A DNA stretch of 52,874 nucleotides, from NCBI GenBank assembly GCA_012735575.1, contig JAAYGY010000036.1, forward strand, positions 1 through 52,874. Direction: 5' to 3'. The DNA is from Clostridiales bacterium (GTDB taxonomy: Bacteria; Bacillota; Clostridia; Caldicoprobacterales; UBA3941). The position numbers and the translations under genes were made by a program. Position 1 is the stretch's first letter. Each line of letters begins with the position of its first letter. This document shows positions 1-52,874 of the stretch, piece after piece. Under the pieces are notes generated by a model that ran no database searches, was not told the origin of the DNA, and was given only the letters and a program-made list of their open reading frames with translations.

Positions 1-136
1 CCACTTGAAGATGATAAGTCTCCTGAACAACATTTCTGCCATCTGATTCCAGTATCCATCCAAATACAGGGTTTGTTTCCCCAATACCTATAGGATTGTC
101 TTTATACTCGCATCTTAGCCTTACGGCCTTTAACAT
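1..136 (-). CDS. GH78-type alpha-L-rhamnosidase, N-terminal fragment (cut by window edge)
   Basis: Only the first 45 codons are inside the window. The translation begins MLKAVRLRCEYKDNPIGIGE and continues through NPVFGWILESD. This is the opening of bacterial GH78 alpha-L-rhamnosidases, whose first beta-sandwich typically starts with LRCEYxxNPxGI and then PxFxWxLES. Such enzymes remove terminal L-rhamnose from plant glycans or glycosides. A GGGGGAG ribosome binding site precedes the ATG. The gene lies 22 bases downstream of the esterase stop and is probably co-transcribed with it. The catalytic (alpha/alpha)6 barrel is outside the window, so the family call rests on the N-terminal domain alone. 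Confidence 0.7.
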   Translation of the reverse strand, partial: MLKAVRLRCEYKDNPIGIGETNPVFGWILESDGRNVVQETYHLQV

Positions 137-158
137 TGATATCTCCCCCTATCTATAA

Positions 159-941
159 TTAACCTGTGAAAGTTCGATATAGCCATTCCACACTCATTTC
201 AAACCACTTTGCCGCATGATAATCAACCATGTCAGGATTTTCATTTGCAGTAATAGGAAGAGCCAGGGAAAGACCATGCTCACCCTGCTGGAAAATGTGA
301 CACTCAAAGGGTCTGCCATATTCTGCATATTTAGATACAAATCTTATAAGACCTTTGACATCTACTAACTTATCTTCAACAGTATGCCAGCAAAACATAG
401 GAATGGCTTTTTCATCAACATACCTATATAAGTTTAATTTTTCAGCTTCCTCTTTTGTGTAATTTTTTCCTAATAGGGCCTGAATCAATTTATCATGCTC
501 TTCAGCGTTAATTACTAATTCTAAAGCAGGATATGCAAGAATCATAGCATTTGGACGATGTTCACCTTTCAAACCTACCCATGCCGACAGATGACCGCCC
601 GCAGAAAATCCACAAACCGCAATCTTGTCTGGTATAACATTCCACTCCTGGGCATTCTCCCTAATTATTCTAATAGCTTCGGACGCTTCTTTTAAAGGTT
701 TGCAGCCATTAGCATATTTGCCCACTGAATATCTAAGGACAAAGGTTTGAAAACCTTTAGCAGAGTAAGCCAGGGCAATGGGTTCAGCTTCACGGTCTGA
801 AGTAAATATATATGCACCTCCAGGCAAAACTAAAACAGCTGGTTTATTGGCCACATCCTTTAATTCCTTGGATGGTTCCTGGATATAGCCTGTTAAATAA
901 ACCCGTCCGTCTGGGGATAAATTATGCCTAACGATTTTCAT
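159..941 (-). CDS. Alpha/beta-hydrolase, acetyl-xylan-esterase-like carbohydrate esterase
   Basis: A 260-residue serine hydrolase of the BD-FAE/Aes type. The nucleophile elbow is CGFSAGG with Ser113, preceded by the oxyanion segment LPGGAY near residues 39-44. The likely acid is Asp190 in WHTVEDK and the His is His222 in GEHG. There is no signal peptide, so it should act in the cytoplasm, probably de-acetylating imported oligosaccharides. It starts at ATG with GGAAGG nine bases upstream. It lies 56 bases after the ROK kinase gene and 22 before the GH78 gene, which supports a role in glycan trimming. The exact ester substrate cannot be told from sequence. Confidence 0.8.
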   Translation of the reverse strand: MKIVRHNLSPDGRVYLTGYIQEPSKELKDVANKPAVLVLPGGAYIFTSDREAEPIALAYSAKGFQTFVLRYSVGKYANGCKPLKEASEAIRIIRENAQEWNVIPDKIAVCGFSAGGHLSAWVGLKGEHRPNAMILAYPALELVINAEEHDKLIQALLGKNYTKEEAEKLNLYRYVDEKAIPMFCWHTVEDKLVDVKGLIRFVSKYAEYGRPFECHIFQQGEHGLSLALPITANENPDMVDYHAAKWFEMSVEWLYRTFTG

Positions 942-997
942 TTTTGTCTACCTTCCTCTCTATCATAACTTTCCTAATCATGGCCAGCTGATAAAAT

Positions 998-1969
998 CTA
1001 AATAATGCCCATTGCAACACAAAGACTTGCAATATCACCTATTTCCTCACCCAGACCCGCCGGCAATATTTGGCAATTGTTGTATGAAGGCGATAATGCC
1101 TCTTTTTTTAATATTTCCTCGGCAGCAGGCTGAATGAATTCCCTGCACCTGGAAAATATCCCACCAATGATAATACGTTGGGGATTCAATATGTCTACAA
1201 GTATGGATAAACCCATCCCCAGATATCTTCCACTGGTTTTTAAAATATGTATTGCTACAGGATCACCTTTAGAAGCAGCCAATCCCACATCCATGGTAGT
1301 AATGCTGTTGGCCTTTTCTTCAGTAGGGCAAAATGCCACAGTCTCTCCTCGTCTTAGCCTGGATATAATCTCATCTCTGGCCAACTGTGCAATGCCTCCA
1401 CCACTACAGAATCCTTCGAAAGAACCTGCCTTTCCATAGCCAACAGGGCCATCTGATGCAAGCCTGATATGCCCTACCTCACCTGCCATATCATTGGTTC
1501 CTCTGTAAAGCCGTCCATCTAATATCAAGCCTGCCCCCAGACCCGTTCCAAAAGTAAGAAATATCATATTGCTACAGCCTCGACCTGCTCCGAACTTCCA
1601 TTCGGCAACAGCACAGGCATTTGCATCATTTTCAATAAAAACATCTTTTTGAAATTTATCCTTTAATATATCTACTATGGGTATTTGGTCCCAGCCTGGT
1701 AAGTTAGGTGGAGACATTATAATGCCCCTTTTTACATCTAAAGGACCACCACAGCTGATTCCAATGCTATCTATACTATCTATACTAATGGACAGCTCAT
1801 CCAAAATTAAGTTAGCTGTCTCCACTATTTTAGTTATAACATCATAAGGGCCCCCCTGCTCACGGGTAGGGAAAGCATGGCGTTTATATACCCTTCCTCC
1901 CCTATCACCTATTAAAACAGCACACTTGGTACCACCAATATCTATTCCCAATAGGTAGTCCTTTGCCAT
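998..1969 (-). CDS. ROK-family sugar kinase, atypical (zinc-site cysteines absent)
   Basis: A 323-residue ROK protein with no N-terminal helix-turn-helix, so a kinase rather than a repressor. The phosphate motif is GIDIGGTK (residues 8-15). The catalytic Asp is Asp115 in ENDANA and the second glycine motif is FGTGLGAG. The conserved His167 (GEVGHIRL) is present, but the usual CxCGxxGCxE zinc motif is replaced by GYGKAGSFE (about residues 177-185). Its place between GH95 and the esterase suggests phosphorylation of a released hexose such as glucose or mannose, but the substrate is inferred. The ribosome binding site AAAGGAT is rather far from the ATG (about 12-13 bases). Confidence 0.85.
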   Translation of the reverse strand: MAKDYLLGIDIGGTKCAVLIGDRGGRVYKRHAFPTREQGGPYDVITKIVETANLILDELSISIDSIDSIGISCGGPLDVKRGIIMSPPNLPGWDQIPIVDILKDKFQKDVFIENDANACAVAEWKFGAGRGCSNMIFLTFGTGLGAGLILDGRLYRGTNDMAGEVGHIRLASDGPVGYGKAGSFEGFCSGGGIAQLARDEIISRLRRGETVAFCPTEEKANSITTMDVGLAASKGDPVAIHILKTSGRYLGMGLSILVDILNPQRIIIGGIFSRCREFIQPAAEEILKKEALSPSYNNCQILPAGLGEEIGDIASLCVAMGII

Positions 1970-2133
1970 ATATGACTTATCATCCTTTCTGCATATTCTT
2001 TAGATATTAGTAAACTCATGAGAAGTGTAAAACCAAGGGACTAGTTCAATCTATTATATTATCCTTACATTTCCCTGTAATCCTTACTGAAAAGTTACCC
2101 AATATGGCTAATGTTTGAAGTCATATTTGGGTA

Positions 2134-4572
2134 TCAGCTTTCAAACTCTATCTCAATCTCCGTCTCCTGGCCTGCTTTAAAATCATATTTTATATGATCC
2201 CCATAGACCTCCACTTGTGAACCATTAACCCTGAAAGATTTGATATTCCTCCGACACCTGAGTGTCAGAGTCTGATCCTTATTTGATACTATTATACTCT
2301 TTAGTTTTTTCTGACTCCAATCCATACGCTCTAGCTTTGCCCAGGTATAGAGCCAAACACCTTCTATACTGCCTTTTCCTAGGGATTCTGGAATAGCAGG
2401 CAAGAATTCAACGGTGCCTGGTTCAGAAAAGACACACATCTCTAGCAGTATGGCAGGCATTGCGCCTTGAAGATCCGGGAACTGGCCACGGTAAGGGAAA
2501 TGCCTTGTTTGTAGCCCTCTTGTTAAAAAGCCGTGGTTGATTAGTTGAGATAAATTCTGTACAGCCTCTTCAAGATCTTTGAGACGAATTGCTGTAAGGC
2601 AGCGATGGATTATACCGTGGGCTGAGTCATCCTGCTGTCCACGCATCCGGTTGGATATCTTGATAGCCTTGGCAAGCTCCGGCTGCCTTTCAGGGGTTAC
2701 AGCCCGGCCCGGCCATACATCATAATGATGGGATACATGGCGATGGTTGTAGTTTTCTTCTATGGTAGGCCATGCCCATTCTTTAAGGCCCCCGTACTCA
2801 TCCAACAAATATACGGGAAGAGAGTCTCGCTGAGCCTCCCAATGGGGAATATTCTCAGCCTCAATCCCAAGGATCTGGCAGGCTGCGATAAGGTTATCAA
2901 GGACTTCACGACAAATTGCTATGTCCATAACGGAATTTATTCGAGTGGGGCTTATATCTCTGCAGGTAACTGTGCTGTAATCCGGGTTTGGCGTTGGATT
3001 CTCAGGTGAAAAAGATGGATAAAAAATTACACGACCATCTGGTCCACGATCACAGGCGTAATCTTCAAAGAATAAGGCAATTTCTTTAAGGGCGGGTACT
3101 ACGCGATTTTTGAGAAATTCTTTATCCCCAGTGACCAACCAGTAACCCCAAAACTCGTTATAAATCCAGCCAAGGCAACCCGTCCAGCAATAATGGGGAT
3201 AGGTCTTAGAAAAATGGTAAAATAGCCCTGAATCGTAGTCACAATGAACACTGCATAGTAATCCTCTTGCACCGTATAATTTCCGGGCATTAGTACGAAA
3301 ATCATCAAACTTAGTCTCATAGTATTTGAAATATACATCCATTTCATCAAATAATCCCGTGTTATTACCAGCACAAACTTGAAGATTTGTATTAATATTG
3401 TGCTGGCCCCACATAGGTGGAATCTTACCTGTATCCATAATCATGTAAAACCGTCCCATATCATAGAGCTTATCCATCAACATGGGATCAATCTGATTAT
3501 CTGTACAGGCACGAATAATTAGCTCTTCAGCTGAGAGGGCAAAGTCTTCCCTATCTCCGGTACACAAGCGGGATCGTTTCATGCGAGAGCCTATATATTC
3601 CTCATTATACTTTAACAATTCGTCGAAATCAGGCTCCATAGCCAAGACTTCATCCACAACAGGCTTAGCACACTGGAAGGTAAAGTCTTCTTCAAACCTA
3701 AGGGTCTTGGAAAGTATCAAAAGGCTGTCAGCGTCAGTTATACGGATACCCTTGTTTGTTCTTTCAGACCTGCCTCCATCTCTTATAAAGCGAAGTACAG
3801 AAACATACCCCTTTTGTCCATATTCCGGGTTGTAAGCCCATTTTAGGGTGATGAGCTCATCAGTAATATCAAGTTCATAGGAGCATTTATCGCTATTGGT
3901 TAAATTTCCATATCCATATATCTGGGTTCTTTTCTCATGAGGTAAAATAATTGAAATATCTACATTCAACGTACCCTTTGGGGCCGTAAATCGCTGTACA
4001 ACTACATCTCCCTTATAGGCTGCAAATAATTCACGGGCAAAAGCCCCCTCTGGGTTTTCCCATTGAACAGTAACTTTACCGTTTAGCATGTCCAGCCAAC
4101 GCAAATAGTTTTTAGTCTGACAAGATTCTGGCTGCTTAATGCTCAGCCAAAAAGCTCTATGAAGGCGCAGGCTGGTGGGGGGAACAATATTATCGTTCCA
4201 TTTGTTCAAAAGGGGGCCAAACCCAGCTTCTAGCTGGGTCTGGTGTACCAATTCCCCTGCTTGTTCAAACTTTCCTTCTAGCAAAAGCTTACGAACTTTT
4301 GGCATAACCCCGGTCAAATCTGGCGGTTCCGGTGTCTTGGCCCATCGAGGCTCATATAAGGTTTCTTGCCAAAAAGCCAGCTCCTCATTATAAGGGTCAC
4401 CTAAAATATCTACTCGCTGGTATCCATTGCCAGTACTAATACAGTCAGCGTAGTCCTCAGATGGAGTAAGGCTGCAAACATTTCGCTCAGGCAATATAGT
4501 CCTGCGCCTCTCCAATGACATGGCTTGGTATTTATACTTATTAGGAGTGAACTCTATATGACTATTGGACAT
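2134..4572 (-). CDS. GH95 glycoside hydrolase (alpha-L-fucosidase / alpha-L-galactosidase family)
   Basis: An 812-residue enzyme with the GH95 plan: N-terminal beta-sandwich, (alpha/alpha)6 barrel and a C-terminal beta domain. Family landmarks are WGQHNINTNLQ, SPEN, HRHVSHHYDVWPG and QFPDLQG. By analogy with bifidobacterial AfcA, the Asn-x-Asn pair is N392/N394, the acid Glu is E524 and the third active-site residue is about D700. These inverting enzymes release alpha-1,2-linked L-fucose or L-galactose. The ATG at 4572 is chosen over an upstream GTG because AGAGG lies eight bases before it. There is no signal peptide, so it is cytoplasmic. It follows a GH38 gene by 15 bases, and fucose isomerase lies near the right end of the window. 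Confidence 0.88.
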   Translation of the reverse strand: MSNSHIEFTPNKYKYQAMSLERRRTILPERNVCSLTPSEDYADCISTGNGYQRVDILGDPYNEELAFWQETLYEPRWAKTPEPPDLTGVMPKVRKLLLEGKFEQAGELVHQTQLEAGFGPLLNKWNDNIVPPTSLRLHRAFWLSIKQPESCQTKNYLRWLDMLNGKVTVQWENPEGAFARELFAAYKGDVVVQRFTAPKGTLNVDISIILPHEKRTQIYGYGNLTNSDKCSYELDITDELITLKWAYNPEYGQKGYVSVLRFIRDGGRSERTNKGIRITDADSLLILSKTLRFEEDFTFQCAKPVVDEVLAMEPDFDELLKYNEEYIGSRMKRSRLCTGDREDFALSAEELIIRACTDNQIDPMLMDKLYDMGRFYMIMDTGKIPPMWGQHNINTNLQVCAGNNTGLFDEMDVYFKYYETKFDDFRTNARKLYGARGLLCSVHCDYDSGLFYHFSKTYPHYCWTGCLGWIYNEFWGYWLVTGDKEFLKNRVVPALKEIALFFEDYACDRGPDGRVIFYPSFSPENPTPNPDYSTVTCRDISPTRINSVMDIAICREVLDNLIAACQILGIEAENIPHWEAQRDSLPVYLLDEYGGLKEWAWPTIEENYNHRHVSHHYDVWPGRAVTPERQPELAKAIKISNRMRGQQDDSAHGIIHRCLTAIRLKDLEEAVQNLSQLINHGFLTRGLQTRHFPYRGQFPDLQGAMPAILLEMCVFSEPGTVEFLPAIPESLGKGSIEGVWLYTWAKLERMDWSQKKLKSIIVSNKDQTLTLRCRRNIKSFRVNGSQVEVYGDHIKYDFKAGQETEIEIEFES

Positions 4573-4587
4573 AATACTCACCTCTTT

Positions 4588-7083
4588 TTAGAAAAAATAT
4601 TTCTCTAGTAAATTCCTCTCTACAACCTCTTTAGATAAATCATCGGGGATCCAGAAAGTCTTGATTTCACATGGGCCCAATTCCCCGCTCCATTCTCTTT
4701 TAAGCATAGGTATGGAGATTTTAGTCTCCGTCTTTATTCCCGATGTCTCGTAACATCTTAGAATATAGCCATTATCTTCCTCAGCTCTTTTAAAAACAGT
4801 TGCTATTATGTTGTCAGAGGAAATTGCTATTCCTTCCATGGATTGGGACAAGGGGCCTTCATGATAAGTTTCCATAATTCCTATGGGCTTAACATTAAGC
4901 TCATAAGCCCTTTTCACCACCTTAGCATCCTGCCATCCCCCTAAATGAGGTACTAGAACATAGCTAAACTCCTGTACTCCCTGGTCAAGGAATTCGCACC
5001 ATTCATCCCGAACCCCATAATGATCTGCAATAATAGAGCTGTTAGCTACGGTCATTCGCATATCATTATCCAATATGCTAAAGCTGTATTTTGAATCGTT
5101 GAGGATTGATAGGCCATAGTCCCTTGTGCCAGATTTTCCGGTGACATCAATCCATTGTTGACCCGGCTCCTCTTCTCCGTTGGTAGGTCTCTCTATAAAA
5201 CCATAGGGAATCTCATATGTTGCTCTGGGATTCTCCACATTAACTGGGAAAGAAAGTTTAAGCATCTTGTGCTTTTCTCTCCAATCCAGCTTTACCCGAA
5301 CTTCTACCTCTGCTTTATCTCGATATATTATAAAGTCCTGTCTTAAAGTTGAATCGTTATATCGGCTGGTTACACGCATAATCCATCTTAGAGGGCCATT
5401 CTCCATTAACTTTATGGTAGCATCGGTAAATCTGCCCACTTCATCTGAAAACTCGAACACCCCATGAGCCCAGGTATCGCAGTGGTGGATATCAATTACA
5501 ACAGGGATTGCTCCTCTGCCTTTTAACACTTCCACATGGTTTCTTTTATCGTATAGACTCTTTAGATAGCCGGTATGCTCCTCAAACTCCAGCCTTATAT
5601 AAGAATTTTCCATTACATTATTTTGTTCCTTTTGTTGTTCATTTGTTTCCTTGGAAATGTGGGCAGAACCAATGTTTTCAAATTCCTTATTCAGGTATAC
5701 CCAATATACTCTATATCCAAATGCTGGGATGGTCGCTTCAAAGATGGTATTCCATTTATCCCTACCATTGGTCTGTGAACCCCTTACAACTTGAATGGGA
5801 ACAGGATTGCCCTTTTCATCAGTAACTCCTTTAACCAGAGCATTTACCTGAACTGGGGATTTAACCTCCCAGGATAGAGGGTTAAACACAACAAAAGGTG
5901 TACCTAAATCTTGGTATTCCCACAGATACCAGTGATTTTCCTTGCTATGCTTTGCACCAGGTGTCATTGTATCTATAGCCCAGGAGATCTTCTGAATAGC
6001 ACTGTTTTGAATCCAGTCCCCGGTATGTAGTGCCCAGCCATGGAATTCTTTAGCATCATCAAAGGCCTCTTTTATAATGCAGCCACCCATAATATCATGG
6101 AATTGATTGAACATAACTCTTTCCCAGGCAGCCTGCAGTTTCTTACCTGGATATGGATGATCAAGCAAATTATAGGCTAAGGTGGCAAATTTCTCTGCAC
6201 TTATCAGCCTATGTTCTGCTTTCCGATTGTCCGCTTTTATTTGCCAATGGGCTGAATAGCAACCACTGGCGTGGTGCTGCAGATCATCCTTAACCACTGG
6301 CAACTTCTTAGTTTCTTCCTCTATGGATTGGAAATATTTCTCTGGATAACTAAAAATTAATCTTTGGCCATCCTCCTGTTTTTGCAATTCTTGTATGGCT
6401 TTTATATTTGCAATTGTTGGCCCTCCCCCGTGATTTCCAACACCGTAAAAGCACATAAAGTTTATTTCCTGAACCTTGGCCATATCCTGGATTTGTCTTA
6501 TCTTATCCACCACCTGGTCCCCGCTTCTGCTGGTATAGCTAAAGGGGATTTTAAAGGTAAGTACTCTACTGCCGTCTGGGCTTTCCCACCAGAATACATT
6601 GCCCGGCAGATCCTTTTCATGGTCCTCAGGCCTTTGAAAGACATAATAATCCATGCCGGCTTTTTTAAGAATTTGCGGCAGCATACCGTTGTGACCAAAG
6701 GAGTCCACGTTATAACCCACCTTGGCTATTTTCCCAAACTTGTCCATAAAGTATCGCTGGCTATACAGTACATGACGAACAAAGGATTCTCCTGATGGTA
6801 TATTACAGTCAGGTTGATTCCACATGCCGCCTACAATTGACCAGCGTCCTTCCTGCACCCTTGCTTTAATCTCTTCAAACATTTTGGGATCATTTTCCTC
6901 AATCCATTTATAATAGGAAGCACAGGCACTGGTGAATACAAAATCAGGAAACTCCCTAAGCCTGTCCAGAGCTGATTGAAAGGTAGCTTTTATCTCTGCG
7001 TATCCTTCCTGCCATCGCCACAGCCATACTGGATCGATATGAGCATTGCCTATCAGGTGAATTTGGTGTTGATTTTCCGCCAT
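4588..7083 (-). CDS. GH38 alpha-mannosidase, short form (831 aa)
   Basis: The zinc-binding HxD pair is in IGNAHIDPVWLW (His15, Asp17, counted from the chosen ATG). The GH38 nucleophile is Asp127 in YNVDSFGHNG. FNQFHDIMGG supplies a further conserved His/Asp of the family. The catalytic barrel begins at the N terminus without the leading jelly-roll domain of the 1007-residue paralogue. The start at 7083 is preferred to the ATG nine bases earlier because AAAGG abuts the first ATG but is well spaced for the second. It is first in a leftward operon with GH95 15 bases downstream. It is cytoplasmic and probably trims imported mannosides. Confidence 0.9.
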   Translation of the reverse strand: MAENQHQIHLIGNAHIDPVWLWRWQEGYAEIKATFQSALDRLREFPDFVFTSACASYYKWIEENDPKMFEEIKARVQEGRWSIVGGMWNQPDCNIPSGESFVRHVLYSQRYFMDKFGKIAKVGYNVDSFGHNGMLPQILKKAGMDYYVFQRPEDHEKDLPGNVFWWESPDGSRVLTFKIPFSYTSRSGDQVVDKIRQIQDMAKVQEINFMCFYGVGNHGGGPTIANIKAIQELQKQEDGQRLIFSYPEKYFQSIEEETKKLPVVKDDLQHHASGCYSAHWQIKADNRKAEHRLISAEKFATLAYNLLDHPYPGKKLQAAWERVMFNQFHDIMGGCIIKEAFDDAKEFHGWALHTGDWIQNSAIQKISWAIDTMTPGAKHSKENHWYLWEYQDLGTPFVVFNPLSWEVKSPVQVNALVKGVTDEKGNPVPIQVVRGSQTNGRDKWNTIFEATIPAFGYRVYWVYLNKEFENIGSAHISKETNEQQKEQNNVMENSYIRLEFEEHTGYLKSLYDKRNHVEVLKGRGAIPVVIDIHHCDTWAHGVFEFSDEVGRFTDATIKLMENGPLRWIMRVTSRYNDSTLRQDFIIYRDKAEVEVRVKLDWREKHKMLKLSFPVNVENPRATYEIPYGFIERPTNGEEEPGQQWIDVTGKSGTRDYGLSILNDSKYSFSILDNDMRMTVANSSIIADHYGVRDEWCEFLDQGVQEFSYVLVPHLGGWQDAKVVKRAYELNVKPIGIMETYHEGPLSQSMEGIAISSDNIIATVFKRAEEDNGYILRCYETSGIKTETKISIPMLKREWSGELGPCEIKTFWIPDDLSKEVVERNLLEKYFF

Positions 7084-7400
7084 TGTTTCCATCCTTTCTC
7101 ATGTGAGTTTTATTTTTTATTGTCTTGTATCAACTAAATTGGTTATACAGTGGGTCCAAAAACTTTTTCTAATTATTCAATAGGTGTCAATACATCTGAA
7201 GCAAAATGAATAAAAGTATTTTTTATATGAAAGAAAGGCAAAACACTGTTGATTTGATTCTATTATATAGTATTTTCAAATCCTTTGGTAGTACTTTCTG
7301 TCCTTTCCAAGGTTTTCTATTAAAGTATCAATATTTTAGAATAATTTGTGGAAAAGTGTAGAAAAATAGTATTATCGATGATATTAACAAGGAGGTTTCC
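7084..7400. other. Intergenic region between divergent GH38 and DUF6062 genes
   Basis: About 317 bases, very AT-rich, holding the upstream regions of two divergent genes. A candidate rightward promoter lies at 7346-7375. No equally convincing promoter was found for the leftward GH38 operon. TTGACA appears at about 7174-7179 when read on the minus strand, but without a well-spaced -10 box. No small ORF, RNA gene or strong hairpin was seen. Confidence 0.5.
7346..7375 (+). promoter_or_regulatory. Candidate sigma-A promoter of the DUF6062 gene
   Basis: TTGTGG at 7346-7351 and TATTAT at 7370-7375 are separated by 18 bases. They lie about 25 bases upstream of the start codon, which has AAGGAGG before it. 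Match by eye only. Confidence 0.35.
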
Positions 7401-8156
7401 ATGAAACAACAGTTACACACCCTTCCTATATGGGAACGCTTTGAAACAAGATCCGAATGTCCCTTTTGTGAGATCTTAGAAGAAACTGAAGACTCTTATA
7501 TTTCTGGTATGTTCCGAGATATGATAGTGGATCAGAAGTTTATTAGTTTCTTGAAAGATAATAGCTTTTGTAGTAATCATTTTGCTCGTCTTATGGAATA
7601 TAGGGATAAGTTTGGCCTGGCATTATTACTAAGCAAATTGCTGGATTTTGAGATTGCCAATCTAAAATCAGTAAATTTTAGAAAACATATTCCAGAACCT
7701 TCTAAGGGTCCTTTTCAAAAATTTATGGAGAGATTTATAACAACAGCTCCTATAAAAAAATATGAAAGACCCCATGACAAGCCCATGGAAAATAAATGTG
7801 CTCTCTGCGATCATCTAATAGAGCGGGAGCAGGATTTTATGGAGACCCTTATACAGCTTTGGGGAGATAACCTGCATTTTCGTGCATTGTATTACAATAG
7901 CAGGGGATTCTGCCTTCAACATTTTTATACTCTGATCCAACATGCTCCCCGAATTTTGAATGAACAAGATCTGGATAACTTTTTAGATACTAGCTTTGAA
8001 ATTCAATTTCAAAGCATGAAGGAATTAAATGAGGATCTTAAATGGTTCATAAAGAAGTTTAATTATCAATACTACAATAAACCCTGGAATAATTCTAAAG
8101 ACTCTCTAGCCAGAAGTATCTTTAAGATGAAAAAAGCTGTTGCTAGACTAGATTAA
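7401..8156 (+). CDS. DUF6062-family Cys/His protein of unknown function
   Basis: A 251-residue soluble protein. It holds two similar modules, each with CPFC or CALC followed about 40-50 residues later by C-x2-H (FCSNHF and FCLQHF). This pattern suggests two small metal-binding or treble-clef-like folds. The segment GLALLL after the first module is typical of the DUF6062 family as I remember it. No catalytic function is known to me. It is one of few plus-strand genes here, with its own AAGGAGG site and its own terminator overlapping the stop codon, so it is a single-gene unit. It has no evident link to the sugar genes around it. Confidence 0.7.
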   Translation: MKQQLHTLPIWERFETRSECPFCEILEETEDSYISGMFRDMIVDQKFISFLKDNSFCSNHFARLMEYRDKFGLALLLSKLLDFEIANLKSVNFRKHIPEPSKGPFQKFMERFITTAPIKKYERPHDKPMENKCALCDHLIEREQDFMETLIQLWGDNLHFRALYYNSRGFCLQHFYTLIQHAPRILNEQDLDNFLDTSFEIQFQSMKELNEDLKWFIKKFNYQYYNKPWNNSKDSLARSIFKMKKAVARLD

Positions 8157-8180
8157 CTAGTACTGCAACAGCGTATTTTT
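8136..8180 (+). terminator. Rho-independent terminator overlapping the DUF6062 stop codon
   Basis: GCTGTTGC (8136-8143) pairs with GCAACAGC (8165-8172). An inner CTAG/CTAG helix is present and the hairpin is followed by GTATTTTT. The stop codon TAA at 8154-8156 lies in the loop. Confidence 0.8.
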
Positions 8181-8198
8181 AAATCAATTTAACCTATT

Positions 8199-8271
8199 GT
8201 ACCAGATCAAAGTTATGGACATACAGATATCATGGCCATTGATAAGTGAAGGATCCATAGTCATTATATTT
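8199..8271. repeat. Dispersed palindromic repeat, copy A (decayed)
   Basis: The core at 8231-8271 is an imperfect palindrome containing CCATTGATAAGTGAA. Its upstream side, beginning ATTGTACCAG, aligns by eye with the flank of copy D (GTTGTGCTGG). The sequence GATCCTTCACTT (read on the minus strand) is shared with fragment E. It fills the gap between the terminator at 8180 and the end of the next gene. Confidence 0.55.
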
Positions 8272-8279
8272 ATAATATA

Positions 8280-9134
8280 TTATATAAGCTTCTTTAGGAA
8301 ATTAACAGCTTCGGCAATATCTTTCTCAGGACTTTCTCCTACTTCCCTTTCAATGGTTAGGAAACCTGTGTAGCCTATATCTTCCAGAGCCTTAAGCCAC
8401 TTGGGGAAATCCACCTTTCCTTGACCCAGGGGAGTTTCTAAAAAGTAATCTTCTAAACGCATATCTTCAATTCCGCCTTCTGCAAAGTAATTGTAGATTA
8501 TCTCTGGGTCTGTCTTCTTTTTCATGATACCATCCTTGGCATGGGTATGAACAATATAATCCTTTAATGTATATACGCCCTCTATGGGATCATCATCAGT
8601 TACCATAACCAGGTTAGCAGGATCGTAGTTAACCCTTACTCCCCTACTCTTTAGTGAATCTAAAAAGTTTTTTAGAGTCTTGGCAGTTTCAGGGCCGGTT
8701 TCTATAGCAAAATAAGCTCCTACCTCATCTCCATATTCACCCAGCTGTTCGCAAGCATCCTGTAAAATTTTGTATCTGGGATGGTTAGGATCCTCTGGTA
8801 CAACTCCTATATGAGTAGTTATTACTTTTGTCTCCAAATCCAGTGCTAAATCCATGATTCTTTTTGATTTTTCAATTCTGGCGGGGTTGTCCTCAGCTAT
8901 AGCAAAGCCATGTCCGCCCAAATCTCCACAAAGTGCGGAAACCACTAAACCGTTGGATTTAATAATATCCAAAATTTCTTTTCTTCTAGTAGGTGAAAGA
9001 TTTTCAGGAGCCATCTCACCGGAAGTTGCATAAATTTGGATTCCAGTAGCTCCTACCTCTCTAGCCTTTGCAATTCCTTCCTCCAAAGGAAGTCTGAAGG
9101 AATCTACCATAACACCTATACTAAAACGAGACAT
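8280..9134 (-). CDS. Sugar phosphate isomerase/epimerase-like TIM-barrel protein
   Basis: A 284-residue xylose-isomerase-like TIM-barrel protein. Visible metal-site candidates are Glu in AIETGPE, Asp in VNYDPANLV, His in IVHTHAKDG and Glu in LTIEREVG near the C terminus. This is the usual E-D-H-E arrangement. Such proteins isomerise, epimerise or dehydrate sugars or inositol derivatives. GGAGAGG is correctly spaced before the ATG. It stands alone between the DUF6062 unit and addAB. The substrate is unknown; its place next to the mannosidase island suggests a carbohydrate. Confidence 0.8.
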   Translation of the reverse strand: MSRFSIGVMVDSFRLPLEEGIAKAREVGATGIQIYATSGEMAPENLSPTRRKEILDIIKSNGLVVSALCGDLGGHGFAIAEDNPARIEKSKRIMDLALDLETKVITTHIGVVPEDPNHPRYKILQDACEQLGEYGDEVGAYFAIETGPETAKTLKNFLDSLKSRGVRVNYDPANLVMVTDDDPIEGVYTLKDYIVHTHAKDGIMKKKTDPEIIYNYFAEGGIEDMRLEDYFLETPLGQGKVDFPKWLKALEDIGYTGFLTIEREVGESPEKDIAEAVNFLKKLI

Positions 9135-9277
9135 TTTATCCTCTCCTTCTTTTAATAATCATACATATCCATTTTATCATATTTTTTATAGTACAGCCAC
9201 TTAATATTAAAGCTGTCATTCATTGATGAACTAACATATAACCCCACACCTAAGTATTCCTATATGTCCATAATTAA

Positions 9278-12200
9278 CTAATACTTTAGCACACGTCCGT
9301 TCCAAAAGAGGTATACATACTTTTCTGTAACCTTTTTGCCTGTTATCTGCTCCAGGGCATAGGTATAATAATCAATTTGAGTTTTGTACCTGTCCCTTAT
9401 AATATCCAATCCATCACCAGGAGCAACATAATCAGTTTTATAATCTACTAGTATTATTCCTTCAGCTTCCTCAAAGTAACAATCGATAATACCCTGAAGT
9501 ATGATACCGTCCTTTGCACAAACTGAATCTGAAAGCTCCGGGTAGAGCATAGTGCCAGGCAACTCTATTATAAAAGGAGTTTCCTTAAAGACATGCTCAG
9601 CCTCTCTTATTCGTTTGCCCAAGGGTGATTTTAGGAATCTTTCAATTCTAAATATATCTACCTCCTTGGCCTGCTCAGGGGTAATAAGCTGTGCCTTTTC
9701 CATCCTGTATAACTGCTCCCTTATACTATCATGGGTTACAGCATTTTTAAAGTCTAAATGCTGAAGTACAAAGTGCAGCAAACTTCCCCTTTCAGCAGGG
9801 GTCATACCCTTGGCTTCTTCTTCTAAAAATGAGGGTCTCTTGACCAGAGTGGGTAGTTCTAAGGTTGCCATGGCAGGTTCATCTGCAAGATCTGAAATAT
9901 GAGTATCCCCGTATCTTTTTAGCTCTGTTACCGATACTTTTACAGGCAGTCTGCTAGCCTCTAGATGAGGGTACTCCCATTCCAGTCTGTTGAAAATCTC
10001 ATTTCCTATGGCCAGCTCATCTTCATCCCCTATCTCCCAAAGGAAGTCTGCCCTGTCCACAGTATCCTCATGGAGACTTTCTACATCCATTGCATCCCCT
10101 TTATTGTATACTCTAATTTCCCACCTAGATTGATCGGATACTAAATTATATATATCCTGTCCCAGGAAATCTCCCTGTTCCCTTAATGGTGCACCATCCT
10201 TATGCCTAATGATTGCAGGACCTATCCAGTCCAAATAAGTTCTTGCTTTCATCATCTGATATTCTGGCAGCTTTCCATCTTTAGAAGCAAGTGCATATTC
10301 CCAGTTTCTTATCTCCTTGTCCAGGTCTTTAACAGCACCAGTAATAATAAGCCTCTCCCTGGCTCTGGTCAGTCCTACGTATAGTATTCGCATTTCCTCA
10401 GATAAAGTTTCAGCTGTTATTCTGTTTTTTAATGCCTGCTTTGCCAAGGTAGAATAGGTAATTCTTCTATCATAATCCACATAATCGGGACCCAGTCCCA
10501 AATCCTGATGAAATAGAATATTTCGTGTGGTATCCATAAGATTAAATCTTTTACCACAGCCTGAAACAAAGACTATGGGAAATTCCAATCCCTTACTCTT
10601 ATGAATACTCATTATCCTAACCACATTTTCATTCTCTCCAAGAATTTTTGCACTGCCCATGTCTCCCTGGCTGGTTTTTAACCTGTCTATAAAATGTATA
10701 AAATTAAATAGCCCCTTATAACTGGTTTCTTCATACTGCCGTGCTCTTTCAAACAAAATCCTTAAGTTTGCCTGCCTTTGTACTCCTCCCGGCATAGCCC
10801 CAACACAGCTATAGTACCCTGTCTCTCCGTATAGATACCAGATTAGCTCATCAGTAGACAGGTAATGGGCCATATCCCTCCATCGATTAAGCCTGTCGAT
10901 AAACTCCCTGGCCTTCCGGACCAGGGGACTTTGCCCCTCTTGTGCCATTTTGATTAAGGCTTCGTAAAATGTTGATTGCCTGTCCATTAGCCTTACGTCA
11001 ATTAACTCCTCGGGACTCCAGGATTCAATAGGAGATCTGAGAACTGCCAGCAGAGGAATGTCCTGCATGGGATTATCGATTATCTGAAGTAGAGAGAGCA
11101 TGGTCTGTACTTCTATCGTCTTAAAATATCCTGTTCCGCTATCTGAGTAGGCAGGAATACCCTGAAGGGACAGTTCCTCAGCAAAGGTATCTGCCCAGTT
11201 TTGAGTTGTTCTAAGGAGTATTACTATATCCCTAAACTCAGCATGCCTGTAAGCATCTTTGTTTTTATCATAGACTTTAACTGGCTGTTCTTTTTTATCC
11301 ATTCCCACCAGTTCTCTTATCCTACGGGCAATTATTCTGGCCTCGGTTTGGATAATGTCTAAATCTAAGGTTTCTTCCATATCTGAATCTATAGATTCCT
11401 CATTCTTGGTATCGATAATACAAAACTCTACGGGATATCCTTCGGCTGGCTGTCCTTCCTCCTCTCTATAAATAGCCCCTGGATTTAGGGCTTCCTCATC
11501 ATCATAATCCAGTTCCCCTACGCTCTCGGACATTATCTGTTTAAATATAAAGTTAACTCCGTCTATTATACTTTTTCGGCTTCTGAAGTTTTTATAGAGT
11601 TGAATCTTACGGTTTTTAGTTCCAGGTTCTATTGAGTAGGAATTATATTTCTCCATAAATAACTCCGGTCTGGCCTGACGAAAACGGTAGATACTCTGTT
11701 TTACATCCCCTACCATAAACATGTTAGGAGTATCACTGTCCCTTCTGGAAACAGTACTTAATATTACCTCTTGCACCAGATTGCTATCCTGATATTCATC
11801 TATCAGTACCTCTTCATACCGCTCCCTTAGCTCTAAAGCCGCTTTGGAAGGATACCTCTCTCCCTTTTCCCCCTCCTCAAGGAGTACCTGTAGACACAAA
11901 TGCTCTAGGTCGTTAAAATCCAGCAGCCCCCTTGCTCTTTTCTTTTCCCTGTATCTCTCACCTAGTTCCAGTGCCAGTTCCGTCAAACATTTCATCATAG
12001 GATAGAGCTGGTTTAGGTCTCTTATAACCTGGCCTGGTGCTAGCCCAAATAGTTCTTCCTGTAGTTTCTTTATACGTCCCTTTATATCATCTCTTATGTT
12101 CTTTACCTGCTGCTGTTTATCCTTGTCTGCATCCTTTCCACACCTAGGCAGTCTTCTAAATTCCACTAAGGATAGATAGTGGTGTATGCTTCCCCAGCCC

Positions 12201-13012
12201 GAATCACAGCCCTTTAAAATATCCTGGAGAGCTGAATATTCCTCCTTGAAATTATCCAGGTAGGGATGAAGCCCCGCATCTTCTTCTATAACTTCTATTG
12301 CATATTCCATAGCCTGTACTAATCCAGATATTTCTACCTTCAGGCTTTCTATTAGCTCCCTGCCCCAAACGGTATCTCCTAAATCCGTGCCCTCAGGAAT
12401 ATTAAAATCCTCACTATGCCTGCTTAACCATTCTTCCGGCCAGGGATGGCTTTGGACGAAATCATAGAGATCCAGAACCATGTCCTGAAGTCTTCTGTCA
12501 TCGCGATTGCCGCTATAGCACTCTACCAAATCTAAAAAATGCCCGTCTATATCTTCTCCCAGATATTTATCTTCAAATAGCTCCTCCAAAGCCTCCAGCT
12601 TTAGCAGCAAGGCCTCTGTCTGGTTTGCAATCCGAAAATTTGGATCCACTTCTAACTGGTGAAAGTTATTTTTTATAACCTCCAGACAGAAGGAATGGAT
12701 TGTCATTATACTTGCTCTGTTTAGTAAAGCCAGCTGCCGCTGCAAGATTTCAGACTCAGGATTCTTTTCTAAAGCGCTGGATAGAGCATCCCCTATTCGT
12801 TCCTTCATCTCAGTTGCAGCAGCATTGGTAAAGGTGACCACCAATAGTCTATCTATGTCCACAGGCTTTTGTGGATGGGTAACCTTGCGAATAATCCTTT
12901 CCACCAATACAGCTGTCTTACCTGCACCGGCGGCAGCTGCCACTAACAGGTTACTGCCCTGGGTTTCTATTGCACTAAGCTGCTCATCTGTCCATCTTGG
13001 CTTACTGCTCAT
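9278..13012 (-). CDS. addA: ATP-dependent helicase/nuclease subunit A
   Basis: A 1244-residue UvrD-like helicase with a RecB-type nuclease domain, the AddA half of the Gram-positive AddAB double-strand-break resection enzyme. The Walker A motif AAAGAGKTAVLV lies near the N terminus and the Walker B motif is DEYQDSN. GDVKQSIYRFR and SIHKSKGLEFP are later helicase motifs. The nuclease signature LVDYKTDYV lies near the C terminus. I chose the start MSSKPRWTDEQ at 13012 because AAAGGAGG lies about eight bases before it. A further in-frame start at 13054 has no comparable site. The gene overlaps the end of addB by 11 bases, implying translational coupling. Confidence 0.95.
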   Translation of the reverse strand: MSSKPRWTDEQLSAIETQGSNLLVAAAAGAGKTAVLVERIIRKVTHPQKPVDIDRLLVVTFTNAAATEMKERIGDALSSALEKNPESEILQRQLALLNRASIMTIHSFCLEVIKNNFHQLEVDPNFRIANQTEALLLKLEALEELFEDKYLGEDIDGHFLDLVECYSGNRDDRRLQDMVLDLYDFVQSHPWPEEWLSRHSEDFNIPEGTDLGDTVWGRELIESLKVEISGLVQAMEYAIEVIEEDAGLHPYLDNFKEEYSALQDILKGCDSGWGSIHHYLSLVEFRRLPRCGKDADKDKQQQVKNIRDDIKGRIKKLQEELFGLAPGQVIRDLNQLYPMMKCLTELALELGERYREKKRARGLLDFNDLEHLCLQVLLEEGEKGERYPSKAALELRERYEEVLIDEYQDSNLVQEVILSTVSRRDSDTPNMFMVGDVKQSIYRFRQARPELFMEKYNSYSIEPGTKNRKIQLYKNFRSRKSIIDGVNFIFKQIMSESVGELDYDDEEALNPGAIYREEEGQPAEGYPVEFCIIDTKNEESIDSDMEETLDLDIIQTEARIIARRIRELVGMDKKEQPVKVYDKNKDAYRHAEFRDIVILLRTTQNWADTFAEELSLQGIPAYSDSGTGYFKTIEVQTMLSLLQIIDNPMQDIPLLAVLRSPIESWSPEELIDVRLMDRQSTFYEALIKMAQEGQSPLVRKAREFIDRLNRWRDMAHYLSTDELIWYLYGETGYYSCVGAMPGGVQRQANLRILFERARQYEETSYKGLFNFIHFIDRLKTSQGDMGSAKILGENENVVRIMSIHKSKGLEFPIVFVSGCGKRFNLMDTTRNILFHQDLGLGPDYVDYDRRITYSTLAKQALKNRITAETLSEEMRILYVGLTRARERLIITGAVKDLDKEIRNWEYALASKDGKLPEYQMMKARTYLDWIGPAIIRHKDGAPLREQGDFLGQDIYNLVSDQSRWEIRVYNKGDAMDVESLHEDTVDRADFLWEIGDEDELAIGNEIFNRLEWEYPHLEASRLPVKVSVTELKRYGDTHISDLADEPAMATLELPTLVKRPSFLEEEAKGMTPAERGSLLHFVLQHLDFKNAVTHDSIREQLYRMEKAQLITPEQAKEVDIFRIERFLKSPLGKRIREAEHVFKETPFIIELPGTMLYPELSDSVCAKDGIILQGIIDCYFEEAEGIILVDYKTDYVAPGDGLDIIRDRYKTQIDYYTYALEQITGKKVTEKYVYLFWNGRVLKY

Positions 13013-16000
13013 CTTCCAGTCCTCCTTTCCTAATAACATTCCATACTTCCTCATCCTTCATATCCCTTATCAGCCTGTAGCGGTTATCCTGAAAGGATGG
13101 ATCAAACTGACAAACCGGTGAATATGGACAATAATCACATGCCGTTACCTTTTTTTCTCTATAGGGTCTAATGGGAATCCTACCTTCCATCATCTCCCGG
13201 GCCATTTCAGTAAGTAGTTTCTTGCTAAACCTACACAGCTCATCAAACTGTTCCATGGTGGCGGCTGAAGATTTACCTAAGTTTCCATCCTTATTAATCC
13301 GTGCCGGAATTACAAGGGATGAGCCGTCTATGTCCTTATCCATTTCCCTGATTAGCTTTACATCTGCCAGCACCAGACCCTTCATCCTTAATTCCTTCAT
13401 AATAGCCTTCTCTATTTCCTTATCATCTACCTCACCTGTTAAACGGATCATAGGATCATCTATCCTAAAATAAAGCATACCTCCCGGTAATACCTTATCC
13501 TTTAGTGCCTCCTGCCCATGTTCCAAAACAGCTCCCAGATAGGTTACAAGCTGTATCTGCAGACCGTAATATACATCTGACAGCTTAAAATCCCTGCGTC
13601 CCGATTTATAATCAATTATCCTTATATAGGTTCCCTCATGGGTTTTCAAGGCATCCACCCTGTCAATCCTGCCTACCAGATGGATCTTTTCTCCTGAAGG
13701 CAGCTCAAGGACAATGGGGGGAAACTTATCTTTTCGGGATTCTCCAAAGGATACCTCGTAGCCTATAGGTTCAAAACTGCTCCTGGATATATGCTCTGCT
13801 ATCACCCATATAGCCCTGGTTATTATCCTCTTTAGGCGAACAACCAAGTACCTATAGCGAGGACTGTTATTTACCAGCCACCCCATCCTCTTTTCCAACA
13901 GTTCGTCAACTATAGAAGAAATTTCTTTTTCACACCAATCCCTGTCCAATTCCCTCCAGCTCATCCCCACTTCTTTTATCCTGTTGGAAAACTCATCAAT
14001 AACATGATGCATGAAACTGCCCAGATCTGGAGGGGTTAATTTAAATACCTTTCTATCCCTTGCTCCCAGACCATATCTTAAATAGAAGGAAAAAGGACAT
14101 GATGCATACTGCTCAAGTCTTGATATGCTGGAATATACCGGTGATCCATATAATTGTTTGGCCCTATTTACATCTATTTTTTCAACCTGATTGGTATAAC
14201 CTATCCACTCCTGTACCCTGTCCAGCCGTTCCTTCCAAAGCTCCTGTTTTTCATACCAGTCCCTAACATGTTTCCAAACAGGATTAATTTTATGCCCTAA
14301 TACTCCCTGCCTTAATATGGCAATAAGTTCATTAAAGGTAGGCATGGGAGCACAGACCATGTCCAGTATATCTCCCGGATTATCCCCTTCTACCAGATTG
14401 TTGCTTTCGGTTATGTTGGGAAAAATTTTCCTTAAGCGGGAGATAATAATGGAAGGTCTCATGGTTCTTCCCTCATGGTCTGCTATGGGATAGCTGATAT
14501 ATAGAAGTCCGCCTGTGGTGGATAAAGTAGAATAAATGATAAACTGTTCCTCAAAAGCCTGGGTTCTGGTATCCTGTGCCAGTTCTACTCCCATGGCACG
14601 AAGGGCCTGTCTATCACTATCGGATAATAATCCCTCTTCCCCCGGAGGTGCTGGAAAAACGCCATCATTTACCCCCAGGATAAGTAGAGCTTTTATTTCA
14701 TGACTTCTAGACCTCTCAATACTGCCTACCAGCACCTGGTCCAGAGAGGGGGGAATCAGTCCAATCTTATGCTCACTAAAGCCTATGGCCAGAACATTTC
14801 GGAACTTTTCGATTCCCATACTTTCTTCTCCCATGGCCTCCACAGTTTGATCCAGCACTTCCATAACTATATTCCAAATTTGACTGTATTCGTTGGCAAG
14901 GGTCAGAGATCCACCATCTTCCAGAGTATGTATTCTATCCTCTATTAGTTCAGGCACCTTTAAATCACAGAGAAACTCATATACAGCACTACACATAATT
15001 CGTACCGAGGTTCTACCCCTGGTCTTATTACGAAAGTCCATAATAGGTTTAAGGATTTCTCTCCTGGTTTTATTCACCCTGTCTAATATATATAGCTCCC
15101 GTTCCGTTATGCCTGTAGTGCTAAATTCTGAATCCGGTCTGAAATTCCAGTCATCTTCTCTCAGCCATTGATTCCCCCTTATTCCATTTGCCAGCACATA
15201 GTTTTCCAGTATATCAATATCCTCTCTATTTATGCCTGTTAAGCCTGTCTTTAGATATCTAAATACCGCTTCATAGGACCAATTGTGTATAAAGATATCC
15301 ATCATAGATAGTATCAAGGTAACAAGGGGATGGCTGTCTATGGGCTTTTTCATATCTATAAAAAAGGGAATGCCGTACTGGGAAAAAATAGCCGAGATTA
15401 GCTTGTGGTATTCATCTAAATTCCTTGTCACCACAGCAATATCCTTGTATCTTATGCCCCTCTCCCTGCACAAACATTGAATTTTCCGTGCTGCCTGTTC
15501 AATCTCTGTATAGATATTACTGGCAGTAAAAATCTCTATATCACTGGTTTTCTCTGTATACCTTTTGTAGGGATAGGAAAAGAAGTATCCTTCCAAATGT
15601 GCTAACTCCTCACTGTCCTTATATCTATAATAGGGCTGTTCTTTGAAGGTTACCGGCTTTTCAATCTCAATATCATTTTTCCTGGCCAGTTCCAAAAGCC
15701 TTGCGGTGGTATTGCGTACAGGTGCAAATACATCATTGTTTAAAACGGGCATTTCATCCATAAGGTAATCGGTACACAGACAAACGCTTATCCGTTTGCC
15801 TTTCTTAAGGAGTTCCTCAATAACCCTATATTCCTGGGGGGTAAAGCCTGAAAATTCATCTATCCAGATCTCTGCTCCATCAAACTGAGTGGATTCAGCC
15901 AGTTTTTCAGCCAGCAGGGTCAGATCATCGTCTGCGTCTATGTATCTTTGGTGAACCAACTCTTCAAATCTACGGTATATGATACCAATCTCCTTTATCT

Positions 16001-16472
16001 TTTCCTTTAAAGTTTCATCCTCAATACTAGTATGTAAATTTTCAAGCATGTCAGGGGTAATGTTATATCTTTTCAGCTCAGATATAAGCTCAGAGATAGT
16101 GTTTACAAAACCCGATTGCGCTGAAGCTCTATGAAAGAAATTCAAATGCTCACGCAGTTCCTCAATAATCCGATAAAGCAGCATAGCCTTTCCAGAGGGA
16201 TTAATATGTCGCCTGGTAAATCCCCCTACTTCCGCAAAAACCCGGTATGCCATTCGCCTAAAACTTAGGACCTGAGCATCTATAGCACCGCCCCTGGGTG
16301 CAATCTGCACCAAGTCCTTTTCAGCCTGCATGGAATACTGTTCCGGAACAAGTAAAATTAAGGGACCTTTTACTTGATCTGCTTTCATATCCTCCAGCCG
16401 ATTTCGAATTTCCTGCATACAAAAATGACTTTTCCCACATCCTGCTCTACCATAGATTATCCTTAAACTCAT
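13002..16472 (-). CDS. addB: ATP-dependent helicase/deoxyribonuclease subunit B
   Basis: A 1156-residue AddB. The N-terminal Walker A motif GRAGCGKSHF is intact. The nuclease domain has IIDYKSGRRDF. The iron-sulfur cluster ligands are one Cys at about residue 792 (ASCPFSFY) and the C-terminal group CDYCPYSPVC near residues 1110-1120. With AddA it loads RecA at Chi-like sites after resecting breaks. It is first of the two-gene unit. The region upstream carries fragment E of the dispersed repeat and the terminator of the KDG kinase operon, so addBA should have a promoter of its own between about 16473 and 16675; I could not assign it with confidence. Confidence 0.95.
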   Translation of the reverse strand: MSLRIIYGRAGCGKSHFCMQEIRNRLEDMKADQVKGPLILLVPEQYSMQAEKDLVQIAPRGGAIDAQVLSFRRMAYRVFAEVGGFTRRHINPSGKAMLLYRIIEELREHLNFFHRASAQSGFVNTISELISELKRYNITPDMLENLHTSIEDETLKEKIKEIGIIYRRFEELVHQRYIDADDDLTLLAEKLAESTQFDGAEIWIDEFSGFTPQEYRVIEELLKKGKRISVCLCTDYLMDEMPVLNNDVFAPVRNTTARLLELARKNDIEIEKPVTFKEQPYYRYKDSEELAHLEGYFFSYPYKRYTEKTSDIEIFTASNIYTEIEQAARKIQCLCRERGIRYKDIAVVTRNLDEYHKLISAIFSQYGIPFFIDMKKPIDSHPLVTLILSMMDIFIHNWSYEAVFRYLKTGLTGINREDIDILENYVLANGIRGNQWLREDDWNFRPDSEFSTTGITERELYILDRVNKTRREILKPIMDFRNKTRGRTSVRIMCSAVYEFLCDLKVPELIEDRIHTLEDGGSLTLANEYSQIWNIVMEVLDQTVEAMGEESMGIEKFRNVLAIGFSEHKIGLIPPSLDQVLVGSIERSRSHEIKALLILGVNDGVFPAPPGEEGLLSDSDRQALRAMGVELAQDTRTQAFEEQFIIYSTLSTTGGLLYISYPIADHEGRTMRPSIIISRLRKIFPNITESNNLVEGDNPGDILDMVCAPMPTFNELIAILRQGVLGHKINPVWKHVRDWYEKQELWKERLDRVQEWIGYTNQVEKIDVNRAKQLYGSPVYSSISRLEQYASCPFSFYLRYGLGARDRKVFKLTPPDLGSFMHHVIDEFSNRIKEVGMSWRELDRDWCEKEISSIVDELLEKRMGWLVNNSPRYRYLVVRLKRIITRAIWVIAEHISRSSFEPIGYEVSFGESRKDKFPPIVLELPSGEKIHLVGRIDRVDALKTHEGTYIRIIDYKSGRRDFKLSDVYYGLQIQLVTYLGAVLEHGQEALKDKVLPGGMLYFRIDDPMIRLTGEVDDKEIEKAIMKELRMKGLVLADVKLIREMDKDIDGSSLVIPARINKDGNLGKSSAATMEQFDELCRFSKKLLTEMAREMMEGRIPIRPYREKKVTACDYCPYSPVCQFDPSFQDNRYRLIRDMKDEEVWNVIRKGGLEDEQ

Positions 16473-16591
16473 TGATTAAAGCCCCCTTGTTTCAATTCTA
16501 CCCTACGCCATTTTTTTGGTATGTTCATTTTATCATAGGCTGCGGTTATATTACAATTATGGTTCCTACACCACAAACTTTTTAGCCCTTT

Positions 16592-16630
16592 TAGATCCTT
16601 CACTTCATTACTGATTTGGAGAAAGCTGAT
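16592..16630. repeat. Dispersed palindromic repeat, fragment E
   Basis: CACTTCATTACTGATTTGGA at 16601-16620, continuing GAAA, matches copy D at 49819-49842 with one mismatch. The adjoining GATCCTTCACTT is shared with copy A on the opposite strand. No terminal inverted repeat remains, so it is a remnant. Confidence 0.55.
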
Positions 16631-16674
16631 TATATTCATATAGTAATAGCTTTCATCTAGTACAATAGGTAAAA

Positions 16675-16711
16675 TTATATAAAAAACAGAACTGATTGTC
16701 ATAATCAGTTC
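16675..16711 (-). terminator. Rho-independent terminator of the iclR-kdgA-kdgK operon
   Basis: GAACTGATT (16689-16697) and AATCAGTTC (16703-16711) form a 9-bp stem with a GTCAT loop. In the minus direction it is followed by TGTTTTTTATAT. It starts 15 bases past the KDG kinase stop. Confidence 0.85.
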
Positions 16712-16725
16712 CGCTAAGTTATAAT

Positions 16726-17751
16726 TTACCTTTGCACCCGACCGGATGCATCTCCCCCCTTTAAGGTTTCCACCTCATCCACAGAAACCAGGTTCATATC
16801 TCCTATTATAGTATGCTTGAGTGCTGAAGCCGCTACTGCAAACTCCAGGGCATCCCTGTTGCTGTATCCGGATAATAAGGAGTAGATAAGTCCAGCTCCA
16901 AAGGAGTCTCCTCCGCCTACTCTATCCACAATGTGCAGGTTATATTTTCTAGAGAACAGATATTCATTTCCATCATAAAGTATAGCTGACCAGTTATTGT
17001 CTGAAGCAGACAGGCTCTCCCTTAAAGTTATGGCAACAACCCTTAGATCAAAACGCTCTTTTAGTTTCCCGGCCACATACTTATAGCCTTCCATATCCAA
17101 CTCTCCAGTTGTTACATCGGTATCTGCAGCCTTAATTCCGAAGACCTTTTCCGCATCTTCCTCATTGGCAATTAGCACATCTACATACTCCATTAGCCTT
17201 CCCATAACCTGACCTGCTTTTTCAGTGGTCCATAGTTTCTTTCGATAATTTAGATCACAACTAACGGTTAAGCCCATCTCCTTGGCTATTTTACAGCCTT
17301 CTTCTGTCAACTGGGCCACATTGTCCCCTAGAGCAGGAGTTATTCCGGTAAAATGAAACCATTGTGCTCCTTCAAAAGCCGCCTTCCAATCAATGTCTCC
17401 CGGTTGTGCCTGGGATATGGAAGAATTGGCTCTGTCATAAACTACCTTGGAAGGTCTGACAGAGGCGCCCTTTTCATAGAAATAGATACCAATTCGTTCA
17501 CCGCCTCTTGCAATAAAACTAGTATCCACTCCAAACCTTCTCAGTTCATTTATGGCCGCATCCCCTATAGGATTTCTGGGAAGCTTTGTAACATAAGCAG
17601 CATCTAGACCATAATTAGCCAAAGACACTGCTACATTGGCTTCACCGCCACCATATACCACTTCAAAGCTATTTGCCTGCACAAATCTCTGGTAGCCTGG
17701 TGGAGATAGGCGAAGCATAATCTCTCCAAAAGTTACTACTTTTTTTGGCAT
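16726..17751 (-). CDS. kdgK: 2-keto-3-deoxygluconate kinase (PfkB family)
   Basis: A 341-residue PfkB kinase starting MPKKVVTFGEIMLRLSPPGY, which is characteristic of KDG kinases. The substrate segment RIGIYFYEKGASVRPSKVVY and the catalytic GGGDSFGAG are both present. It phosphorylates 2-keto-3-deoxygluconate at O6 to give KDPG. It lies 14 bases after the KDPG aldolase gene, so the two consecutive steps are encoded together. The KDG source is the altronate dehydratase encoded at 28071-29582. It has a GAGGGGG ribosome binding site. Confidence 0.92.
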   Translation of the reverse strand: MPKKVVTFGEIMLRLSPPGYQRFVQANSFEVVYGGGEANVAVSLANYGLDAAYVTKLPRNPIGDAAINELRRFGVDTSFIARGGERIGIYFYEKGASVRPSKVVYDRANSSISQAQPGDIDWKAAFEGAQWFHFTGITPALGDNVAQLTEEGCKIAKEMGLTVSCDLNYRKKLWTTEKAGQVMGRLMEYVDVLIANEEDAEKVFGIKAADTDVTTGELDMEGYKYVAGKLKERFDLRVVAITLRESLSASDNNWSAILYDGNEYLFSRKYNLHIVDRVGGGDSFGAGLIYSLLSGYSNRDALEFAVAASALKHTIIGDMNLVSVDEVETLKGGDASGRVQR

Positions 17752-17765
17752 TTGTGTCCCCCTCT

Positions 17766-18413
17766 TCAGATTTCATTTCTTGCTTTCTTAATTTTTAATA
17801 TAAACTCCTCAGCTGTTTTTGTTATAGAATCAAAATCTCCGGTCTTTGCACCCTTGGTTAGAGCACTGCCAACCCCTACCGCCACGGCTCCAGCCTTAAT
17901 CCACTCTTCAACGTTGTCTACAGTTACTCCACCGGTAGGCATAAGCTTTGCATAAGGGATGGGGCCTAGGATAGATTTTATGATGTTTGGTCCAAGTAGC
18001 TCACCAGGGAATATTTTGATTATATCGGCTCCGGCTTCCATAGCTTCTACGACTTCCCTGATGGAGGTGGCTCCTGGCATACAGGGGACCCTATACCTGT
18101 TACATAGCTTTACGGTTTCTAAGTTCAAATATGGACTGACAATATACTGGGCACCTGATAAAATAGCTATTCTGGCTGTTTCTGGATCCATGACTGTGCC
18201 AGCACCTATTAGGATTTCTCCATTTCCGTATACATGTGATAAATCCCAAATAAGTCTATCTGCACCAGGAACTGTAAATGTAATTTCAATACCTACTACT
18301 CCGCCCTTTATACAGGCCTCAGCTATTCTGAAAGCCTCCTCACTGGATTCAGCTCGCACAACAGCTACTAACCCACCTTCAACTATCTTGGTTATAATAC
18401 GTTCCTTATCCAT
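17766..18413 (-). CDS. eda: KDPG/KHG aldolase
   Basis: A 215-residue class I aldolase. Glu in GIEITFTVPGA, Lys in DIIKIFPGE (the Schiff-base lysine position) and PTGGVTVDN (phosphate site) match the KDPG/KHG aldolase family. It cleaves KDPG to pyruvate and glyceraldehyde-3-phosphate. It is second in the operon, 29 bases after the iclR gene, with AAAGGAG correctly spaced. Together with the downstream kinase it forms the lower end of the hexonate route. Confidence 0.92.
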   Translation of the reverse strand: MDKERIITKIVEGGLVAVVRAESSEEAFRIAEACIKGGVVGIEITFTVPGADRLIWDLSHVYGNGEILIGAGTVMDPETARIAILSGAQYIVSPYLNLETVKLCNRYRVPCMPGATSIREVVEAMEAGADIIKIFPGELLGPNIIKSILGPIPYAKLMPTGGVTVDNVEEWIKAGAVAVGVGSALTKGAKTGDFDSITKTAEEFILKIKKARNEI

Positions 18414-18442
18414 ATTTTTCTCCTTTCACTATTTATACTATG

Positions 18443-19219
18443 TTATTTTATCGGCCTTCCAGTGTACCCCATCCTTTTGGAGATACCACTGGCGGCCTCT
18501 ATAACATACTGGGCTATTTCTTCATCCCGGTCGGGTGAAATAATGTTTTTAATACCGGATGTACTAATAGCTGCAATAATCTGCCTTCTGTAATCGTAAA
18601 TAGGAGCTGCAATACATCTGATACCTGTTTCATGTTCCTCATTATCCCGAGCCCAACCAAATTTTCTAACCTGTGCAACCTCTTCCAGTAACCGATCAAA
18701 ATCTGTTATGCTATTTGGGGTACAAGGAGTAAGCTTATCTCCACCTAATATCTCACGAATACGGTCAGGACTTTTATCAGATAGAAGCACCTTTCCCACT
18801 GCTGTACAATGCAGAGGTATCCTCCTGCCTATGGCTGAATACATTCTAATAGTATTGTATTTTTCAATCTTATCGATATAGACAGCTGCACCATCTATTA
18901 AAGTAGCTAAATGAACAGGCTGACCTGTAAGAATTGATAGATTTCTCAAGTATGGCTGGGCTTCAGTTTTCAACTCAACATTGTTTAAATATAAACTACA
19001 CAGTTCTATAAACTTTAAACCTAAACGATAAGCCCCTGTCTCATGATTTTGTTCTATATAGCCTATGTCTGCCATAGAATTTAAAAGTCTGTGAACAGTG
19101 CTTTTGTGAAGGCCTACTCTTTTGGCAATCTCCGTAACTCCTAACCCGTCTTTCTCTACAGCGATAGTCTCTAGTATTTGAAATGCCCTATCAATTGATT
19201 GTACCATTTTGGTTGACAT
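18443..19219 (-). CDS. IclR-family transcriptional regulator (KdgR-like)
   Basis: A 258-residue regulator with an N-terminal winged helix-turn-helix (recognition helix around LHKSTVHRLLNSM) and a C-terminal IclR effector domain (AVGKVLLSD, HETGIRCIAAPIYDY). It is the first gene of an operon with KDPG aldolase and KDG kinase, so KDG or KDPG is a likely effector, as for KdgR proteins. The ATG has AGAGGG six bases upstream. A palindrome GTTTC-N7-GAAAC lies between its promoter and start codon, which suggests autoregulation. Confidence 0.88.
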   Translation of the reverse strand: MSTKMVQSIDRAFQILETIAVEKDGLGVTEIAKRVGLHKSTVHRLLNSMADIGYIEQNHETGAYRLGLKFIELCSLYLNNVELKTEAQPYLRNLSILTGQPVHLATLIDGAAVYIDKIEKYNTIRMYSAIGRRIPLHCTAVGKVLLSDKSPDRIREILGGDKLTPCTPNSITDFDRLLEEVAQVRKFGWARDNEEHETGIRCIAAPIYDYRRQIIAAISTSGIKNIISPDRDEEIAQYVIEAASGISKRMGYTGRPIK

Positions 19220-19231
19220 GTATATCCCTCT

Positions 19232-19248
19232 GTTTCGTATTGTGAAAC
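19232..19248. promoter_or_regulatory. Candidate IclR-type operator, GTTTC-N7-GAAAC
   Basis: A perfect 5-bp inverted repeat (19232-19236 and 19244-19248) about 13-30 bases upstream of the iclR start and downstream of its -10 box. A bound repressor would block elongation or initiation. Confidence 0.5.
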
Positions 19249-19268
19249 CGTGTTCTTTCCTTGTCTGT

Positions 19269-19298
19269 ATTATACCACAATTAACACATATTCTGCAA
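19269..19298 (-). promoter_or_regulatory. Promoter of the iclR-kdgA-kdgK operon
   Basis: Read on the minus strand, TTGCAG (19293-19298), an 18-base spacer and TATAAT (19269-19274). It sits directly after the T-run of the preceding terminator. Confidence 0.65.
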
Positions 19299-19329
19299 TA
19301 AAAAAAGATAAGGTCAAATGACCTTATCT
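19299..19329 (-). terminator. Rho-independent terminator after the URO-D family gene
   Basis: AGATAAGGTC (19306-19315) and GACCTTATCT (19320-19329) form a perfect 10-bp stem with an AAAT loop. In the minus direction it is followed by a run of T at 19306-19300. The stem touches the stop codon. It closes the long array that begins at the gnd gene. Confidence 0.9.
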
Positions 19330-20345
19330 CATAAAACTTTAGCTGCTCTAGCCATTGCTAAAATATTGGCAGGAGGAACATTGGGAAGAATCTCCTCGTG
19401 GCTTGGTGATATTACTATATTTGGTCCCAAAATATCCCTTACCCGCTTAACTTCATCTGCAACCTCCTCCGGACTTGCATTGACAATAAAGTTTTGGGCA
19501 TCAATGCCTCCCACAAAGGCTAAATCATCTTTATACTGAGCCAGTTCTTTTGCTGACATTCCCGTAGCCTGTGCCTGTATGGGATGGAGGACATCCACTC
19601 CAGCTTCTATCAAATCCGGTATAATCCTATAAATAGAACCGCAGGAATGGAGCATTATCTTTTTATTATACTTTTTGCCTACTTCAATCAGTCTTTTAAA
19701 GGAAGGGAGAACAAACCTTCTAAATTTATCCGGAGAAATAAACAAATCTAATTGGGTACCAAAATCATTGCCAAAGAACATAATATCCGTCCTATCCCCA
19801 AGTCCAGCAAAAAACTTATCATTGGCCGCAACGTAGAAATCCACCATCTTCTCCGTAGCTGCCTCAACGACTTTGGGGTTTACGTACATATTGACAAAAT
19901 AGTTTTCCATGCCAAAAAAATCCGCAAGAAGGTGGAAAAAGGGGCACCACATTCCTGTAAATACAGCCTTGTCCTGATATTTTTCCACCTCTTTATAGAT
20001 ATCAGTGAAATCGCAATAATCTGGGTCGGGCCAGGGATAGGCTTCTATGTCAGCAACAGTTTCTGCTTCTGCAAAACACCCGGCAGCGCTTAAGGATTTT
20101 CTTTCAACACCATAGCCAGGATCAAAGGCAGGGCGACCCTCAGGATGTTTGTATCCTGAATCTGCTGGAATCCACCTGCAATCATCTTCTAAAAAATTAT
20201 AGATAGCCTCACGAGTCGGCTCAATTCCCCATTCTTCAGCAAAAATGGGGACCGTCTTGTCGTTGGGATGACCTGTCCAGAATGCATTATGGTCTACATT
20301 CTTCCGATTAAAAATATCTAATACCTTTTGTCTTGATGTTACCAT
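19329..20345 (-). CDS. Uroporphyrinogen decarboxylase/methyltransferase-family protein
   Basis: A 338-residue protein of the URO-D superfamily, which includes HemE and corrinoid methyltransferases of the MtaA/MtbA/CmuA type. Visible landmarks are LHSCGSIYRIIPDLI, a His-x-Cys pair like the zinc ligands of the methyltransferases, and the barrel end AFVGGIDAQNFI. There is no haem gene nearby and no corrinoid-binding protein in the window. Its place after two alpha-mannosidases suggests action on a carbohydrate, perhaps a methyl ether, but this is inference. The start at 20345 (MVTSRQKVLDIF) is chosen for its GGGGGAG site; an upstream in-frame ATG at 20411 would overlap the GH38 gene. Confidence 0.75.
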   Translation of the reverse strand: MVTSRQKVLDIFNRKNVDHNAFWTGHPNDKTVPIFAEEWGIEPTREAIYNFLEDDCRWIPADSGYKHPEGRPAFDPGYGVERKSLSAAGCFAEAETVADIEAYPWPDPDYCDFTDIYKEVEKYQDKAVFTGMWCPFFHLLADFFGMENYFVNMYVNPKVVEAATEKMVDFYVAANDKFFAGLGDRTDIMFFGNDFGTQLDLFISPDKFRRFVLPSFKRLIEVGKKYNKKIMLHSCGSIYRIIPDLIEAGVDVLHPIQAQATGMSAKELAQYKDDLAFVGGIDAQNFIVNASPEEVADEVKRVRDILGPNIVISPSHEEILPNVPPANILAMARAAKVL

Positions 20346-20407
20346 AACTACTCCCCCATTACTTAAATAGTTCAAAATAAACAAGGTTAACTTCTCACAT
20401 TCATAAG

Positions 20408-23400
20408 TCAAATCTGCTTACATCTAATCTTTATAGTGTTTATTTCAAAGGGGTTAAATTTAAGCACTTTAGTATCCTTATCCCACTTCTCATCGTCAAG
20501 CTTTTGCTCCATAAGATCAACAAGTTCCACATCATCAATCTGAAAACCAAAATTTAGCTTTGCCGATACTGCTTTTCCATGGCATTCATATAGTCTTATT
20601 ATTACATCATTGTCATCCTCAGCCTTTTTAATGGACTCTACTACTACGCTGTCATTGTCTATGGTAATGAAGGAATGGGCCTCCTTTAGCTCTGGCTTTT
20701 CAGTACCAGTTTTACCTTTTATTACCCTAAAAGGTATATTTAGCTCATATCCTTCTCTTACTACATTACCTTCTTCATAATTTCCCACGTGGGGATATAA
20801 TGAATAGGTAAACTCGTGGACTGCCCGATCCGCTTCCGGATCTGGATAACCAGGACTTCTTAAAAGATTAATGCTTATATTATTCTCCCATACCTTATGT
20901 CCGTATTTGCAATCATTTAGTAAGGCAACACCGTAGTCCCCCTGGGAAATATCCACCCATTTGTGAGCACATATCTCATATTTTGCCATATCCCAACTGG
21001 TATTCTGATGAGTAGGCCGCTTGATATTGCCAAACTGTATATCACAGGTAACCTGATCAGAATAGGCATTTACTGAAAATATGGATCTTAACATCTTATT
21101 ATCCTCTTTCCAGTCTACCACTGTATTAAAATCTATCCTCTTGCTGCCATAGGTTAATACTACCTCTTGAGTCAAAGTAGATTTACCGTATGCATAGGTA
21201 TTCTTTTTAATAACTTTAGGGCCATCAATATAGTTTGCAGAACCAACAAGTTTAAAAGGATCTCCTGGATATTCATCGTATTGTATAGGAAAATCCCAGG
21301 CATCTCCATGGTCCTGGTATACTATTAAGCGATTGCTTCTTTGCTCTTTATCCAAAACCTCACGATTGCATTCCTTGTCATATACAGACTCTATAGAGCC
21401 ATCGTGGGCAAAAACTACTCTTATTTTGTCATTCTCTAAAACATTATCCTGCTTTATTTCCATGGCTGGTACTTCTTTATTAGAGTCTAAATCTACTACC
21501 ATATATCCTAATGCAGGCACTTTTACATTTATCCACTTATCCTCATGCTTAATCCACTGGCTTCTATCCCATGACAGTGAATTTATAGCTACGATATAGT
21601 TTTTAGCATGGCCTGGATCTATTTTATCTACAACTGATAAATAGCTGTCTTTTATCATATTCTCAGTGGTTTCCATAAGCTTTGCATATCTTTCTAAGGA
21701 CTCATCATACACGCGGGTAATAGAAGATCCCGGCAAAATATCATGGAACTGATATAGTAATACTTCCTTCCAAATCTTTCCAAGCTCATGCTGTGGATAC
21801 TCTTTTCCAGCTGTTATAGATGCCACAACTGCAGCAAACTCCAGCTCCCTAAGATTTATCTCCAACTTTCTATTATAGCGTTTGCTCCTGGCCTGAGAGG
21901 TATAAGTACCCTGGTGCCTTTCAAGGTATAATTCACCATGCCATTTTTTATATTTATCCTTATTCTTTTCTATCCTTCGGAAAAAGTTTAGAGCAGGTTC
22001 CTGAGTAACGGGAACCAGGCCATTTAGATTCTTTTGCCTCTTTAACCTCTCAAGATGTTCCTGTCCGGGACCTCCTCCACCATCCCCTATTCCAAATAGT
22101 AATAAGGCTCTATCTGACACCCCTTTATCTAAGAATTCCCTTTCTGTTTTTGCAATGGCTCGAGGGGCAGCCGAGCTGTTATATGTTCCCTCTGGCGGCA
22201 TATGAGCCAAAACTTCACTGCCATCTATTCCTTTCCATATAAAGGTATGATGGGGGAATTTATTTATCAGACTCCATGAGAGCTTTATGGTCATAAAATA
22301 GTCTACGCCCGATTTTTTTAGTATTTGAGGCAAGGCTGCGCTGTAGCCAAATACATCGGGTAGCCATAGGATCTTCATGTCCTGGCCAAACTCCTCTTTG
22401 AAAAACCTTTTTCCATATAATATCTGCCTTACAAGGGATTCGCCACCAGGTACATTGGTGTCGGATTCCACCCACATGGCACCTTGAACTTCCCATCTGC
22501 CTTCCTCAACCCGTTCTTTTATCTGTGCATACAGCTCTGGATAATAATCCTTTATCCATTGGTATAGCTGGGGCTGGCTGGCACCAAACACATAGTCCGG
22601 ATATTTTTCCATGTTTCTAAGTACTGTTGAAAAAGAACGAGCACCCTTTCTAATAGTTTCCCGTATAGGCCATAACCATGCCAGATCAATATGAGCATGG
22701 CCTATAGCACTTATAGATAGGGATTCATCGCCACACTTTTTGTCCAATTCCCTTGCCAGTATCTCCCTTGCTTTAGCAATACCTTCTTCCTTATACTGCA
22801 ATAAAGCATTGGTAGCATCACTTAAGGCAGTTAAAATACTCATATGTCTGGCCTTGTCTTCAGGTATTTGCTCCATCAGCTCATATAGCACTTCAAAATC
22901 GTAATACAGCTGAAGAGCCTCTTTATTACATATAGCAATATGAGCTTCCTTTAATGTACCACTATCCTGATATTTGCCAAACAGGTCATTGCATCCAGCA
23001 TCAGCCCAGATATCAATGATTTTATCCCCTGGTTTTGCAATATCTAAAAAATGTACTACCTTCTTACCAGGACGACCCAGAGAATAATCGAATTCTGAAC
23101 TCACTGTAGTAAGCCCTTGAACAGGACATCCATTCTCGTCTGCTATATATGCTTCGCCGCTTAAATCTATTAATAAGACCAGATCTTCTTCATCTGCATC
23201 CTCTGGAACAGTACCCTTAAAGTTAAACCAGGCACAGTCCCAAAGTTGTCCCCAGGAATCACCAATCTTTAGATTTCGTTTTTCTCCTGACATTCTCTCT
23301 TCAAAGGAAACTGGCTCCGGAGTTACCCAGGCCGTTACTTCTAGCGGTGCTATAGGTTTATAAACAAGATCTTTGATTTTATCTTTTACTTCTTTTAAAT

Positions 23401-23431
23401 ACCTTTTTGTCAGGTGGTTATAATAGGGCAT
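20408..23431 (-). CDS. GH38 alpha-mannosidase, long form (1007 aa)
   Basis: It has about 240 residues of N-terminal beta-rich domain before the catalytic barrel, as in the cytosolic/vacuolar Ams1/MAN2C1 type. The zinc pair is in IGHAHIDLAWLW (His247, Asp249). The nucleophile is Asp359 in LPDVFGYSAALP. YQFHDILPGSS supplies the downstream family motif. No signal peptide. The AAAGGTG site is correctly placed. It follows the 940-residue GH38 gene by 97 bases and precedes the URO-D family gene. Its different domain plan from the other two GH38 enzymes suggests another linkage or aglycone preference. Confidence 0.92.
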   Translation of the reverse strand: MPYYNHLTKRYLKEVKDKIKDLVYKPIAPLEVTAWVTPEPVSFEERMSGEKRNLKIGDSWGQLWDCAWFNFKGTVPEDADEEDLVLLIDLSGEAYIADENGCPVQGLTTVSSEFDYSLGRPGKKVVHFLDIAKPGDKIIDIWADAGCNDLFGKYQDSGTLKEAHIAICNKEALQLYYDFEVLYELMEQIPEDKARHMSILTALSDATNALLQYKEEGIAKAREILARELDKKCGDESLSISAIGHAHIDLAWLWPIRETIRKGARSFSTVLRNMEKYPDYVFGASQPQLYQWIKDYYPELYAQIKERVEEGRWEVQGAMWVESDTNVPGGESLVRQILYGKRFFKEEFGQDMKILWLPDVFGYSAALPQILKKSGVDYFMTIKLSWSLINKFPHHTFIWKGIDGSEVLAHMPPEGTYNSSAAPRAIAKTEREFLDKGVSDRALLLFGIGDGGGGPGQEHLERLKRQKNLNGLVPVTQEPALNFFRRIEKNKDKYKKWHGELYLERHQGTYTSQARSKRYNRKLEINLRELEFAAVVASITAGKEYPQHELGKIWKEVLLYQFHDILPGSSITRVYDESLERYAKLMETTENMIKDSYLSVVDKIDPGHAKNYIVAINSLSWDRSQWIKHEDKWINVKVPALGYMVVDLDSNKEVPAMEIKQDNVLENDKIRVVFAHDGSIESVYDKECNREVLDKEQRSNRLIVYQDHGDAWDFPIQYDEYPGDPFKLVGSANYIDGPKVIKKNTYAYGKSTLTQEVVLTYGSKRIDFNTVVDWKEDNKMLRSIFSVNAYSDQVTCDIQFGNIKRPTHQNTSWDMAKYEICAHKWVDISQGDYGVALLNDCKYGHKVWENNISINLLRSPGYPDPEADRAVHEFTYSLYPHVGNYEEGNVVREGYELNIPFRVIKGKTGTEKPELKEAHSFITIDNDSVVVESIKKAEDDNDVIIRLYECHGKAVSAKLNFGFQIDDVELVDLMEQKLDDEKWDKDTKVLKFNPFEINTIKIRCKQI

Positions 23432-23528
23432 TTTTTCAACACCTTTCCTTATATAAATCCTTCTTTTGTAAAATTATAATATTTGTGCTGCACTAGTATA
23501 ATGCTTATAAGGATAATAAGTATGCACC

Positions 23529-26351
23529 CTAAAATTCAACACAAATATTAGCGATGCTATAGGGTGATACTGTAAATTCTATAGTTTTACCATCTAAAAC
23601 TACACCACTTAAGTCTGTCTTGTTTTCGTTTATATCAGTATAGTAGGCTTTGGATGCTTCTTTAAACAGCCTGATCACAGCTTTAGTAGAATTTCCTTCA
23701 GTTTCATAGACCCTTATTATAAGTTTATCCCTTCCATCTTCTGAGCTTTCAGTCATTTTTATACCTGATATGACTACATCTCCCTTTTCCAGGGTGAGGA
23801 AAGATCCAGCTGTAGACAGCACGCCCTCATGAATAGATGTAGACACTACGCTAAATTCATGATTATAATCATAAGCCTTGGCTATCAAGTCTTTATTGTT
23901 ATCAAAGGTTACAGGACATACCCCAAACTTGAATTTATGTATACCAATCTCGGGATAAGGATCTGGATCGAAGGAGCTTCTGATTAATGTTATAGCCAGG
24001 GCATCCTGGGTTCCCCTAAAGCCATACTTGGAATCTGTAACTAGCATTATACCCTTTTTGTTTTGATCAAGGGGCAGTGCTGCCGCCCAGCTATTAGCAG
24101 GTACATCCCCATCCATATCCTCTCTGTCAATGGTTCCAAAGGGAATATCGTATCTGTAATTCTTACACTTATATGCTACAGGCATATAGAAATTCAGCTG
24201 AGGTATGCCATATTTTTTCTCCCCTATTTCACGCCATTCACAAGTCACCTCATAGTTTAGGATAGGGCTATTACAATCTAGGGATATTATGGCAGTAAGC
24301 TTGGAGTCCATAAATTCCATATCTATACTTATGGATTTTCTCAGATTTTCTGATTTATAGGAAACATTTTTTACTCTAACATTATTGTTAAGCTCTTTAA
24401 CATTCATATACGGTCCTACTCGCCAGGATGTCATTCCCATAGATTCATCCTCAAGTATGAATCTAAATATACCTGCTGGCCTGTCTGGAGACACTAGTAT
24501 CTCACCTGTTTCCTTGTCTGTCATTGAAATAATGGCTCCAGTCCTTGAGTCAAATTGGGCTTTGATATAATCATTCTCTAAAATAAATTCTTCAACCCTG
24601 TCTACCCTGGAGTCTAATGGATATAGAACTTTAATGTGGGAGTCTTTCCTCTCTGTCATCACATAGGTGCTATATCCTAAACCTGGAACACGTGCCTTGA
24701 TCAGTACCCTTATATACTGATGTCCCCAATAAGGATTAAATCCATGATCCAGTAGCTGATGCTCCACCACATTACCATTCATATCCTTAAATATGATCCT
24801 ATCAATATCATAATGCCAATCCCAAACTGTAATCTGGCAAACTTCTTCTCTTTCATAAGGTGAGGGATTGAAAATAGTAAAGATTCTAGTTTTCCCTAGC
24901 CCTCTCTCGGGTTGACTAATCCTAAACCCTTCTATACCAAACCCTACTCCTGCACCTTCTGATATTGTTTCTCTAAAGTCCTGGTTTTCAGGTACCAGTG
25001 AGGCAGTATTTATCCTAGCTGCAATACTTCTTAAGGCATAGCTTCTGCGTGTATTTGCTATGGCCATAGTTTCCTGGAAGAGCCCCAGGGCATGTTCCCT
25101 GCTGCCTATAACACAGGAGCCTGGAAGAATATCATGAAAATGGTTAAACAAAACCTTTTCCCAGGCCTTGGCAAACTCCTCTGAAGAATAACTATAAGTA
25201 TCCAATATATGAGCCATTGAATTAAATGCCTCAGATTCATTTAATACAGCTTCTGCCATCCTGTTTGCCTTCTTTATCCTGCTTTGGGAGGTATAGCAGC
25301 CGGTAAACACAAAATTTTGTTCTTCACATTCTACCACTGGAATCTTATCTGCCTGCTCTTCAATAAGACTAAAGAATTCATCATACCTGCCAAACCTTAT
25401 ATTAGGAAATACAGGCCAGGTATTCATATCAATAATTCTTTCTATATCACGCCTGGTAGGCCCGCCGCCATGATCGCCTACACCATAGACCTTTAACATG
25501 GTATCTATGCCATATTTAGTACAAAATTCCGGAACATACAGAGCCATTGAGGGATTAATATCAGCATTATACCAGGTTAACTCCCTATATACTAGTATGG
25601 ATTCACCTGAGGGAGCTATCCACCTGTATATATTCTCACCATCATCGCCTCTACAATGGTAGTAGTACTTTATCCCACCCTTTGAACATATCTCAGGTAC
25701 ATTCATATTATGTCCAAATGTATCAGGCTCAAAGTCAATCTTTAATGAATCGGGATCCAGGTCTAATAGGTTTGAAAGATATCTCTTTGTATATAGGATA
25801 TGCCTGGCTAGACTTTCTCCACTGGGCATATTTTTATCTGTCTCTACCCAGGTAGAAGCGGTAACTTCCCATCTTCCTTCCTTAATCCTTTGCTTAATCT
25901 CTTCTAGCATAGCCGGGTCATACTGTTCAACTATTCTATATACCGAAGCCTGGGATTGGGAAAAGGTAAAATCAGGATATTCCTTCATTAAGTCCAGCAT
26001 GGTTCGAAAGGTATCCAGTGTTATGGCTACCGTTTCATCATAACGCCACATCCAGTTCATATCAATATGTGCATGAGCGCAGCATATCATATTGAAGTAT
26101 TTTGCATCATCCTTAAGTTCTAAGATCATCTCTTCTCCCTTAGTTGCCGTTCCTTTACTTATAACCCCATCCTCCTGGAACTTTTGGTATACATATTGGA
26201 TTGCATCATTGATTATATCATCGTATTTTCCAGATTTAATAACTGATATTTTGGAGCCATAAGCTAGCTGGGCTAAAATTCGCTGGGCCCAATAACCAGA
26301 TGCACTATCACTATTGTACATTTCTAATATTTTTTCTTTCATAATACCCAT
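23529..26351 (-). CDS. GH38 alpha-mannosidase, intermediate form (940 aa)
   Basis: Catalytic motifs are CAHAHIDMNWMW (His95, Asp97), EPDTFGHN (nucleophile Asp210) and FNHFHDILPGS. About 90 residues precede the barrel, so this is a third architecture next to the 831- and 1007-residue paralogues. The ATG at 26351 has GGGAAGGGG seven bases upstream. That site lies inside the end of the preceding lyxose-isomerase gene: the two reading frames overlap by 41 bases, which points to translational coupling. It is cytoplasmic. The immediate neighbour isomerase can use mannose in characterised relatives. Confidence 0.9.
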   Translation of the reverse strand: MGIMKEKILEMYNSDSASGYWAQRILAQLAYGSKISVIKSGKYDDIINDAIQYVYQKFQEDGVISKGTATKGEEMILELKDDAKYFNMICCAHAHIDMNWMWRYDETVAITLDTFRTMLDLMKEYPDFTFSQSQASVYRIVEQYDPAMLEEIKQRIKEGRWEVTASTWVETDKNMPSGESLARHILYTKRYLSNLLDLDPDSLKIDFEPDTFGHNMNVPEICSKGGIKYYYHCRGDDGENIYRWIAPSGESILVYRELTWYNADINPSMALYVPEFCTKYGIDTMLKVYGVGDHGGGPTRRDIERIIDMNTWPVFPNIRFGRYDEFFSLIEEQADKIPVVECEEQNFVFTGCYTSQSRIKKANRMAEAVLNESEAFNSMAHILDTYSYSSEEFAKAWEKVLFNHFHDILPGSCVIGSREHALGLFQETMAIANTRRSYALRSIAARINTASLVPENQDFRETISEGAGVGFGIEGFRISQPERGLGKTRIFTIFNPSPYEREEVCQITVWDWHYDIDRIIFKDMNGNVVEHQLLDHGFNPYWGHQYIRVLIKARVPGLGYSTYVMTERKDSHIKVLYPLDSRVDRVEEFILENDYIKAQFDSRTGAIISMTDKETGEILVSPDRPAGIFRFILEDESMGMTSWRVGPYMNVKELNNNVRVKNVSYKSENLRKSISIDMEFMDSKLTAIISLDCNSPILNYEVTCEWREIGEKKYGIPQLNFYMPVAYKCKNYRYDIPFGTIDREDMDGDVPANSWAAALPLDQNKKGIMLVTDSKYGFRGTQDALAITLIRSSFDPDPYPEIGIHKFKFGVCPVTFDNNKDLIAKAYDYNHEFSVVSTSIHEGVLSTAGSFLTLEKGDVVISGIKMTESSEDGRDKLIIRVYETEGNSTKAVIRLFKEASKAYYTDINENKTDLSGVVLDGKTIEFTVSPYSIANICVEF

Positions 26352-26919
26352 ATGATAACCCCTTCCCTTGTTTTTCGTTTACTAATTTGACCAAAGCAGG
26401 TTCATCCTCAATTATCCGGCTGAATCTGCCTATATCCGGATTATCAAAAAAGTTATCATGCTCATCATCATTAGCCGTGGAAACCTCACCTAAAATTGCA
26501 TATTCTGACTCTGCCCAAAAAGAATGCCTGATACCTCTTTCCATGGTAATTCTCTCCCCTGCTGACAAGAGGATAGGTTTGCCTGTAGGTATTTCTCTTT
26601 CCTCTCCATTGACTTGTAAACTTACTGCATCTTTATCAGAGGATATTTCTACTGCTAATACTCCCCACCTGCAAATAATATCTTCCTTCTTTTTAGCATG
26701 ATAATGGGTAGGTGTTACTTGCCCCTTTCTTACATACATAAGTTTTTCGCAGTATTCTGGCTGATCAGTTAAATTGATTAAAGTAAGGCCAAACTTATTA
26801 AAGTCCCCAAGGCCAAAATCTGTAACATCCCATACAGGATTAGGGGGAAGGACCCAGCAATGCCTCTTAAAGTTTTCCATGGCTTCTCTAATCACAGCAT
26901 TGATTTCAGATCTTTTCAT
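26311..26919 (-). CDS. D-lyxose ketol-isomerase family (D-mannose isomerase activity possible)
   Basis: A 202-residue cupin. Metal ligands are visible in THYHAKKKEDII (His-x-His and Glu) and the later His in RGIRHSFWA. Family members interconvert D-lyxose/D-xylulose and D-mannose/D-fructose. The start MKRSEINAVI at 26919 has AAAGGGG eight bases upstream; an ATG six codons earlier overlaps that site. Directly after a PfkB kinase gene and before two alpha-mannosidases, it is well placed to convert released mannose to fructose. The C terminus overlaps the next gene by 41 bases. Confidence 0.85.
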   Translation of the reverse strand: MKRSEINAVIREAMENFKRHCWVLPPNPVWDVTDFGLGDFNKFGLTLINLTDQPEYCEKLMYVRKGQVTPTHYHAKKKEDIICRWGVLAVEISSDKDAVSLQVNGEEREIPTGKPILLSAGERITMERGIRHSFWAESEYAILGEVSTANDDEHDNFFDNPDIGRFSRIIEDEPALVKLVNEKQGKGLSYGYYERKNIRNVQ

Positions 26920-26952
26920 TATGTCAGCCCCTTTCATATCTTTAATTCTCCT

Positions 26953-27034
26953 GTTGTGCTATTTCAAACTCGTCACTGCATTAATATAATGTGCTATTGA
27001 TAAGTGATGAAGTAAACGTTCAATAGCCATTATG
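26953..27034. repeat. Dispersed palindromic repeat, copy B (overlaps a gene end)
   Basis: It begins GTTGTGCT at 26953 and holds ATAATGTGCTATTGA (26986-27000) facing TCAATAGCCATTATG (27020-27034). Read on the minus strand it is CATAATGGCTATTGAACGTT and then CACTTATCAATAGC, that is, the two ends of copy D joined without the middle. The last 15 bases encode His-Asn-Gly-Tyr-stop of the PfkB kinase. Confidence 0.7.
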
Positions 27035-28051
27035 ATTACAAAAATTTCTTTTTTCCATTGTCCTATATACCTCCTCAATAGTTGAGATATCCTTCATCCC
27101 ATCGGTAGTGTTTACATGGGACAGACAACAAGCAGCTGCGCTTACAGCTATCTCCAGTGCCTTTTTTGTATCCCAACCATTATAGAGGCTATATAGCATA
27201 CCTGCGCAAAAGGCATCACCGGCACCTACAGTTCCTTTGATATATCCCTCGGGTAGTTTTAGAGAAGGTTGAATATAATAATTGCCATCCGATTCCATAG
27301 CAAAACCACCCTCGGGAGCATGGACCACCGCCAGGTCGTTAACTCCCATGGATATTAATTTTCTGCAAATCTTTTCCATGTTTTCAATTATAAGTTGTCC
27401 GTTACTATCTCTATCAGGAATGCCAGTGGTTAATGATGCTTCTAATTCATTTACAATAAAATAATTGCAGTATTTCAAACTAGGTGGTATGACCCTGGAA
27501 AACCTATCACTGTTTTCACTTACTACATCCAGAGAAGTTTTTATGCCTTGACTTTGGGCCATGGATAAAACCCTGGCCATTACAGTTCCGTACTCGTCAT
27601 CCTCTGAATCCAAAGCGTCCAAAAGCAATGCATAGCCCATATGAAGGAGTTTGGCCTTTATTTTACTAAAATCAAAATGCTGGACACTAAAAATCTTGTT
27701 TGCTCCCCTGTAATGAAAAAATGTACGATTTCCTGTAGATTCAACTGAAATTACATCTGTAAAAGAAGTGCCAATAGTGTAGTCCCTTCTTATCTGACTA
27801 GTGTCTATTCCATTTCGACTAAGAGTATCTATAAAATATTGACCATCCTCATCATCACCTATGACTCCAATGACCTGAATGGGGATAGAGCTGTCTATTT
27901 TTGATAAGTTTATGGACACATTTGCTGGAGCACCACCTATTGACTTATCCAATGTAAGGATGGTTGAAAGATTCCCTTCCCTTGGATAGCTGTCCACAAT
28001 TTTTATATAATCTACAGTTAGATTACCAGCTACTGCTATTCCCTGTCTCAT
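27020..28051 (-). CDS. PfkB-family carbohydrate kinase (fructokinase-like)
   Basis: A 343-residue ribokinase-fold enzyme. SIGGAPANVSINLSKI is the first PfkB signature and KGTVGAGDAFCAGML the second, with the catalytic Asp in GAGDAF. Its sequence does not carry the KDG-kinase signature seen in the protein at 16726-17751, so a different substrate is likely. Fructose is the simplest suggestion because a lyxose/mannose isomerase gene follows. The start at 28051 is chosen because GGGGAG lies nine bases before it. The last four residues His-Asn-Gly-Tyr and the TGA stop are encoded by repeat copy B, so the natural C terminus may have been altered. Confidence 0.82.
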   Translation of the reverse strand: MRQGIAVAGNLTVDYIKIVDSYPREGNLSTILTLDKSIGGAPANVSINLSKIDSSIPIQVIGVIGDDEDGQYFIDTLSRNGIDTSQIRRDYTIGTSFTDVISVESTGNRTFFHYRGANKIFSVQHFDFSKIKAKLLHMGYALLLDALDSEDDEYGTVMARVLSMAQSQGIKTSLDVVSENSDRFSRVIPPSLKYCNYFIVNELEASLTTGIPDRDSNGQLIIENMEKICRKLISMGVNDLAVVHAPEGGFAMESDGNYYIQPSLKLPEGYIKGTVGAGDAFCAGMLYSLYNGWDTKKALEIAVSAAACCLSHVNTTDGMKDISTIEEVYRTMEKRNFCNHNGY

Positions 28052-28070
28052 TTTCATGCACTCCCCGAAA

Positions 28071-29582
28071 TTATAATGTAACTCCATCCTTAAATATAGC
28101 TATTTCTCGAAAGTCATTCTCCTCATTCTTAGCTAACACTCGACCAGAGATTACATCTAGAATATATTCAAAAAACTCCTTTGATACATCTTCCATAGTT
28201 TTATCTTGTAAAATTACCCCTGCATCAAAGTCAATCCAGTTTTTCTTGCTGTCAGCCAGCACACTATTGGTAGAAACCTTTACTGTAGGTACTGGCCCTC
28301 CCAAAGGAGTACCCCTTCCAGTAGTAAAGAGTATTAAATGAGCACCACTGGCCACCAGTGCGGTCACCGCAACAATATCATTTCCTGGGCCATAGAGAAG
28401 ATTGAGGCCATTTAAGGATACCGGATCCCCATAATCCAATACATCCACAACAGGGCTGGTTCCCCCCTTTTGAATACAGCCCAATGACTTTTCCTCTAAA
28501 GTTGAGATTCCTCCTTTCTTGTTGCCTGGAGAGGGATTCTCATATATAACCTGATCGTACCTTATAAAATACTCTTTGAAATTATTTATCATCTTGACGC
28601 ATTTTTGAAACACTTCTTCAGATACACAACGATTCATCAATATGGTCTCAGCGCCAAACATTTCAGGAACTTCTGTTAATATGGTTGTACCTCCTAAGGA
28701 GACTAAGGTATCTGAAAAAACTCCCAGCAAGGGATTTGCAGTAATACCTGAAAAACCGTCTGAACCACCGCATTTTAAGCCTACCTTAAGCTTTGATACC
28801 GGAACCTGCTGTCTGGAGAAGTTTTCTGCATAAGACACCAGCTCCTCAAGTATAGCCATACCCTCCTGATGCTCATCCTCTACATCCTGGGAATTTAAAA
28901 ACTTAACCCTATTTATATCTATAGGTCCTTGTTCTTTTAATACCTTTTTAAACTCTTCTATATTATTATTTTCACAGCCCAGTCCCAACACCAGCACACC
29001 TCCTGCATTGGGATGGTTGACCAGGCCGGCTAAGATTTTCTGAGTGTTTTTATGGTCCTCCCCTAACTGGGAGCATCCATAGGGATGGGAGAAAAAATGA
29101 ATTCCATCAATATTCCGTCCTTTAAAATGATGTCGTGCAGAATAGACCAGCCTTTCAGCTACTTTATTAACACAGCCTACAGTATTTACGATCCATATCT
29201 CATTTCGTATTCCCACATCTCCGTTAGGTCTTACGTACCCTTCAAAGGTGATTTGACAGGCAGAACTGGGATTAGTAGTAGTTTTATCCTCAGGCTCATA
29301 GGTATAATCCAGTATTCCCTCCAGGTTGGTAGCTATATTGTGCACATGTACCAAACTACCAGCCTTAATAGGTTGAGTGGCATGCCCTATTGGTGCTCCA
29401 TATTTTATGATGTTTTGTCCAGCAGCTACATCTTCTATGGCTATCTTATGCCCTACTCCTATATCCTCTGCTACCTCAATATGTACATTGTTAAAACTAA
29501 GGGGATTTCCCTTTTTTATAGGCACTAAGGCAACCGCAACATTATCCCTTTCATGGATCTTTAATACAGGACTTGCAGTCAT
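28071..29582 (-). CDS. uxaA: Altronate dehydratase
   Basis: A 503-residue full-length UxaA with an N-terminal SAF domain (about residues 1-90: KIHERDNVAVALVPIKKG) and a C-terminal catalytic domain (FFSHPYGCSQLGED, KCGGSDGFSGITANP). It dehydrates D-altronate to 2-keto-3-deoxygluconate using iron. Its ATG overlaps the uxaB stop by four bases (ATGA), so the two are translationally coupled. The product feeds the KDG kinase and KDPG aldolase encoded at 16726-18413. Confidence 0.93.
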   Translation of the reverse strand: MTASPVLKIHERDNVAVALVPIKKGNPLSFNNVHIEVAEDIGVGHKIAIEDVAAGQNIIKYGAPIGHATQPIKAGSLVHVHNIATNLEGILDYTYEPEDKTTTNPSSACQITFEGYVRPNGDVGIRNEIWIVNTVGCVNKVAERLVYSARHHFKGRNIDGIHFFSHPYGCSQLGEDHKNTQKILAGLVNHPNAGGVLVLGLGCENNNIEEFKKVLKEQGPIDINRVKFLNSQDVEDEHQEGMAILEELVSYAENFSRQQVPVSKLKVGLKCGGSDGFSGITANPLLGVFSDTLVSLGGTTILTEVPEMFGAETILMNRCVSEEVFQKCVKMINNFKEYFIRYDQVIYENPSPGNKKGGISTLEEKSLGCIQKGGTSPVVDVLDYGDPVSLNGLNLLYGPGNDIVAVTALVASGAHLILFTTGRGTPLGGPVPTVKVSTNSVLADSKKNWIDFDAGVILQDKTMEDVSKEFFEYILDVISGRVLAKNEENDFREIAIFKDGVTL

Positions 29583-31093
29583 ACTATCCCCCCTAATGCA
29601 GTGGCCATGCCACTTGTTAAAATCTCACTTAAGTAGCCTTTAACCTTTTGAGATAGGCCTGGTATCTGATTAAGGTCCATATCCCAAAATTCCTTTTTCC
29701 CTAAAACCTGTGTGCATAATAAGTCCAGATCAGCATTTTTCTCATAATTGGACCAAATCTCTTGGAAAAACTCCAGTACATCTTCATCATCCTGGACGCT
29801 ATAGGTTTCATCCTTTCGCTGTCCCAAAAGTGCGCCGTCTTTTAGCTGAGTTCCACGATAAAAGGCCAACAAAGATGCTAAGGAAAAGGTCAAAACCTGT
29901 GGCAGTTCTTTTTTAAGTTCCACGTATTCCATTAATGAAGGCAATACCCTAACCTTCCATTTAGAAACTGAATTTAAAGAGATGCTAAGTAACCTATGTT
30001 CTATAAAAGGATTTGCAAATCGTTCTAATACTGCTTCCGCAAACTCCATTTTCTCCTTATGTGGTAAATCTAAAACAGGAATAATTTCGTCATATATGCC
30101 TTTTTTCATGTAGGATAATATTACTTTATCTTCTATACATTGTCTTACTGTGTCTAAACCATAAAGATATGCCATCAGTGCTGTCATGGTATGGGCTCCG
30201 TTTAGTATCCGTACCTTTCTTGTACGGTAGGGAGTTAAATCATCAGTCCAAATGACATTTAATCCTGCCTTATGAAGGGGGAATTCCTCTGCCAGTTTCT
30301 TATCTCCCTCAATAACCCATAAATGGAAGATTTCCCCTGTATCCACCAGCCTATCCTCATAACCTGATTCTTTTGTTATATTTTGAATTTCATCTACAGG
30401 ATATCCGGTCACGATACGGTCCACCAGGGTATTTAAGAAGTGGTTGTGCGCTATAATCCACTGTCTGAATTCATCTTCCAATTGCCATTCATCTATAAGC
30501 CTAAGCACTATTCTCTTTAGATTGTCTCCATTTTTATCGATGAGCTCACAGGGAAGAATTATCATACCCTTTTGCGGGCAACCATTGAATGCTTTAAACC
30601 GCTCATAAAGAAATGCCGTCACCTTAGCGGGAAATGATGTTGGACACTTACTAGTAGGTTTATCCTCCTTTAGGTATGCAATTCCTGCCTCAGTGGTGTT
30701 GGAAACTATAAACCTTAGATCAGGCTGAGCTGCACACTCTAAAAATGCCTGCCATTCCTCATAGGGATTAATGGTCCTGCTGATAGAGGTAATAATCTGC
30801 CTTTTTTCTACTACCTGCCCTTTATTTATCCCTCTTAATAAGAGGGTGTATAGGCCATCCTGCTGGTTTAGGATATGGCAAAGCCCTTGGGGTATAGGTT
30901 GAACCACCACCACTTTGCCCATAAACAGACCTTGGCTGTTCATCTCATCTACCATCCAGTCCACAAAAGCTCTCAGGAAATTTCCTTCACCAAACTGAAT
31001 GATACGCTCAGGCATATCCTCCATACTACCTATCTTTATCCCTTGAAAAGTATCCAACCCTTCTTTTAACATCTGTCTGTTTAGTTGCTTCAC
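29579..31093 (-). CDS. uxaB: Tagaturonate reductase (altronate oxidoreductase)
   Basis: A 504-residue member of the mannitol dehydrogenase superfamily with UxaB features: IIQFGEGNFLRAFVDWM for the nucleotide end, SNTTEAGIAY and LNGAHTMTALMAYLYG in the catalytic part. It reduces D-tagaturonate to D-altronate with NADH. GTG is the probable start, with GGGGGATGAGGG upstream. The matching uronate isomerase UxaC is not in the window. Together with uxaA it defines the galacturonate branch of hexuronate breakdown. Confidence 0.9.
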   Translation of the reverse strand: MKQLNRQMLKEGLDTFQGIKIGSMEDMPERIIQFGEGNFLRAFVDWMVDEMNSQGLFMGKVVVVQPIPQGLCHILNQQDGLYTLLLRGINKGQVVEKRQIITSISRTINPYEEWQAFLECAAQPDLRFIVSNTTEAGIAYLKEDKPTSKCPTSFPAKVTAFLYERFKAFNGCPQKGMIILPCELIDKNGDNLKRIVLRLIDEWQLEDEFRQWIIAHNHFLNTLVDRIVTGYPVDEIQNITKESGYEDRLVDTGEIFHLWVIEGDKKLAEEFPLHKAGLNVIWTDDLTPYRTRKVRILNGAHTMTALMAYLYGLDTVRQCIEDKVILSYMKKGIYDEIIPVLDLPHKEKMEFAEAVLERFANPFIEHRLLSISLNSVSKWKVRVLPSLMEYVELKKELPQVLTFSLASLLAFYRGTQLKDGALLGQRKDETYSVQDDEDVLEFFQEIWSNYEKNADLDLLCTQVLGKKEFWDMDLNQIPGLSQKVKGYLSEILTSGMATALGGIV

Positions 31094-31127
31094 ACCCTCA
31101 TCCCCCTAAACTTTCCTTTATATATCT

Positions 31128-32417
31128 TCACACATCTTCGGTAAACTTGCTTTTGTCAGTCCACAATCCCAGGGCTGGATTGCTAATATAGAAGATCTCC
31201 TCACCATCTTCCAGTATATTAAATCCATCCTTTAGCTTACCAGGATCATATTTTTTCAAGGCCTCTTCAAGGTCCATGTATTTATAATTAACTCCCTCTA
31301 CCTCCTGCCTGGTTAAATGCCCAGGAGCATAGGTTATGGAGAACCTTCCATCCGAAGAACCGTGAATGAGATGGGCTGCCACTGATTGATTCTCTTGTAA
31401 ATCCTTATTCTCCTTAAACAGCTGGAGTACCTTCAACCTGCCAGCGTAGCCATATTTTCTGATAAGCCTGTCATTTTCCTTATCCTCACCAAATTGCCTC
31501 ACCCCTGGTGCTAATACAATTAGCTCACCATCATCTGCGATGGCCATCCGGGTTCTATATACAGCTTTATTGCCCAGCCAGGTGCTTTTAAACTCCTGTT
31601 CATCCAGATAGACCACAACTTTCTTTAAAGGCTTATCCACATATTCCAAATTCTTTTGCTGGCTAAGCTTTACCGCTTCTTCAAATAATGATCTGTCCCT
31701 TCCTACAAACAGTCCATGAATCTTAATTCCATCTTCACTATTTGTAGTAATGGTTAAAACATACATAAGGGGTATATCCTTTATAAAATGCTCCTCACAA
31801 TAGTCAAAAACCTTGCGTACAGGGGAATGATCCCTTCCCATAATCCTCTCCATTCCAAAGACTGCACCTAACATATGACTTTTATTTATAATGTCCATTC
31901 CCCCACAGCCTACAAATATATTCTTGCTGTAGTTGGCCATGCCTACTACCTCATGGGGGACCACCTGGCCAATAGATATAATTAGATCATAGCTTTTGTC
32001 AAGCAAAAGTCTATTTATCTCTACATCTATGGGCTCATCTATTAACCCTTCAGAAATCTTGCTGATATACTCTCCAGGAACCTGGCCAATTTTAACTACA
32101 TCCTCCCGCCAGTTGTGAACAATAAAGCGCTCTTTTGGAATATCCGGTCCGAAAAATATATCTATCTCCTCAGAAGTCATAGGCATATGAGTGCCTAGTG
32201 CAGGCATAATATCAACCTGACAGTAGTCTTTTAGTATATTATAGTATAGACTGGTAATGTCCCCAGCCCCGGAATGAGCCCTGGTTAAATCCGGTGGAAT
32301 TAGTAAAACCTTCTTTAATTCTTTGTCTTGGCCCTCTAAGGACCCTCTTAAAGTATCCTCAAGCTCTTTTTTGCCAATCCCCTGCCCATCCTTTGAAGTG
32401 ATGCTAAGTCTAACCAT
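31128..32417 (-). CDS. LarA-family nickel-dependent 2-hydroxyacid racemase/epimerase
   Basis: A 429-residue LarA (DUF2088) homologue. The candidate active-site residues all fit Lactobacillus plantarum LarA by spacing: His77 (GTHMPMT), His155 (VPHEVVG), Lys165 (SKNIFVG) and His181 (KSHMLG) against His108, His174, Lys184 and His200. The last three share a constant offset of 19. These residues serve catalysis and covalent attachment of the nickel-pincer cofactor. The family includes lactate and malate racemases and a D-gluconate 2-epimerase. Lying between gluconokinase and uxaB, this copy is probably a hexonate C2-epimerase rather than a lactate racemase. The cofactor genes larB, larC and larE are not in the window. 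Confidence 0.82.
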   Translation of the reverse strand: MVRLSITSKDGQGIGKKELEDTLRGSLEGQDKELKKVLLIPPDLTRAHSGAGDITSLYYNILKDYCQVDIMPALGTHMPMTSEEIDIFFGPDIPKERFIVHNWREDVVKIGQVPGEYISKISEGLIDEPIDVEINRLLLDKSYDLIISIGQVVPHEVVGMANYSKNIFVGCGGMDIINKSHMLGAVFGMERIMGRDHSPVRKVFDYCEEHFIKDIPLMYVLTITTNSEDGIKIHGLFVGRDRSLFEEAVKLSQQKNLEYVDKPLKKVVVYLDEQEFKSTWLGNKAVYRTRMAIADDGELIVLAPGVRQFGEDKENDRLIRKYGYAGRLKVLQLFKENKDLQENQSVAAHLIHGSSDGRFSITYAPGHLTRQEVEGVNYKYMDLEEALKKYDPGKLKDGFNILEDGEEIFYISNPALGLWTDKSKFTEDV

Positions 32418-32426
32418 TTTTTCACC

Positions 32427-33863
32427 TCAATCACAAGTTTTATTGTACCATTCCATATATTTTTGAAATCGCTCTCCATAAAATTTGGCCTTATCCCTAT
32501 TGGGAGTGATAACCTTTTTAGGTTTTTGCTGAAAATCCTGTAAAGAATTGATCTGTCCCAACACCTTAAGCACAATAGCTACTGCACCCATGATAGATGC
32601 ATGCTCCATATCAAAGGTGTATATTTCCTTTTGAAATATATCCGCCGCCATCTGCAGCCACCAGGGGGAATTTTCAATACCTCCAGAAATCCTAATCTCC
32701 TCGGGAACTCCTCCAACACTAGTGAGTATCTGGTAACACTGATAAAGATTAAATAGTACACCTTCCAAAATAGAGTAATAGAAATCTCCTAAATCATGAT
32801 GATCCCTAATTTCTTGAAAACCTCCAAGTCTAGCACCCCGCCAGCCTGGAGAGCGCTCCCCGTACATAAAGGGTAAGAATATTGGGGCATCCATTAGCCT
32901 GTCCTTGTCTATCATATTCTCCAGTTCATCATAACTATAGGCCCTGTTATTAAACCTATTTACAAACCAGTTTACACAGTTTCCCGCTCCCGATGTTGCA
33001 GCCCCTGCCAACCGCTTGCCTTCTGCTACATAATAGCACCAGGTTGATGGTGTTTGAGGAATTACAGGGTGGGAGGTGGCCATGCGGATTGCACCACTGG
33101 TGCCAACAGACATAGTCATTATGCCATCTCCCATAGCTCCAGCACCTATCTGGTTCATAGCCCCGTCTGCTCCGGTAATTACCACGGGTATCCCCCTCTT
33201 TACATTCAAAAAATCTGCTGCTTCATCCTTTAGGGGAGCACTAAACTCAGCCTCCCGAAGAGGAGCCAATTGATCTAAGGATAGCTTTGCAAACTCTAAG
33301 ATTTCATGGTCCCAATCCAGATTGTGGATATTCATAAAGCCAGTACCTGATGCCACGTTGTAGGATACCCCACGTTCTCCGGTCATACGCTGAAATATAT
33401 ATTCAGGTTGAGATGAAATAAGTACAGAATTCCTGTATATACCACCCTTTTCTTTAGCATGTATCCATTTCCATAGAGGGAAGGTGGTATGTACAGGACA
33501 CCCCGTTTTTCTATATATCTCATTTGTCAGATCCCTGTTTTTCTTATAGCTGTCCACAGTCTCTGCAGCCTGGTTATTGGCCCAGGTCAAGGTCCTGCCT
33601 ATGGGCTTTCCCCCTTTATCTATAAGCAGCAAACTATGCCAGGTACTTGAAAGCGCTATTGCATCAATATTGCCTTCAAAGGATTCCAGCAAGGACCTGC
33701 CACATTCCATCAACGCCCTATATACACCTTCTGGTTCTTGGGTTGTCACATTACTTATACCCTCGTCATAGGCTTGATCTTTAGCAGCCACTATACCTTG
33801 GCTGCTTGAGTATATTATAGCTTTGGCCGATGAGGTGCTAGCCTCCAATGCTAGAACATTCAT
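32427..33863 (-). CDS. gntK: Gluconokinase, FGGY family
   Basis: A 478-residue FGGY kinase starting MNVLALEASTSSAKAIIYSS, with the phosphate-binding N-terminal motif. ITGADGAMNQIGAGA, MSVGTSGAIRMA and ISGGIENSPWWLQM are the later FGGY blocks. Its match to FGGY gluconate kinases, together with the 6-phosphogluconate dehydrogenase 11 bases upstream, makes D-gluconate the likely substrate. The start at 33863 has AAGGAGG six bases upstream; an in-frame start nine codons earlier lacks this. Confidence 0.85.
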   Translation of the reverse strand: MNVLALEASTSSAKAIIYSSSQGIVAAKDQAYDEGISNVTTQEPEGVYRALMECGRSLLESFEGNIDAIALSSTWHSLLLIDKGGKPIGRTLTWANNQAAETVDSYKKNRDLTNEIYRKTGCPVHTTFPLWKWIHAKEKGGIYRNSVLISSQPEYIFQRMTGERGVSYNVASGTGFMNIHNLDWDHEILEFAKLSLDQLAPLREAEFSAPLKDEAADFLNVKRGIPVVITGADGAMNQIGAGAMGDGIMTMSVGTSGAIRMATSHPVIPQTPSTWCYYVAEGKRLAGAATSGAGNCVNWFVNRFNNRAYSYDELENMIDKDRLMDAPIFLPFMYGERSPGWRGARLGGFQEIRDHHDLGDFYYSILEGVLFNLYQCYQILTSVGGVPEEIRISGGIENSPWWLQMAADIFQKEIYTFDMEHASIMGAVAIVLKVLGQINSLQDFQQKPKKVITPNRDKAKFYGERFQKYMEWYNKTCD

Positions 33864-33874
33864 AGCCTTCCTCC

Positions 33875-35299
33875 TTATTTTTCCATCCAATTGGTATGAA
33901 AGCTTCCTTCCTTATCTATACGCCTATAGGTGTGAGCCCCAAAATAATCCCTTTGAGCCTGAACCATATTGGCAGACAACCTCTCCCTTCTATAACCGTC
34001 AAAATAAGCCAGAGCAGAACTAAAGGAGGATACAGGAATTCCATTTTGAACAGCTGTACTAATGACCCGCCTCCAACCGTCTTGTGCTCTTTCCAGAACT
34101 TCTTTAAAGTAGGGATCCAGCATCAGATTTTTTAGATCTGGATTTCTATCGTAGGCTTCTTTAATCTTATTTAAGAATTGAGCACGAATAATACATCCTT
34201 CTCTCCACAAGAGGGCAATGTCTCCCAAGTTTAGATCCCATTTGTAAAACTTGGATGCCTGATCTAACAGTTGGAATCCTTGAGCATAGGAACATATCTT
34301 AGATGCATACAAGGCATTGCCTATATCCCGTATAAACTGTTCCCTTTCTGAAGATGTGCCCTCAAATTTAGGCTCTGGTCCTTTTAGAATCTTGGAGGCT
34401 TCCACTCGCTCTTCTTTAATTGCTGACAAATATCTGGCGAAAACTGCATCAACTATTGTTGGAGCAACTACACCCAGCTCCAAGGCCTCCTGAGATGTCC
34501 ACTTGCCTGTTCCTTTACTACCTGCACTATCCAGTATAAGATCTATCAAGGGCAAACCTGTTTCCTCGTCTACTCTACCCAATATATCTGCTGTGATTTC
34601 AATCAGATATGAATTAAGTTCGCCTTCATTCCATTCTTTAAAGACCTGTTGCATTTCACTAGCTGACATGCCTAGTAACTCTTTCATTAAAAAGTAGGCT
34701 TCACTTATAAGCTGCATATCTCCATATTCGATACCGTTATGAGTCATCTTTACATAATGCCCTGCTCCATCAGGTCCTATATAGTCGCAGCAGGGGGTCT
34801 TGCCATCAACCTTTGCTGAAACATCAATAAGGATGTGCTTAACCTGCTCCCAGGCCTCTTTACTTCCACCGGGCATGATGCTGGGACCCCTAAGTGCCCC
34901 TTCTTCTCCTCCAGAAATTCCAGTACCTAAAAAGAGAATACCCTTCTCTTCCAGCTCCCTGGTTCTTCTAATGGTATCCTTGAAAAAGGAGTTTCCCCCG
35001 TCTATTATAATGTCTCCCTCATCTAATAGGGGCAATAGATTATTGATGATAATATCTACCGGATGACCAGCCTTTACCATAAGCATTATCTTTCTGGGTT
35101 TCTCCAAAGACTCTATTAACTCCTCCAGAGAATATGAGGCAACAATATTTTCCTTACCCCTGGCTGCTCCTTCCATAAACTTTTCTGTAACTTCCCTAGT
35201 TCGGTTATAAACAGATACCCTGTATCCTTTGCTTTCCATGTTAAGAACCAAATTCTGTCCCATAACCGCAAGACCTACTAAACCAATATCTGACTTCAT
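33875..35299 (-). CDS. gnd: 6-phosphogluconate dehydrogenase, decarboxylating
   Basis: A 474-residue enzyme with an N-terminal Rossmann motif (GLVGLAVMGQNLVLNM) and the 6PGDH signature with catalytic Lys in HYVKMTHNGIEYGD. The C-terminal ANMVQAQRDYFGAHTY is the substrate tail of the family. It oxidises 6-phosphogluconate to ribulose-5-phosphate, CO2 and NAD(P)H. It is first in the long leftward array with a promoter about 150 bases upstream. The start at 35299 is set by AAGGAGG nine bases before it; the upstream TTG would put the start before its own ribosome binding site. Confidence 0.94.
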   Translation of the reverse strand: MKSDIGLVGLAVMGQNLVLNMESKGYRVSVYNRTREVTEKFMEGAARGKENIVASYSLEELIESLEKPRKIMLMVKAGHPVDIIINNLLPLLDEGDIIIDGGNSFFKDTIRRTRELEEKGILFLGTGISGGEEGALRGPSIMPGGSKEAWEQVKHILIDVSAKVDGKTPCCDYIGPDGAGHYVKMTHNGIEYGDMQLISEAYFLMKELLGMSASEMQQVFKEWNEGELNSYLIEITADILGRVDEETGLPLIDLILDSAGSKGTGKWTSQEALELGVVAPTIVDAVFARYLSAIKEERVEASKILKGPEPKFEGTSSEREQFIRDIGNALYASKICSYAQGFQLLDQASKFYKWDLNLGDIALLWREGCIIRAQFLNKIKEAYDRNPDLKNLMLDPYFKEVLERAQDGWRRVISTAVQNGIPVSSFSSALAYFDGYRRERLSANMVQAQRDYFGAHTYRRIDKEGSFHTNWMEK

Positions 35300-35451
35300 T
35301 TGTTTTTCCTCCTTCAAAAGTATAGAAACCTAAATATCCTTGCCTTAGGTCTAGTATTGCCAGTTTTATATGTTACTTTTAATAATACACCTTTTTAATG
35401 TGCTCTAACCAGACTCCCGGCTATTAATATCTGTTTGTTTTATTACTTTAA

Positions 35452-35479
35452 ATTATAATACATCTGGTCTTTATTGCAA
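35452..35479 (-). promoter_or_regulatory. Promoter of the gnd-gntK-larA-uxaBA array
   Basis: Minus strand TTGCAA (35474-35479), 16-base spacer and TATAAT (35452-35457). The leader of about 150 bases to the gnd start is long. It contains an ACCTAA/TTAGGT inverted repeat but no recognised riboswitch. Confidence 0.6.
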
Positions 35480-35488
35480 ATTTATAAT

Positions 35489-35626
35489 TCAAAACTTAAT
35501 CAACTCCTCCGTATAAACAGGCAAATCTGTCATAATAGACATGTTTGCAGCAATACCAGTAAGTATGGCGATTTTAATTTTCCAAACACTTATGCCTATT
35601 ATATCGTAAAATTCATATGGTTTCAT
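35489..35626 (-). CDS. Possible 45-residue small protein
   Basis: An open frame starting MKPYEFYDIIGISVWKIKIA and ending in PVYTEELIKF. Composition is protein-like, with a hydrophobic middle of about 15 residues. No ribosome binding site better than ATTGA precedes the ATG, and I recognise no family. It lies upstream of the gnd promoter. It may be a real small ORF, a decayed gene remnant or chance. Confidence 0.25.
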   Translation of the reverse strand: MKPYEFYDIIGISVWKIKIAILTGIAANMSIMTDLPVYTEELIKF

Positions 35627-35838
35627 TTCAATTATTGATATATTCAACAATCAAACAGCATTTTTTCTACTTCTATAATCTATCTGGTTGTTCTGGTTGG
35701 GCTTTATATCACTATGTATATGAAGCATAAATTCCTTTATTAAAACATAATGGCTATTGACGCACAGACATCAATAGCCATTATGTTTATATATTAATAG
35801 CACATGGAGACAAAGTTGTATATAGTTTTATGTTAAGA
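35627..35838. other. Intergenic region holding repeat copy C
   Basis: Together with 35300-35626 this is the longest gene-poor gap (about 540 bases between gnd and the peroxiredoxin gene). It contains the gnd promoter, a doubtful small ORF and repeat copy C. No RNA gene was recognised. Confidence 0.5.
35686..35788. repeat. Dispersed palindromic repeat, copy C (perfect 18-bp hairpin)
   Basis: The arms AAACATAATGGCTATTGA (35743-35760) and TCAATAGCCATTATGTTT (35771-35788) are perfectly complementary around a 10-base loop. The flank GGTTGTTCTGGTT...TATATCACTATGTATA (35686-35720) aligns with the outer side of copy D. In the minus direction the hairpin is followed by TTTTA and lies 51 bases beyond the peroxiredoxin stop, so it could also act as its terminator. 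Confidence 0.75.
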
Positions 35839-36402
35839 TTACAGCTTTCCTACTAAATCCAGGCTGGGCTTTAAAGTTTCTGCCCCGGGACGCCATTTAG
35901 CAGGACATACTTGATCACCGTTAGCTGCTACAAACTGAGCAGCCTGGACCTTTCTCAACAGCTCAGCAGCTTCCCTGCCTATACTGTTATCATTAACTTC
36001 ATAGGCTACTATCTTTCCTTCAGGGTTGATTATAAAGCTGCCTCTTAATGCCATTCCTTCCTCTTCAATGTATACTTCAAAGTCTCTACAGAGTTTTCCT
36101 GTAGGATCAGCTAACATAGGGAACTTGATTCTTCTAATAGTTTCAGAAGCATCATGCCAGGCTTTGTGAACAAAATGACTGTCAGTTGATACAGAATAGA
36201 CTTCTGCTCCGTTCTTTTTAAACTCTTCATAATGATCAGCCAAATCTGCCAGTTCTGTAGGGCATACAAAAGTAAAATCAGCTGGATAAAATACAAAGAC
36301 AGACCATTTGCCCAGCAAGTCATCCTTGCTTACATCCCTAAACTCTCCATTGACATATGCCTTAACGGTGAAATCTGAAACTTCTTTTCCAATAAGTGCC
36401 AT
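35839..36402 (-). CDS. ahpC: Alkyl hydroperoxide reductase C / 2-Cys peroxiredoxin
   Basis: A 187-residue typical 2-Cys peroxiredoxin of the AhpC type. The peroxidatic Cys47 is in DFTFVCPTEL and the resolving Cys166 is in DQVCPAKW. It reduces hydrogen peroxide and organic peroxides; no AhpF is adjacent, so another disulfide reductase must recharge it. AAGGAGGAT precedes the ATG. It lies 63 bases after the perR stop and is probably read through from the perR promoter. The gap contains the palindrome CCGGTTAAACCGG, which could be an additional control element. Confidence 0.93.
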   Translation of the reverse strand: MALIGKEVSDFTVKAYVNGEFRDVSKDDLLGKWSVFVFYPADFTFVCPTELADLADHYEEFKKNGAEVYSVSTDSHFVHKAWHDASETIRRIKFPMLADPTGKLCRDFEVYIEEEGMALRGSFIINPEGKIVAYEVNDNSIGREAAELLRKVQAAQFVAANGDQVCPAKWRPGAETLKPSLDLVGKL

Positions 36403-36465
36403 AGATTATCCTCCTTAAGTACACAATTTTTATTTTTAACCGGTTTAACCGGCAAAGTTCATAGT

Positions 36466-36858
36466 TTACTGTTTTCTACACTGGGAACAAACACCCTGAA
36501 AAAGCATTGATCTATCCTCTATATGAACACCTGTGGACTCCTCCAGCAGTTTATCAATTTTCCCAAGTAAATCCTCTAGTTGGTGCCCTTCTGCATCAAA
36601 GACCTGCCCACATTCTGCACATAATACATGCAAATGTTCATGGATATTTATATCAAACCTGTCAGGAGCCTGTCCTGAAGGAATCCTTAATATTTCGCCA
36701 GCCTCGGCCATTATACCTAGGTTGCGATAAACTGTACCCAAACTAATATTTGGATAGCTTTCCCTCACATATTCATATACTTCTGTTGCAGTTGGATGAT
36801 CTAGCTCTTTTAAAGCATTCTCAATCATCATTTTCTGCGCACTGTATCGCTTATTCAT
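36466..36858 (-). CDS. perR: Fur-family peroxide/metal regulator, PerR-like
   Basis: A 130-residue Fur-family repressor: winged helix at residues 1-75 (TATEVYEYV, SLGTVYRNLGIM) and a dimerisation domain with the structural zinc cysteines CAECG and CSQC. The regulatory-metal His cluster is in NIHEHLHVLC. Adjacency to a peroxiredoxin gene and a promoter-overlapping operator favour PerR (peroxide sensing) over Fur or Zur. It would repress its own operon until iron-catalysed oxidation releases it. Confidence 0.85.
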   Translation of the reverse strand: MNKRYSAQKMMIENALKELDHPTATEVYEYVRESYPNISLGTVYRNLGIMAEAGEILRIPSGQAPDRFDINIHEHLHVLCAECGQVFDAEGHQLEDLLGKIDKLLEESTGVHIEDRSMLFQGVCSQCRKQ

Positions 36859-36874
36859 ATTAAGAACTCCTATC

Positions 36875-36895
36875 TAATAGTAATGGTTACTATTA
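36875..36895. promoter_or_regulatory. PerR/Fur-type operator at the perR promoter
   Basis: TAATAGTAA (36875-36883), TGG, TTACTATTA (36887-36895) is a perfect 9-bp inverted repeat. It touches the -10 box and covers the transcription start of perR, as expected for autorepression. Confidence 0.65.
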
Positions 36896-36922
36896 TTATA
36901 CTCAAACCCGCTTAAATGTCAA
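36895..36922 (-). promoter_or_regulatory. Promoter of perR-ahpC
   Basis: Minus strand TTGACA (36917-36922), 16-base spacer and TATAAT (36895-36900), an exact match to both consensus hexamers. Confidence 0.8.
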
Positions 36923-37026
36923 GACTTATTTTTTAGATGGACATCCTTTTTTTAAGCTATACACTTCCCACTACTAGGGTGTGTTAGGGACTTTCACCCA
37001 TTAGATTTACCCATGCTGGGCGCACA

Positions 37027-37063
37027 TAAAAAAAGAACCACAAAGGAAATCTCCTTTCTGGTT
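37027..37063 (-). terminator. Rho-independent terminator after the lytic transglycosylase gene
   Basis: AACCACAAAGGA (37036-37047) and TCCTTTCTGGTT (37052-37063) pair with one mismatch around an AATC loop. In the minus direction it is followed by CTTTTTTT. Confidence 0.85.
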
Positions 37064-37105
37064 GTCTTAATCTAATTTATCCTGTTGTACCAGCTTATTT
37101 TATAC

Positions 37106-37750
37106 TTAAACTCTATAACTATCAGCATATTCCATAACGCGTTTAACATAGTTTTGAGTCTCTTTGGGTAATTTTGCTACCTGAGCAGGATCATCTAAAT
37201 TGGTCACTCCCAATTGCTTAACCCTTCCGGGTCCACAGTTGTACGCAGCCAAAGCCAGTTTTACATTCCCGTTATATCGTTCAAGTTGCTGCTTTAAGTA
37301 CCTTACTCCACCATCAATATTTTGTACTGGATCATAAGGTTTGCTAACACCAAGTTCTGCTGCTGTTCCAGGCATAAGCTGCATCAAGCCCATGGCACCA
37401 CAATGAGAGGTAGTATTTGGATTAAAGCTGGATTCAGCCTTAACTACGGCCTTTACCAGGGTAGGATCTACTCCGTATTTTCTACTGGTATTTAGAATAA
37501 TATCATCATACTGGGATGGAGGCCCTATAATATCTGCCTTGATGCCAGAAGAATACGCCTGCCTTAGCTGTAGAGGAATTAGGGTACTGGTTATAGGCAG
37601 AGTAAAAGATGGAGATTGCCTTTGATCCAGCTGTTCTTTTAAAATAGAATGAAATAGGCTATTGGTTTGAAAATTTGCGTTATACTGATAGGTACTCTTT
37701 ATTTCCTGAATTTTGGATTGCAGGATTAAATTCATTATTCTGCTTATCAT
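37106..37750 (-). CDS. Lytic transglycosylase, SLT domain
   Basis: A 214-residue protein with a C-terminal SLT/goose-lysozyme-like domain at about residues 82-205. The catalytic Glu106 is in VKAESSFNP, followed by GAMGLMQLMPGTA and LALAAYNCGPGRV. It cleaves the MurNAc-GlcNAc bond in peptidoglycan. The first 80 residues are unlike a classical signal peptide, so the export route is unclear. It follows the nitroreductase gene by 40 bases and is closed by a strong terminator. Similar short SLT proteins are widespread in spore-forming Clostridia. Confidence 0.88.
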   Translation of the reverse strand: MISRIMNLILQSKIQEIKSTYQYNANFQTNSLFHSILKEQLDQRQSPSFTLPITSTLIPLQLRQAYSSGIKADIIGPPSQYDDIILNTSRKYGVDPTLVKAVVKAESSFNPNTTSHCGAMGLMQLMPGTAAELGVSKPYDPVQNIDGGVRYLKQQLERYNGNVKLALAAYNCGPGRVKQLGVTNLDDPAQVAKLPKETQNYVKRVMEYADSYRV

Positions 37751-37790
37751 TTTTTAACTCTCCCTTATAAAAGGACTTTTATTTAATAAT

Positions 37791-38312
37791 TTAAAATTTT
37801 CCCATATGGATTTTATCATACAGCAATGAATCCTCACTATAGGGTTTCTTTTCCTCGGCCGGATAGCCTATGGCAATTATATTATCAACACTGTATTTTT
37901 CAGGTATATTAAGAAACTGCCTTATATAGTCTTCTGAACTTTGATTATCAGAAGTTTTCCTGTTTCTAACCTGTATCCAACAGGATCCAAGTCCTAAAGA
38001 TTGGGCAGATAGTTGTATTATAGTTGAGGCAATGGAAACATCCTCAATCCAGACATCGGATGCCTGGGTATCTGCAATTACTACAATCCCAAGGGGGGCG
38101 TCTTTTAAGAATTGAGAGCCGTGTGCTTTGCATTGAGAAAGCTTTTCTAAAACTTTCTTATCAGTGACTACAACAAATTCCCAGGGTCTTATTCCTCGGG
38201 AAGATGGTGATAATAATGCGCTTTTTAATATTACATCCAGTTTCTCCTTCTCCACTGCCTTATCTTCATACTTTCTGATACTTCTTCTCTGTTTTAACAA
38301 ATCAAGCAACAT
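37791..38312 (-). CDS. Nitroreductase-family FMN oxidoreductase
   Basis: A 173-residue nitroreductase. RRSIRKYEDK near the N terminus and SSRGIRPWEFVVV bind FMN phosphate. GLGSCWIQVR and IAIGYPAEEKK complete the family pattern. It reduces nitro or quinone compounds or serves flavin turnover; the physiological substrate cannot be told. GGGTGTAGGAT precedes the ATG. It is divergent from the membrane-anchored protein gene starting at 38476 and is probably the first gene of a two-gene unit with the lytic transglycosylase. Confidence 0.88.
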   Translation of the reverse strand: MLLDLLKQRRSIRKYEDKAVEKEKLDVILKSALLSPSSRGIRPWEFVVVTDKKVLEKLSQCKAHGSQFLKDAPLGIVVIADTQASDVWIEDVSIASTIIQLSAQSLGLGSCWIQVRNRKTSDNQSSEDYIRQFLNIPEKYSVDNIIAIGYPAEEKKPYSEDSLLYDKIHMGKF

Positions 38313-38475
38313 ATCCTACACCCTTTCCACGAGTATTTATTTCCACCCTTATCTCTGATTATAATGGATTTGTCTATAATTGCAAATAGGTCTAAATGTG
38401 GATTTAAGTTCTATCTTTTAATTATTAGAATAAACATTTTAATATAAGTCAAAACATTGGGAAGTGAAGGGATTG

Positions 38476-39036
38476 ATGGAAAAGAAGAAATCCGTAAATG
38501 GACTTGTTATTCTTACTATAATGGCTGCCGGCCTGTGGTATAGGGGCTATATAAATGAAAACCAGTATATGAATAAACAAATAAGGGTATTTAGTCACGT
38601 TTCACAGCAAAATGAAGAAGAAAACCTTTTAGAAGTTAGTTCATCTGAAAAATTTGGCTATATCCAGCCCCAGGTGGTTGACGGCTTTAGTGAAAAGCCT
38701 ATAGAGGGAGCCATAGTGGTAATACCAGAGGCCAACCAGGAATACAAAACCGATAAAGATGGCTATACACCTAATATAAAAGTTAAGATATCCCCTGATA
38801 CCCGCTTTGAGAAAATACATCCAAAATCCTGGGGTGAAACCACCCTGATAGTATATAAGGAGGGATATAGAGAGTACGTGCTGCTCCACCTCAATGTCTG
38901 GGAAGGACAGACTCGCCAGGGACCTAAGATATTGCTTTTCCCTAAAGAAAATCAGCAGGTGGACCAGCCCATGTCCATAGTAGAAGGCCCTAACCAGGTA
39001 TGGATCAACTCCCTGGTAGAAAAATACCGGCCTTAA
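38476..39036 (+). CDS. Membrane-anchored protein with carboxypeptidase-regulatory-like domain
   Basis: About 186 residues. One N-terminal hydrophobic segment (NGLVILTIMAAGLWYRG, about residues 8-24) probably anchors it with the rest outside. The middle part (YIQPQVVDGFSEKPIEGAIVVI, then KTDKDGYTP) looks like a transthyretin-like carboxypeptidase regulatory fold (G-x-V-x-D...P-x-x-G-A-x-V). The end is WINSLVEKYRP. I do not recognise a named family. The ATG at 38476 is preferred to the GTG four codons earlier because GAAGG lies a few bases upstream. Function unknown. Confidence 0.6.
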   Translation: MEKKKSVNGLVILTIMAAGLWYRGYINENQYMNKQIRVFSHVSQQNEEENLLEVSSSEKFGYIQPQVVDGFSEKPIEGAIVVIPEANQEYKTDKDGYTPNIKVKISPDTRFEKIHPKSWGETTLIVYKEGYREYVLLHLNVWEGQTRQGPKILLFPKENQQVDQPMSIVEGPNQVWINSLVEKYRP

Positions 39037-39063
39037 GTTTATTTTGTTATTAAAATATTTATT

Positions 39064-39858
39064 CTAAATAAATATTCCTTCCAAAAAATCCAGGGACTCC
39101 CTTAACTCCCTATAATGCCCATAGTTATTTCTGTAAACCTCCAGAAAAATTGGCCCCTTATAGTCAATGGCTCTTAACTCCCTGGACAAACTGTTAAAAT
39201 CAAATATCCCCCTGCCAGGAAGGGTAAGCCTGCCATCTTCATAAAAATCTATTGCATGGATGTTTACCAGTCTTTTACCCATGGTTTTCACAAAATCTAT
39301 AGCACTATATCCAGCCTGCATAGCCTGTTTTATATCCAAGGTAAAATATATGTTCTCACTTCTTGTGTTCTCCAGCAGTCTGCTGGCAAATTCGGGATAG
39401 GCAAACCAGCACCAGGACACGTTTTCCCAGGAAAATTTTATTCCATGCTCTCCGGCAAAATCGGCCAACTCATCACACAAAGGCCCTATCCTGGGAAAAT
39501 TTATATTGGGCTTGGCATTTATTCGCACAGGAGGACCATGAAACACATAGACCTCTGCTCCCAAAATCCTGGCACATGTAAAGACCTTTTCAAAAAGATT
39601 CTGGGAATCCTTTCTTTGCCTTTCTGTAAGAGAAAAAAACTGTGGCTCAAACTGAGTACTTAAAGTATGAACTGAATAAACAGTCAGCTCATGCTGATCT
39701 ATAATGTCCTTTAATTTCCTACAAAAATCTTCTTGGTATTCACTAAAACTTCCCAGGAATACTTCTATCTTTTTAGCACCCAACTCCTTTATTAAAGGAA
39801 TGGATTCTTCTATTAAAGCATCTGGATAAAAACTTGCAGTGGAAATCCCTACTTCCAT
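39064..39858 (-). CDS. Sugar phosphate isomerase/epimerase-like TIM-barrel protein
   Basis: A 264-residue xylose-isomerase-like barrel starting MEVGISTASFYPDALI. Metal-site candidates are Glu in FSWENVSWC, Asp in YFTLDIKQA, His in LVNIHAIDF and Glu in IFLEVYRNN. The ATG at 39858 has AAGGGAG six bases upstream; an in-frame start eight codons earlier has no such site. It lies 37 bases after the membrane-protein gene at 39896-40858. The substrate is unknown. It is only distantly similar to the protein at 8280-9134. Confidence 0.75.
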   Translation of the reverse strand: MEVGISTASFYPDALIEESIPLIKELGAKKIEVFLGSFSEYQEDFCRKLKDIIDQHELTVYSVHTLSTQFEPQFFSLTERQRKDSQNLFEKVFTCARILGAEVYVFHGPPVRINAKPNINFPRIGPLCDELADFAGEHGIKFSWENVSWCWFAYPEFASRLLENTRSENIYFTLDIKQAMQAGYSAIDFVKTMGKRLVNIHAIDFYEDGRLTLPGRGIFDFNSLSRELRAIDYKGPIFLEVYRNNYGHYRELRESLDFLEGIFI

Positions 39859-39895
39859 TATATACTCCCTTCTTCGTTTCATGCCTGGCTCTAGT

Positions 39896-40858
39896 TTACA
39901 CTATTATTTGCTCCTGGATACCCTCTACCCTGGCTTTAATATCTATAAACAGTAATGTGGTTGCTATATAAATAATCGGAGTAATAAAGGCGGTTATAAG
40001 AAAGCTTACAATAAAATCCGCCAATTGAGGATTGGGCGATAGCAAGGAGGTTATTCCTGATATAAATCCCAGTACCATACTAATTATAATGACTATCAGG
40101 TATATGAGCAGGTTTATGCCCAGTACCCTCCAAAACTTTTTCCCAACTAGCCTAAAGCTTCTTCCAATTGCACTAAATCCATAGATATTTTCTATAGTTG
40201 TCCCATGATAAGTAAAGGTAACAAATACATTGGACAGGATTGCAAGTATTATCATTATAGCAATTGTTATAAACAACATGAGGATAAAGCCCGCGATTTT
40301 GCCTCCTGTAGGATCATTGGACATTGCGATTCCTGAAAATATTAGAGGAACAACAAATAATACAGATATTATTATCAGTACAATGCCTACAGCTATATAA
40401 TAGGGTATTAAAGACAGGCTTGTGAGAACCAGTTTCCAAAATTTCTTCAAAGCTGCTGTCAATCCCTGTCCTGTGGTCAATCTTTGATCTATTATATCAT
40501 TATAGGTTAGATTGATAATCCCGCCTTGGACAAAGGGTTTAATAAATATTCCGTTTATAGCTATTAATAATATCATTATACCTTGAAAAGCCAAAAACTT
40601 GGGCATCATCTCGGCAAAAACATTGGGGTCAATTTCCGGTGCCAGATCAGGATTCTCTAATAACTGAGTCCATGAAACATTGGTCATTGGCATGGGCATG
40701 GCTTGGTATGATACAAGCCCATTTATAATGCTGAAAACTCCTCCAATCACAGCACTAAAGACTAAAATACTTAAAAAATTCCTTCCATAGATCTTAAAGG
40801 TGTTGTCCAAAATTTCTCCCACCGACATAGCCCTAAGGGAATTTGCATTTTCATTCAT
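39896..40858 (-). CDS. Multi-pass membrane protein, GPDPase-membrane-domain-like
   Basis: A 320-residue integral membrane protein with about six to seven hydrophobic segments. The N terminus ...LRAMSVGEILDNTFKIYGRNF resembles the SVGEILDxxFxxYxxNF opening of proteins annotated as the glycerophosphoryl diester phosphodiesterase membrane domain. No catalytic phosphodiesterase domain is attached. It may be a membrane-protein partner or stress-related channel-like protein, but the function is not established. It is probably co-transcribed with the TIM-barrel gene downstream. Confidence 0.7.
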   Translation of the reverse strand: MNENANSLRAMSVGEILDNTFKIYGRNFLSILVFSAVIGGVFSIINGLVSYQAMPMPMTNVSWTQLLENPDLAPEIDPNVFAEMMPKFLAFQGIMILLIAINGIFIKPFVQGGIINLTYNDIIDQRLTTGQGLTAALKKFWKLVLTSLSLIPYYIAVGIVLIIISVLFVVPLIFSGIAMSNDPTGGKIAGFILMLFITIAIMIILAILSNVFVTFTYHGTTIENIYGFSAIGRSFRLVGKKFWRVLGINLLIYLIVIIISMVLGFISGITSLLSPNPQLADFIVSFLITAFITPIIYIATTLLFIDIKARVEGIQEQIIV

Positions 40859-40930
40859 AATTCTTTATTACCCCCCATTTTTTTTACACAATGTGTTAAG
40901 TCGCAACCCTTGATTAGATGACCAAAAAAA

Positions 40931-41773
40931 CTATTCTAGAGAAAACCCTTCTCCCATTACCTCCCTTACATCTGCCACAATTACAAAGGCATTGGGATCT
41001 ATTTGATTGATTATCTCCTTTAGTTTAACGGTTTGAAGCCTATCTATAATACACATTATAACATCCTTTTCCTGCATGGTATAGGCTCCCTTACCCTGCA
41101 GTAGGGTAACTCCCCTGTCCAGTTCCTTCATAATTCTGTCGGCAATCTCCTGGGAGTTGTTTGAAATTATCATGAAGGCCTTGGCTGCATGAATACCCTC
41201 CAATATAAGGTCTATAAGTTTGCTACCCAGATATAGGGATACCAAGGCATATAAGGCCTGGGTAGGACCAAAAACTATAGCTGCGGTTATAACAACCAGA
41301 GAATCTACTACAAAAAGTACCCATCCCACTCCTACAAAGTTAAAGTGTTTATGTATTATCTTGGCAAAAAGATCTGTGCCTCCAGTCGTGGCATTACCTC
41401 TAAAAACTATACCCAGGCCTACACCCATTACAACTCCTCCATATATAGAGGCTAATATAGGCTCATGGGTCATGGGCGGAACTTTTATAATATCTATAAA
41501 CACGGACAGCAATAGTGTGGATATAAGGGTCTTAAGTCCGAACCCTCCTCCCAGCTCCTTAATCCCCATGATAAACAGTGGCACGTTAAGTGCCAGCATA
41601 GTGGCACCTACCGGGATTCTTCCCTTAGTAAGGTAATAAATCACCGTGGCAATACCACTTAAACCACCAGGTGCAATCTTGTGGGGGATTAAGAATAAAT
41701 TAAATGCCAAGCTGGTAATTAAAGTCCCTAGTACTATATACAGATAATCTGAATATACTGTTCTCTTTTTCAT
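40931..41773 (-). CDS. YitT-family membrane protein
   Basis: A 280-residue protein with five or six membrane segments in residues 10-200 (YitT/DUF161: LIPHKIAPGGLSGIATVIYY, FRGNATTGGTDLFAKI). A soluble DUF2179 domain follows (about 215-275: ILQGKGAYTMQEKDVIMCII). The family is widespread in Firmicutes and its transport role is unproven. It is separated from mazF by a terminator, so it has its own promoter. Confidence 0.88.
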   Translation of the reverse strand: MKKRTVYSDYLYIVLGTLITSLAFNLFLIPHKIAPGGLSGIATVIYYLTKGRIPVGATMLALNVPLFIMGIKELGGGFGLKTLISTLLLSVFIDIIKVPPMTHEPILASIYGGVVMGVGLGIVFRGNATTGGTDLFAKIIHKHFNFVGVGWVLFVVDSLVVITAAIVFGPTQALYALVSLYLGSKLIDLILEGIHAAKAFMIISNNSQEIADRIMKELDRGVTLLQGKGAYTMQEKDVIMCIIDRLQTVKLKEIINQIDPNAFVIVADVREVMGEGFSLE

Positions 41774-41822
41774 ATGTACTCCTCAATCCAACGAAAATTT
41801 TTCATGTGCTTTATTTTTATCC

Positions 41823-41850
41823 AAAAAAAGGATTGCATCAAATGCAATCC
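41823..41850 (-). terminator. Rho-independent terminator after mazF
   Basis: GGATTGCAT (41830-41838) and ATGCAATCC (41842-41850), perfect 9-bp stem with a CAA loop. In the minus direction it is followed by seven T. Confidence 0.9.
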
Positions 41851-41852
41851 GA

Positions 41853-42200
41853 TTATAAGTCTATCAATCCAAAGCTTATTTGGAGACCCTCATTGACTTT
41901 TTCCATCATCTCTGGAGAAAGATATCCGATCTTTTCCTTTAGTCTCTTCTTGTCAATAGTCCTGATCTGTTCAAGAAGGATAACAGAGTCCTTGGGCAAA
42001 CCATAATCAGAGGCACTGATTTCAACATGAGTAGGTAGTTTTCCCTTATGTATTTGGGACGTAATAGCTGCCACTATTACGGTAGGGCTATACTTGTTGC
42101 CGATATCGTTTTGTACAACTAATACCGGCCTGACACCGCCCTGTTCAGATCCCACTACTGGACTCAAATCAGCATAATAAATGTCCCCTCTCCTAACCAT
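41853..42200 (-). CDS. mazF: MazF/EndoA-type mRNA interferase toxin
   Basis: A 115-residue PemK/MazF toxin. [20 protein letters not shown] and [20 protein letters not shown] are the standard N-terminal blocks, and AAITSQ carries the Thr/Ser of the RNA-cleavage site. It closely resembles Bacillus EndoA (NdoA), which cuts mRNA at short U-rich sites. Its start lies three bases after the antitoxin stop. It is ended by a strong terminator only three bases past the stop. Confidence 0.93.
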
Positions 42201-42203
42201 ATG

Positions 42204-42476
42204 CTATTCACGTCCAGTCAAGATTGCTTCGTATTTCTCCAAAGCTTCAATGTCGGAATTAGCCCCTTCTTCTGTTAATTCCGAATTAATTTTTGCCATC
42301 TCCTCATAGCCTTTTTTCATTTTCTCACGTATTTCAATTTTCTGTCTCTCTCTTATATAAAGTTTCATGGCTTCTCTAATAAATTCGCTTCTGTTTTTCT
42401 TTCCCATGGCTACAATTTCATCCACTTCACGTAGCAAACTGTCGGGCAAACTAACTAATATTTTTTTAAGCTCAGC
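42204..42476 (-). CDS. mazE: Ribbon-helix-helix antitoxin of the MazEF/EndoAI type
   Basis: A 90-residue protein from the TTG at 42476. LKKILVSLPDSLLREVDEIV and NRSEFIREAMKLYI form a ribbon-helix-helix DNA-binding domain; the acidic C-terminal part binds the toxin. The TTG is chosen because AGGAGG lies seven bases upstream and the resulting length fits EndoAI. The frame is open 53 codons further upstream, but that extension runs through the promoter. It represses its own promoter, probably through the palindrome at 42539-42556. Confidence 0.88.
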   Translation of the reverse strand, partial: AELKKILVSLPDSLLREVDEIVAMGKKNRSEFIREAMKLYIRERQKIEIREKMKKGYEEMAKINSELTEEGANSDIEALEKYEAILTGRE

Positions 42477-42530
42477 CAAGACAGCACCTCCTAGCATATA
42501 TGGATCCTTAGAAACCACCATATATTCTGT

Positions 42531-42559
42531 ATTATATCCCAAAATATATATTTTGGCAA
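42531..42559 (-). promoter_or_regulatory. Promoter of mazEF
   Basis: Minus strand TTGCCA (42554-42559), 17-base spacer and TATAAT (42531-42536). It is placed 55 bases before the antitoxin start. Confidence 0.7.
42539..42556. promoter_or_regulatory. Candidate antitoxin operator inside the mazEF promoter spacer
   Basis: CCAAAATATATATTTTGG is a perfect 18-bp palindrome covering the -35/-10 spacer and overlapping the -35 hexamer. This is ideal for repression by the dimeric ribbon-helix-helix antitoxin. Confidence 0.6.
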
Positions 42560-42576
42560 TGAAATTCAAAACCCTA

Positions 42577-43212
42577 TTAGTCTTCTGTATTAAAAAAATC
42601 CTGATCTTCCTGCCAGTTACTATCAAATTCCTCAAATAATATTATGCTGGAAATCTGATTACTATAATCATAGGTGATCATCATGGCAGGAACCATTTTG
42701 GGAGATCTAAGCCATAATTCCTGACTACCTACAGATAGATTGGGGCTGGGCAAGGGGCAGGTAAAGATAACATATTCTACACCCTCATCTACATGAATTC
42801 TTTTGTCTACATTCTCAGCCATCCAGTAAGATCTAAGAAAATCTCCTATAAATAGGGGTCTTTGCTGCTCTAAAGTCCCTACATCAAGCTTTAGTGAATC
42901 ACCTATTTCAGGATTTTTTATGACCATATTACGACCATCACTGACAATAGTTTTTCCAATGTTATTATTCTGCTCTATTAATTGGATTTTAAAACAGGAA
43001 GGCATGCTGACCCACTGTTTAAAACGGTATTCCCTTTCCTCCTGACCGTCTATCACCTTGTATGTGATGGTTGCACTATAGCTTTTTAAGCTGTTTAATG
43101 CATTTTGAGCTGTGATAAAAACTTCTTCCGGGGTTTTCTCTCTACAAGCTGTAAACATAATAATACAGAGAATCAACCCCAGTACCAAAGCCATCCTGTA
43201 TCCTTTCAGCAT
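42577..43212 (-). CDS. LolA-like lipoprotein (GerS-related)
   Basis: A 211-residue lipoprotein: hydrophobic signal (MALVLGLILCIIMFTAC) with the lipobox Cys23, then a LolA-like beta-rich domain (SYSATITYKVIDGQEEREYRF, LEQQRPLFIGDFL). Clostridial relatives include GerS-type lipoproteins needed for cortex hydrolysis in spore germination, but that role cannot be claimed for this copy. GGGGGAGAGG precedes the ATG. It follows nnr by 24 bases. In many Firmicutes alanine racemase follows in this block; here mazE comes next. Confidence 0.72.
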   Translation of the reverse strand: MLKGYRMALVLGLILCIIMFTACREKTPEEVFITAQNALNSLKSYSATITYKVIDGQEEREYRFKQWVSMPSCFKIQLIEQNNNIGKTIVSDGRNMVIKNPEIGDSLKLDVGTLEQQRPLFIGDFLRSYWMAENVDKRIHVDEGVEYVIFTCPLPSPNLSVGSQELWLRSPKMVPAMMITYDYSNQISSIILFEEFDSNWQEDQDFFNTED

Positions 43213-43236
43213 TACCTCTCCCCCGGATAACCATGA

Positions 43237-44799
43237 TTATCCCTTAAGGCTAAAAAGATCCTTAAAAACCAATGGCAGTTCATCTAGCAGATTTCCAGCA
43301 ATCATACCCGTTTCTCCCCATTTCTCCCTGGCATAGTCTCCAGCTCTACCATGAATATAGCATCCGTAGACCGCTGCATCATAAGGTGAATAGCCCTGTG
43401 CTACCATTGAAGCTATCAATCCGGTAAGCACATCACCGCTACCTCCAGTACCCATCCCTGCATTACCTGATGAATTAAGATAAATATTTCCTTCGGGATG
43501 AGCTACTATGGATACAGCACCCTTTAAAAGAACTATAATTCCCATATCCCTGGCAAATTCTGTAGCAGTTTCTATGGGTGATGCTACAATTTCCTGGATA
43601 CTCTTCCCTGTCAACCTAGCCATCTCACCAGGATGAGGGGTTATTACAATGGAACCCTTATAGTCTGAAAGTAATCTTTTATCCCTGGATATATGATTGA
43701 GTGCATCTGCATCCATTATTATGGATATATCAAACTCCCTTAAAATATACCTAATAATTTCTAAACCATCACATTTTGAACCAAGCCCTGGCCCTATGGC
43801 CAAAACATCCTTGTCCTTTAAAAAGTCCCGGATACCAGTAATTGCATCTAAAGTCAAGTATCCCTTTTGGCCATCTTCCAAAGGATAGCACATTACCTCA
43901 GTCATTTTACTTTGAAATATGGGCACAAGACTTGCTGGACATCCCAGGGTTACCAGACCCGATCCTCCTTTAAGGGCAGCCATGGAGGTTAAACAGGCAG
44001 CACCGGCCATACCCAGAGAACCAGCTATAACGCCTACCTTGCCAAAAGTTCCCTTGTGACCCTGTCTGGGCCTTTCCATTAAGTTTTGGGCCATTTCTTT
44101 ATCATCCAGTGTAAATGTCTTAACCCCTACAGCCTGTGAGCTGTCCTGGGGCAGACTTATGGGAACTACATGGAGCCTGCCGGTATATTCCCGTCCCGGG
44201 TAGAGTATATGTCCTCTCTTAGGGTAGCCAAAGGAAACCGTATGTTGGGCTTTTATGGCGATCCCCATTATCCTTCCATCCTTACCGTTAATCCCTGATG
44301 GGATATCTACTGCTACTACAGGAACAGGGCTTTTATTTACCATATCCACCGCCTTATAGATTAAAGAATCAATGTCTCTGGTAATCCCTGTACCAAAGAT
44401 ACTGTCTACTATTAAATCTGCCTGGTATATACTCCCCTTTAATGTCTTTATATCCTCTTCATGAGTAACAAGCTCAATATGGCCTCCCAGCCTTTTATAT
44501 ATATCCAGATTAAGCCTTGCATTCCCTGTAAACTTTTCCTCAGCAAAGAAAAGAAAGGCCTGGACTTTGGCTCCCTTTAACATAAGGTGCCTGCCAATAG
44601 CAAGCCCATCCCCTCCATTATTTCCGCATCCTGCCAAAATAATAACCCTTCCTCCATCAAAAAGTGCAGGGTATTTCTCTTCTATTACATTCACAGTCCT
44701 AATAGCGGCATTCTCCATAAGCACAGCACCGGGAATGCCAAACTCTTCTATAGCTCTATTGTCTATTCTTCTCATTTCATCAGGTGTGGTTACATACAT
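43237..44799 (-). CDS. nnr: Bifunctional NAD(P)H-hydrate epimerase/dehydratase
   Basis: A 520-residue fusion: N-terminal YjeF epimerase domain (GCGNNGGDGLAIGRHL, about residues 55-70) and C-terminal ribokinase-like ADP-dependent dehydratase (GPGLGSKCDG, ITPHPGEMARL, MGTGGSGDVLTG). It repairs hydrated NADH and NADPH. The ATG at 44799 is chosen because AGGGGG lies seven bases upstream. It directly follows acpS, the usual order in Firmicutes. Confidence 0.94.
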   Translation of the reverse strand: MYVTTPDEMRRIDNRAIEEFGIPGAVLMENAAIRTVNVIEEKYPALFDGGRVIILAGCGNNGGDGLAIGRHLMLKGAKVQAFLFFAEEKFTGNARLNLDIYKRLGGHIELVTHEEDIKTLKGSIYQADLIVDSIFGTGITRDIDSLIYKAVDMVNKSPVPVVAVDIPSGINGKDGRIMGIAIKAQHTVSFGYPKRGHILYPGREYTGRLHVVPISLPQDSSQAVGVKTFTLDDKEMAQNLMERPRQGHKGTFGKVGVIAGSLGMAGAACLTSMAALKGGSGLVTLGCPASLVPIFQSKMTEVMCYPLEDGQKGYLTLDAITGIRDFLKDKDVLAIGPGLGSKCDGLEIIRYILREFDISIIMDADALNHISRDKRLLSDYKGSIVITPHPGEMARLTGKSIQEIVASPIETATEFARDMGIIVLLKGAVSIVAHPEGNIYLNSSGNAGMGTGGSGDVLTGLIASMVAQGYSPYDAAVYGCYIHGRAGDYAREKWGETGMIAGNLLDELPLVFKDLFSLKG

Positions 44800-44810
44800 G
44801 CAAAATCCCC

Positions 44811-45176
44811 CTAACATATAATAACCTGAGCCACAGCATTATCTCTTGAATGAGATATGGATAGTAGTATGCTGCTGCCCCCCATGTTTTCCATTGCAAT
44901 TTTCGCATTTCCGTATAATTTTATGCCTGGCCTGCCCTTTTCCTGACGGATTACCTCAATCTCTGTCCACTTTACCATACCAAAACCTGTACCTAAAGCC
45001 TTAGCCGCCGCCTCCTTGGCAGCAAAATATCCTGCCGCAGTACTTGGATTGTTTTTTCGGGTCTTTAAGTATTCCTGTTCCCCAGGTGTAAAAACTTTAT
45101 CCACAAACTTTGGTTTTTCCATGGCCTTTTCAACTCTATGAATTTCAATTATATCTATTCCTATACCTAAAACCAA
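44811..45176 (-). CDS. acpS: Holo-[acyl-carrier-protein] synthase
   Basis: A 121-residue AcpS trimer-type phosphopantetheinyl transferase. GIGIDIIEIHRVEKA holds the Mg-binding Asp, AGYFAAKEAAAKALGTGF the Glu and the catalytic Lys region. It transfers 4'-phosphopantetheine from CoA to ACP. The start appears to be TTG with GGAGGG ten bases upstream; no in-frame ATG fits. It is the first gene of the acpS-nnr-lipoprotein unit and is divergent from aroC. Confidence 0.93.
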   Translation of the reverse strand: MVLGIGIDIIEIHRVEKAMEKPKFVDKVFTPGEQEYLKTRKNNPSTAAGYFAAKEAAAKALGTGFGMVKWTEIEVIRQEKGRPGIKLYGNAKIAMENMGGSSILLSISHSRDNAVAQVIIC

Positions 45177-45246
45177 ATCATCACTTCCCTCCGTTAATAT
45201 AATAACATTTCCCTGGTCTTAGTTAAAGATAAGGGATTCTATTTGT

Positions 45247-45274
45247 TTGATTTTTTTGATTTTTGTGGTAAAAT
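45247..45274 (+). promoter_or_regulatory. Candidate promoter of aroC
   Basis: TTGATT (45247-45252), 16-base spacer and TAAAAT (45269-45274), about 50 bases before the start codon. Confidence 0.45.
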
Positions 45275-45324
45275 TTTAATTTAGGATTAGTTATTAGAGT
45301 TGAGTTTTATGGACGGTGATAAAA

Positions 45325-46428
45325 ATGTCAGGTTCTATATTCGGTAAAAATTTTGCCATATCTACATGGGGCGAATCCCACGGTCCAGCCTTGGGGGTGG
45401 TTATTGATGGCTGCCCTGCCGGCATTCCCCTAAGTGAGGAAGATATCCAAAAGGATTTGGACAGGCGAAAACCAGGACGGACAGCATATACAACCCCCCG
45501 CACTGAGGATGATAAGGTAGAAATACTGTCCGGAGTTTTTGAAGGGAAAACAACTGGGACTCCTATATCCATGATCATATTTAATAGGAATCAGCGCTCT
45601 AGAGATTATAGTGATATAAAGGACACCTACCGACCGGGACACGCTGATTACGCCTATGACCAAAAATATGGTTTTAGGGATTATAGAGGTGGCGGGCGTT
45701 CCTCCGGGCGGGAGACCGCTGCCCGGGTAGCGGCAGGTGCCATAGCCAAAAAAATACTCTGCTATCTGGGTATCCAGGTTTTGGCCTACACCTTTTCCAT
45801 AGGTGATATCCAAATCCAGCCTTCTAATTTTGATGTAGATGAAATCTACAAAAACCCTCTTGCCATGCCTGATAAGGAGGCTGCACTCAAGGCACAGCGG
45901 TATTTGGATGAACTTAAGGAGAAAGGAGATTCCGCTGGAGGGGTTATAGAGTGCGTAGTGAATGGCATGCCCCCCGGGGTGGGTGAACCTGTCTTTGAAA
46001 AGTTAGATGCAGCACTGGCCAAGGCCATATTTTCCATCGGTGCTGTTAAGGGCCTGGAGTTTGGCAGTGGATTTGAGGCCGCCAAAATGACAGGATCAAT
46101 GAATAATGATCCCCTACGGGTAGATAACCAAGGCAGGGTATTTAAGCAAAGTAACAATGCAGGCGGGATAACAGGCGGTATCAGTGACGGATCTCCCATA
46201 GTTTTTAGAGCAGCTGTCAAACCTACCTCCTCCATTTCCATTCCACAGCAAAGTATTGACCGTACCCAGGGAAAGAATGTAGAGATAGTTGTAAAAGGGC
46301 GTCATGACCCTATCATAGTGCCCAGAGCAGTTATTGTGGTAGAGGCCATGACTGCTATTACACTGGTTGATTATCTGTTCCAACGTATCCTCTCCCAGAT
46401 GGATCTGATACAAAAAGCCTTACAATAA
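45325..46428 (+). CDS. aroC: Chorismate synthase
   Basis: A 367-residue enzyme from MSGSIFGKNFAISTWGESHG. The three AroC signatures are visible: GESHGPALGVVIDG, the GGGRSSGRETAARVAAGA block and the C-terminal RHDPIIVPRA. It converts EPSP to chorismate with reduced FMN. The ATG at 45325 is taken with GGTGAT as the ribosome binding site; a GTG three codons earlier overlaps this site. No other shikimate genes are adjacent. It is followed by a bidirectional terminator. Confidence 0.95.
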   Translation: MSGSIFGKNFAISTWGESHGPALGVVIDGCPAGIPLSEEDIQKDLDRRKPGRTAYTTPRTEDDKVEILSGVFEGKTTGTPISMIIFNRNQRSRDYSDIKDTYRPGHADYAYDQKYGFRDYRGGGRSSGRETAARVAAGAIAKKILCYLGIQVLAYTFSIGDIQIQPSNFDVDEIYKNPLAMPDKEAALKAQRYLDELKEKGDSAGGVIECVVNGMPPGVGEPVFEKLDAALAKAIFSIGAVKGLEFGSGFEAAKMTGSMNNDPLRVDNQGRVFKQSNNAGGITGGISDGSPIVFRAAVKPTSSISIPQQSIDRTQGKNVEIVVKGRHDPIIVPRAVIVVEAMTAITLVDYLFQRILSQMDLIQKALQ

Positions 46429-46471
46429 CCTATTAATCTATAATCAATCTATAATATGCAAAAATACACTT

Positions 46472-46512
46472 AAAAAAGCAGGATTGCCAAATAAGGTGCA
46501 ATCCTGCTTTTT
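46472..46512. terminator. Bidirectional terminator between aroC and a convergent gene
   Basis: AAAAAAGCAGGATTGC (46472-46487) and GCAATCCTGCTTTTT (46498-46512) pair around a 10-base loop. A run of T follows on either strand, so it serves aroC and the convergent 78-residue protein gene. Confidence 0.9.
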
Positions 46513-46540
46513 GTATAGTCCTATTCTGTATATCTTTCTT

Positions 46541-46777
46541 CTATGGATAAACAAGATCAATTGCTGCCCATGTCCTGGGTCCTACTATTCCATCGGGCAC
46601 CAGTCCATTATCAATCTGAAATTTTACTACAGCACTTCTTGTTAAAGGTCCAAATATCCCATCAATTGGCCCTGGGTCGTAGCCTATGCTGTAAAGTATT
46701 CTTTGCAGCATCTCCACTTCCGGGCCTACAGATCCCATGGCCAAAATAGGCCTCCAGTATCCATACACCCCTCTCAC
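46541..46777 (-). CDS. Small stand-alone peptidoglycan-binding domain protein
   Basis: At most 78 residues, almost entirely one PG_binding_1 domain: GSVGPEVEMLQRILYSIGY, PIDGIFGPLTRSAVVKFQ, GLVPDGIVGPRTW. No signal peptide and no catalytic domain. The start is uncertain: GTG at 46777 has no good ribosome binding site, while TTG at codon 12 has GGAGG six bases upstream and would give a protein of about 67 residues. It lies just downstream of the large peptidoglycan-binding protein gene, separated by a 13-bp inverted repeat. Confidence 0.7.
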   Translation of the reverse strand: MRGVYGYWRPILAMGSVGPEVEMLQRILYSIGYDPGPIDGIFGPLTRSAVVKFQIDNGLVPDGIVGPRTWAAIDLVYP

Positions 46778-46780
46778 CTG

Positions 46781-46816
46781 CCATTACATATAATCTCATA
46801 TCATTATATGTAATGG
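46781..46816. repeat. Perfect 13-bp inverted repeat between two peptidoglycan-binding genes
   Basis: CCATTACATATAA (46781-46793) and TTATATGTAATGG (46804-46816) are separated by 10 bases. No T-run follows in the minus direction, so it is not a classic terminator. It could be an mRNA-processing or attenuation hairpin between 46842-48392 and 46541-46777. Confidence 0.55.
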
Positions 46817-46841
46817 AAAAGGAGGATGATACCAACAGGGC

Positions 46842-48392
46842 CTACTTGCCTGCTGCTCTTTTAACCTGAGCCTGATGCTGAGAGCATACGCTGTTGCTTC
46901 CATGGGTTTTGCTTCCATAGAAATGTATGTCAAATACCCCGTCCATATCATTGCCTTTCACAGCATCTAAATTCTGGCCATATCCATATCCACCGCTTCT
47001 ATTGGATACCATGGCTCTATTTGGCATATCATCACGCCCTGCATGGGGCATTCCTGCCATGCTGGCAGCTATGGACCTGCCATTTACTTGCACTATTATA
47101 GCCCGCCTACTCCATGAGAAAGCTCCCCCATACAGACTTTTTAATATTGCAGTATCCTCTGCTGTTGCAGTCTCAACATCAGCGTGATTATACCCGCCTG
47201 ATCGCATTACTCTAAAACTCTTACCTGTATCATAATCAATAATTGTTGCATATGTATCTCTGGGCCACAGCTTGTCTACCTCTGACCAATGAAGCATTTG
47301 AACTTCAGTTGATTTACTTTCATTGTCCTTTGATTCAGTGGTAGAACCTTTTTTAGCTGGATTACTTAATTTTTCAATAGTTTTAGGTCCGGCTATACCA
47401 TCGGCAACTAAACCGTTGTCTTTTTGAAAGGCTTTTACGGCTTTCTGGGTCTGAGAACCAAAGATGCCATCAACCTTGCCTATGGTATATCCTAGATCTT
47501 TTAACCGTTGCTGCAGGTTGGCCACTTCCGTGCCTCTACTGCCTATCTTCAATGATCTTGTAGCAGTAGTATCCCTACTAGAGCTGGAACCTCTTGATGA
47601 GGAATCTCCTGATTGAAGGGCGGACCAGGTTTTAGCACCTACGATTCCGTCCACCGCCAGTCCTGCATCCTTTTGAAAGGATCTAACTGCTGAATCTGTT
47701 CCACTACCAAAGATTCCGTCTACTTTACCCTTTAGATAGCCTTTATCCTTTAGCAGCTCCTGCAGTTTAGTTACTGCTGAACCTCTGCTGCCCTTTCTTA
47801 ATGCTACATTAATGGTACTTTCACTTGAACTGGAACCTCTAGATGAGGTGTCTCCAGATTGAAGAGCAGACCAGGTTTTTGAACCGACAACTCCGTCTAC
47901 CGCCAGCCCTGCATCCTTTTGAAAGGATCTCACAGCTGAATCAGTTCCACTTCCAAATATTCCATCTACTGCACCTTTTAGATATCCCTTGTTCTTTAGT
48001 AGTTGTTGAAGCTGGTTTACAGCTGAACCTCTACTACCTTTCTTTAAAATAGGGGTTGATGTTTTACTAGATGAACTGGATTTTTCGGTCTCTCCAAATA
48101 AATGTTTTCTGGTGTTATCTCCCACAATTCCATCCTGTGTAAGCCCTTTGCTGGCCTGGAATGATTTTACAGCATCCCTAGTCACTGTACCGTAGTATCC
48201 TGTAATTTTAGAATAATTAAAATAACCCAAATCCTTTAGTCTCGACTGTACCTCACGGACCTCACTACCTGAACTGCCAAGCTTCAGCAAAGAAGCTGCT
48301 GAAGAAAGGGAGGGTGTGGATAATAACATGACTGCTGATATGCTCACTGCTGCACATGCCTTAGCATACTTTTTTGATTTTGGTATAAACAT
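46842..48392 (-). CDS. Secreted protein with four peptidoglycan-binding domains and a conserved C-terminal domain
   Basis: 516 residues: signal peptide (residues 1-33, ending SSAAS), then four PG_binding_1 domains (about 34-100, 113-180, 195-262, 276-340) joined by Ser-rich linkers. A C-terminal domain of about 150 residues follows. Repeats 2 and 3 are nearly alike (FGSGTDSAVRSFQKDAGLAV in both). The C-terminal part (NHADVETATAEDTAI, WSRRAIIVQVNGR, DIHFYGSKTHGSN) is shared by many clostridial wall-binding proteins but has no function I can name; it is not a canonical L,D-transpeptidase. The ATG at 48392 has GGGGG seven bases upstream. Confidence 0.82.
   Translation of the reverse strand: MFIPKSKKYAKACAAVSISAVMLLSTPSLSSAASLLKLGSSGSEVREVQSRLKDLGYFNYSKITGYYGTVTRDAVKSFQASKGLTQDGIVGDNTRKHLFGETEKSSSSSKTSTPILKKGSRGSAVNQLQQLLKNKGYLKGAVDGIFGSGTDSAVRSFQKDAGLAVDGVVGSKTWSALQSGDTSSRGSSSSESTINVALRKGSRGSAVTKLQELLKDKGYLKGKVDGIFGSGTDSAVRSFQKDAGLAVDGIVGAKTWSALQSGDSSSRGSSSSRDTTATRSLKIGSRGTEVANLQQRLKDLGYTIGKVDGIFGSQTQKAVKAFQKDNGLVADGIAGPKTIEKLSNPAKKGSTTESKDNESKSTEVQMLHWSEVDKLWPRDTYATIIDYDTGKSFRVMRSGGYNHADVETATAEDTAILKSLYGGAFSWSRRAIIVQVNGRSIAASMAGMPHAGRDDMPNRAMVSNRSGGYGYGQNLDAVKGNDMDGVFDIHFYGSKTHGSNSVCSQHQAQVKRAAGK
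47577..48068. repeat. Tandem 246-bp duplication within the peptidoglycan-binding gene
   Basis: Two adjacent units, boundary near 47822, with a period of 246 bp (82 codons). Each covers one PG_binding_1 domain and its Ser-rich linker. The DNA copies are roughly four-fifths identical by eye, so the duplication is recent relative to domains 1 and 4. Confidence 0.75.
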
Positions 48393-48458
48393 TAAAAAAC
48401 CCCCTACACAATAAGTCAAAATACCCTATAGTCAGATAAAAAGATAATATATAATTAT

Positions 48459-48487
48459 AATATAATATAGATATTTGACTTTTTCAA
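48459..48487 (-). promoter_or_regulatory. Candidate promoter of the multi-domain peptidoglycan-binding gene
   Basis: Minus strand TTGAAA (48482-48487), 17-base spacer and TATATT (48459-48464), in a very AT-rich stretch. Confidence 0.4.
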
Positions 48488-48577
48488 GGGGTTTTTAATA
48501 TTTTTTTACGAAATTATTACAAGTTTATTAAATTTTCCAGGTTAAACTTCCCAATTATTAGATAAATTTTCTAAGCC

Positions 48578-49681
48578 CTACTTCAGACTCATAATATGAT
48601 TACATAAATCCCTGGTAGCATTTGGTCTTCCAACGGCTTTAGCCATCTCTATCAAGTATTTTCGTCTCCATATATTATTCATCAAATGGTATATGGCCTC
48701 ATCCACAGGAAAGGTTTCACTTACCATAAGTGCCAGACCGTTATTCAATAAAAATTCTGCATTCCGTTCTTCCTGCCCTGGTATGGGATTGATAATAATC
48801 ATAGGAAGACCCTTGGCCAGGCTTTCGGAAGTAGTTAGACCCCCAGGTTTGGTAACAATACAGTCAGCAGCATCCATTATAATATCTACTTTATCGGTAA
48901 AGCCATAATTATAGACTTTTTTCTTTGTTATCATCCCATCTATCTTCTTTTTTAAATTCTTGTTATTCCCACATATGGATATTATTTGGAAGTCCATATC
49001 CATGGTATCCATATCAGTAATAACGGTTTCTAAATTTCCATAACCCATACTTCCGCTCATAATGAGAATTGTGGGTTTGTCCTCGATCCCTAATATATTT
49101 CTGGCCTCTAATTTATCCATCTTTTTACCAAACTTAGGATGTATAGGAATACCTATGGGCAGTATTTTACTAGTATCAATACCCTTTTTAGATGCCTGGT
49201 GATTTAACAGCTCATTGGCAGTCACATAGTAATCTAAATCCGCATCCTCCCAGAAAGGATGGATAGTAAAATCCGTCACAATCCCAATACTTTTTGTATC
49301 AATGGTTCCCTCACCCTGAAGATAACTTATAATCTGAGCAGCAAATATATGGGTACAAACCACCACATCCGGCTTATAGTCGTCCAAAAAGGATATTAGT
49401 TTTTTTGATAAGAGTTTGTTCATAATATGGGATATAGAAAATTTCCCATCACTCTTATCTCTACTATCTGCCAAATTATATATCTTCCCCCAAACATTGG
49501 GGGTAAATCTGGTAGAATATAGATATCCTTTATCTACAGATTCCCCAAGGATAGGATTTATATAATCCAAAGTATCTAAAAGGGCACATTCAACCTTATA
49601 CTCCTGTAAGTACTCCATAACTGCCTTGGCAGCCTGGGTATGCCCATGGCCAGCAGTTACTGTCAATAAAAGCACTTTCAT
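48578..49681 (-). CDS. MurG/MGDG-synthase-like glycosyltransferase (UgtP family)
   Basis: A 367-residue GT28-type enzyme from MKVLLLTVTAGHGHTQAAKA. The N-terminal MGDG-synthase domain shows GHGH. VTDFTIHPFWEDADLDYYV, ILIMSGSMGYGNLE and KPGGLTTSESLAKGLPMII (nucleotide-sugar binding) follow. Homologues such as UgtP transfer glucose or galactose to diacylglycerol at the inner membrane face. The start at 49681 is set by AGAGAGG and by the domain boundary; the frame is open 22 codons further upstream. Its promoter region contains an 8-bp palindrome, and repeat copy D lies just upstream. Confidence 0.87.
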   Translation of the reverse strand: MKVLLLTVTAGHGHTQAAKAVMEYLQEYKVECALLDTLDYINPILGESVDKGYLYSTRFTPNVWGKIYNLADSRDKSDGKFSISHIMNKLLSKKLISFLDDYKPDVVVCTHIFAAQIISYLQGEGTIDTKSIGIVTDFTIHPFWEDADLDYYVTANELLNHQASKKGIDTSKILPIGIPIHPKFGKKMDKLEARNILGIEDKPTILIMSGSMGYGNLETVITDMDTMDMDFQIISICGNNKNLKKKIDGMITKKKVYNYGFTDKVDIIMDAADCIVTKPGGLTTSESLAKGLPMIIINPIPGQEERNAEFLLNNGLALMVSETFPVDEAIYHLMNNIWRRKYLIEMAKAVGRPNATRDLCNHIMSLK

Positions 49682-49738
49682 AAGAAAACGCCTCTCTTTG
49701 CACATATTTTTAAGTCTAATATTTTCATTTCTCTTAAT

Positions 49739-49768
49739 ATCATACACTTTTTAAGTGTATTAATGTAA
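49739..49768 (-). promoter_or_regulatory. Candidate promoter of the glycosyltransferase gene with palindromic spacer
   Basis: Minus strand TTACAT (49763-49768), 18-base spacer and TATGAT (49739-49744). The spacer contains ATACACTT-TTT-AAGTGTAT (49742-49760), a perfect 8-bp inverted repeat that could be an operator. Confidence 0.4.
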
Positions 49769-49797
49769 CTGGTTGTGCTGGTTTATCTCATATGAAT

Positions 49798-50005
49798 CAT
49801 AATGGCTATTGAACGTTCACTTCATAACTGATTTGGAGAAAACTAAGGCTTATTTCATATTGAAAAGCCTACCGCTTCCAAACCGGCGTCCTGCCGGTGG
49901 AAGCTGCCTTGGCATCCTGCCTCGGCTACGGCTATTCTGCATTCCAAAAGCCAAGTTTTCTAAAGCCAAATCAGCCAAGGCGTTCACTTATCAATAGCCA
50001 TTATA
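49798..50005. repeat. Dispersed palindromic repeat, copy D (206-bp nested palindrome, MITE-like)
   Basis: Terminal inverted repeats ATAATGGCTATTGA (49799-49812) and TCAATAGCCATTAT (49991-50004) are perfect over 14 bp. Inside, CTGATTTGG...AAAACT..GGCTT (49828-49851) faces AAGCC.AGTTTTCT...CCAAATCAG (49948-49974). A GC-rich hairpin CCGGC/GCCGG lies in the middle. Outside, GTTGTGCTGGTTT (from about 49772) faces AAACCAGCACAAC (ending about 50038). It has no coding capacity and no clear target-site duplication. Confidence 0.75.
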
Positions 50006-50027
50006 TACATAGTGATTTAAAGGTCAA
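50000..50027 (-). promoter_or_regulatory. Near-consensus promoter at the outer end of repeat copy D
   Basis: Minus strand TTGACC (50022-50027), 16-base spacer and TATAAT (50000-50005). The -10 box overlaps the terminal inverted repeat. Transcription would run through the whole palindrome toward the glycosyltransferase gene. Confidence 0.45.
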
Positions 50028-50093
50028 ACCAGCACAACGGCTTAATGTATGTATATTATATAATGTTTTCCGAAATTAGTGCAATATAAAAGC

Positions 50094-50131
50094 AAAAGAA
50101 GCCCCTTTCCTATTAGAAAGAGGCTTCTTTA
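50094..50131 (-). terminator. Terminator after the 55-residue protein gene
   Basis: AAGAAGCCCCTTTC (50096-50109) pairs with GAAAGAGGCTTCTT (50116-50129) with one mismatch. In the minus direction it is followed by TTGCTTTTAT; on the plus strand TTTATTA follows. Confidence 0.7.
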
Positions 50132-50138
50132 TTAGCCA

Positions 50139-50306
50139 TTATCTACGACTACGGCATACATCTTCTCCCATAAATAGTACTACTAAGAGTAAGAAGAAGA
50201 ATAATAGCTCGCTGCCCTCGTCAAAGAGTCCGCAATTGCAGAAAATAATTACCAGCAGGAGGAAAAAGAATAACAAACTGTCATCAGAACCTCCGAGGAA
50301 AGACAT
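50139..50306 (-). CDS. Small hydrophobic 55-residue protein with internal repeat
   Basis: Starts MSFLGGSDDSLLFFFLLLVI. A second copy of the pattern, SELLFFFLLLVVLF, follows after a Cys-x-Cys segment (FCNCG). The tail is charged (EDVCRSRR). GGGGG lies seven bases before the ATG at 50306; a second in-frame ATG at 50312 abuts it and is less likely. A terminator follows directly. Such short Leu/Phe-rich proteins occur in spore-formers, and CACC-N15-CATATAATG about 85 bases upstream loosely resembles a late sporulation (SigK) promoter. The function is unknown; two very short membrane helices or coat association are possible. Confidence 0.7.
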   Translation of the reverse strand: MSFLGGSDDSLLFFFLLLVIIFCNCGLFDEGSELLFFFLLLVVLFMGEDVCRSRR

Positions 50307-50419
50307 ACTCATACCCCCTTATAGTTAATCATTGGATCTCTGTGCTGCCTATATACTGTATTTCAATATCATTATATGTTTCCTAACTATAAAGGTGAAT
50401 GAGAATGTCAATTGAATAA

Positions 50420-52228
50420 TTATTTTCCGTACAGAGGGCCAAAATTCTTGCAGGCTCTGTAGTCTGAACCTTCTAAATCAACGGTACCAAATGCGCCCCA
50501 TGCACTAGGTCTGTAAATTCTTTCTTCAGAAACATTGTGCATGGCGACAGGAATTCTAAGCATTGATGCCAAGGTAATAAATAGATCTCCTACATGACCA
50601 TAGGATAAGGCTCCATGATTGGCACCCCAGTTATTCATTACTGAATAGACATCCTTGAAGGCTCCCTTTCCGGTCAAGTTGGGAGCAAACCAGGTTGTTG
50701 GCCAGGTTGGATCGGTTCTCTTCCATAGGGTTTCTGTTACATCCTCAGGTAGATCAACAGTGTATCCTTCAGCTATCTGCAGAACTGGTCCCAATCCCTT
50801 AACCAGGTTTAATCTGGTCATGGTAACCGGCATATTTCCTTTACTTAAGAATCTGCTGGAATATCCGCCACCACGGAAATATCCTAGATTTGCATATCTC
50901 CATGATGTTGCATCCAAACAAGCTTGAGCTTCTTCTGGGGTAATCTCCCAATAAGGCTTCATGGCTGGCTGGCCATCAATGCTTTGCTGGCCTGTACCAT
51001 CTAGAGCCGCTGAACCGGAGTTTATCAAGTGAATTACTCCATTTGCTGCTTTACCTGTTAATTCATATCCTGTTACTCTCTTAACCGCATCTGGACTCCA
51101 GTATGTTCGTACGTCCGCAAATACCTGGGCTGCATTGGTTAAGAGATGTCCAAAGAGCATTACTACTCCGTTTAGGCTATCGTTTTCTGTAGCAATTAGG
51201 TATGGCTGACGTATTCCGTTCCAGTCAAAGGAAGAATTCAAAATGGCTTCCATAAAGTCTCCATTGGGGAAGTGGTCGGTCCATTGTCTTTGTCCCTGGA
51301 AACCTGCAAGGATAGCGTTCCGTCCTAGAGCCTCTTCTCCAAAGCCTAGTTCGGCCAACTTCTCATTACCAACCATTAAATCTCTGGCTATCATAGTCAT
51401 CTTGACAACGGTTTCCCATACTTGGTCTTTCTTCTCTCTTGAAGCCTGCATTTCCGGTGGATTAATATCTGGACCTTCTTTACAATTTTCTTTAGCCCAT
51501 GCAAGAGCCCGCTCAAACTCTTCCTTATCGTAAATTTCTTCCTCAATACGGCGAATAAACTCTGACATATCTATGGATTCAACTCTCATACCTAAGTAGC
51601 TTTCAAAGAAATCAGGATTTACCATGGAACCTGCTATACCCATAGAGGTACCACCCATAGCCAGATAGGATTTGCCTCTCATGGTAGCAACAGCTAATCC
51701 TGCCTTAGCAAATTTTAATAGCTTTTCTTTTACATCTTCAGGAATAGTGGTATCATCGGCATCCTGTACATCTTTTCCGTAGATACCGAAGGCAGGTAAG
51801 CCCTTTTGATTATGAGCCGCCAATACTGCAGCCAGATAGACGGCACCAGGCCTTTCAGTAGCATTTAAGCCCCAAATAGCTTTGGGAGTAAGTGGATCCA
51901 TATCCATGGTTTCAGAACCATAGCACCAGCATGGAGTTACAGTTAGAGAAACTCCTACACCTTCCCTTTGGAACTTGTCCGCTGCAGCAGCTGCCTCTGC
52001 CACACCACCAATACAGGTATCTGCTATAACACACTCTACAGGCATTCCATTAGGATGACGTAGATTCTCTTCAAAAAGCTTGGCCGCTGCCTTTGCCATG
52101 TTCATGGTTTGTTCCTCTAGTGATTCCCTAACCCCTCTACGTCGACCATCAATAACAGGTCTTATACCTATCTTAGGTAGCCTGCCTTTAAATCTGTTCT
52201 CTGGCTTTACAACCTTCATAGAAGCCAT
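50420..52228 (-). CDS. fucI: L-fucose isomerase
   Basis: A 602-residue FucI of full length. Domain 1 starts [20 protein letters not shown]. The Mn site region holds [15 protein letters not shown] (Asp ligand) and [14 protein letters not shown] (His ligand), with a Glu ligand in the preceding part. It converts L-fucose to L-fuculose and also accepts D-arabinose. AGGGGGAGATATCA precedes the ATG, the same 14 bases as before the GH78 gene. It has its own promoter, 210 bases after the FGGY kinase stop. Fucose could come from the GH95 enzyme. Confidence 0.95.
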
Positions 52229-52295
52229 ATTGATATCTCCCCCTCTTTATGTTATGTAATATATTGGGTACATGCCCAGAATTACTTATAATTCT

Positions 52296-52325
52296 ATTAT
52301 AATGCTTTTCGAACTATTTAGTCAA
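52296..52325 (-). promoter_or_regulatory. Promoter of fucI
   Basis: Minus strand TTGACT (52320-52325), 18-base spacer and TATAAT (52296-52301). The leader to the start codon is about 65 bases and contains a small GGGCATGTACCC hairpin. Confidence 0.65.
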
Positions 52326-52438
52326 CATAGGAAAAAAGAGTGCATTTGATTGTATATCAGTAGTATCATCAAGCTGTTAAAGTATTTTTTATTAAAGCAA
52401 AATATGATATATCATAAGATCTATTTATCTATACATAT

Positions 52439-52874
52439 CTAAATATAAAAGTTTGGTCTGATTTTACAGCCAGCAGCTGCACAAATAGCTGCTCCAATAG
52501 CAGCATCTTCCTGTTCCTCTCCCAATCTTACAGGTACTTTGAACAGTTTTTCAATACGATGTACTAATAAAGGATTTTTACGTATACCATTACCTGATGC
52601 AGCAATGGCTACTCTACCTAACCGTACAGCTTCCGGCATTAACTTGTATAACTCATGTAATTCTTCAGCTATTCCAGTCAAAAATGATTTTATTAATTGT
52701 GAAGGAGTAAAATTTTCATATGTGAGATTTTGTATATTCCCATATCTGGAATATCTTCTACTCCCATAAAGTAAGGGCATTGTTATTAGTGTTTCCTCTT
52801 CAGCTTTTTGTCCAAGCTCACCCATTTTTTTATAAACATCCTCAGGTTCTATGCTACAAAACTCCCTGCAGCAA
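52439..52874 (-). CDS. FGGY-family carbohydrate kinase, C-terminal part (cut by window edge)
   Basis: The last 144 codons of a kinase whose frame stays open to the window edge (first visible residues about CREFCSIEPEDVYKKMGEL). MPLLYGSRR, YENFTPSQLIKSFLTGIAEEL, AASGNGIRKNP and EDAAIGAAICA are C-terminal FGGY blocks, closest in style to sedoheptulokinase-like members. Being directly upstream of fucI, it may phosphorylate L-fuculose, but the N-terminal substrate domain is missing here, so the substrate is open. A Met codon at 52823-52825 is internal, not the start. Confidence 0.8.
   Translation of the reverse strand, partial: CCREFCSIEPEDVYKKMGELGQKAEEETLITMPLLYGSRRYSRYGNIQNLTYENFTPSQLIKSFLTGIAEELHELYKLMPEAVRLGRVAIAASGNGIRKNPLLVHRIEKLFKVPVRLGEEQEDAAIGAAICAAAGCKIRPNFYI

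Follow-up and report, generated by a model that had tools for sequence, protein, structure and literature searches.

The closest described relatives of the gene studied here are nickel-pincer enzymes of the LarA superfamily. Membership is recognized by equivalents of the residues that in LarA bind the nickel-pincer cofactor NPN (R75, K184, and H200) or are catalytic (D72, H108, H174, and K298); these residues, together with F175, are discussed by Desguin et al. 2020 (PMC7583248). The same study showed D-gluconate 2-epimerase activity for GntE2 and proposed hexonate epimerization for LarAH group 18, as a hypothesis drawn from signature residues without an assay; we found no assayed member of group 18, or of its family model NF052594, in the literature. 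Enzymes of the GntE kind have a signature of E, V, A, and H at four specificity positions (PMC11770544), and KM values of the characterized relatives for mannonate are high (17 and 120 mM, in an overall range of 9–120 mM). In extracts of Lactobacillus suebicus, mannonate is first phosphorylated and the resulting 6-phosphomannonate is epimerized; free mannonate was not epimerized, and no gene was assigned to the activity (Valk et al.; PMC6978723).

Here, we compare these systems with a LarA homolog, LarAH, encoded in a 52,874-nucleotide stretch of DNA (the window; positions 1 to 52,874 of contig JAAYGY010000036.1 in the Clostridiales bacterium assembly GCA_012735575.1, a genome that is 96.3% complete). 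The analysis tested the family, residues, fold, and gene order of LarAH, fusions of group-18 genes, and the absence of UxuA and of larB, larC, and larE. The gene lies in an operon with the order gnd, FGGY kinase, LarAH, uxaB, uxaA, and PfkB kinase, separated by −16, 9, 34, −4, and −17 nt, the FGGY kinase gene thus overlapping gnd by 16 nt and ending 9 nt ahead of LarAH. Downstream from the PfkB kinase follow a lyxose-isomerase-family gene, two GH38-type genes, a UroD-family gene, and a terminator-like hairpin (Table 1). The original prediction placed the gene between gluconokinase and tagaturonate reductase; the position and the identity of UxaB (689 bits) held, but the identity of the kinase is less secure, since 245 bits against an equivalog cut-off of 649 make “gluconokinase” only a best guess.

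Table 1. Features of the LarAH operon and its surroundings in the window
Feature	Position	Strand	Basis or remark
LarAH group-18 gene, putative nickel-pincer D-mannonate/D-gluconate 2-epimerase	31128..32417	(-)	429 aa, ATG start
gnd, decarboxylating 6-phosphogluconate dehydrogenase	33875..35317	(-)	TIGR00873 743 bits, cut-off 427; first gene of the operon
FGGY-family sugar(-acid) kinase, probable gluconate or mannonate kinase	32427..33890	(-)	Best NCBIfam gntK_FGGY, 245 bits, cut-off 649
uxaB, tagaturonate reductase (mannitol-dehydrogenase family)	29579..31093	(-)	NF002969 689 bits, cut-off 359
uxaA-type altronate/galactarate dehydratase	28071..29582	(-)	Pfam PF20629, PF04295, SAF; galactarate dehydratase TIGR03248 303 bits, under cut-off 731
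PfkB-family sugar kinase	27020..28087	(-)	PF00294; all NCBIfam equivalogs under cut-off
D-lyxose isomerase family cupin protein	26311..26937	(-)	PF07385 163 bits; NF051472 134 bits, under 350
Probable GH38 alpha-mannosidase-type glycoside hydrolase	23529..26351	(-)	NF007331 (mannosylglycerate hydrolase) E 8.5e-21, under cut-off
Probable GH38 alpha-mannosidase-type glycoside hydrolase	20408..23431	(-)	NF007331 (mannosylglycerate hydrolase) E 4.5e-56, under cut-off
UroD-family protein	19329..20411	(-)	PF01208; last gene ahead of the terminator-like hairpin
Terminator-like hairpin, putative	19305..19330	(-)	Pattern scan; 11 pairs + T tail, ends the gene run
KDPG-aldolase-like protein	17766..18413	(-)	Assigned from sequence and KDG-kinase-like neighbor, without family search
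KDG-kinase-like PfkB protein	16726..17751	(-)	NF041633 607 bits, under 700 (cut-off for the full fusion protein)

Several neighbors deserve a remark of their own. Three GH38-type genes and one GH95-type hydrolase gene lie in or near the operon (window 2134-7092 and 20408-26351), which suggests that the sugars come from a glycan containing mannose and uronate. The KDPG-aldolase-like protein is a possible sink for a branch leading from altronate to KDG, and similar genes recur close to group-18 genes in several loci. UroD-family proteins likewise recur in sugar-acid operons (window 19329-20411 and six group-18 loci). The lyxose-isomerase-family cupin gene is found in group-18 operons here (window 26311-26937) and in loci L043, L044, L047, and L055; genomes G212, G285, and G320 have the cupin gene in a group-18 operon and are without UxaC, and the cupin might be an alternative hexuronate isomerase.

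By sequence, LarAH is a member of a previously predicted family, LarAH group 18. It matches NF052594 (“NPN_18_hexonate”; nickel-dependent putative hexonate epimerase, with a curated full-length cut-off of 500 bits) with 669.3 bits over profile positions 4-410 of 411 (E = 1.7e-201) in an NCBIfam search, in which the next best family reached only 51 bits. The protein from the nearest genome is 82% identical. In an alignment of LarAH with 21 relatives at 50%–82% identity, the four active-site residues named in the original prediction (His77, His155, Lys165, and His181) stand where they were claimed to be and are invariant in all 22 diverse sequences, as are Asp43, Arg46, Lys284, and Glu156. In order, D43, R46, H77, H155, E156, K165, H181, and K284 of LarAH correspond to D72, R75, H108, H174, F175, K184, H200, and K298 of LarA, so that the NPN-binding residues (R46, K165, and H181) and the catalytic ones (D43, H77, H155, and K284) are all in place; across 62 group-18 members, these seven positions are invariant, gaps or X aside. 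The specificity residues, which we located by alignment (including to PDB entry 4nar) and not from a ligand structure, are E156, V157, A348, and H349, the signature of GntE. An AlphaFold model of LarAH (pLDDT 92) had as its best PDB match in a structure search 4nar, which is GntE2 (TM 0.80, E 5e-31), followed by LarA and Mar2, and a profile match to 4nar gave E 7.6e-48.

A phylogeny against characterized LarA homologs, proposed originally as a check, set LarAH apart from the lactate and malate racemases: Group 18 and GntE2 fall on one side of a branch with SH-aLRT support of 99, and lactate, malate, and LarAH10-type proteins fall on the other. The GntE2 row is partial and long-branched, and GntE1 and LarAH15 are absent from the tree, which we therefore read for the side of the branch and not for exact sister order. 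A lactate racemase, for which NF033504 requires more than 460 bits and the specificity positions are F, F, W, and E/Q, is ruled out by the tree, by a score of 33.8 bits, and by the residues E, V, A, and H. A malate racemase (more than 500 bits on NF052593 or 462 on NF052595, with H/Q and K in helix 14) is ruled out by the tree, by scores of 51.3 and 36 bits, respectively, and by A348 and H349.

Of the 391 genomes sampled from the class, 58 carry a group-18 gene over the cut-off. Neighbors were counted in 60 loci fetched from this sample, where “near” means on the same strand and at most five genes away, and in a second, partly overlapping set of 71 named loci. The gene gnd is near the group-18 gene in 40/60 and 46/71 loci. 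A short-chain dehydrogenase (SDR) of the D-mannonate oxidoreductase subfamily NF006132 (450 bits; cut-off, 281) is near it in 38/60 loci and directly adjoins it in 30. UxaC (glucuronate isomerase), UxaE (tagaturonate epimerase), and sugar kinases also recur, among them a PfkB kinase in 33/71 loci of the second set. Cultured carriers include Sporobacter termitidis DSM 10068, in which the order is SDR, PfkB, gnd, and LarAH18 (L143), and Peloplasma aerotolerans (L137). Near one group-18 gene, UxaE is directly followed by a gene (L039:4831-6081) whose 416-aa product matches no Pfam family; five loci carry similar genes, and BLASTP found no real similarity to UxaC. No group-18 gene was found in phages.

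Two natural fusions extend this picture. In one genome of the class (G325, locus L090), a 900-aa protein joins Gnd (first 480 residues, 724 bits) to a group-18 domain (the remainder, 612 bits). On a plasmid of Saccharobesus litoralis, a 589-aa protein joins a GntK/IdnK-type gluconokinase (185 bits; cut-off, 114) to a group-18 domain (619 bits), and its gene is followed by larE, larB, tagaturonate epimerase, gnd, and uxaC. In Catenovulum adriaticum, the gene order is gntK, LarAH18, larC, larE, and larB. The arrangements in these two species tie group 18 to both NPN and gluconate metabolism. The public annotation of the plasmid fusion (L199:11488-13257, NZ_CP026605.1) is gluconokinase only, and the word “racemase” is absent from the main text of PMC7953866, on the uronate genes of S. 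litoralis.

The mannonate-forming SDR is over its cut-off in 42/58 group-18 genomes, and full-length UxuA, the mannonate dehydratase, is absent from 39 of these 42, in which mannonate would have no known outlet without the epimerase. Of the 16 group-18 genomes that lack the SDR, half have UxuA. A class-wide anticorrelation between group 18 and UxuA is not significant (any UxuA match in 17/58 vs. 130/333 genomes; p 0.19), and the striking absence is limited to the SDR-bearing subset. Within the family of the genome studied here (G000), UxuA occurs without LarAH18 in G147 and LarAH18 without UxuA in G000 and G356; in G302, LarAH18 is accompanied by weak UxuA matches only. G000 encodes UxaC, and family-model searches of it found neither UxuA nor an SDR of the NF006132 subfamily. 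Without the usual SDR, the mannonate-forming step is a gap in this genome, with UxaB the only obvious reductase; either fructuronate would have to be a further substrate of UxaB, or the cell would have to import mannonate.

From the neighborhoods, the two fusions, and the pathway complementation, we infer that the reaction runs from D-mannonate to D-gluconate and feeds 6-phosphogluconate dehydrogenase, and we consider it probable that LarAH is an NPN-dependent hexonate C2-epimerase of group 18 that interconverts the free acids. Breakdown of hexuronates, sugar acids from plants, would supply mannonate (glucuronate to fructuronate to mannonate), LarAH would convert it to gluconate as a substitute for the dehydratase route, and the neighboring kinase and 6-phosphogluconate dehydrogenase would carry gluconate on to ribulose-5-phosphate. 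By homology to LarA, H77 or H155 would take the proton from the C2 hydroxyl in a proton-coupled hydride transfer, NPN, bound by K165, R46, and H181, would accept the C2 hydride, and re-reduction of the 2-keto intermediate would follow on the opposite face. The part of the original prediction in which a GntE-type hexonate 2-epimerase would turn mannonate into gluconate, and so join a hexuronate branch to gluconate catabolism, is supported by family, tree, and neighbors. Counted against it are the lack of the usual mannonate-forming SDR and of larB, larC, and larE in the same genome, a kinase that scores under the gluconokinase cut-off, the high KM of GntE enzymes for mannonate, and the presence of UxuA in half of the group-18 genomes that lack the SDR.

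The most serious rival keeps the pathway but moves the epimerization one step later: Mannonate kinase would act first, the substrate pair would be 6-phospho-D-mannonate and 6-phospho-D-gluconate, and the product would go straight to Gnd. The L. suebicus activity is a precedent (PMC6978723), the Gnd–LarAH18 fusion would then join two consecutive steps, and a KM of 9–120 mM for free mannonate in GntE enzymes points the same way, as do the Firmicutes kinases adjoining group 18, which by score are not bona fide gluconokinases. In the alignment, moreover, H352, R290, and R358 appear as basic and invariant or nearly so in group 18, whereas the aligned GntE2 letters are not. However, no structure puts these extra basic residues near C6, GntE1, GntE2, and LarAH15 act on free mannonate (PMC7583248, PMC11770544), and the fusion to a GntK/IdnK-type gluconokinase fits gluconate as the product; on balance, we regard the 6-phosphate substrate as unlikely, and as a further step beyond the question of the missing cofactor genes. 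If it were true, group 18 would be a gene candidate for the published, geneless 6-phosphomannonate 2-epimerase activity. The other substrate raised originally, D-altronate (giving D-allonate), or a different hexonate from the branch of UxaA and UxaB, is suggested by uxaB and uxaA lying directly downstream in the operon, close or overlapping. Yet uxaB is near group 18 in only 4/60 and 1/71 loci, against the far higher counts for gnd, so that gnd and D-mannonate oxidoreductase are the general neighbors, and LarAH is ~70% identical to members in mannonate operons. Gnd requires the gluco configuration at C3, and allonate would therefore be a dead end here. On neighborhood statistics and stereochemistry, we reject this substrate, which we hold to be very improbable.

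The preferred reading, a free mannonate/gluconate epimerase, presumes NPN in the cell, and the search for larB, larC, and larE that had been proposed as a check found none of them in G000, an absence that the original prediction had itself named as refuting. LarC had no PF01969 match; LarE had only short partial matches of the ATP-pyrophosphatase type, under cut-off; and the LarB match, also under cut-off, proved to be PurE, flanked by PurL- and PurF-like genes. This result does not settle the matter, because 41/58 group-18 genomes share the absence of a strong LarC with an intact active site, and because in Catenovulum the group-18 gene lies in one run with larC, larE, and larB. Strong LarC matches occur in 17/58 group-18 genomes and in 145/333 of the remaining genomes of the class. 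LarB and LarE never exceed their cut-offs in a group-18 genome that lacks LarC; among the LarC-bearing ones, one is without LarB and four are without LarE over cut-off. Most of these genomes are metagenome bins, in which gene absence was judged by family models; positive controls matched where expected, including the LarC of Thermotoga maritima. To have LarA but not its cofactor genes seems to be common in the class: Of 56 genomes with a lactate-racemase-type LarA (NF033504 over cut-off), 30 have strong LarC and 20 have no LarC match whatever. Absence of LarC is commoner with group 18 than with lactate-racemase-type LarA (Fisher p 0.013, not corrected for kinship). The single-contig genome G319 has a lactate-racemase-type LarA and no LarC match. 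Genomes of family f20 and G244, several of them with a full LarA, gave weak LarC matches (E about 1e-7 to 1e-27) that may stem from a divergent LarC family or from fragments in the bins. In G000 itself, contig C78 (L002/L196) has a second LarA-N-like frame at L196:723-2114, interrupted by a stop and under the Pfam cut-off, with two pieces without a Pfam match, adjoining four-carbon-acid-kinase-like and aldo-keto-reductase-like genes.

Two rival explanations of this absence have to be weighed, and how probable they are is a question separate from that of the substrate. The three genes may be present in the organism within the ~4% of the genome that is absent from the assembly, as could easily happen to the ~3-kb block at a contig end that holds all three in the sister genome G302. 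However, among the 31 group-18 genomes at least 95% complete, LarC is absent in 21, including the single-contig genomes G042 and G193, and an assembly gap here seems improbable to us. Slightly more improbable still is that in genomes without larB, larC, and larE LarAH18 is a relic that has lost its function, or works with a different cofactor, with no NPN chemistry in its own organism. The empty LarC search and off-target LarB (PurE) and LarE matches in G000, and the 41 genomes without strong LarC, would fit, but the NPN-binding and catalytic positions are unchanged in such genomes, their reading frames are intact, and their operons are conserved. Specifically, K165, H181, and K284 are unchanged in all 41 LarC-minus genomes and the other NPN-binding and catalytic positions in 40 of 41 (one gap or X), and these positions are identical between LarC-minus and LarC-plus proteins. 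Residues that tell the two sets of proteins apart lie only outside the active-site set and are compatible with shared ancestry. On the group-18 tree, presence or absence of LarC switches 11 times or more, and well supported branches force at least three of these switches; with the same residues kept throughout, this is not one degenerate lineage.

Carriers without larB, larC, and larE may obtain NPN by uptake, by an unknown route, or from very divergent enzymes; we found no paper on NPN uptake or salvage. Our tentative suggestion, which could well prove wrong, is that most Clostridia-type carriers run NPN-dependent chemistry without recognizable LarB, LarC, or LarE, through uptake of NPN from other organisms or an unknown route of synthesis. 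Genomes often encode intact NPN enzymes but not the known NPN-synthesis genes, and cofactor sharing or a new synthesis route thereby becomes directly testable. The absence of cofactor genes is the most interesting part of the analysis, beyond the main idea of the original prediction, which was right in kind. To what is known of NF052594 the analysis adds the gene context, the two fusions, and the missing cofactor genes, and for group 18 we can propose a concrete substrate and pathway, a predicted bypass from mannonate to gluconate around mannonate dehydratase.

Set against known systems, LarAH shares with the lactate racemase LarA and the malate racemases Mar1 and Mar2 the superfamily, the cofactor-binding residues, and the expected mechanism; these enzymes stand on the opposite side of the tree, their substrate loop reads H-F-F or H-Y-K where that of LarAH reads H-E-V, and LarAH scores only 34–51 bits on their models, against cut-offs of 460–500. 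The 6-phosphomannonate 2-epimerase of L. suebicus would play an equivalent part, a step further along the pathway, likewise feeding Gnd, and is known as an activity only; the words “LarA,” “nickel,” and “racemase” are absent from the main text of PMC6978723. With GntE2 (LarAH20), the D-gluconate 2-epimerase of T. maritima (PDB 4nar, Q9WYS3), LarAH shares the fold (TM 0.80), the side of the tree, and the catalytic and NPN-binding residues. The two proteins are only 24% identical in the fold alignment, belong to different groups (LarAH to 18, GntE2 to 20), and differ beside the catalytic lysine (N283 in LarAH, G286 in GntE2); T. maritima has its own LarC, and the genome of the window does not. 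They also have a pathway idea in common, from mannonate through gluconate to the pentose phosphates, a route that Rodionova reportedly proposed in 2012.
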